Part shown: positions 1 through 24,232 of the stretch, in pieces
How positions within the stretch are numbered: the stretch's first letter is position 1
Layout: every line of letters begins with the position of its first letter
IMG/VR virus record: IMGVR_UViG_3300025138_012612
Location: 1 to 24,232 of that record
Length of the DNA stretch: 24,232 bases
DNA from: a virus
Reading direction: 5' to 3' (one strand)
Translations under genes and position numbers: made by a program
The notes under the pieces: model-generated
Told to the model about the DNA's origin: nothing
Databases searched by the model: none
What the model saw: only the letters and a program-made list of their open reading frames with translations

Positions 1-227
1 AGGAAGCAGTAGAAATGCAAGCAGTGCCTGATACAGCTGGTACAAATTTAACCCATCCAGGTCATAACAAGGTTGGTAAGCTCAAAGCAAAAGGAAAGAA
101 AGCATCTGATTCAACTAAAAAGTATGTAGATGCTGAACCAAAACCATTAGCTGATGGAAAAGCAGCTCTTCAAAGCAAACAAAACAAAGTTCATAGTACA
201 GTTACCCAAGGTGACTTTATCCAATAA
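1..227 (+). CDS. C-terminal part of an unknown late-strand gene (5' end outside window)
   Basis: The frame is open from base 3 through the stop at 225-227, with no in-frame stop upstream, so this is probably the tail of a longer gene rather than a gene starting at the ATG at 15. The visible 70 or so residues are Lys/Ala/Gln-rich and hydrophilic, with no Cys and no membrane segment, and look low in complexity. I do not recognise a family. It ends 20 nt before a strong intrinsic terminator, so it is the last gene of a plus-strand transcription unit. The next genes include neck protein gp14, so a virion or head-assembly role is possible but is inference from position only. Confidence 0.6.
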   Translation, partial: EAVEMQAVPDTAGTNLTHPGHNKVGKLKAKGKKASDSTKKYVDAEPKPLADGKAALQSKQNKVHSTVTQGDFIQ

Positions 228-247
228 AAAGTAGATTTAAAATAAAT

Positions 248-279
248 GCGCAATCATTAATTTGGTTGCGCTTTTTTTT
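248..279 (+). terminator. Rho-independent terminator
   Basis: GCGCAATCA (248-256) pairs with TGGTTGCGC (263-271), giving a 9-bp stem with one G-T wobble and a 6-nt loop, followed directly by eight T (272-279). It closes the transcription unit ending at 227 and lies just before the late promoter at 281. It is the only convincing intrinsic terminator I found in the window. Confidence 0.93.
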
Positions 280-280
280 G

Positions 281-288
281 CTTAAATA
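281..288 (+). promoter_or_regulatory. Late-type promoter box CTTAAATA
   Basis: CTTAAATA ends exactly 5 nt before the ATG at 294. It differs from the T4 late consensus TATAAATA only in the first two bases. The same spacing recurs at six other genes in this window. By T4 geometry, transcription would start at or next to the ATG. It follows a terminator immediately, which supports a new transcription unit here. Confidence 0.65.
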
Positions 289-293
289 TAATT

Positions 294-638
294 ATGATAA
301 AATTTCATAAGTTTTTTGAAAATAAATACCAAGGGACTAAACCCGGTATCAATCATAGACATAGAAGGGCTATACCGGGTAGTAGTGGGAATTCACGGTA
401 TTTACGTAAGCATGAAAATATTGTACCTGATTATGTAAAAGCTGATCCAACAAAAAATCAAGCAATTGAACAATTAAGGGGAAGTTCTGGTAAAAGGGTT
501 TGCAGCTCTTCAGAATTGGATTATATTAGAAAGGAATATAATGTGGTACCATATAAAGGTGAGATTAAAAAATTAGGTAGCACCGGTATAAAGTTATATT
601 TCGATGAAAAATTAAATAAATTTGTTTTAGAAAAATGA
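294..638 (+). CDS. Unknown 114-aa late protein before gp14
   Basis: Small basic protein (114 aa) that I do not recognise. It begins with MIKFHKFFEN, which loosely resembles the short aromatic/basic capsid-targeting starts of T4 internal proteins, but the F-F-E it contains is not a good prohead-protease site. The middle is rich in Arg, Gly and Ser and the C-terminal third looks folded. There is no membrane segment. The ATG sits 5 nt after a late-type box, and no Shine-Dalgarno sequence is visible. Its stop overlaps the gp14 start by 4 nt (ATGA), so the two are probably co-translated. It is too short to be gp13 (about 300 aa in T4). Confidence 0.75.
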   Translation: MIKFHKFFENKYQGTKPGINHRHRRAIPGSSGNSRYLRKHENIVPDYVKADPTKNQAIEQLRGSSGKRVCSSSELDYIRKEYNVVPYKGEIKKLGSTGIKLYFDEKLNKFVLEK

Positions 639-1591
639 GTCAACCAGATTATAGTTGTGATTACCCAGGAATAGTGCAAACTGATGAAACTTGTTATAGA
701 TTTACTGATAAATCCATACAAGCAAGTGAACGTGTGTTGTTTTCTAATTGGTGGAGAGAACAAATAAATCAATTCGGAGTTAAAGTTAATTTTTATGTCA
801 ATACATACAATACGTTAAGTGCTGATAACTTTTACGGTGAGCAACCTACACAGACATTTGCAGATCCAAGAAAAATTACTTTAGCAGTTACGTTGAACGA
901 AAATGCAATTACCCTATCTAAATTTGGATTTGAAAGCGATGATGAGGTAACAGCATACATACATATATCATCTTTTTATGATGAATTTGTTACATTGTCC
1001 GCGGACTTTGCTACTTTTGGCGAAAATGAAAAAATGCTTCAAAATGGTAAGATAACCCAAGGTATATATGATAGATATTTTGCTTTTGGACCTGTTATAG
1101 AGCCAAAAGCTGGTGATGTATTTGAATTAACTGAATATGGGGATGATAGACCCAATAATAGGCAATCTAAGTTTTTTGAAATTACTGAAAAATTAGATCA
1201 AGATATATCACAAATTAATAATTTACAAGGTCATTATGTATTTTTATTAAAGGCTAAACGATTAGACTATAGCTTTGAGCCTAATATTAATTTCAATAAC
1301 GCTGAGGTTGTTATTAAATTAGCCGATTTGACAACAGATGTATATGCATTATCAGATATAATGACAGAAGATTTATTAACAATACAAGCAGCTATAACTG
1401 CAGAGCGTGGTGAGTTTACTAATGATCAGGTATATGAAGATAGATTTGCCGGTAGGTTACCTGGTGGTACTAATCCTAAATCAATGGATAAAAGAGAAGA
1501 TTATGAATTATATTCCGCTGACAATATTAGTAAAAAAGACGTCTTTGATATGTCTGAAAATGATACAGATGTTTATGGTGATTATTATTAA
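635..1591 (+). CDS. 14: T4-type neck protein gp14
   Basis: Neck (head-completion) protein of 318 aa; in T4, gp14 with gp13 forms the collar joining the DNA-filled head to the tail. The central part, from about residue 35 (LFSNWWREQINQFGVKV) to about 235, follows the T4 gp14 pattern: an N-terminal 'upstream of neck' region with a FYGE motif, then a stretch with the aromatic FGP, KAGD, E-L, FF-I and LQGHYVFLL elements that align with T4's EPKEGDLIYFP...FEI...AGKFIY region. It is longer than T4 gp14 (256 aa), mainly through an acidic Asp/Tyr-rich C-terminal tail. The start overlaps the upstream stop by 4 nt. Its stop shares TTAA with a convergent gene, leaving no room for a terminator. Homology was judged by eye. 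Confidence 0.82.
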   Translation: MSQPDYSCDYPGIVQTDETCYRFTDKSIQASERVLFSNWWREQINQFGVKVNFYVNTYNTLSADNFYGEQPTQTFADPRKITLAVTLNENAITLSKFGFESDDEVTAYIHISSFYDEFVTLSADFATFGENEKMLQNGKITQGIYDRYFAFGPVIEPKAGDVFELTEYGDDRPNNRQSKFFEITEKLDQDISQINNLQGHYVFLLKAKRLDYSFEPNINFNNAEVVIKLADLTTDVYALSDIMTEDLLTIQAAITAERGEFTNDQVYEDRFAGRLPGGTNPKSMDKREDYELYSADNISKKDVFDMSENDTDVYGDYY

Positions 1592-1797
1592 ATTAAAATA
1601 GTTTCTAACCAGCTTTCAGCTTGTTTAAAAGATTCAAATTTAACTTGTTTTAATTCGTTTTCTACTAAAAAGGTGTAACATATAATACCTCCTTCAAGTT
1701 TTTTAATATCTTGAAGAACGTATAATTTATTATTCGCAAATAATTTTGTGTTAGTTCCAGTTTTATTAATAAACCTCGTCCCAGGGATAAATCTCAT
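1588..1797 (-). CDS. Unknown 69-aa protein, last gene of a late minus-strand run
   Basis: Small protein beginning MRFIPGTRFINKTG; family not recognised. A TTG at 1806 would add three residues, but the ATG at 1797 is preferred: the purine tract GAAAGGA in the upstream gene lies about 10 nt before the ATG and only 1-2 nt before the TTG. It overlaps the end of the upstream 87-aa gene by 32 nt, so it is translated from the same message. The sequence looks like a compact beta-rich domain (GTRFIN...KLYVLQDI...GGIICYTFLVEN...QVKF) with a short C-terminal helix. It is convergent with gp14 and shares TTAA at the stops. Confidence 0.65.
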   Translation of the reverse strand: MRFIPGTRFINKTGTNTKLFANNKLYVLQDIKKLEGGIICYTFLVENELKQVKFESFKQAESWLETILI

Positions 1798-2029
1798 CTG
1801 TATCAATTCCTTTCAAATATAATTGTATATCATACTTCATATCTAGATATCTTTCATCTACATATTTCTGAAATGCAGTAGGTTTAATCCAAGCTGAACT
1901 ATGCTCAGAATCATAACCTATTCTTTCGGCTCTACTACAAGCTACGTTAACCCCTTCATACAAACACGCAAATCTTGCAACAAAATCAATGCCGTATTCT
2001 TGAATTATATCATCAGTCTTCTTTATCAT
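1766..2029 (-). CDS. Unknown 87-aa protein
   Basis: Small acidic protein with many Tyr and Asp residues, ending in DEIYPWDEVY. No family was recognised and no membrane segment is seen; there are two Cys, at about residues 22 and 31. It is the fourth gene of the minus-strand run from the late promoter near 3177 and overlaps its upstream neighbour by 17 nt and the downstream gene by 32 nt. This packing implies translation from one polycistronic message. The sequence just upstream (TACAAT, 6 nt before the ATG) is discussed under rejected items. Confidence 0.7.
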   Translation of the reverse strand: MIKKTDDIIQEYGIDFVARFACLYEGVNVACSRAERIGYDSEHSSAWIKPTAFQKYVDERYLDMKYDIQLYLKGIDTDEIYPWDEVY

Positions 2030-2429
2030 ATATAGATTGTATCACAGTTCCTAATAAAAACGTAACCAATCTATCTTCATCTATACCGTAGAGGTTAATA
2101 ATTTCTTTTATATTATAGATATTTGCAGAAAGAATTTTTTTATTTAAATTAAAAAATGAATTATCTAGATCTTTATTATTTTTTGTTTCTAATTTAACAA
2201 TTTCTTCTTCAATTAATTTAAAAAAGGTTTCTAAAAACTTAAGTTTTTTATTTTTTTGATAGACCCTACCGGTAACAATTTGTGTTTTCTTATCTTCATC
2301 TTTACTGGTAAAGAAACGTACTATTTGTTCTATAGTTATTTCCTTTTCAGTATCATTATGTTGTAGTGATGTGCATGGAACATTAGTAGCAATTTTACCA
2401 GCTATTCTATCTATTTCATCTTCGTTCAT
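2013..2429 (-). CDS. Unknown 138-aa helical protein
   Basis: Hydrophilic, Lys/Glu/Asn-rich protein, predicted largely alpha-helical, with a likely coiled-coil or helical stretch from about residue 55 to 90 and a more hydrophobic C-terminal helix (DRLVTFLLGTVIQSIYD). No recognised family. Its start codon overlaps the previous stop by one base (TAATG), the same arrangement as at the next junction upstream, suggesting tight translational coupling. It belongs to the five-gene run under the late promoter at 3177-3184. Confidence 0.72.
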   Translation of the reverse strand: MNEDEIDRIAGKIATNVPCTSLQHNDTEKEITIEQIVRFFTSKDEDKKTQIVTGRVYQKNKKLKFLETFFKLIEEEIVKLETKNNKDLDNSFFNLNKKILSANIYNIKEIINLYGIDEDRLVTFLLGTVIQSIYDKED

Positions 2430-2791
2430 TAACTTTTTGTTATTAACGGTGTAGTCACTAGGGCAGTGCCAATACTAGTGGTAGCTCTTATTTCATTTTT
2501 ACAATCGCTGCAGCGATAGATAGTATCCTCAGTTAATGATAATATTACATCTTGTGTCGAACCGCACGGGCAACTGACTGTCATTGTATTATCGTATTTT
2601 GCTTTTTCTGATACAGCATTAATTTCAACAGCTCTTTTTATTAAAAAATTTTCATATATAGAATTAAAAAAATAAAAGAATAAAAATTGTAATATTGTAA
2701 CTAACCCAAACACTAACCAATCTCTAAAGAGTATACCAAATATACCACTAACTAAAAAAGTTAATGTTAACGACGTTATTAGTTTCTTCAT
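2429..2791 (-). CDS. Small membrane protein with zinc-ribbon-like domain
   Basis: A 120-aa protein with two hydrophobic segments near the N-terminus (about residues 5-22 and 26-44), predicted to be a membrane hairpin, followed by a soluble domain. That domain has paired cysteines, C74-P-C76-G and C94-S-D-C97, as in a zinc ribbon. The C-terminal 20 residues are Thr/Ser-rich. Start and stop codons overlap neighbours by one base on each side (TAATG). Its place in a late-promoter operon suggests expression during particle assembly or lysis. A holin-like role is conceivable from size and topology, but the zinc ribbon is not a holin hallmark, so I leave the function open. Confidence 0.72.
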   Translation of the reverse strand: MKKLITSLTLTFLVSGIFGILFRDWLVFGLVTILQFLFFYFFNSIYENFLIKRAVEINAVSEKAKYDNTMTVSCPCGSTQDVILSLTEDTIYRCSDCKNEIRATTSIGTALVTTPLITKS

Positions 2792-3171
2792 TACTTTATT
2801 TTACTAACCTTTTTACTAATATCAACCAATTTACCTTTTAATTTAACTATCTCTTTACCGACACTGTCTAATGATCTTTTATCTTTAATAACTGTGTTAG
2901 TATTTGCTATCTTTAATAACTCTTCTAAATTTTGTAAGGATACAAAAGTATTAGCAACTATGTCGTCAAATTCATTTAATGGGTATGGTACATTTTCTGG
3001 AGCTACATCACTTCGATTCTGTTTGTTCATTATATCTTGAACACTGGATGGCTGGGCAGGATACTCTGTTTTTTGACCGGGTTGGTCTCTTCCAACGTCG
3101 GGCATCATTTCTTGTCCAGCGTCTTCCTCAATTACTTTTACGAAGTCTTCAAATTTTTTGTATGATTGCAT
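2791..3171 (-). CDS. Unknown 126-aa late protein with possible capsid-targeting N-terminus
   Basis: First gene of the minus-strand late run. The N-terminus MQSYKKFEDFVKVIEEDAG resembles T4 capsid-targeting peptides, with a possible prohead-protease site I-E-E before Asp (after about residue 17). A Gln/Pro-rich linker follows (about residues 20-60), then a helical region rich in Leu, Lys and Val. It is divergent from the 138-aa gene at 3194, and both start at the two ends of one palindromic late promoter. Its ATG is 5 nt after the box. No family recognised; a head-internal protein is a reasonable guess. Confidence 0.7.
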   Translation of the reverse strand: MQSYKKFEDFVKVIEEDAGQEMMPDVGRDQPGQKTEYPAQPSSVQDIMNKQNRSDVAPENVPYPLNEFDDIVANTFVSLQNLEELLKIANTNTVIKDKRSLDSVGKEIVKLKGKLVDISKKVSKIK

Positions 3172-3184
3172 ATAAATATTTATA
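3171..3184. promoter_or_regulatory. Palindromic bidirectional late promoter
   Basis: TATAAATATTTATA is a perfect 14-bp palindrome carrying the T4 late box TATAAATA on both strands. Read on the minus strand, the box (3184 to 3177) ends exactly 5 nt before the ATG of the gene starting at 3171. On the plus strand, the box at 3171-3178 is followed by a second perfect box at 3181-3188. Confidence 0.8.
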
Positions 3185-3188
3185 AATA
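3181..3188 (+). promoter_or_regulatory. Late promoter box TATAAATA
   Basis: Perfect match to the T4 late consensus, ending 5 nt before the ATG at 3194. A second plus-strand copy lies 10 nt upstream (3171-3178), inside the palindrome. By T4 spacing, the start site would be at the ATG from this box, or about 10 nt upstream from the other. Confidence 0.82.
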
Positions 3189-3193
3189 ATAGT

Positions 3194-3610
3194 ATGACCT
3201 TATACCAAAAACGATTTAAAAAGTTTTTATCTGAACAAGATGATGAAAATACCGAGTTAACAGACCAAGAAGCAATGGCTTCTACGCTTGAACCTGAGAC
3301 CTCTCCAGAAGATTTCGATGTTGAAGCTCCTGCAGGGGGGGAAGGCGCAATCGGAGCTCAATCAAAACAAATGTTTGATGAGTTAAGTGGTTGGGTTTCT
3401 GAGATGGATAGATTTTCAGAATATTTAAACGGTACATCAGATAGTATTCAAACTTCATTAAATGCTGCAGAACCAGATACTATTTTTGATAGTATATCAA
3501 ATTCTGAAACAAAGAAAATTGCTAGAGTTGCAATGGAAATATCATCACTAAGTGAAATCTTAAAAGGTTACTTAGCAGGTGCTAATGATCCTAAGTATAA
3601 ATTTAACTAA
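3194..3610 (+). CDS. Predicted head-internal protein, 138 aa
   Basis: The N-terminus MTLYQKRFKKFLSEQ has the short aromatic/basic form of T4 internal-protein targeting peptides and an L-S-E site at residues 12-14 that fits the T4 prohead protease pattern (L/I-x-E before the cut). A second weaker candidate is D-V-E before Ala at about residue 44. Residues 15-55 are acidic and low in complexity; the rest is helical. No family recognised. It is driven by a perfect late box 5 nt before the ATG, with no Shine-Dalgarno visible. It heads a plus-strand block of five genes that share this type of N-terminus, so I infer packaging into the prohead core. Confidence 0.75.
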   Translation: MTLYQKRFKKFLSEQDDENTELTDQEAMASTLEPETSPEDFDVEAPAGGEGAIGAQSKQMFDELSGWVSEMDRFSEYLNGTSDSIQTSLNAAEPDTIFDSISNSETKKIARVAMEISSLSEILKGYLAGANDPKYKFN

Positions 3611-3614
3611 CTTT

Positions 3615-3622
3615 AATAAATA
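3615..3622 (+). promoter_or_regulatory. Late-type promoter box AATAAATA
   Basis: AATAAATA in the 17-nt gap between two genes, ending exactly 5 nt before the ATG at 3628. It differs from the T4 consensus only at the first base. It would give the short tandem genes at 3628-5037 their own late start. Confidence 0.7.
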
Positions 3623-3627
3623 ATAAT

Positions 3628-3882
3628 ATGCAAACAGATCAAGATTTAATTTTTGAAGCTTATACTCAATTTAACGATACACAAAGTGAAAATGAAGAAT
3701 CATCAGAAGGGGCTGTAAATTTACTAGAACAACTTAAAGAAGAAATGCCTGAATTGGAAGATAAGGTAAATCAAATACTTGGAAAGGTATTCGATGCTGT
3801 TGATGTATTAAAGCAAGAGTCTTATGTTGATGACCCTCAATTACAGGCAGCACACGAAGCCCTTATAGAAGGTAATTTTTAA
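3628..3882 (+). CDS. Predicted head-internal protein, 84 aa, leader-family copy 1
   Basis: Starts MQTDQDLIFEAYTQ, with I-F-E before Ala (cut after residue 10) as expected for a T4-type prohead protease site. The same leader opens the next two genes. The mature part is acidic and helical; the pattern LEQL...PELEDKVNQILGKVFDAV from about residue 33 matches the 89-aa neighbour in spacing of Leu, Pro-Glu-Leu and Ile-Leu, so the two are probably paralogues. A further L-I-E before Gly lies five residues from the C-terminus. The preceding late box is 5 nt from the ATG. Role inferred: small protein packaged in the head. Confidence 0.75.
   Translation: MQTDQDLIFEAYTQFNDTQSENEESSEGAVNLLEQLKEEMPELEDKVNQILGKVFDAVDVLKQESYVDDPQLQAAHEALIEGNF
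3631..3669 (+). repeat. Leader-encoding repeat, copy 1 of 3
   Basis: A 39-bp segment encoding QTDQDLIFEAYTQ. It is repeated with base changes at 3887-3925 and 4165-4200 (the latter slightly shorter in clear identity). The core codes for D-Q-x-L-I-F-E-A-Y-T in all three. Many differences are at third codon positions, pointing to old duplication with protein-level selection rather than a recent copy. Confidence 0.8.
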
Positions 3883-3883
3883 T

Positions 3884-4153
3884 ATGAAAACCGATCAAGA
3901 CTTAATTTTTGAAGCATATACTAAACCTAAGACTCTAGATGAAGATTTTGGTAATACAAACTATGACGTCGATGAACCTTCTTGTTTCGAAAGACTTGAA
4001 GAGCTTATGAATAGTAAGCCTGAACTAGCAAGTGTTTTGAAACCTATATTAGACGAAATGCAGGATGCTCTAATGGAAATTGATAAAATAGATATCAATA
4101 ATTTTGACGCACAAGAAGTTTTTAATAGTCTTAATAGATTATATCCATTTTAA
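3884..4153 (+). CDS. Predicted head-internal protein, 89 aa, leader-family copy 2
   Basis: Starts MKTDQDLIFEAYTK, with the same I-F-E before Ala site as the gene upstream. A second possible site, L-D-E before Asp, is at about residues 18-20. The helical body (LEELMNSKPELASVLKPILDEMQDAL) follows the spacing of the 84-aa protein, supporting tandem duplication. It starts 1 nt after the previous stop; a GAAGG about 11 nt upstream may act as a weak ribosome site, and coupling is likely. One Cys at about residue 34. No known family recognised. Confidence 0.74.
   Translation: MKTDQDLIFEAYTKPKTLDEDFGNTNYDVDEPSCFERLEELMNSKPELASVLKPILDEMQDALMEIDKIDINNFDAQEVFNSLNRLYPF
3887..3925 (+). repeat. Leader-encoding repeat, copy 2 of 3
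   Basis: Encodes KTDQDLIFEAYTK. It is nearly the same 39-bp module as at 3631-3669, with changes mostly at wobble positions. Confidence 0.8.
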
Positions 4154-4158
4154 TAATG

Positions 4159-5037
4159 ATGAATAAAGATCAAAATTTAATTTTCGAAGCTTATACCCAA
4201 ACTTTAACTGAAGGTTGGGAAGCTGGTACTTCTAAAGCTCCAAAAGGTAAATCATTTGATATGAAAAAAGGCGGTGCTCCAAGTAATGTAGACGCTGCAA
4301 GAGATGGTTCAGGTGGTAGATATAGAAAAACTCGCCCACCCAGTGCTCAATCTAATAAGACTCATAGTGAAAGTGAAGAATATGGTAATGATGAATTAAT
4401 GGTAAATGGTGTTGAATATATCGTACAAGCAGAAATATCAGGTGACAATGTTGAAATAACTACTCTATTTAAGTACGACGCAAAGCTTGATGATCATATT
4501 GAAGTAGATTTAGGCAGTATCTCACCACAATTGAGGCAAGATATTGAAGATTCTGTTAGAAACGATGTAGGTAGAGAGAATAACTTAGAGAATACCCCTC
4601 TAGAAGAACTTCAAGAATTAACACCTGAAGAGTACGAGATTGCTCAAACAATGGAAACTTTTGATGATGATGATTGGGGATATAATGAAATTCAAGAATT
4701 CTACTTTAGAAGAAGAGAAGGTGGCGAAGATAACGAAAGTAGAGAAAAAAGTATAATGAGAGGTAGAGAAGCTGCTAGTGCTGAGCAAGAAATATTTTAT
4801 AAAGAGCACGGTGCAGATGCATTTGAAGACCATTACGGGTTTGAATACCCTCAAGAAGAAGAATCTTTAGGCGATTCTTCTGATTTTGAATTCAAAGCTG
4901 AAAAGTTCGCTGATTCTATTGGAGATGCTGAGTTAGAATACTTAGTCAATCTAAGTGGAGGACAATTTGAGATATTAAAAGGATTTTTGCAAGATGAAAT
5001 GGGTTACCGTGATCTTGGTCAATATAAACGTAACTAA
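4159..5037 (+). CDS. Predicted head-internal protein, 292 aa, leader-family copy 3
   Basis: The frame has two consecutive ATGs (4156 and 4159). The second is chosen because it gives MNKDQNLIFEAYTQ, which aligns without a gap to the two upstream leaders, with I-F-E before Ala at residue 10. A second site, L-T-E before Gly, follows about ten residues later. The remainder is much longer than in the neighbours: a Gly/Lys/Ser-rich linker (about 20-65), a small domain with MVNGVEYIVQAEISGDNVEI (about 75-120), then a very acidic, Arg/Glu-rich helical region. No family recognised. It starts 5 nt after the upstream stop. Its leader on a different body is why I read this as a targeting tag. Confidence 0.75.
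   Translation: MNKDQNLIFEAYTQTLTEGWEAGTSKAPKGKSFDMKKGGAPSNVDAARDGSGGRYRKTRPPSAQSNKTHSESEEYGNDELMVNGVEYIVQAEISGDNVEITTLFKYDAKLDDHIEVDLGSISPQLRQDIEDSVRNDVGRENNLENTPLEELQELTPEEYEIAQTMETFDDDDWGYNEIQEFYFRRREGGEDNESREKSIMRGREAASAEQEIFYKEHGADAFEDHYGFEYPQEEESLGDSSDFEFKAEKFADSIGDAELEYLVNLSGGQFEILKGFLQDEMGYRDLGQYKRN
4165..4200 (+). repeat. Leader-encoding repeat, copy 3 of 3
   Basis: Encodes KDQNLIFEAYTQ. It matches the modules at 3631 and 3887, with D to N at the residue before Leu and several silent changes. Confidence 0.75.
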
Positions 5038-5045
5038 AATTTAAC

Positions 5046-5912
5046 ATGAGAACATTTCAAGAATTCCATAATGATAGACTTTTAAATGAATTGGCACCGC
5101 TTGCCTTACCAGCAGCAGGATGGCTAGCCGCATCCGCGAAGGTTAAAGTAGGCGCCGACCTAGCTATTGCATTTACAGCTGGGATCGCAGCTAAGTTAGG
5201 TATCGATTACTTTACATCTGATAATATTAGTACTGCATCAGATGCGATGGCAACCGGAACCCTACCTGAATTCGACGCATTCACACAAATCCCGGCTGGG
5301 CAGAGCGTGCTTAATGGCCCTGGTGATTGGATCACATCATTTGAAACTCCTATAACCACAGCAACTCCAGAACAAATTGTCGATGCTGTAGCACCTCATG
5401 TAACTAGTGCAGGTCAAGTTGCGGCTACCACTGAATCCGCAGCAGGTATCAGTAGTGCATTGGATATGCCGGGTAATTTGGTGTCATCAATTTTGACATA
5501 TGCTGCAGGAATAGGTCTTTCAACTCTTGATGTTTGTTTGATCTTAGGAGCTGGTACTGTTTTAGCTGCTGCAGGTGGTTTTATGTTTTTTAAAAACGAC
5601 GGACCAAATAAACTTAAAAATCTTCTTAATAAATTAAAAAATCTTCTTAAAAAGGCTTTAGAGAAGGCCATTAAGTTACTAAAGATAGCCGGTCGCGCGG
5701 CAATATATGCATTTATGTTTCTTGGTAAGGCATTACTTGACGCTTTAATGGCCGCTTTTGGATTTCTTGTCGGTTTATTAGGAGCAGGTTTAATGGCTAT
5801 AATTACCAAGGTAATTAGTAAGCTGAGAAATAAAGATAAGGAAAAAGATGAAGAAAAAGATGAGGAAAAAGATGAGGAAAGTAATATTTTAGATGGATCG
5901 AGTTCTAAATAA
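5046..5912 (+). CDS. Predicted packaged membrane-active protein, 288 aa
   Basis: The N-terminus MRTFQEFHNDRLLNEL closely resembles the T4 internal-protein start MKTYQEF, with an L-N-E site (cut after residue 15). After it come hydrophobic stretches at about 16-30 and 36-50, a long one at 145-182, a cationic amphipathic helix at 186-214 with two KLKNLL heptads, two more hydrophobic segments at about 213-258, and a charged tail of KDEE repeats. A protein made for the head yet with several membrane segments suggests ejection and insertion into the host membrane, but this is inference. G+C is clearly raised in the 5' part: 36 of 60 bases at 5101-5160, unlike its neighbours, hinting at separate origin. 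It starts 8 nt after the previous stop, with no promoter of its own seen. Confidence 0.72.
   Translation: MRTFQEFHNDRLLNELAPLALPAAGWLAASAKVKVGADLAIAFTAGIAAKLGIDYFTSDNISTASDAMATGTLPEFDAFTQIPAGQSVLNGPGDWITSFETPITTATPEQIVDAVAPHVTSAGQVAATTESAAGISSALDMPGNLVSSILTYAAGIGLSTLDVCLILGAGTVLAAAGGFMFFKNDGPNKLKNLLNKLKNLLKKALEKAIKLLKIAGRAAIYAFMFLGKALLDALMAAFGFLVGLLGAGLMAIITKVISKLRNKDKEKDEEKDEEKDEESNILDGSSSK
5610..5651 (+). repeat. Two tandem 21-bp heptad-coding repeats
   Basis: Units 5610-5630 and 5631-5651 encode KLKNLLN and KLKNLLK (residues 189-202). They form the start of a positively charged amphipathic helix. The DNA copies differ at only a few bases. Confidence 0.8.
5841..5876 (+). repeat. Three 12-bp tandem repeats coding EKDE
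   Basis: Units GAAAAAGATGAA, GAAAAAGATGAG and GAAAAAGATGAG at 5841-5852, 5853-5864 and 5865-5876 encode an acidic/basic tail after the last hydrophobic segment. Such a repeat is prone to change in copy number. Confidence 0.85.
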
Positions 5913-6944
5913 CTAACTATTTTTAATCTCAGTTAATAATAATTTAGCTTTAAGACCTGAATGAGTATTTTTTAATATAAATTCAGGTTTTATTTTGTCT
6001 TTATTACCGGTAACGCATATATCATTAAAGTCTTTAAAACGCTTTAACTCTTTAGGCCATATAAAAACCTTTTCATTATTATCAGCCAATATAATGCTTT
6101 TACTTAAAGCTGCTTTATCGCAGTACTGGTTATCTAATACATAAATCTTTTCATATAAGTTTAGTTTATTGATCTGCTCCTTCTGTAAACTAGTAAACAT
6201 CTTATCGCTTCTTTCAGTAATACCACAAGTAGCTAAACCGTTTTCAACAAAATAACTATCAATCGGACCTTCAAATATAAACACGTTATCTAAATTAGAA
6301 TTTATATTTTGCATACCGTATAAGCTTCTTTCTGCTCCTACCTTACTAAGATATTTCGGTCTTTCAAATAGATCTTTTTTAGTTAAACCTCTAGATTGAT
6401 AAAATATTATATCATCATTTTCATCGTAAAACGGTAATATTAATCTATTTTTATGTACTACATCTTTTAATGATATATAAAACGTTTTAGGTTTATTAAT
6501 ACCTTTATCTAGTTTTCTATCTCTAATTAATTGTAAGGCTGTTTTGACAACTGCATTATCTTTATAGTACTCAATTTGACTTACATCAGATAAGTTAATA
6601 CAATCTTCTGGTAGACTTTTATCTATTACCTTTTTAACTTCTTTAGGTTCTTCTATAGGTAAAATCTCTATATCAAACTCTTTAACTTCATTTATAATTT
6701 CATGTAAAGATTTATTCGTTACTTCAGTTATAAATGTAAGAGCCTTTTTACTATATCCACAGTTATGACAATATGCTAACTCTTTATCAGGTATATAATA
6801 GAATCGTTTTTTCTTACCCCACGAGTTACCTTCTTTACAAATAGGGCAACAACCATTATATGATTTATTGTATTTATTATATGAGATCTTATAGATATTC
6901 TCATATAAAACGTTTACAACGTATTGCTCTGGTATAACTATCAC
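5913..6944 (-). CDS. 61: DNA primase, T4 gp61 type
   Basis: Primase that would make RNA primers for lagging-strand synthesis together with helicase gp41. It is 343 aa, almost the same length as T4 gp61 (342). An N-terminal zinc-binding module has C33-P-I-C36 and C59-H-N-C62-G; the TOPRIM-type catalytic core has IFEGPIDSYF at about 223-232 (E225, D229), then VLDNQ with a following Asp. The start is GTG at 6944: no ATG lies in frame nearby, and a sigma70-like promoter places its -10 hexamer 6-12 nt upstream. It lies 36 nt after the 81-aa late gene and abuts the convergent plus-strand gene with no gap. Confidence 0.9.
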   Translation of the reverse strand: MIVIPEQYVVNVLYENIYKISYNKYNKSYNGCCPICKEGNSWGKKKRFYYIPDKELAYCHNCGYSKKALTFITEVTNKSLHEIINEVKEFDIEILPIEEPKEVKKVIDKSLPEDCINLSDVSQIEYYKDNAVVKTALQLIRDRKLDKGINKPKTFYISLKDVVHKNRLILPFYDENDDIIFYQSRGLTKKDLFERPKYLSKVGAERSLYGMQNINSNLDNVFIFEGPIDSYFVENGLATCGITERSDKMFTSLQKEQINKLNLYEKIYVLDNQYCDKAALSKSIILADNNEKVFIWPKELKRFKDFNDICVTGNKDKIKPEFILKNTHSGLKAKLLLTEIKNS

Positions 6945-6950
6945 ATTATA

Positions 6951-6978
6951 ATTATAAATGCAATATACTATATATCAA
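6951..6978 (-). promoter_or_regulatory. Sigma70-like promoter for primase
   Basis: On the minus strand, TTGATA (6978-6973), 16-nt spacer, TATAAT (6956-6951), then six bases and the GTG start at 6944. A second TATAAT directly follows the first. The predicted start site is at or within a base or two of the start codon. Confidence 0.7.
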
Positions 6979-6980
6979 GT

Positions 6981-7226
6981 CTAACCTCTACTTTGAGTGG
7001 TCATACTTTGACTTAAAGCACTTTTATAATCTTGTATAACTTCACCAGTTTTTGAATCTTTAATAGAAACAAGACCTTTTTTAATAATATGACCGGTAGT
7101 TGGATCAGACATTACTGCTTGTTCGTATGTTTTACCATTAGCATCGTAACTATTATAAACGGGTCTAACTGTTTCACCGGTATATGGTGAACGGATTTGC
7201 TGAGGGTTAATAAATTGATCTTGCAT
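6981..7226 (-). CDS. Unknown 81-aa late protein between replication genes
   Basis: Small hydrophilic protein with motifs SPYTGETVRPVYNSYDANGK and a later SKTGEV; beta-rich by appearance, no Cys, no membrane segment, no leader of the capsid-targeting type. Family not recognised. It has its own late-type box CTTAAATA exactly 5 nt before the ATG, while both neighbours (primase and the FEN nuclease) are replication genes. It is therefore probably expressed late as a single-gene unit and could be a virion or assembly component. Confidence 0.7.
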   Translation of the reverse strand: MQDQFINPQQIRSPYTGETVRPVYNSYDANGKTYEQAVMSDPTTGHIIKKGLVSIKDSKTGEVIQDYKSALSQSMTTQSRG

Positions 7227-7231
7227 ATTAA

Positions 7232-7239
7232 TATTTAAG
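7232..7239 (-). promoter_or_regulatory. Late-type promoter box CTTAAATA
   Basis: Read on the minus strand, CTTAAATA (7239 to 7232) is followed by TTAAT and the ATG at 7226. It is the same octamer and spacing as at 281-294 on the plus strand. It overlaps the last codons and stop of the upstream nuclease gene. Confidence 0.7.
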
Positions 7240-8119
7240 ATAGTAACTCTATTAATCTATTTTTCTGGAAAAATGTTGTATACCATTTTGTATCATTTTT
7301 AAGAATTTGACTTAAATTATAATCTTTACTTAATTTTTTAAACTGTTCATAGTCCGTCTCATCTTTAATTTCAGATAACTGATTAACTACATATTCTTTT
7401 TCATCTTTATCATCAGTCAATGTAACTAATTCTAAATTTCTTTTATATATATCGTTTTCCTTTTCAGTTAAAACTACATCACCAGCTAAAAACTTTTTTA
7501 CTTTAACTTTACCAAAACCTTTTAAACCGGGTATATTATCACTTTTATCACCTGTTAATGCCTTTACTTTAATAAAATCCTTTATACTATAGTTTAACAC
7601 CTCTTCAAAATTTTCTTTATTAATTTCAACCTTTTTTATCGGATCATATACAGAGACTTTATTTGATATTAACTGGCATAGATCTTTATCCACGGTAATA
7701 ATAATATGTTTAAACAATTTTTTAGTTATATAAAATTTAGTCTGACTTAATTTATCATATGCATCATTAATTATCTTAATAACATCGTCTGCTTCGTAAG
7801 ATCTTGGAAAAATTGATGGTATACCTAACGTATTAAGCATTTCTTTAATCATATCATTCTTATTATGTACCTCTTTACCGTATTCTGGGTCACGATTTCC
7901 TTTATAATCTTCTAAGAGTTCCTTACGTTTATTGGGTCTATAGTCAGGTTTTTCATCCCACACACATATAACCTTATCTGGTTGGTACATTTCCACATAA
8001 CTCTTAACGCTATTAAGGAACATATAAACATGGTAGTTTTCTGAAACATTTTTAATGTTATTTGCAACCCAATACACCCGATGTACGAGATTATTTCCGT
8101 CTATTGTTAGTATTTTCAT
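7235..8119 (-). CDS. rnh: RNase H / 5'-3' flap exonuclease, T4 Rnh type
   Basis: FEN1-family nuclease that removes RNA primers from Okazaki fragments; T4 RNase H (305 aa) is the closest known role, and this is 294 aa. Visible metal-site elements: IDGNNLVHR (D7), WDEKPDYR (D55) with an Arg/Lys helix, EADDVI (E109, D111, D112), TVDKDLCQLI (D144, D146), then GDKSDNIPGLKGFGK (D191, D194), the helix-hairpin-helix DNA-binding loop. The start at 8119 overlaps the upstream 92-aa gene by 29 nt, so it is at the end of the sugar-gene operon that begins at 10605. Confidence 0.88.
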   Translation of the reverse strand: MKILTIDGNNLVHRVYWVANNIKNVSENYHVYMFLNSVKSYVEMYQPDKVICVWDEKPDYRPNKRKELLEDYKGNRDPEYGKEVHNKNDMIKEMLNTLGIPSIFPRSYEADDVIKIINDAYDKLSQTKFYITKKLFKHIIITVDKDLCQLISNKVSVYDPIKKVEINKENFEEVLNYSIKDFIKVKALTGDKSDNIPGLKGFGKVKVKKFLAGDVVLTEKENDIYKRNLELVTLTDDKDEKEYVVNQLSEIKDETDYEQFKKLSKDYNLSQILKNDTKWYTTFFQKNRLIELLS

Positions 8120-8369
8120 TCTTTTTGTATTGGGATTCTATAACTTTATACACATACTTCGGTATTTTTTCAACAAATTTAATTATTTCCTTTTCTAAAC
8201 CGGCTTCAAAATCTTTTTGAGGTATTTTAGTCGTAATCATTTCAGGCATCCTAAGAAAATTATACGTCTGTTCCTTTTTATCACGGCGAATAAATGCAAA
8301 TAACTGACCAGCATATTCACCATGGTGGCATGCATACATGTTTCCAACTTTTATCTTAGTTTTATCCAT
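8091..8369 (-). CDS. Unknown 92-aa protein
   Basis: Small basic protein starting MDKTKIKVGNMYACHHGEYAG, with a beta-rich N-terminal half (VGNMYAC, QLFAFIRRD, YNFLRMPEM) and a Lys-rich helical C-terminal half ending NNRRK. I do not recognise it. It overlaps the end of rmlB by 8 nt and the start of the nuclease gene by 29 nt, so it sits inside one operon. The charged tail suggests nucleic-acid or protein contact, but that is a guess. Confidence 0.7.
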   Translation of the reverse strand: MDKTKIKVGNMYACHHGEYAGQLFAFIRRDKKEQTYNFLRMPEMITTKIPQKDFEAGLEKEIIKFVEKIPKYVYKVIESQYKKNENTNNRRK

Positions 8370-9315
8370 AAATTTTCACTAATTCTTTTAATTGCTCGTC
8401 GAAATCATTGTATAATGGTTCATATAGCAAGTCTTTTTTGATTTTATTACAATTAATACTATATCTAAAGTCATGACCGAGCCTATCTTCAACAAAAATA
8501 ACGTTTTTATCTAGATCTTTCCCCATAATTGTACATATTTTATCAACTAATTCAATATTTGTTAGTTCTAACCCTGATCCGATGTTATAAACTTCATTTT
8601 TACCTTGAGTACCAACGGCCCAGACTGCTAAATTGTGATCATGCACATGTACCCACTCGCGAACGTTTAAACCCTCACCATATATTGGTACTTTCTTACC
8701 TTCACTCAAGGATTTTATGATTGTTGGTATAAATTTTTCATTATGCTGATTAGGACCATAGTTATTACAACATCTCGTTATACTTATGTTACAATTAAAC
8801 GTTTCAATATATGACATACATAAGAGATCGCTTGATGCCTTACTTGCAGCATAGGGAGAACGAGGTGCAATAGGGGTTAACTCAGTAAATGATGGATCAT
8901 TGAACCCTAGATGTCCGTAAACCTCATCTGTACTAATATGTACAAATCTACCGTAATTATTATTAATTTTACGGAAACATTCTAACATATTTTGAGTACC
9001 TAGTACATTTGATTCAATAAAAACTTTTGGACCACTAATACTGTTATCAACATGTGATTCTGCTGCAAAATGGAAAATATAATCAAACTTATCATTAGTT
9101 AAGAAAACATTTTCCAACTCTAATGTATTTACAATGTCTAATTTATACTCTTTATCACATAAACCCTTAACATAATCTTTATTTGATGCATAACCATCTT
9201 TGTCTACACATGTTATTCTATGTTGAGGGAAGTTATCTCGTAGGAATCGTATAAAATTACCACCTATGAATCCGTAACCCCCGGTTACTAATATATTTTT
9301 ACTTTCTTTTTGCAT
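8362..9315 (-). CDS. rmlB: dTDP-glucose 4,6-dehydratase (RmlB)
   Basis: Extended short-chain dehydrogenase that converts dTDP-glucose to dTDP-4-keto-6-deoxyglucose, the entry step to rhamnose and other deoxy sugars. It is 317 aa, typical for the family. Motifs: NAD-binding TGGYGFIG (11-18), FHFAAESHVDNSI (81-93), STDEVYG (128-134) with the family's T-D-E catalytic triad, and Y155-AAS-K159. A further family signature, NNYGPNQ, follows, with EKFIPT and NVREWVHVHDH after it. It overlaps the cytidylyltransferase upstream by 17 nt. RmlA and RmlC are not in the window, so the final sugar is unknown. Confidence 0.92.
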   Translation of the reverse strand: MQKESKNILVTGGYGFIGGNFIRFLRDNFPQHRITCVDKDGYASNKDYVKGLCDKEYKLDIVNTLELENVFLTNDKFDYIFHFAAESHVDNSISGPKVFIESNVLGTQNMLECFRKINNNYGRFVHISTDEVYGHLGFNDPSFTELTPIAPRSPYAASKASSDLLCMSYIETFNCNISITRCCNNYGPNQHNEKFIPTIIKSLSEGKKVPIYGEGLNVREWVHVHDHNLAVWAVGTQGKNEVYNIGSGLELTNIELVDKICTIMGKDLDKNVIFVEDRLGHDFRYSINCNKIKKDLLYEPLYNDFDEQLKELVKIYG

Positions 9316-9748
9316 TTTTTATAATATCTGGATTTTGCTTTATCGTCTGAGTCGTTATTAGATCTTTTATTTTGGTTGTAGACCATTCATGAGATCTAGT
9401 TGTATATATAACTTTACCAGGTAAATCATCACCAGTAAATCGTTTACCAATATAATCTTCACCTAATATTCTTATATCCGGTTTGAAGAATTTAATTAAT
9501 TCTATTAATTCTTCTTCAGTTTGATACATATACACATCATCAACATACTGAATAGCCATTAAAGTCTTATATCTTTCATAATAAGGTATAACAGGTTTAT
9601 ATTTTGTATATCTTGTAGCTGAAGGATCTTTCTGCAAGAACACTAAAAATCTATCACAGTGTCTTTTAGCTTCTTCAAAAGTATATATGTAACCGGGATG
9701 TAATAAATCAAAGTTACCAGCTGTAAAACCTACTAATTCTTTTTCCAT
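9299..9748 (-). CDS. Nucleotidyltransferase-like protein with altered HxGH motif
   Basis: Small (149 aa) member of the cytidylyltransferase fold, the family of glycerol-3-phosphate cytidylyltransferase and heptose-phosphate adenylyltransferase. GNFDLLHPGYIYTFEEAK (11-28) is the nucleotide-binding start; the normal HxGH reads H17-P-G-Y20 here, so the second His is Tyr. The C-terminal RSHEWSTTKIKDLI matches the family's S-T-T-x-I element. The start has a clear ribosome site (AAAGGA about 6-8 nt upstream). It lies between RmlD-like and RmlB genes, so I infer activation of a sugar or polyol phosphate, with catalytic competence uncertain because of the Tyr. Confidence 0.8.
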   Translation of the reverse strand: MEKELVGFTAGNFDLLHPGYIYTFEEAKRHCDRFLVFLQKDPSATRYTKYKPVIPYYERYKTLMAIQYVDDVYMYQTEEELIELIKFFKPDIRILGEDYIGKRFTGDDLPGKVIYTTRSHEWSTTKIKDLITTQTIKQNPDIIKNAKRK

Positions 9749-10605
9749 TTTAATTCCTTTCCAATTAAAGAGGCATTTAATCTCAAATAATGTTCTTCAT
9801 CACCAAAGTCGAAATTAAAATCATCTTTAGCTTTTTGATTAGATAATACACAATTACTTCTATTACATTTTATTTTTAATTCATCATAAGGTATAAACTT
9901 CCAATCATCATTTTTAATACCATACTCTTTTAAAATATCAGTAACTTCTTTAGTACCTAATGAGCTATGATGAACTGCATTATATATACCAGCTTTAAAA
10001 TTTTTCATTACAGTTTCAATAAATTCACATAGAACTACCATATCTGTTTTACTATTAACAAAATCAATTAAATTAGGGTAATTGATAAGTTTAGTTAATA
10101 GATTTTTCTTAGTTAATTTACTTTCGATTGGCATTCTAATTCTAATAATATTGGTAAAATTAGTATCAAGTATTAGTTCAGATATATGTTTTGTTTTACT
10201 ATAGAAACTTGATTGCTTTTCAAACACTCCAAAGTTTGGTATATCGTCTTCTGTATACTCTTTATCATAACCCCCATATATACAACCAGAACCTATATGG
10301 ATAAAATTCATGTCTAAAGATTTACAAATACCTTCAATAGCTACCGGTACGTTTACATTATAATAAAAACAATCTTCTTTATTATCTTCACAACCATCTA
10401 CATTAGGTACACCCGTATAACCTGATGTATTAATAACCGTGTCAATATCTTCAGATAGACAAAAGTTATATAATACTTCCGAGTTAGTGTAATCTAAATC
10501 TTTTTTAGACTTAAAAAATATATTATTATCTGGTAGCCAATGCTCAGATAAATATTTTTCTAGATGATTACCCACGTAACCCTTACCGAGAATTAAAACG
10601 TTCAT
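9733..10605 (-). CDS. NAD(P)-dependent sugar reductase/epimerase, RmlD-like
   Basis: Short-chain dehydrogenase fold, 290 aa. Dinucleotide-binding LILGKGYVGNHL (G7, G9, G12), then DTVINTSGYTG at about 55-65, GSGCIYGG around 105-112 and the catalytic YSKTK (Y135, K139). Overall layout is that of dTDP-4-keto-rhamnose reductase (RmlD) and related nucleotide-sugar epimerases; the exact substrate cannot be read. First gene of an operon that continues through a nucleotidyltransferase, RmlB, an unknown gene and the FEN nuclease. A sigma70-like promoter sits directly before its ATG. Confidence 0.82.
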   Translation of the reverse strand: MNVLILGKGYVGNHLEKYLSEHWLPDNNIFFKSKKDLDYTNSEVLYNFCLSEDIDTVINTSGYTGVPNVDGCEDNKEDCFYYNVNVPVAIEGICKSLDMNFIHIGSGCIYGGYDKEYTEDDIPNFGVFEKQSSFYSKTKHISELILDTNFTNIIRIRMPIESKLTKKNLLTKLINYPNLIDFVNSKTDMVVLCEFIETVMKNFKAGIYNAVHHSSLGTKEVTDILKEYGIKNDDWKFIPYDELKIKCNRSNCVLSNQKAKDDFNFDFGDEEHYLRLNASLIGKELKWKKN

Positions 10606-10611
10606 ATATAT

Positions 10612-10639
10612 ATTTTAGCTTATAAAAACTAAAAATCAA
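10612..10639 (-). promoter_or_regulatory. Sigma70-like promoter for the sugar/nuclease operon
   Basis: On the minus strand, TTGATT (10639-10634), 16-nt spacer, TAAAAT (10617-10612), then six bases and the ATG at 10605. The -35 overlaps the last codons of the 107-aa gene. Geometry is the same as before primase and gp32. Confidence 0.65.
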
Positions 10640-10959
10640 TGTATAGAATCCATTATAAATTTTTGTACGCATTGTGTTAATGCATCTCTATCTATATCAT
10701 TTTTTGCATAAAAAATAGGTTTAATTAAATTACCTTTAAAATCATATCCCATTATTACGAAACATTTCATAAATTCAGCACATGTAGATACCATTGCTTC
10801 CATTTCATCATCTGTTTTTCTATTATTAAATTTTTCTTGTACTAAGGTCTTTAAAGCATCTCTTATTAAGTTTTCGGTATCCAGGTTTAAACCGTTATCA
10901 ATGAATTCATCTTTTGCAATATCGTCTTCATCGTCGTTATTTTTAGATTTATCGGTCAT
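10636..10959 (-). CDS. Unknown 107-aa late protein
   Basis: Acidic N-terminus (many Asp, Asn, Lys up to about residue 25) followed by a helical body with two Cys (about 60 and 66) and a hydrophobic CFVIMGYDFKGNLIKPIFYAK segment. Not recognised; the compact body looks like a small regulator or structural protein rather than an enzyme. It has a private late-type box ATTAAATA exactly 5 nt before the ATG, and lies between two operons of replication and sugar genes. So it is probably a single late gene, like the 81-aa gene at 6981. Confidence 0.7.
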   Translation of the reverse strand: MTDKSKNNDDEDDIAKDEFIDNGLNLDTENLIRDALKTLVQEKFNNRKTDDEMEAMVSTCAEFMKCFVIMGYDFKGNLIKPIFYAKNDIDRDALTQCVQKFIMDSIH

Positions 10960-10964
10960 AAGAA

Positions 10965-10972
10965 TATTTAAT
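10965..10972 (-). promoter_or_regulatory. Late-type promoter box ATTAAATA
   Basis: On the minus strand, ATTAAATA (10972 to 10965), then TTCTT and the ATG at 10959. Same spacing as the other late boxes. It lies in the short gap after the 160-aa gene. Confidence 0.62.
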
Positions 10973-10988
10973 ATATTTTATAGGTAAA

Positions 10989-11471
10989 TTATAAAACATC
11001 AACTGTTGGTGGTGAGTACATTATTTTAATAACCGGTCGCTTTTGAGACTGTTTATGGTGTATTGCATTAACAAAATTTAATTCAGTTGCCTTAGGATTT
11101 TTAATTCTTGTTATATGCCAGTACCAGGTGTTTACTTTATATAACTCATACTCAAATTTTATAGATAACCATTCTAACAACGCATATTGTTCTTTTTTAA
11201 TTTTATAACTTGCATAATAAATCCTTTTTATATTACCCATATTAACAAAATTAATAAAAATTTCTGATTTTAAATCAGGGTGTTTTGATATTAAGTTAAT
11301 ATCATATTCCAAGTTAAATTTATCTTTTAGGTATTTTTTATGATCTTGAACCACACATAATCTATTTTCTGAATCTAAAACTACCGAAGACCATAAACGA
11401 TTACTGTTTAAATAATCATTAGGTAATTTTATATATTCATTATTTTTGTAACTATATATTTTTACTACCAT
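10989..11471 (-). CDS. Unknown 160-aa protein
   Basis: Basic, Tyr- and Lys-rich protein with mixed alpha/beta appearance, including KTKxx-like aromatic stretches (YELYKVNTWYWHITRIKNP). No membrane segment or known motif seen. It follows the Asp/Asn-hydroxylase-like gene with a 7-nt overlap and is the last gene of the gp32-gp45 operon before a late promoter. I cannot assign a function. Confidence 0.68.
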   Translation of the reverse strand: MVVKIYSYKNNEYIKLPNDYLNSNRLWSSVVLDSENRLCVVQDHKKYLKDKFNLEYDINLISKHPDLKSEIFINFVNMGNIKRIYYASYKIKKEQYALLEWLSIKFEYELYKVNTWYWHITRIKNPKATELNFVNAIHHKQSQKRPVIKIMYSPPTVDVL

Positions 11472-12097
11472 TTGTAGTCTGAATGACCTGTGGGGTCAAT
11501 CTCCATATGCATAATTGTACGAGAGTCGGGTGAGTCATTAATAAGATTATGTTCTAATCTTCCATCAAATAACATCATTTGGCCTACATCTCCCCATTTA
11601 ACTTTTTCATTATTTAAAGTTAAAGCACAGTTACCTGAACTCGGGGATAAACATATTTGAAATGTTAAAGTAGGTACTCTAAACTTATGCTTATGCGATT
11701 TTATCTCACTATTAGCCTGTATTTTGCTCATACCGGACCAATATACTTCATTGACACTTTCTAGTATTTTATATGTTTTAGGTAAAAGTTTTGGAGCTAA
11801 TCTTAAATATTTTATCCATTTTCTTTTCAGTTCATTTTTATCTCCCCCATTACGGGAAAAAATAGCATTAAAGTTAGGAGCATGTATTTTATGTGAACCT
11901 GATTTACGATAATAAAACTGAGCTGCAACCCAACTACCAATTACATTCTCAACAACATTTTCGTCTTTAAAATCTGCTGAAAACCTAAAAAACATATCAT
12001 CATTTCTGTAATTGTTTAATTCATCTACAATTTCATCCTTTGCATTAACTATTGGTGCCAAGCAAGCAAATTCGGTTGGATCATAAAAACCTCTCAT
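11465..12097 (-). CDS. Aspartyl/asparaginyl beta-hydroxylase-like 2OG-Fe(II) oxygenase
   Basis: Likely Fe(II)/2-oxoglutarate enzyme of the Asp/Asn hydroxylase family. The family core is visible in the C-terminal half: an approach strand, SEIKSHKHKFRVPTL with the first metal His, C-L...L-x-NNE, W-G-D-V-G-x-x-x-LFDGRLEHNLIN with the second metal His, then DSRTIMHMEI carrying the 2-oxoglutarate-binding Arg. The usual H-x-D/E has Lys-His here. The ATG at 12097 (210 aa) is preferred over a TTG at 12115 because it follows the previous stop by 1 nt (TGATATG), whereas the TTG overlaps it. Substrate unknown; cofactor residues look largely intact. Confidence 0.78.
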   Translation of the reverse strand: MRGFYDPTEFACLAPIVNAKDEIVDELNNYRNDDMFFRFSADFKDENVVENVIGSWVAAQFYYRKSGSHKIHAPNFNAIFSRNGGDKNELKRKWIKYLRLAPKLLPKTYKILESVNEVYWSGMSKIQANSEIKSHKHKFRVPTLTFQICLSPSSGNCALTLNNEKVKWGDVGQMMLFDGRLEHNLINDSPDSRTIMHMEIDPTGHSDYKW

Positions 12098-12098
12098 A

Positions 12099-12584
12099 TC
12101 AAGTAGGTTTACCAATTTTTAATTTAAGTATTAACTGTAGTATATTAGTATTTTTCCTTATTGTAGTATCGATTCGACTGTTTAATTTTTTTAATAACCA
12201 CATATCAGGTAAAATATATTTTTTATTTTTCATTTTTGGGGTTATTTTTATTAATACGTCATCAGTATATACAGTATCAATAATTTTAATATATTTTTTT
12301 GCATCACCCATTGACATGGTTTTATCATTTATATATCTTAAAGTACCGTAACCAACATCCATACCTCCTTTTATTTTTATACCATTAGGTAAAATCTTTA
12401 CAATAACATATAAAGGACCAATATAATTTTTTATACCTGGTTCATTAGGACACCAGCAACCTTTACCTTTTAAGTTATCAACCATATTAATTTGGTCAGT
12501 CCTATACACCACCATATCTCCTTCTTGATATATACACTCTAGACCAAGATCAGTAAACCTATTTTTCTGTAGGTTTTCTACCAT
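12099..12584 (-). CDS. Unknown 161-aa protein
   Basis: Not recognised. The first 110 residues look beta-rich, with CWCPNEPGIKNYIGPLYVIV and GGMDVGYGTLRYI, suggesting a small compact domain; the last 50 are Lys/Ile/Leu-rich and helical. It starts 3 nt after the previous stop and ends 1 nt before the ATG of the hydroxylase-like gene, so they are likely coupled. It is part of the operon led by gp32. Confidence 0.68.
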   Translation of the reverse strand: MVENLQKNRFTDLGLECIYQEGDMVVYRTDQINMVDNLKGKGCWCPNEPGIKNYIGPLYVIVKILPNGIKIKGGMDVGYGTLRYINDKTMSMGDAKKYIKIIDTVYTDDVLIKITPKMKNKKYILPDMWLLKKLNSRIDTTIRKNTNILQLILKLKIGKPT

Positions 12585-12587
12585 ATA

Positions 12588-12944
12588 CTAATTAATTCTA
12601 CTAAATGGATTTTTTGTTGGGTCATTATTGATCCCCTTTTCAAGTAGCTGATTTATAACAGCTTCAATACTGTCAGTTTTTAAATAAAATCCTTTATTAA
12701 AATTATTACCTCCGTCGTCGAATTCAAATAATACTTCACCCTTTTCTTCCTTATTATTAAAACAGGTAATATATACGCTATGATAACCTGGGTCGACTAG
12801 TACTGACCATCTTCTTGGATCAACTTGTGAATATGCGTTAAACATTTTTAAAACTACAAACCCATTATCTTTCAATCTCTTGATAAAATAACCTGCAGTT
12901 TTAATTTTATTTTTTACTTTATGCTCTGACCAATCCTTCTTCAT
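12588..12944 (-). CDS. Unknown 118-aa protein
   Basis: Alpha/beta protein with a basic N-terminal helix (KVKNKIKTAGYFIKRLKDNG), a beta-sheet region with RRWSVLVDPGYHSVYITCF and EVLFEFDDGG, then a C-terminal helix. It looks like a small RNA- or DNA-binding or regulatory fold, but no family was recognised; it does not match T4 RegA, which is of similar size and near gp45 in T4. It is 3 nt from both neighbours, with near-identical junction sequences (ATTAGTATATG and ATTAATATATG). Confidence 0.7.
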   Translation of the reverse strand: MKKDWSEHKVKNKIKTAGYFIKRLKDNGFVVLKMFNAYSQVDPRRWSVLVDPGYHSVYITCFNNKEEKGEVLFEFDDGGNNFNKGFYLKTDSIEAVINQLLEKGINNDPTKNPFSRIN

Positions 12945-12947
12945 ATA

Positions 12948-13682
12948 TTAATTAATTAATGCGGAGATAATATAAATCAATTCAGCGTCACCTTTTTTAA
13001 AGTTACAAGTTATTACACCCATATCTGTATTAACACTGAAGTTAACCTCGCGACTTCCACCAAAACTTACCAAACGAAAAGAATCGAAATTTACAGGTAA
13101 AGGTTTAACAATATTACCTTCAAAATTATCACTCAAAAGGCAAACAAAGTTATCTGAATTATGCCTAGATCTATCACCTAACTCGCTATAAATTTTATTA
13201 TCTTCCTCAAAAAGATAAACCTTAGACGTTTCAGTTGCAAAACTACTACCTTTAAAAAGAGTATTTAATTCACTTTCTTTAACAGTGAATTTAGTATTAA
13301 ATTCAAGCTTTTTTACCTTTTCAACGTTTAGAGAAGGTTGCTTTATAATACCATCATCTAATAAATGGTATTTAAACTTATAACCATTTTGATTATAGGA
13401 TAAATTATTTTCGTTTATCTTTAGTTCAATATCTTCAGTAGGTATAATATCTAGAACTCTAATAAGTTTCTTAATATCAGGTAGATTTAAAGTTACATTA
13501 TTAGGTATATCAGTATCTACTTTCATAGACGACTTGCATACTATAGTTGCATCTGCTGATGCCAACGTACAGCTTATAATATTATCTTCTACCGATAAGA
13601 TACAAGCATCATTAAGATTTGAAACTGGACCTAAAAAATTAGATACAAAGTCTTTTTTATTTTTTATTTTTAAATAACCCAT
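12948..13682 (-). CDS. 45: Sliding clamp, T4 gp45 type
   Basis: Processivity clamp that would tether polymerase to DNA and, in T4, also activates late transcription through gp55 and gp33. It is 244 aa (T4 gp45 is 228). The sequence shows the clamp's pattern of repeated beta strands: ACILSVEDNIISCTLASADATIVCKS at the N-terminus, an internal linker around 130, and a second half beginning with FTVKESELNTLFKGSSF. A Lys-rich linker and a hydrophobic C-terminus follow. Identity is judged from fold pattern, length and placement after gp32; T4's clamp-loader genes 44 and 62 are not next to it. Confidence 0.72.
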   Translation of the reverse strand: MGYLKIKNKKDFVSNFLGPVSNLNDACILSVEDNIISCTLASADATIVCKSSMKVDTDIPNNVTLNLPDIKKLIRVLDIIPTEDIELKINENNLSYNQNGYKFKYHLLDDGIIKQPSLNVEKVKKLEFNTKFTVKESELNTLFKGSSFATETSKVYLFEEDNKIYSELGDRSRHNSDNFVCLLSDNFEGNIVKPLPVNFDSFRLVSFGGSREVNFSVNTDMGVITCNFKKGDAELIYIISALIN

Positions 13683-13699
13683 AAACTACATCTATTATA

Positions 13700-14254
13700 T
13701 TAGACTTCCTCTTTATTATCCACTGACTTTTTTTTTGTTTGCCTTTTAATAGGTAAAGAAGTAACTTTTGAATTTTTAACTATTTCAGTTAACTGGTTAA
13801 CCTTTTTATTTAGATGATTCATTTTATCTAAAATCCTTTCAACTAATACAAACAATTCATCTTTTTCGGTCGAATTAAAGTTAAATGACAATTGGCTTTC
13901 ATCTACTACTTGCTGTTCTACAGGCGTTACTGGTTGTTCAACTTGTACTTGAGGTTGTTGTACCTCTGGTTGAGGAGGAGCAGACTGCACCGGTGGTGGT
14001 GCAGTCTGTTGCGGTTGAGCATAAACTTGTTCAATTTGCTTCCTTATTCCTTCACCCGCTCCCCTCTTCAAAGTAGTAGCTTCACCGATAATGTTACCGT
14101 CCATTTTTTTTGCTTCACCATACATATTACCCATAAAATTGAGTAAGACAGACCTTTCTTCTTCAGGCGATAGCTGCCGTGACATTTCATGCGGCGGGGC
14201 TCCACCTCCTGAATTGTCGGGCATTGGTATCATTGCTGGCATTTGATCACTCAT
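13700..14254 (-). CDS. Unknown Pro/Gln-rich 184-aa protein after gp32
   Basis: Low-complexity protein: Met/Pro/Gly-rich start, a helical segment with RSVLLNFMGNMYGEAKKM, a Pro/Gln/Val-rich linker (about 75-120), a helical segment with ELFVLVERILDKMNHLNKKV that could form a coiled coil, and a Lys-rich tail. No family recognised. It starts 4 nt after the gp32 stop, so it is probably co-expressed with gp32. Its coding DNA holds an 11-bp perfect hairpin at 13981-14008. The linker with end helices suggests a flexible scaffold or adaptor, perhaps for the replisome; this is inference. Confidence 0.7.
   Translation of the reverse strand: MSDQMPAMIPMPDNSGGGAPPHEMSRQLSPEEERSVLLNFMGNMYGEAKKMDGNIIGEATTLKRGAGEGIRKQIEQVYAQPQQTAPPPVQSAPPQPEVQQPQVQVEQPVTPVEQQVVDESQLSFNFNSTEKDELFVLVERILDKMNHLNKKVNQLTEIVKNSKVTSLPIKRQTKKKSVDNKEEV
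13981..14008. repeat. Perfect 11-bp inverted repeat inside a gene
   Basis: CAGACTGCACC (13981-13991) and GGTGCAGTCTG (13998-14008) are exact inverse complements separated by GGTGGT. It is far more G+C-rich than its surroundings. No T-run follows on either strand, so it is not a classic terminator; it may be an mRNA fold within the Pro/Gln-rich gene. Confidence 0.85.
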
Positions 14255-14258
14255 ATTA

Positions 14259-15116
14259 TTAAACGTCTAAACCTTCAAGTAGTTCTTTTAGAACTTCATC
14301 TTCATCATCGTCTTTTTTAGTTTCAGTAACAGGGGCTGCTGCAGGAGTAGTTTCAATAGGAGTATCAACTACAACTCTTTCAACAACATTATTATCAGTA
14401 GATGAGTCTCTTACGTAATAATGCTCATCCATCATAGTCTTCAGTTCATCCGCACTCTTTACATTGAATACACTAGATAGTTCAAATACATTATCATAAA
14501 GTTCTTTATGTTTATCTTCGTCTAGATTTTCAATCTCACCAGGCATACCAAACTTAGATGATACATAAGTCGGGAAGTCACCTTGCTTTTCAACCTTAAC
14601 TCTAAAATTACAACCGTTAGGTCCTAGATCGAAAATACGAGCACCTAATTCAGCTGCATCTTCACCTTCGATAGCATCAGTAATAATATTATGAATTTGC
14701 TTACCATAACGAAGCATTTTTACTTTACCATTATTTTCAGGATTAACAGGGTCATTAACAACATATACGTTAACCAACCACTTTTCAGAACGCATAATTG
14801 CCTTAGCCTTCTCTTTTTCTTCTTCATTACCTGTACGAAGTATCTTATATCGCTCTTCAGCAATAGGATCTCTTTCACCAAAGGTTTGAAGAGAGATTGC
14901 ACTAGTATATTGACCAGTAGCAAAACTATTCCAACCATGCTGATAATAATGAAAGAACGTCTTAGAAGGATCCTTACCATAAGGCAACAACCTTACAGTA
15001 AAGGTATTACCTGGAGGCGTCTTTAAGATATCACCTATTGCACTCTTATTACTATCGTTATCTGCTGCTAATGCAGACTTAATACTATCAAACATTGAAC
15101 TCGTTATATTACTCAT
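14259..15116 (-). CDS. 32: Single-stranded DNA-binding protein, T4 gp32 type
   Basis: ssDNA-binding protein of replication and recombination, 285 aa (T4 gp32 is 301). Matches to gp32: N-terminal FTVRLLPYGKDPSK, the core WLVNVYVVNDPVNPENNGKV with MLRYGKQIHNII, GCNFRVKVEKQGDFPTYVSSKF, and an acidic C-terminal tail (DDDEDEVLKELLEGLDV) like the T4 protein-interaction tail. The T4 zinc ligands (one His and three Cys) are absent: the corresponding stretch TSAISLQTFGERDP has no Cys. A sigma70-like promoter ends 6 nt before the ATG. gp59 precedes it, as in T4. Confidence 0.92.
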   Translation of the reverse strand: MSNITSSMFDSIKSALAADNDSNKSAIGDILKTPPGNTFTVRLLPYGKDPSKTFFHYYQHGWNSFATGQYTSAISLQTFGERDPIAEERYKILRTGNEEEKEKAKAIMRSEKWLVNVYVVNDPVNPENNGKVKMLRYGKQIHNIITDAIEGEDAAELGARIFDLGPNGCNFRVKVEKQGDFPTYVSSKFGMPGEIENLDEDKHKELYDNVFELSSVFNVKSADELKTMMDEHYYVRDSSTDNNVVERVVVDTPIETTPAAAPVTETKKDDDEDEVLKELLEGLDV

Positions 15117-15122
15117 AGTTTA

Positions 15123-15150
15123 ATTATAGACTATACTTTTTGATTTTCAA
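15123..15150 (-). promoter_or_regulatory. Sigma70-like promoter for gp32
   Basis: On the minus strand, TTGAAA (15150-15145), 16-nt spacer, TATAAT (15128-15123), then TAAACT and the ATG at 15116. The -35 lies in the end of gp59. The predicted start site is at the ATG, leaving no leader. Confidence 0.72.
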
Positions 15151-15775
15151 CGAAAATCTTAAACTTATTAATTATTTTCTTTGCTTTAGAGCTAGAATAG
15201 TATTTCGTTCTAATGTAATTTAATCGAGAAAAATTAGAACTATACATAGTTTTTATATCTGTATCTATAGAACCTAATACCTTTTCAAAATTACTAAAAG
15301 CAAATAATATAAAAATTATAACATCTCTATTTTTAATATGTTTAAGAAAAACATTATATTCCCCTTCCCTAAATGAAAGGTAATCCTTAATATTAATATC
15401 TTTTTCTTTACTATAGTTATAGATGAATTTTATTGATTCTTGCATTTTAAGTAATGTTTTATCATCATCAGGATTATTTAAAAGAAACTTATCATTGTAT
15501 AAAGTATAAGCTTTTATTGCTTTAGGTCCAAGATAAAATTTTAAATCGAAATAATTTTCATCATATACAAAATATGGAGCTTCGAAAAAATCTTTTATTT
15601 TTAAATGTTTAAATTTGTAGAAAAAACTACTTAATTTATTAACGATGATATAATTTTCATCCGGAAAATTATCAAAATTCTTTCTATACTTTACTGGCTT
15701 ATTATTAACCTTTTTGCTAACTTCTAAAAAATTATTATAAATTACTTTTTCTATATCAGTCATCAAATCCATCAA
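15131..15775 (-). CDS. 59: Helicase-loader, T4 gp59 type
   Basis: Accessory protein that in T4 loads gp41 helicase onto gp32-coated forks. At 214 aa it matches gp59 (217 aa), and it is directly upstream of gp32 as in T4. The sequence is Lys/Asn/Phe-rich and helical, with IKFIYNYSKEKDINIKDYL and VIIFILFAFSNFEKVLGSID, which follow the T4 IYYFSKKV...FETFILLDSFLNII pattern, and a basic C-terminus. ATGs at 15775, 15772 and 15763 are all possible; 15763 would leave an 8-nt overlap (ATGACTGA) with the previous gene, 15775 a 20-nt overlap. Assignment is from pattern, length and synteny. Confidence 0.72.
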   Translation of the reverse strand: MMDLMTDIEKVIYNNFLEVSKKVNNKPVKYRKNFDNFPDENYIIVNKLSSFFYKFKHLKIKDFFEAPYFVYDENYFDLKFYLGPKAIKAYTLYNDKFLLNNPDDDKTLLKMQESIKFIYNYSKEKDINIKDYLSFREGEYNVFLKHIKNRDVIIFILFAFSNFEKVLGSIDTDIKTMYSSNFSRLNYIRTKYYSSSKAKKIINKFKIFVENQKV

Positions 15776-16040
15776 ATTTATTCAAAAATTTTGTTACGTA
15801 CTTACTTTTGGTTACAGAAGGTTCAGTTTGAATATATTTTTTAATTGCGGTAAAGTCATTTTCTTCCTCTATAATACTAATGAATATATCACGTAAAGCC
15901 CTATTTTCAAGTATTTTTAAAAAAACAGTAGCAAAATTCATTTTTTTGTCATGAACTAAAGCAACAAACGTGCAGAAAGAGTAAAATGATTTTTCGAACT
16001 CAGCCGTTTGAATATTTGAATATGGACTATTATTTTTCAT
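15756..16040 (-). CDS. Unknown 94-aa protein in the gp33 position
   Basis: Small helical protein (FATVFLKILENRALRDIFISIIEEE) with an aromatic N-terminal region and an acidic end (FLNKFDGFDD). In T4 the gene before 59 and 32 is 33, the late-transcription co-activator (112 aa), which ends in a hydrophobic-acidic clamp-binding motif; size, place and the terminal F-x-x-F-D are compatible, but the sequence similarity is too weak to claim. It overlaps the DHH gene by 11 nt and gp59 by 20 nt or less, so it is part of the same operon. Late boxes nearby would require a gp33-like factor somewhere. Confidence 0.55.
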   Translation of the reverse strand: MKNNSPYSNIQTAEFEKSFYSFCTFVALVHDKKMNFATVFLKILENRALRDIFISIIEEENDFTAIKKYIQTEPSVTKSKYVTKFLNKFDGFDD

Positions 16041-16914
16041 TTAATGGTTTTAGTAATTTAGTAATATTAATTACAGATTCGTTTAAAATTCCACCAGCAG
16101 CATCTTCATGCCCACCCCCGTTAATAATTTTTGAAGCTAATTTACCCATATTTAACTCACAAGTTTTACTCCTTCTCATATAAACACATTTACCTTTCAT
16201 ATTTATCATTAAAACGAAATCTACTTTGTATTGTTCAATAATACGTTCGGCGATTTCATTAGGACTAAATGATACCATAACCCCTGCAACATCATAAACA
16301 GTATTACCAATTTTTATATCTCCTCTGTGTATAGTCTCATCTTTAAAAAAGTTATTAATTTTATTTTCAACAATTTTTAAAGCATTTTTTTGAAATTGAT
16401 TAAAACCAAAAAAACCATCTTTAAAATCATTTTCAAATTTATTAACTCTGTCACCCGTATAAGCCCAAAATACTTGATTTAATGGTTTACTAAACGGTAA
16501 TTTTAATGTATAGCTATCATAATCATCTATTAGTTTAACCAATAATTTTTGATTTTTATTAAGCTTATTTTCTAGCTTAAAAGTATCATATATTAACTTA
16601 GTACATGAAGGGTAATCTTTTATTATTGGTTTAGCATTTTTATAATTATCAATTAGTTCTATATGCTCAGCGTGATGATCAATTACAATAACGTTTTTTA
16701 AATCACAAAGTCTAATTTCACTTTCTTTTAGATTTAAATCACTAATAATTACTAAATCATAATCTTCAAATTTAAAATAGGCTATATCATTAATAAACTT
16801 TTTTTCAGTTGTAACGGAGTATGTTAATGTGGTATCTTTATATGCTTGCTTTAAACAAAGATACGAACCAGCTCCATCGAGATCTGCATCTGTAATTATA
16901 TGGATCTTAGGCAT
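16030..16914 (-). CDS. DHH/DHHA1-family phosphoesterase
   Basis: DHH-superfamily hydrolase, 294 aa, with the layout of NrnA oligoribonuclease/pAp phosphatase and short RecJ relatives. Motif I is TDADLDGAGS (8-17), a middle ISDLN, then the D79-H-H signature, and a C-terminal GGGHEDAAGG (266-275) of the DHHA1 part that binds substrate. Metal residues look intact. Nano-RNA or ssDNA degradation is the likely job; it would recycle nucleotides or clear short fragments. A possible ribosome site, AGAGGA, lies about 10 nt before the ATG. It follows gp41 by 22 nt in the same operon. Confidence 0.85.
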   Translation of the reverse strand: MPKIHIITDADLDGAGSYLCLKQAYKDTTLTYSVTTEKKFINDIAYFKFEDYDLVIISDLNLKESEIRLCDLKNVIVIDHHAEHIELIDNYKNAKPIIKDYPSCTKLIYDTFKLENKLNKNQKLLVKLIDDYDSYTLKLPFSKPLNQVFWAYTGDRVNKFENDFKDGFFGFNQFQKNALKIVENKINNFFKDETIHRGDIKIGNTVYDVAGVMVSFSPNEIAERIIEQYKVDFVLMINMKGKCVYMRRSKTCELNMGKLASKIINGGGHEDAAGGILNESVINITKLLKPLNEK

Positions 16915-16936
16915 TTATTTTATTTAGTTCCTCTTT

Positions 16937-18277
16937 TTAATTACTCAACATGTCAAGGGTATTGGTTAAATCAGACATTTCGCTTCCTTCATTATCAACG
17001 TTTAACGTCTCATCTTCAGAAATAGTCAAAGTATCATAATCTAACCGTAATGCCGTCTGCCCATAATTAGCACCATATCTATTTTTCATCATACCCATTT
17101 TAACTATACCTAATTCTTTATCTTCATCATCTTGAAAGATACTAAAAATACAGTCAGCAGTAGCGGCCATTCCAATAGATTCTGATATTGTATCTAAACC
17201 AGGGTTCGCTTCGTCATAACCAGATCTATTTAACTGAGTAGCAGAAATAAACGGGCATTCAAAAACATAACTTAAAGCACGAATACCTTCAGCAACATGC
17301 TTAACTCTTTCATAAGAATTATCACCAAGAGGACTCTTCAACAAATTTAAGTAATCAAGTACTACCGCGTCAACTTTAATACCTCTGTTTTTTAATTCTG
17401 TAATATAACCTTGTATATTCTGAGGCGTAACAGTACTAGGAGGAAACTCTTTAATTAAAATCTTACTATTAGGTTTACCATTATTATAACTCTTTATTTG
17501 AGCTGATAAAGATTGACCAGCTCCTTTCAATTCTCTCATCGGTATTCTAGTTATATTAGATGATAACCTTCTTGCATATATCATCTCTGACATTTCAAGA
17601 CTTATAACTAAAACTGTCTTACCTTTAGAAGCTATATTACAAGCTATATTACCTAAAAATATAGATTTACCAACATTAGCTTCCCCAGCAAATACATACA
17701 ACGATCTACCATTTTGTAAGAAACCACCGTCTATTTTATCATCTAACCATTTCCAACCAGAAGATATTGTAGGTTGGTCTACATTTAGATCATCTACAAC
17801 CTTATCAATATTTTCAAATAAATCTAAACCTATCTCTTCCTTTAAATTAACGTTACAGCTTTTTTCAAAACTATCTAAAATAAAACTTGTATTAACTTCA
17901 CCTTTACTAACATCCTCAGCAACAGATAACATTGTATTGTATATTGCTCTTTCTTTTAAGAACCGTTCAGTATTAGAAGTTAACTCTTCATCATTAAAGT
18001 TCTTATCAATATTAGGAAAATTCTTTACAACTGATCTAAAACTTTCCTTTAGTTCATCATTAATTAAGTATGACTTTAATTCAGTAATAGTAGGTATACT
18101 CTGCCTCTTAATATAGAAATTAGTTATTAAACCGAAAACAGTCTTAATATTTTTATCATTAAAGTAATCCGGCTTTATATGGTCTATAATTTGAGTTAGA
18201 TAACTTTCGTTAGTCAAACTCTTATAAACTATAACCTGCTCATAATAATCTAAATTTAATCTACCTATATCTTCCAT
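16937..18277 (-). CDS. 41: Replicative helicase, T4 gp41 type
   Basis: DnaB-family 5'-3' helicase that unwinds the fork and works with primase gp61. It is 446 aa (T4 gp41 is 475). An N-terminal helical domain is followed by the RecA-like core: Walker A GEANVGKS (198-205), SLEMSEMIYARRL, Walker B VVLDYLNLL (about 306-314), then SATQLNRSG with the sensor-like Gln, and an Arg-containing KNRYGANYG. The acidic C-terminus may interact with partners. The start overlaps the cupin's stop by one base (TAATG), so it is the first replication gene after a run of sugar-related genes in the same operon. Confidence 0.93.
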   Translation of the reverse strand: MEDIGRLNLDYYEQVIVYKSLTNESYLTQIIDHIKPDYFNDKNIKTVFGLITNFYIKRQSIPTITELKSYLINDELKESFRSVVKNFPNIDKNFNDEELTSNTERFLKERAIYNTMLSVAEDVSKGEVNTSFILDSFEKSCNVNLKEEIGLDLFENIDKVVDDLNVDQPTISSGWKWLDDKIDGGFLQNGRSLYVFAGEANVGKSIFLGNIACNIASKGKTVLVISLEMSEMIYARRLSSNITRIPMRELKGAGQSLSAQIKSYNNGKPNSKILIKEFPPSTVTPQNIQGYITELKNRGIKVDAVVLDYLNLLKSPLGDNSYERVKHVAEGIRALSYVFECPFISATQLNRSGYDEANPGLDTISESIGMAATADCIFSIFQDDEDKELGIVKMGMMKNRYGANYGQTALRLDYDTLTISEDETLNVDNEGSEMSDLTNTLDMLSN

Positions 18278-18588
18278 TATCTTCTTTCAATATCTTGTTC
18301 AATACATTCTTTACCATATTGTATTTCACAAACAATACATTCACTATTACTAATATTAGCTGGTTTATGCCAATTCTCAACTGGTATATCAATTATATTA
18401 TTTTTATAATAAAGTTTACCATTAACAGATAGTTCTCCTTCTAATACAAACCAATGTTCACTTCTTTTAAAATGACGTTGATCACTTAATGATTCACCTG
18501 GGTTAATATGCAAAGTTTTTATTTTATAACCATTACGTTCAAATAAAACATTATAGCTACCCCAGTTCGTTTTAGTTATTTTTCCCAT
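18277..18588 (-). CDS. Cupin, mannose-6-phosphate isomerase type II C-terminal-like
   Basis: Single-domain cupin (103 aa from this start). The motif PGESLSDQRHFKRSEHWFVLEGE is the metal-site region typical of type II phosphomannose isomerase/GDP-mannose pyrophosphorylase C-terminal domains (P-G-x-x-L-S-x-Q-x-H-x-x-R-x-E-H-W). A second cupin motif, PVENWHKPAN, follows. ATG at 18588 is chosen over a TTG at 18603. Free-standing cupins of this kind can isomerise mannose/fructose phosphates or epimerise sugars; the substrate is not readable. It overlaps the upstream nucleotidyltransferase by 13 nt and gp41 by one base. Confidence 0.82.
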   Translation of the reverse strand: MGKITKTNWGSYNVLFERNGYKIKTLHINPGESLSDQRHFKRSEHWFVLEGELSVNGKLYYKNNIIDIPVENWHKPANISNSECIVCEIQYGKECIEQDIERR

Positions 18589-19013
18589 CTTTGCAATATC
18601 CAACTGCTACTATTTTTTTTATCTGCTCCACCAACCCCATATTGAAAAATAATTTCTTTATCGTCAAATAACCCAGGAGCCTCTTCCGGAACATTACCTT
18701 GTTTTCTATCTCCTCCATTAGCAAATATGATTCTATTAAAGGGGAATAGCATTATAACATTTCTTATAGCTTCAATTGCAGTACCATCGTCATCATTAAA
18801 GAGAATGCAGTTATCAACGTATTTTAATGCTGATACTATTTCGAACCTTTCTGATAAAGATAAAAAGTTTTTACCTTTTTTTTGTTCTAACCAAGAGTCA
18901 GAGTTAACACCTACAATTAATTTATCACCAAGCTTTCGAGCTGCTTTAAGATATGCTAAATGACCTGAATGTAGTGGGTCAAATCCTCCTGTAACTAATA
19001 CTACCGTTTCCAT
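18576..19013 (-). CDS. Cytidylyltransferase-family nucleotidyltransferase
   Basis: 145 aa protein of the family that includes glycerol-3-phosphate cytidylyltransferase and the heptose adenylyltransferase domain of HldE (RfaE). VTGGFDPLHSGHLAYLKAARKLGD (7-30) has the intact HxGH (H15-S-G-H18) and nucleotide-binding Gly residues; LSLSERFEIVSALKYVD and ANGGDRKQGN follow as in the family. The C-terminus is shorter than in HldE but keeps a S-S-S-W element. It lies between a glycosyltransferase-like gene and the cupin. Reaction inferred: activation of a sugar or polyol phosphate with CTP or ATP. Confidence 0.85.
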   Translation of the reverse strand: METVVLVTGGFDPLHSGHLAYLKAARKLGDKLIVGVNSDSWLEQKKGKNFLSLSERFEIVSALKYVDNCILFNDDDGTAIEAIRNVIMLFPFNRIIFANGGDRKQGNVPEEAPGLFDDKEIIFQYGVGGADKKNSSSWILQRWEK

Positions 19014-19657
19014 TTTTTAATAAAGTATTCTTGCCCTTTATAAAACTCTTGGTTAGGGTTTGTTAAACCTGGACTTGAATGAATTATTGGAATATCAACT
19101 ACACCAATTGTAACGTTATTTTTATTACATTCTAAACTAAAATCTAAATCATAGTAATGAAACTTAGATGGGTAAGATTCATCAAATTTTACATTAGTAG
19201 GTAAATTTTGTATATTAATACCGATAAAGACGCCATCAATAACCAAAACACGACCTGGAATAGGGCCAAACGAAGTATACTGATATTGGTTAGAATGTCC
19301 GTGAGCAACATTTCCTCTTTGGTCTTTCCTCTCGGACATAAGATGCCATAAAGCAGGTTCTTTAACCTTACACGTACTAGCCCCTGCGAGACCAAAAACT
19401 GTATACATTTTACCATAATTGTCCAACCTATGCAACAAATCCCCGCAATTGATAAAAACATCATCATGGATAAACATACAGATATCAATGTTATTAGTAC
19501 GAGCGTCTTCCAAAAAGTTGTTATAGCAACTTTGCAAACTTTTAGTATTTTTTTCTTCATAATGTACAGGTAAATCACGATATTTTATATTAAGTGATTT
19601 ATATAGTAAGGTGTCTTCTTTTTTACCTTTAGTAGCTGTGTAAATTTTATATTTCAT
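19001..19657 (-). CDS. Glycosyltransferase-like protein (GT-A type)
   Basis: Phage-type putative glycosyltransferase, 218 aa from the ATG at 19657 (a second ATG at 19672 would overlap the previous gene by 26 nt). MKYKIYTATKG begins the fold, CMFIHDDVFINCGDLL carries the H-D-D acidic motif expected at the nucleotide-sugar/metal site, then SFGPIPGRVLVIDGVFIGI and KFHYYDLDFSLEC, a motif seen in family-2-like transferases. The acceptor is unknown; surface sugar or a modified DNA base are both possible. It overlaps the next gene by 13 nt and belongs to the amidotransferase-gp59 operon. Confidence 0.75.
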   Translation of the reverse strand: MKYKIYTATKGKKEDTLLYKSLNIKYRDLPVHYEEKNTKSLQSCYNNFLEDARTNNIDICMFIHDDVFINCGDLLHRLDNYGKMYTVFGLAGASTCKVKEPALWHLMSERKDQRGNVAHGHSNQYQYTSFGPIPGRVLVIDGVFIGINIQNLPTNVKFDESYPSKFHYYDLDFSLECNKNNVTIGVVDIPIIHSSPGLTNPNQEFYKGQEYFIKKWKR

Positions 19658-19988
19658 ATTCTTTTCTATCATCCATTTCTGGTTTATGATCTCTATTCCA
19701 TATCATACCCATAATATTCCATAAAGCAGCACTTAAATGATCTTCACTATCATCTCCGGTAAAGTCTTGCATTAAATGTCTCATAGTACTATCATATAAA
19801 ACTGAATGCTTCATGCCTTTCTTCCAATTATTCTCACCATAGGTATCAGCTCCTTGAATATACCTCAACATTACACCGTTTAAAGCTGCATGAGGTACTA
19901 AACTCATTCTTAGTTTATTATCAGCATTATCTCGTTGTGCGCCAGTATCAAACTGACGAGGTTTACCAGTTGTCTTCAGTTTACTCAT
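19647..19988 (-). CDS. dATP/dGTP diphosphohydrolase-like protein
   Basis: 113 aa protein resembling the phage dATP/dGTP diphosphohydrolase family (MazG/MazZ-related; DUF5664-like). Visible pattern: KLRMSLVPHAALNGVMLRYI, then GADTYGENNWKKG, DSTMRHLMQDFTGDDSEDHLSAALWNIMGM, giving the acidic/His helical metal site. ATG at 19988 is chosen over TTG at 19991 and overlaps the previous stop by 8 nt (ATGAGTAA). It would hydrolyse dNTPs and shift the pool, relevant for modified-base phages and for replication in general. Activity and substrate are not proven by the sequence. Confidence 0.7.
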   Translation of the reverse strand: MSKLKTTGKPRQFDTGAQRDNADNKLRMSLVPHAALNGVMLRYIQGADTYGENNWKKGMKHSVLYDSTMRHLMQDFTGDDSEDHLSAALWNIMGMIWNRDHKPEMDDRKEYEI

Positions 19989-20454
19989 CAATAATATTAT
20001 AAATAGGTTCCTTAAAAATTACATCTTGTGAATTGAAATCGTTATCCTCGGTGATATAGTTATTACCTAACCATTTTTTATAAAAAATAGCCCCGTCACT
20101 TTTTACATCTGAATTCACATAATAAAATTTAATATTATCCTTATGTTTATATAACGCATTTTTAATTAATAATTTAGCGAGTCCGTTACCTCTATTATAT
20201 TTTGATGTAACTATATAATACGTTTTTAATGTATTTTCTGCTTTAGTATTAACTGTATATGCATGTAAACCTAGTACTTTACCACTGTCATCTGTACAAA
20301 CCTCTATAGGGTATTCCTCCCACCAATTTCTACTTGACCAAGTATGGCCAAATGTGTTTAAAATATAGGAATCGGTGTTATCGTAGATAAATTTTATAAA
20401 TCTTAACTTATCTACTTCACCCAATTCACTAACCGTAACGTAATTTATATTCAT
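19981..20454 (-). CDS. GNAT-family acetyltransferase
   Basis: 157 aa GNAT N-acetyltransferase. YYIVTSKYNRGNGLAKLLIKNAL contains the acetyl-CoA pyrophosphate-binding R-G-N-G (R88-G91) after the beta-4 strand, and FYYVNSDVKSDGAIFYKKW matches the beta-5/alpha-4 part with a Tyr. The acceptor could be a sugar amine, a protein or a small molecule. Its start overlaps the amidotransferase stop by 4 nt (ATGA). The pairing with a glutamine amidotransferase suggests amine formation followed by acetylation, but this is only context. Confidence 0.8.
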   Translation of the reverse strand: MNINYVTVSELGEVDKLRFIKFIYDNTDSYILNTFGHTWSSRNWWEEYPIEVCTDDSGKVLGLHAYTVNTKAENTLKTYYIVTSKYNRGNGLAKLLIKNALYKHKDNIKFYYVNSDVKSDGAIFYKKWLGNNYITEDNDFNSQDVIFKEPIYNIIDE

Positions 20455-21122
20455 AATGTTAAAAATGGGCTATCATATACAAAGCTATCTATTTCAGTTA
20501 GACCTTCATATGAAAAATTATAAAGTATACCTTGGCTTATCTCTTTATAATCACAACCTCTAATAGATGATATATTACTATCTTTGTAAAACAATGTACT
20601 ACCTTGTCTTGCTATGTATATATTCATTGTTTTAATGTTAACTATCCATAAAGCAAATGTACCTTTAAGTTTTTCAATAGTATACAATATATTTTGTACT
20701 TCTGTTTCAGCATCTTCACAAGGACCGTGAGTATACTCAAATTCATCTAATAATGCTGGTATTATACTACTATCTACAGGGTTATCATGCATTGGTATAA
20801 ACTCATCAATTAATTCATTAGAATTAGTTAATACCCCATTATGAGCTACTATCCAATCACCTACCCAAAATGGATGAGACGTTTCCTCTTGCCAACCTCT
20901 ACCGGTTTCAGTAGGAGCCTGATTATGACCCAAATATAAATGTCCTTTTTGATGTGGTATTTTTGTCTTATTCCAGTTTATATTACCTTTTTCTTGGATT
21001 ATATTATAATTAGCTTTATTATAACAATAAAATATACCAGTAGAAAAATTACCACGTTTTCTATTAGCTTCCTCTAATATTTCAAATGTACTTAAATCAT
21101 TGCTACAATATATACCACACAT
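20451..21122 (-). CDS. Class II glutamine amidotransferase (stand-alone)
   Basis: Ntn-type glutaminase domain, 223 aa. The ATG at 21122 is chosen because it puts the catalytic Cys at position 2 (MCGIY), as this family needs; an ATG 36 nt further up would lie inside or before the promoter and bury the Cys. LGHNQAPTETG (64-74), VAHNGVL (92-98) and NPVDSS (D117) give the oxyanion and glutamine-binding elements. There is no synthetase or isomerase domain, so ammonia must go to a separate partner. With QueC about 1.3 kb away, a role in 7-deazaguanine amidation is possible; sugar amination is the alternative. Confidence 0.85.
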   Translation of the reverse strand: MCGIYCSNDLSTFEILEEANRKRGNFSTGIFYCYNKANYNIIQEKGNINWNKTKIPHQKGHLYLGHNQAPTETGRGWQEETSHPFWVGDWIVAHNGVLTNSNELIDEFIPMHDNPVDSSIIPALLDEFEYTHGPCEDAETEVQNILYTIEKLKGTFALWIVNIKTMNIYIARQGSTLFYKDSNISSIRGCDYKEISQGILYNFSYEGLTEIDSFVYDSPFLTL

Positions 21123-21129
21123 ATAATAT

Positions 21130-21158
21130 ATTATAGTATAAAACTTAACAATAATCAA
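21130..21158 (-). promoter_or_regulatory. Sigma70-like promoter for the amidotransferase-gp59 operon
   Basis: On the minus strand, TTGATT (21158-21153), 17-nt spacer, perfect TATAAT (21135-21130), then seven bases and the ATG at 21122. It is divergent from, and its -35 overlaps, the plus-strand late-type box at 21157-21164. Confidence 0.75.
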
Positions 21159-21164
21159 TAAATA
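21157..21164 (+). promoter_or_regulatory. Late-type promoter box AATAAATA
   Basis: AATAAATA ends exactly 5 nt before the ATG at 21170. Same octamer and spacing as at 3615. It shares two bases with the -35 of the divergent sigma70-like promoter. Confidence 0.72.
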
Positions 21165-21169
21165 TTATT

Positions 21170-22468
21170 ATGAATTTACATAACTGGGGTAACAAAAAAA
21201 TTATTAACGAAAGTGCTTCTCAATATATGCAAGGTATGCATGAAGGGGACGATGATTTGGTCCAAGAAGCAAGAGGTAAGAAAATTGCTGATCCGTTAAG
21301 AGCAAAACTAATGGGTATGGAAGATATTAGAGATCTTAAAGGTACAATGACCCCTAGATACTTTGCTACCAAGGTAATTAGATACTTACAAAAAGAAAAT
21401 CCTGAATTAGATTTAGAAGATTTAACTGATGATAATATTCAAAATGCTATTAATATTATGGCCAATGTTTCTAAACCATTAGCTACAAGACCAGATGTTC
21501 AAATTACAACAAGAGCAAGAGGCGCAGCAAAAGAAGGTCTTAAGAAAGGTGATACAGGTTTTGAAACTTTACAATTAAATCTTGGAGGGGATACCACCTT
21601 AAAATCTGAAGGTGGTGTTGGTGAAAATGATTTATATACAGTAGTAAGCGATGGTTTAAAATATAGAGTTACTCTTAATTCTTTTAAAGGTCAAAAACTT
21701 AATTTAGATGATATATCTAAAGATGATATTGTTTCAGTTGTTATTGTTAAACCAAGTGAAACAGAAAAAGTTGATAAATTTGGTGGAGAAATAGAAATGG
21801 GTAATAGAGAAAAATTAGTTGCTGATTTTCCAGAAGGTGAAGAAGATGGTATGTCAAATGCAATCGACGCTGTTAGTTATATGAGCCGTCAAGATGGTGT
21901 TGGTGTTCCAGAAGGTGAAGAAATTGATAAAGAAAAATCAGATTTAAATGATGATGGTGAGATTTCTTCATATGAAAGATCAAGAGGGGTAGCTATTGCT
22001 AAAGCAATGAAGAAAGAGCAAGAAAGGGCTGGTCAATCTCATGCAAGAGCAGTTGCAGATCATTATGGAGATGAAGACGCACCTGCAGAAGATAATATAT
22101 TACCTCTTATAGGAACTGGGCTTGCAGTCGGGGCAGCTGGTGCTGTTGGTAGTAAATTAGCGAAAATGGTTTTACCTAAAGATGAAATCATCGTCAAAAA
22201 AGGAGATGACGAAGATGATAATGATCAATATGAACCTGATGAAGCACCAGAAGATGATCAAATGGGTGGAATGGAACCTTTAGATGATGAAGATGAAGAA
22301 AGATGCCCAGTAACAGGTAAGCTTAGAAAAAAGAAACCGTCAGAATCTGAAGAAGAAGAGCAAGTTGCAATGTCTCAACAAGATATTAATAACTACTTGA
22401 TCAATCAACACAGGCAAAAAATGCAAAATGCTCATTCTCAAGAAAGAATGAATAGACACGGTTATTAA
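21170..22468 (+). CDS. Predicted head-internal protein, 432 aa, with EF-hand loop
   Basis: The N-terminus MNLHNWGNKKIINESASQ resembles a capsid-targeting peptide with I-N-E before Ser (cut after residue 14); V-Q-E before Ala at 31-33 is a second possible site. Residues 40-110 are helical, followed by a mixed domain to about 210. DLNDDGEISSYE (258-269) is a textbook 12-residue EF-hand calcium loop. NILPLIGTGLAVGAAGAVGSKL (309-330) is a glycine-rich hydrophobic stretch, and the rest is strongly acidic with Gln/Asn/His-rich end. It is a lone late gene with its own promoter between two minus-strand operons. It shares TTAA with the QueC stop. Confidence 0.75.
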   Translation: MNLHNWGNKKIINESASQYMQGMHEGDDDLVQEARGKKIADPLRAKLMGMEDIRDLKGTMTPRYFATKVIRYLQKENPELDLEDLTDDNIQNAINIMANVSKPLATRPDVQITTRARGAAKEGLKKGDTGFETLQLNLGGDTTLKSEGGVGENDLYTVVSDGLKYRVTLNSFKGQKLNLDDISKDDIVSVVIVKPSETEKVDKFGGEIEMGNREKLVADFPEGEEDGMSNAIDAVSYMSRQDGVGVPEGEEIDKEKSDLNDDGEISSYERSRGVAIAKAMKKEQERAGQSHARAVADHYGDEDAPAEDNILPLIGTGLAVGAAGAVGSKLAKMVLPKDEIIVKKGDDEDDNDQYEPDEAPEDDQMGGMEPLDDEDEERCPVTGKLRKKKPSESEEEEQVAMSQQDINNYLINQHRQKMQNAHSQERMNRHGY

Positions 22469-23214
22469 TATATTATAGATTTACAATTATTATCTCTATA
22501 AACCGAATCTAACTTATCTTGCTGTTTATAACGTAACGGATCTTGTAATCCTGCGTCTAAAAAACCTTTCAACCTAAGAGCACTACTTGCACTATTAGCA
22601 TCACATGGATATTCACCAGAATAACATGTATATGTATCAGTAAAATTGACTCCAAGCTCAACACCATTTAAAATAATCTCTTTTTTACTCATCTTAAGAA
22701 GAGGAGCTCTTACCCTTACATCTACTTCACGGTTTAATAGACAAATCTGATTCATTTTATCTACAAATTGCACTGAACCATCCCAATAACCAGCAAGACT
22801 ATCAGCTTCTGCTGCACCATACCATACTTCCTCAGCTTCCATTTTTTCTGCATATGATAACAATATGCTTAAAAACATTAAATTACGGAATGGTACATAT
22901 GATTTAGGTTGAGCCTCACCCATTATATCTTTTACGTCAGGTGTATCTATATTATCATTAGTAAGAGAAGATGTATCAGCTATATCCTTAATATAAGTAA
23001 CATCTAATAATTTATTAGTAAACTTAACATTTGTATAATTAAATTTAGCGTTAGCTAATTGCTTTTCAGCTGCTTCTAACTCTTTACTATGACGTTGACC
23101 GTAATTAAATGTTACAGTATGCACTTCATTATACTGTTCGGCTGCCTTATAGAGTAAAACAGATGAATCCATTCCACCAGATAAGGTTATAACTATTTTA
23201 TTCTTCTTCTTCAT
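22465..23214 (-). CDS. queC: 7-cyano-7-deazaguanine synthase (QueC)
   Basis: ATP-dependent enzyme that turns 7-carboxy-7-deazaguanine into preQ0, the precursor of queuosine, archaeosine and 7-deazaguanine DNA bases. It is 249 aa, near the usual length. PP-loop SGGMDSS (12-18), FNYGQRH (36-42), YVPFRN (106-111) and TYTCYSG (195-200) with LRLKGF (213-218) are family marks. Of the four zinc-binding cysteines usual in QueC, C197 and C204 are present; the C-x-x-C-x-x-C run here reads CDANSAS, with Asn and Ser at the last two places. It overlaps UvsX by 17 nt. Neither QueD, QueE nor FolE is in the window. Confidence 0.93.
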   Translation of the reverse strand: MKKKNKIVITLSGGMDSSVLLYKAAEQYNEVHTVTFNYGQRHSKELEAAEKQLANAKFNYTNVKFTNKLLDVTYIKDIADTSSLTNDNIDTPDVKDIMGEAQPKSYVPFRNLMFLSILLSYAEKMEAEEVWYGAAEADSLAGYWDGSVQFVDKMNQICLLNREVDVRVRAPLLKMSKKEIILNGVELGVNFTDTYTCYSGEYPCDANSASSALRLKGFLDAGLQDPLRYKQQDKLDSVYRDNNCKSIIY

Positions 23215-24232
23215 CGTTTACTTCGTCTGGTATAATTTCATCTTCATCAGATTTATTACTGTATTTCCATTCTTGTTTAATTTTTTCTTCCACGACAGGT
23301 ATAATAGTATTGTCCCATAATTCTGTATCATCTTTCCATTTACTATAATAACCAAGTTTCTTACCATCTGGTAAAGTATAAGTTGAACCAGTTTGTATTA
23401 CTGCTCCTAAACCTACTGCAAGATCTAATAAACCATAATACTTGTTTAAACCTTTATCAAAAGATAGATACATTTCACCTTGCAAGTATTGCTTAACAAA
23501 TCTATTTTTAACAGTTAAAGCTCTAAGTATAACGCCTGAATAATTCTTCTGACCTACAGCTAACTTACCATCTGTATTCTTATCTTCTTTAACTGGCTTA
23601 CGAGCTAATTGAATAGTAACTGATGGAAGATAAACAGTAGCAGTACCACCTGGCATTGCCTTTACCAACGAAGGAAACATCGCTGACGGGTCTTCATAGA
23701 TATGATTAGTAGCTAGAATAGTAGTTTTAGTTAATCCGGATAACTGAGTTAAGGTCCGTAATAAAGATTTCATAGCTTTAGCTCTACTACCCATATCAGC
23801 ACTTACATTACCTTTTATCTGACGATTAATCTGCAATTGACTTTCCATATTACCTAAAGAATCAATAGCAATAATAAACTTACCTTCTTGACCCTTTTCC
23901 TTTACTTTAGTTAAGAAATCAAAAATAGTATTACGACATTCTTCAATACTAAAAACGGGTACATATTTTACCTTACTAACATCCAGACCTAATGCTTCTG
24001 CTCCATCTTTATCAATAGCATTTTCACTATCAAAAATAACTGGAGTTAATCCTTCTTTCTGAGCATTGGCTAAAATCTTTTGCAATATAAAACTCTTACC
24101 GGTCATACTAGGACCAGCTAATAGAGTCATTCTATTTTTTGGTATACCACCAAATAATGAACCTGATACAATACCATTTAATACCATTGATCCGGTATCT
24201 AACCAACCATCTACATTACTAATAGCGCTTTC
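23198..24232 (-). CDS. uvsX: RecA-like recombinase, T4 UvsX type (5' end outside window)
   Basis: Strand-exchange recombinase for recombination-dependent replication and repair. The frame stays open to the window edge: the 15 codons before the ATG at 24187 read ESAISNVDGWLDTGS, matching the conserved LDTGS run before the Walker domain in T4 UvsX, so that ATG is internal. Walker A is AGPSMTGKS, Walker B IIAIDSLGN, then SRAKAMKSLLRTLT and ATNHIYE as in T4. GLLDLAVGLG and the acidic C-terminus also match. It overlaps QueC by 17 nt, so the two genes are co-transcribed. Confidence 0.95.
   Translation of the reverse strand, partial: ESAISNVDGWLDTGSMVLNGIVSGSLFGGIPKNRMTLLAGPSMTGKSFILQKILANAQKEGLTPVIFDSENAIDKDGAEALGLDVSKVKYVPVFSIEECRNTIFDFLTKVKEKGQEGKFIIAIDSLGNMESQLQINRQIKGNVSADMGSRAKAMKSLLRTLTQLSGLTKTTILATNHIYEDPSAMFPSLVKAMPGGTATVYLPSVTIQLARKPVKEDKNTDGKLAVGQKNYSGVILRALTVKNRFVKQYLQGEMYLSFDKGLNKYYGLLDLAVGLGAVIQTGSTYTLPDGKKLGYYSKWKDDTELWDNTIIPVVEEKIKQEWKYSNKSDEDEIIPDEVNDEEEE

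Follow-up and report, generated by a model that had tools for sequence, protein, structure and literature searches.

A short N-terminal leader reused on different proteins of uncultured T4-like phages, probably a capsid-targeting propeptide

Introduction

Why should consecutive phage genes that encode different proteins begin with much the same short peptide? The question is raised by a cassette in the window, the whole 24,232-nucleotide stretch of uncultured viral DNA analysed here. A sequence-only reading had likened these leaders to the capsid-targeting peptides (CTSs) of phage T4, closed by L/I-x-E prohead-protease sites and followed by unrelated bodies. We examined the leaders, the bodies behind them and the phages that carry them.

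Results

Genes of the cassette and their leaders

All the coordinates and peptides of that reading were verified, with FLSE, LIFE (three times) and LLNE in consecutive plus-strand genes, and VIEE and IINE in two others (below, a slash marks the putative cut). The core gene of the locus encodes a 138-aa acidic protein (3194..3610, +), whose leader MTLYQKRFKKFLSE/Q (3194-3235) ends at FLSE. Three acidic cargo candidates follow, of 84 aa (3628..3882, +; leader MQTDQDLIFE/AY, 3628-3657; 26.7 bits with the leader HMM described below), 89 aa (3884..4153, +; MKTDQDLIFE/AY, 3884-3913; 29.3 bits) and 292 aa (4159..5037, +; MNKDQNLIFE/AY, 4159-4188). The last gene has an alternative ATG 3 nt upstream, giving 293 aa. 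Second candidate sites are present in the 89-aa protein (LDE/D, 3935-3943, +) and the 292-aa protein (LTE/G, 4204-4212, +), and a clear one is absent from the 84-aa protein. The 288-aa protein (5046..5912, +; leader MRTFQEFHNDRLLNE/LAP, 5046-5090, LLNE site) is hydrophobic and Ala/Gly-rich with an acidic tail; a homologue search returned none, and it is therefore the least supported member of the set.

Outside this run lie a 126-aa protein (2791..3171, -; leader MQSYKKFEDFVKVIEE/D, codons 3124-3171, VIEE site) and a 432-aa protein (21170..22468, +; leader MNLHNWGNKKIINE/S, 21170-21211, IINE site), the latter with a second site VQE/A (21260-21268, +) and an AlphaFold model that was unusable (pLDDT 41.5). 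The 114-aa protein at 294..638 (+), which starts MIKFHKFFE/N and keeps F-[FY]-E in orthologues, is a possible, weak candidate for a further member. A protein of roughly 296 aa has its C-terminal end at 3..227 (+) and its N-terminus outside the contig; in relatives the protein starts M(S/T)RxNTLTEIWNTYNNxILSE, with [IL]-[SN]-E invariant in orthologues.

The leader is a module

The LIFE leader has the consensus M-x-x-D-x-x-L-I-F-E-[A/N]-Y and stands, N-terminally only, on at least 112 distinct proteins of uncultured T4-like phages, with bodies that form about 28 clusters at E 1e-3. In 20 records the core pattern matched 34 times and the reversed pattern never. We applied an HMM of the 14-residue leader to T4 and to 13 proteomes or contigs of uncultured phages; its best 40 matches were all protein N-termini, and the first internal match scored 4.8 bits. 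A search of 257 Gb of bacterial and archaeal genome sequence gave three matches, none of them at a protein start; the leader is restricted to T4-like phages with gp21. A short N-terminal leader (about 10-20 aa) common to different bodies is thus a real module, as had been proposed.

Searches of isolate phages found no cultured relative: neither megablast of the window nor tblastn with the 292-aa protein, the 89-aa protein or a 300-aa family (below) gave a convincing match. The exact leader is absent from T4, syn9, HTVC008M, Cr30, S-SSM7 and RM378, the single near match in S-SSM7 being internal to a very large ORF.

Bodies are swapped, fused and split

The cassette is hypervariable among close relatives: bodies are joined to one another, divided or exchanged, and each product still has one N-terminal leader. 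The 84-aa and 89-aa bodies are paralogous; the former is reused inside a fused 162-aa protein of relative G005, and the latter forms the C-terminal module of that same protein and of a 211-aa protein of relative G006. The 292-aa protein consists of two modules (residues 1-79 and 143-292), which in relative G003 are encoded separately, at about 80% identity, by genes for 120 and 171 aa that both start with a LIFEAY leader of their own. At the 21170 locus, sister phages have instead a 300-aa protein that is unrelated and starts with a LIFEAY leader; we found no homology between the 432-aa and 300-aa bodies, and when the 300-aa family was compared by fold with the PDB, nothing scored better than E 0.19. 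The earlier claim of unrelated bodies therefore stands for the body clusters as a whole, but fails for the paralogous pair and for bodies that share modules. The bodies are acidic (net -11 to -36), have no match in Pfam or PHROGs, and no cargo candidate has a known head function.

Conservation of the cleavage site

Within the first 32 residues, a hydrophobic-x-E motif ([LIVMF]-x-E) occurs in 107 of the 233 genes of relative G001. A bare L/I-x-E near the N-terminus is therefore uninformative alone, and we rejected it as evidence. An all-against-all comparison of N-termini in G001 was also set aside as too weak, Rossmann-type starts dominating it.

Conservation of the site is more telling. In proteome-wide leader matches P2 varies while the Glu is kept (LIFE, LIAE, LLFE, LVFE, LMFE, LIME, LISE, LLNE), and at the FLSE, VIEE and IINE sites hydrophobic-x-E is kept across orthologues as x varies. 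Eight orthologues of the 126-aa protein read [IL]-x-E, where x is E, Q, G or K and E16 is invariant, and its distant homologues start ILFE/D or LLFE/E. Orthologues of the 138-aa protein occur in 12 other genomes, and those 40% identical to it read VLE/A or ILE/A; in seven orthologues of the 432-aa protein E14 and E33 are invariant and P2 is variable. Conservation of VIEE and IINE upholds the suspicion that the minus-strand and 21170 genes are further members. Judged from these alignments, the leader is closed by a conserved L/I-x-E site of predicted prohead-protease type, with the P1 Glu fixed.

Of 110 leader proteins, 89 have another L/I/V-x-E at residues 15-27, compared with 32 +/- 5 after shuffling, and Ala is the commonest P1' residue of this second site. 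Across 46 sequences from the commonest leader family E21 is invariant and, in a model of moderate confidence, lies in coil between the helix and the folded body. Because the second site is so strongly enriched, and because the cut in T4 IPI lies at a site of this kind (the mature protein begins after ITE-19; PDB 2JUB), LIFE need not be the final cut, which may instead fall at the second site. Thus the earlier claim of L/I-x-E sites holds through the conserved P1 Glu, but neither through the bare motif nor, perhaps, with LIFE as the last cut.

Protease, phage kinship and late promoters

A gp21-type prohead protease (PF03420), for which the sequence-only reading had suggested searching the rest of the genome, is encoded by G001, by G003 and by 15 of 20 other leader-bearing records, and no leader-bearing record of at least 130 kb lacks it (11 of 11). 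It is absent from the window because the fragment ends before the gp21 gene, and so is shown in the close relative G001, whose UvsX is 97% identical to that of the window. T4-type UvsX, gp41, gp23 and gp21 place the genome in the T4 superfamily. The gp23 maturation sites of leader-bearing phages (WCLNE/A, WCLRE/A, KWCFE/A) match the leader site, and further core-gene sites are ILSE/A in gp22 and LIVE/T in gp21.

Between the 126-aa and 138-aa genes lie divergent T4-type late promoter boxes TATAAATA (3171-3178 and 3181-3188, +; 3177-3184, -), and of only four such boxes in the window three are at 3171-3188. A TAAATA box lies upstream of 95 of 113 leader genes, as at 3617-3622 ahead of the 84-aa gene, compared with 18% for shuffled sequence.

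Discussion

The leaders are probably T4-type capsid-targeting propeptides in a new sequence variant, an assignment made from sequence comparison. In the mechanism that we propose, an N-terminal amphipathic segment (D-x-x-L-I-F-E-x-Y or a variant) would dock the protein to the assembling prohead core, and a gp21-type protease would cut after hydrophobic-x-E, at LIFE and/or the second L/I/V-x-E, 8-17 residues further on. The freed body would remain inside the head and be delivered with the DNA. If the tag alone is sufficient, cargo bodies would be freely exchangeable, which would explain the hypervariable cassette. Points against this explanation are the acidic bodies, Asp at position 4 where T4 IPIII has Tyr, the failure of the leader HMM to find T4 CTSs and the window's lack of gp21.

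Alternatively, the leader might be an unremoved peptide that docks proteins to part of the virion, be it the head core, the neck or the tail, with L/I-x-E reflecting helix chemistry. Residues 6-15 are indeed predicted to be helical in the structure model, the LIFE Glu sits within the IFEAY stretch, and no second site is present in two window-type proteins (84 and 90-92 aa). Helix chemistry would not readily account for a P2 that varies freely while the P1 Glu stays, for P1' Ala at an independent second site, or for site chemistry equal to that of gp23 in the same phages, and we regard this explanation as unlikely. Less probable still is that the leader, short and partly hydrophobic, is an early host-takeover tag directing proteins to the host membrane, a protease or a chaperone; the 288-aa body is membrane-like, but late-promoter boxes lie just upstream of the genes, the leader is limited to T4-like phages with gp21, and core genes gp21, gp22 and gp23 have the same site chemistry.

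Ordinary shared ancestry, through tandem duplication of one gene family, fits the paralogy of the 84-aa and 89-aa proteins. We think it slightly less probable again, given 28 body clusters, two G003 genes with a leader each in place of the 292-aa gene, and unrelated bodies with different leaders at one locus. Finally, the near-identical leader DNA of the three window copies and the conserved upstream TAAATA box might suggest an element that acts at the DNA level, as a promoter, a ribosome-binding site or a recombination site, and is only incidentally translated. Codon choice at L7-Y12, however, is at the background of the same genes, so that selection acts on the peptide and amino acids rather than DNA are conserved; contradicted in this way, the DNA-level explanation was rejected as the least probable of all.

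If the capsid-targeting explanation is right, the first 20 residues suffice to list the head-packed, injected proteins of uncultured T4-like phages. Of the packaged T4 proteins, IPI and IPIII act against host defences or are proposed to do so, and the cassette would therefore be a ready-made catalogue of anti-defence candidates. It would also offer short tags (leader MKTDQDLIFEAYTK) with which to load proteins into phage heads, and a clean test case for the spread of a cargo signal among unrelated genes. More broadly, a large uncultured T4-like branch might use a single conserved N-terminal tag, released by protease in two steps, as a general code for cargo. Dozens of unrelated, mostly acidic proteins would be swapped, fused and split behind it in hot spots, and the fast-evolving sets so produced would be injected along with the DNA, plausibly to counter first-line host defences; we hold the chances of this wider picture to be even.

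In T4, cutting occurs at L/I-x-E and a CTS is sufficient for packaging (PMC9026906). Like the leader, the gp21-processed CTSs of IPI, IPII, IPIII and Alt are short and N-terminal, stand on different bodies and end in an L/I-x-E site, cut at residue 10, or 19 in IPI, positions comparable to the leader sites. T4 and the leader phages alike have a gp21-type protease and a variable cargo set. IPII and IPIII do begin MKTYQEFIAEA, as had been noted, and a common core [LF]-I-x-E-A joins T4 IPIII (MKTYQEFIAE/A) and gp22 (MLKEQLIAE/A) to the leader (MKTDQDLIFE/A); the 288-aa start MRTFQEF resembles IPI MKTFKEF and IPIII MKTYQEF. Since the leader HMM did not recover T4 CTSs (best T4 match 2.9 bits, internal), the kinship is one of layout and core (LI-x-E-A), with a by-eye resemblance (MKT-Q--I-EA, MRTFQEF), and not of statistics. 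Unlike T4 CTSs, the leader has an invariant D-x-x-LIFE-x-Y, usually with two tandem sites, and D4 takes the place of IPIII Tyr4, reported important for targeting. Whereas T4 internal proteins are basic (PMC9026906), the bodies here are acidic, form dozens of families with module shuffling in uncultured phages, and show no homology to the small IPI-IPIII.

In the giant phages phiKZ, 201phi2-1 and SPN3US, many virion proteins are likewise cut after a short Glu-ending motif by a gp21-like protease, and SPN3US gp53 and gp54 are diverged paralogues with identical N-termini (PMC5694885). Their propeptides differ in being mostly longer than 100 residues, with S/A-x-E motifs, and a short tag common to unrelated bodies is not described there. 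The N-terminal signal of P1 DarB, sufficient to load a reporter into the phage head (PMC9024508), is similar in kind but belongs to one protein, and Dar N-termini have no consensus. The packaging principle is already known from T4; what is new is the LIFE tag and its wide reuse.

The LIFE leader and its distribution

Every leader described in the sequence-only reading was found in the window where it had been placed. As a signal, the bare L/I-x-E motif is weak evidence, occurring no more often than chance: in G001, a 185-kb relative, 107 of 233 genes have a hydrophobic-x-E within their first 32 residues. The specific LIFE leader (M-x-x-D-x-x-L-I-F-E-[A/N]-Y) does exceed chance. Scanning IMG/VR with D-Q-x-L-I-[FY]-E-A-Y gave 34 stretches, and the wider, ATG-anchored M-x-x-D-x-x-L-I-F-E-x-Y gave at least 120, among which at least 112 distinct leader proteins (60 aa or more) are listed, with bodies falling into at least 28 clusters (blastp, E 1e-3). 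In 20 records there were 34 matches to the core pattern and 0 to its reversal. A slightly stricter pattern had three matches in 257 billion bases of bacterial and archaeal genomes, each of them internal to a longer reading frame.

We also searched a 14-residue leader HMM against all called proteins of T4, the window (G000) and its relatives (G001-G007, G010, G020, G022, G023, G025), taking protein starts from a simple gene caller. The best 40 matches were all N-terminal, the first internal match scored 4.8 bits and the best T4 score was 2.9 bits. Because leaders selected by pattern were used to train this HMM, conservation at patterned positions is circular, but start placement and unpatterned features are not. 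The original observation was of something real, and its functional reading is plausible. We found no earlier description of the LIFE leader in the openly accessible literature that was searched.

Predicted cleavage sites

Codon choice from L7 to Y12 matches the background of the same genes, and therefore it is the peptide, not the DNA, that is conserved. Among unforced HMM matches, P2 (the residue before the Glu) varies (LIFE, LIAE, LLFE, LVFE, LMFE, LIME, LISE, LLNE) and the Glu is kept, so that the predicted sites follow the gp21 rule, L/I-x-E↓. A second L/I/V-x-E, most frequently followed by Ala, lies at residues 15-27 in 89 of 110 listed leader proteins, against 32 ± 4.5 with this stretch shuffled and 11-38 in windows further along. 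In the commonest family, A1 (46 sequences, ~300 aa; L120, an IMG/VR stretch, 97-1005), the second-site Glu, E21, is invariant, and a structure model (mean pLDDT 69; leader region ~54) places it in coil between the leader helix (6-15) and a fold starting at residue 24. Given the enriched second site, LIFE may not be the last cut. A1 is conserved in many uncultured T4-like phages, yet it matched nothing in Pfam or PHROGs and no fold in the PDB.

The remaining leaders behave similarly. VIEE orthologues keep [IL]-x-E (x = E, Q, G, K), IINE orthologues I-[NTV]-E with both E14 and a second Glu, E33, invariant, 40%-identical homologues of the FLSE protein VLE↓A or ILE↓A, and a 296-aa neighbour I-[LI]-[SN]-E. 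The 288-aa LLNE protein (5046-5912, +) is a candidate member by resemblance only.

The T4 homologues of gp21, gp22 and gp23 are known targets of T4 gp21. Cut positions in the leader-bearing genomes, placed by alignment with T4, would be WCLNE↓AGP, WCLRE↓AGP, KWCFE↓AS and KYCFE↓S in gp23, ILSE↓A in gp22 and LIVE↓T in gp21; gp23 CFE↓A and leader IFE↓A have P2-P1' in common. Leaders and gp21/gp22/gp23 of the same genomes have the same predicted site chemistry. The sequence-only reading had proposed a search for a gp21-type protease in the rest of the genome. The gene (PF03420) is not in the window but was found in the close relatives G001 and G003, which share 97-100% UvsX identity with the window. 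Of 20 other records with leaders, 15 have it too, and overall it occurs in every one of the 11 records that reach 130 kb; a further 20 records, shorter or protease-negative, have T4-type gp41 or gp23 in 15 cases.

The putative cargo cassette and module shuffling

The window, a complete IMG/VR record of 24,232 bases, comes from a phage of the T4 superfamily: UvsX occupies its right end (best isolate matches ~30-33% identical), and it also encodes a primase, a gp41-type helicase of 446 aa and a neck protein of gp14 type (PHROG head closure Hc2). The window's leader proteins have no convincing match in Pfam or PHROGs. Among the replication genes, 8362-10605 and 18277-19672 carry NDP-sugar dehydratase/epimerase, nucleotidyltransferase and cupin-like genes, probably for surface or DNA sugar metabolism.

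The cassette lies between the conserved 138-aa FLSE gene (3194-3610, +) and the primase, and its gene set differs among close relatives, with four genes in the window and G007, two each in G003, G005 and G006, and one each in G001, G002, G004 and G010. The window's 292-aa protein corresponds in G003 to two genes, which match its residues 1-79 and 143-292 (81% and 80% identical) and each start with a LIFEAY leader of their own. A 211-aa protein (G006) and a 162-aa protein (G005) both have the window's 89-aa body as their C-terminal module, and the N-terminal half of the 162-aa protein is the window's 84-aa protein; the C-terminal module of a 208-aa G007 protein recurs in the 432-aa IINE gene (21170-22468, +). 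The description of the bodies as unrelated holds in part: some are related or share modules. Every shuffled product has one N-terminal leader, the behaviour expected of a putative tag.

The 432-aa gene sits between queC-like and amidotransferase-like genes, a position taken in sister phages by an unrelated protein of 300 aa that starts with a LIFEAY leader; this locus is a predicted cargo slot. In the window (20451-23214), as at the corresponding locus of G020, G022, G023 and G025, a single gene with a leader always runs on the opposite strand, with body and leader type varying by lineage.

Other candidate cargo genes occur elsewhere. In G001, L053 (83528-90776) is a cluster of small genes, often rich in lysine, whose products show another style of leader (MKFDDLFEFYVNEA, MTFDKLYSSLMEA, MINFKQHHKVLLEF, MKKFLKAYNNILEQ); it comes nearer to T4's basic internal proteins, and could be the main internal-protein locus. 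Within it, an 88-aa basic protein (90510-90776, -) has a 39-residue stretch 56% identical to gp23 just past the cleavage site (E 1.7e-7), and may be a small protein that derives from capsid sequence. LIFENY leader proteins of 435-455 aa are encoded in G001 (102300-103667, -) and in the leader-bearing stretch L156 (2420-3727, -). A weak glycine-zipper match in the latter (E 0.0019), together with the Ala/Gly-rich window 288-aa protein, hints that these proteins may be membrane-active ejected cargo.

Late-promoter boxes

Of 113 leader genes, 95 have TAAATA, the core motif of the T4 late box, in the 45 nt before the start, usually at -11 to -16, against 18% after shuffling. Three of only four TATAAATA boxes in the window fall at 3171-3188, a predicted divergent promoter between the VIEE (2791-3171, -) and FLSE genes. 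Here, as in front of many leader genes, the gap between the end of the box and the ATG is often only ~5-10 nt, and few genes have a good Shine-Dalgarno, which suggests that late transcripts are very short or leaderless.

Comparison with T4

In T4, gp21 cleaves after L/I-x-E, the first 10 residues of IPIII are enough for head targeting, and the capsid-targeting sequence has been proposed as an evolutionary device to pack varied proteins (PMC9026906). T4 IPIII MKTYQEFIAE↓A aligns without gaps to the window's MKTDQDLIFE↓A, and IPI MKTFKEF aligns with MRTFQEF of the 288-aa gene. The solved mature form of IPI begins at residue 20, so that its cut is the later one at ITE-19, a precedent for the leader's second site. 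Since IPI blocks GmrSD and IPIII is required on one E. coli strain (PMC9391042), an anti-defence role for the cargo bodies is plausible by analogy. Unlike T4, the leader has Asp rather than Tyr at position 4, strictly conserved F9 and Y12, and tandem sites, and the bodies are acidic (net -11 to -36). Packaging and cleavage of the leader proteins, both predicted, make a plausible reading of their function.

What the first reader, a model, noticed from the sequence alone, without database searches (positions are those of the whole stretch)
5046..5912. A packaged, possibly membrane-inserting protein with cationic amphipathic helix
The 288-aa product combines a T4-like capsid leader with several membrane-type segments, a KLKNLL heptad helix and a charged repeat tail. 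Membrane proteins are odd inside a phage head; ejected pore or channel proteins are one explanation. The 5' half is far richer in G+C than neighbours (36/60 at 5101-5160), suggesting acquisition.
Basis: partly seen in the sequence, partly recalled or inferred. Interest (0 to 1): 0.66.

Follow-up and report, generated by a model that had tools for sequence, protein, structure and literature searches.

The report
Capsid-targeted membrane-type phage internal protein
An uncultured marine T4-like virus carries a gene whose product has T4's tag for loading proteins into the virus head fused to a membrane-type body, so it is probably injected into the host with the viral DNA, whereas the known injected proteins of T4 are soluble.

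Summary
The ORF (5046-5912, 288 aa) is real and its anatomy is as described. Its first seven residues, MRTFQEF, match T4 internal proteins IPI (MKTFKEF) and IPII/IPIII (MKTYQEF), including residues 4 and 7, which carry T4 capsid targeting. A prohead-protease-type site (LNE|L) follows at residue 15. The gene is last of five leader-bearing genes behind a conserved late-promoter motif, in an island whose cargo is swapped between related phages. The body has two strong and up to three marginal hydrophobic segments around a cationic amphipathic helix. No homologue was found in the databases searched. Synonymous sites of its 5' half are unusually GC-rich, which modestly supports acquisition. It is not alone: the same lineage encodes other leader-bearing hydrophobic proteins, one pair 61% identical, and one small family occupies two islands. 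Among 78 sampled M[KR]TFQEF proteins in IMG/VR, 77 are net basic and only one has a membrane-type segment. Best reading: a T4-type capsid-targeted accessory protein with a membrane-inserting payload, ejected to act at the host membrane, more likely in counter-defence or exclusion than as an essential DNA conduit. Packaging and membrane insertion remain untested. New variant of a known kind.

The parts
3171..3188 (.). Overlapping T4-type late-promoter motifs TATAAATA, two on + and one on -, between the divergent leader genes 2791-3171 (-) and 3194-3610 (+)
   Evidence: 3 of the 4 exact copies in the window lie here; at least one + copy within 60 bases upstream of the 3194 homologue in 27 of 34 distinct relatives
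3194..3610 (+). Leader gene MTLYQKRFKKFLSE|Q, conserved left border of the island
3628..3882 (+). Leader gene MQTDQDLIFE|AY, variable acidic cargo
3884..4153 (+). Leader gene MKTDQDLIFE|AY, variable acidic cargo
4156..5037 (+). Leader gene MMNKDQNLIFE|AY, mosaic cargo whose parts recur in relatives
5046..5912 (+). The gene in question: 288-aa capsid-targeted membrane-type protein
5046..5090 (+). T4-type capsid targeting leader MRTFQEFHNDRLLNE, predicted prohead-protease cut after E15 (LNE|L)
   Evidence: T4 rules from PMC9026906
5091..5216 (+). Ala-rich hydrophobic N-terminal part of the mature protein (residues 16-57), marginal membrane segments
5217..5465 (+). Polar region (residues 58-140) with no Lys or Arg and 10 acidic residues
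5517..5591 (+). Membrane-type segment, residues 158-182
5604..5687 (+). Cationic amphipathic heptad helix, residues 187-214 (KLKNLLNKLKNLLKKALEKAIKLLKI)
5676..5807 (+). Hydrophobic stretch, residues 211-254, the strongest membrane-type segment being 230-254
5832..5882 (+). Charged repeat tail KDKEKDEEKDEEKDEES, residues 263-279
5913..6944 (-). Primase (gp61-like), conserved right border of the island, convergent with the gene
   Evidence: PHROG DNA primase 4e-31; synteny in relatives

Best explanation
The gene encodes an accessory capsid-targeted internal protein of a marine T4-like phage, of the IPI/IPII/IPIII kind but with a membrane-type payload. Probable course: late expression; the 15-residue leader takes it into the prohead core; the prohead protease cuts after E15; the 273-aa body is stored in the head and ejected with the DNA. 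Its C-terminal module (helix 158-182, cationic amphipathic helix 187-214, hydrophobic stretch 211-254) then inserts into the host inner membrane, where it most likely helps that infection against a membrane-level defence or competing phages. Shown by sequence: leader type, cut-site motif, island, promoter motif, hydrophobic segments. Inferred: packaging, cleavage, ejection, membrane insertion, and the effect on the host.
For: Leader matches T4 IPs at M-[KR]-T-[FY]-[QK]-E-F; in T4 IPIII targeting lies mainly at residues 4 and 7, processing at 8 and 10, and propeptides are 10-19 aa (PMC9026906); here F4, F7, LNE at 13-15. A prohead protease of the T4 family is encoded by two contigs of the lineage. 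Of 78 M[KR]TFQEF proteins in IMG/VR, 64 have an [ILMVC]xE site at residues 8-25; internal 18-mers have one at a rate of 0.07. Two IMG/VR proteins with this leader hit PHROG internal head/virion protein profiles, mainly at the leader (E 0.003-0.02). Five consecutive leader genes follow a conserved late-promoter motif, and cargo is swapped between relatives. Other leader-bearing hydrophobic genes in the lineage: L252/L253:5001 (61% identical, dN 0.22, dS 0.48), L252:5549-6001 with L253:5507-5962 (dN 0.10, dS 0.34), G001 102 kb, and the Gly-rich family of L076 and L253.
Against: No virion proteomics or membrane assay. The body has no detectable homologue, so its conservation cannot be tested. Only two segments are strongly membrane-type. 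Unlike T4 IPs it is not basic (net -5). The structure prediction is poor (pTM 0.26-0.29). The gene is seen in one window only. Three of the four neighbouring leaders lack the aromatic residue 4 of the T4 CTS (Asp4 or Lys4), so the island's leaders are not uniformly of the T4 type.
Confidence: 0.55

Rival explanations
1. Packaged internal protein whose hydrophobic helices pack against one another or against partner proteins (core scaffold or DNA-condensing helical protein) and never enter a membrane.
For: The C-terminal part is predicted helical; several hydrophobic segments are only marginal; IPIII also affects T4 head assembly (PMC9026906).
Against: Segments 158-182 and 230-254 exceed any found in T4 IPs, T7 gp13-16 or P22 gp7/16/20 on the Kyte-Doolittle scale; other leader proteins of the lineage are also hydrophobic.
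Confidence: 0.22
2. Ejected conduit protein that lines or seals the DNA entry channel, like T7 gp14 or P22 gp7.
For: Packaged membrane proteins of this kind exist; T7 gp14 is water-insoluble and pore-forming (PMC8954989).
Against: The gene is absent from close relatives with the same primase and neck genes, so it cannot be an essential conduit; general knowledge: contractile-tailed T4-like phages use the tail tube to cross the envelope.
Confidence: 0.08
3. An ordinary membrane protein made during infection (superinfection exclusion, holin-like or takeover protein); the leader is a chance resemblance or is not used.
For: Phage membrane proteins made in the cell are common; hydrophobicity resembles P22 SieA more than known ejection proteins.
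Against: The leader motif is far above chance and the gene is last of five leader-bearing genes in a cargo island.
Confidence: 0.13

Closest known systems
T4 internal proteins IPI, IPII, IPIII (capsid targeting sequence proteins)
   Same: Leader M[KR]T[FY][QK]EF with cut site within 10-19 residues, variable body, hypervariable accessory locus
   Different: T4 IPs are small, soluble, basic inhibitors of GmrSD restriction enzymes; this body is 273 aa, net acidic and membrane-type
T7 gp14 / P22 gp7 ejection proteins
   Same: Proposed storage in the head and insertion into a host membrane after ejection
   Different: No T4 leader, core genes of podoviruses, no Kyte-Doolittle peak above 1.4; no sequence similarity detected
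L252/L253 leader-bearing membrane-type protein of the same phage lineage
   Same: MxTFQEF[HY]xD leader, later LxE site, hydrophobic segments
   Different: Body unrelated in sequence (BLASTP aligns essentially the leader only), other genomic island

Membership tests
T4 capsid-targeted internal proteins | N-terminal CTS with aromatic residue 4 and Phe7 (T4 targeting positions) | tested here: met
   MRTFQEF: F4, F7 (positions from PMC9026906)
T4 capsid-targeted internal proteins | Prohead-protease site [IL]xE 10-19 residues from the start | tested here: met
   L13-N14-E15; cleavage itself not observed
T4 capsid-targeted internal proteins | Phage encodes a gp21-type prohead protease | tested here: met
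   Peptidase_S77 in two related contigs, E 7e-34 and 1.6e-34; the window itself is a fragment without it
T4 capsid-targeted internal proteins | Accessory, hypervariable locus | tested here: met
T4 capsid-targeted internal proteins | Basic body (common, not strictly defining) | tested here: not met
   Net charge -5; 77 of 78 M[KR]TFQEF proteins are net positive
T4 capsid-targeted internal proteins | Present in the virion and injected | not testable with these tools
   needs proteomics
T7 gp14 / P22 gp7 ejection proteins | Sequence homology to the family | tested here: not met
   No match in Pfam or in phage records by tblastn at E<=10; PHROG hits only weak (best 0.012)
T7 gp14 / P22 gp7 ejection proteins | Conserved core gene next to the tunnel and inner-membrane ejection genes | tested here: not met
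   Island gene absent from relatives

The most novel reading that the evidence does not exclude
This marine T4-like lineage carries a class of capsid-targeted membrane effectors: several unrelated leader-bearing, membrane-inserting payloads exchanged between islands, preloaded in the head and acting at the host membrane from the first moment of infection.
Probability: 0.4. Interest if true: 0.72.

Novelty: new variant of a known kind. Interest (0 to 1): 0.55.

Why it matters
T4 internal proteins IPI-IPIII are soluble inhibitors of type IV restriction enzymes (PMC12373910). If T4-like phages also preload membrane proteins, the capsid targeting route delivers effectors to a second site, the membrane through which DNA enters and where membrane-bound defences such as SNIPE act (PMC13190303). 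The leader gives a testable way to list such cargo across marine phages.

Tried and rejected
Homology of the body: Pfam, PHROGs, PDB sequences, phage tblastn, three IMG/VR scans with different parts (the tool needs exact 8-residue matches), GTDB contigs, and all held loci gave nothing usable. Weak PHROG hits to tape-measure and holin profiles (E 0.01-0.5) were rejected as composition matches. Fold searches with the C-terminal model found nothing. A loose leader regex was rejected as too permissive (internal rate 0.14). I found no paper describing membrane-type T4 internal proteins in the open-access library; that does not show that none exists.

Full report
What is there. The window is a 24.2-kb virus record with T4-like replication genes: primase, DnaB-type helicase and UvsX-type recombinase. 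The ORF at 5046-5912 is intact, 288 aa, and looks coding. Its relatives by neck and primase genes are IMG/VR contigs; known phage isolates are distant.

Leader. MRTFQEFHNDRLLNE matches the T4 IP leaders, read here from the T4 record. In IPIII the targeting information lies mainly at residues 4 and 7 and processing at 8 and 10; propeptides are 10-19 residues (PMC9026906). The CTS can carry nearly any protein into the head (PMC7697877). Here residues 4 and 7 are Phe, and L13-N14-E15 fits the protease site. The motif begins 18 ORFs among 1288, with 0.07 expected. Two of them hit PHROG internal head/virion protein profiles; these have a weak PARP/ADP-ribosyltransferase match, recalling T4 Alt.

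Island. Between the MSLYQKRF leader gene and the primase, about 20 distinct relatives carry different sets of leader genes, mostly MKTDQDLIFE|AY types, with cargo modules shared and reshuffled. At least one TATAAATA motif, the T4 late-promoter type, lies within 60 bases upstream of the first gene in 27 of 34 relatives. No relative carries the 5046 gene, so it is accessory. Three of the neighbours' leaders are related to, but not identical with, the T4 type: MKTDQDLIFEA aligns with MKTYQEFIAEA but has Asp4.

Body. Two segments are strongly membrane-type, others marginal; between them is a Lys-rich amphipathic helix whose moment is reached by 0.04% of shuffles, and the tail is a KDEE repeat. By Kyte-Doolittle the protein is more hydrophobic than T4 IPs, T7 gp13-16 and P22 gp7, 16 and 20, and comparable with P22 SieA. 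AlphaFold2 without relatives gives helices at low confidence. No homologue of the body was found.

Not alone. In L149/L252 and L253, contigs with a clamp loader closely matching that of G001, the slot beside the clamp loader holds leader-bearing hydrophobic genes. One pair, MxTFQEF[HY]xD..., is 61% identical and keeps its hydrophobic segments; another, MKD(N)DL.LIAE, is 83% identical; dN/dS is about 0.46 and 0.3. A small Gly-rich leader protein occurs beside the primase in L076 and beside the clamp loader in L253 (50% identical). In G001 the slot beside the clamp loader is empty, but a 455-aa leader protein with a Gly/Ala-rich hydrophobic C-terminal part lies at 102 kb. Hydrophobic cargo is therefore recurrent in this lineage, while the wider M[KR]TFQEF sample is basic and lacks membrane-type segments.

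Composition. The G+C peak is real. Ala-rich coding explains part of it; third positions of the first half hold 38 G/C against 20.3 expected given the amino acids, beyond all 219 overlapping stretches of other genes. This favours recent acquisition of the 5' half from a source richer in G+C, without proving it.

Mechanism. Capsid targeting, cleavage, storage and ejection follow from T4 biology and are inferred here. Membrane insertion is inferred from composition. Because the gene is accessory, an essential conduit role is unlikely. T4 IPs inhibit subtype-specific restriction enzymes (PMC12373910), and a membrane-bound nuclease that cuts entering phage DNA is known (PMC13190303), so a membrane-level counter-defence or exclusion role is the most plausible, though no direct evidence for it was found.

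Noticed in passing
L095:17024-17644 (-), contig G001 55023-55643: Fe/Mn superoxide dismutase (Pfam E 1e-36) with an N-terminal extension MNYDNLTDLLLE|E resembling a capsid leader: possibly a packaged SOD.
   Followed up: partly
L139:3515-3958 (+), L146:962-1504 (+): Proteins with leader MKTFQEFIAEA, nearly identical to T4 IPII/IPIII, and a weak PARP/ADP-ribosyltransferase match (E 0.12 and 4e-4), recalling T4 Alt.
   Followed up: partly
L098:7304-8668 (-): 455-aa protein with leader MNKDTELIFE|N and a Gly/Ala-rich hydrophobic C-terminal part, beside the 21170-type leader gene.
   Followed up: partly
L252:5549-6001 (-), L253:5507-5962 (-): Leader protein MKD(N)DL.LIAE|QY with a conserved hydrophobic middle (GISAISLIPFAD), 83% identical; no Pfam, PHROG or isolate match.
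   Followed up: partly
window 8362-10605 (-) and 18576-19013 (-): Sugar-nucleotide genes (RmlD/epimerase by Pfam, and nucleotidyltransferase-like by eye) in the phage, suggesting surface or DNA glycan synthesis.
   Followed up: no
window 22465-23214 (-): ORF that looks like a QueC-type 7-deazaguanine synthesis protein (by eye), possibly DNA modification.
   Followed up: no
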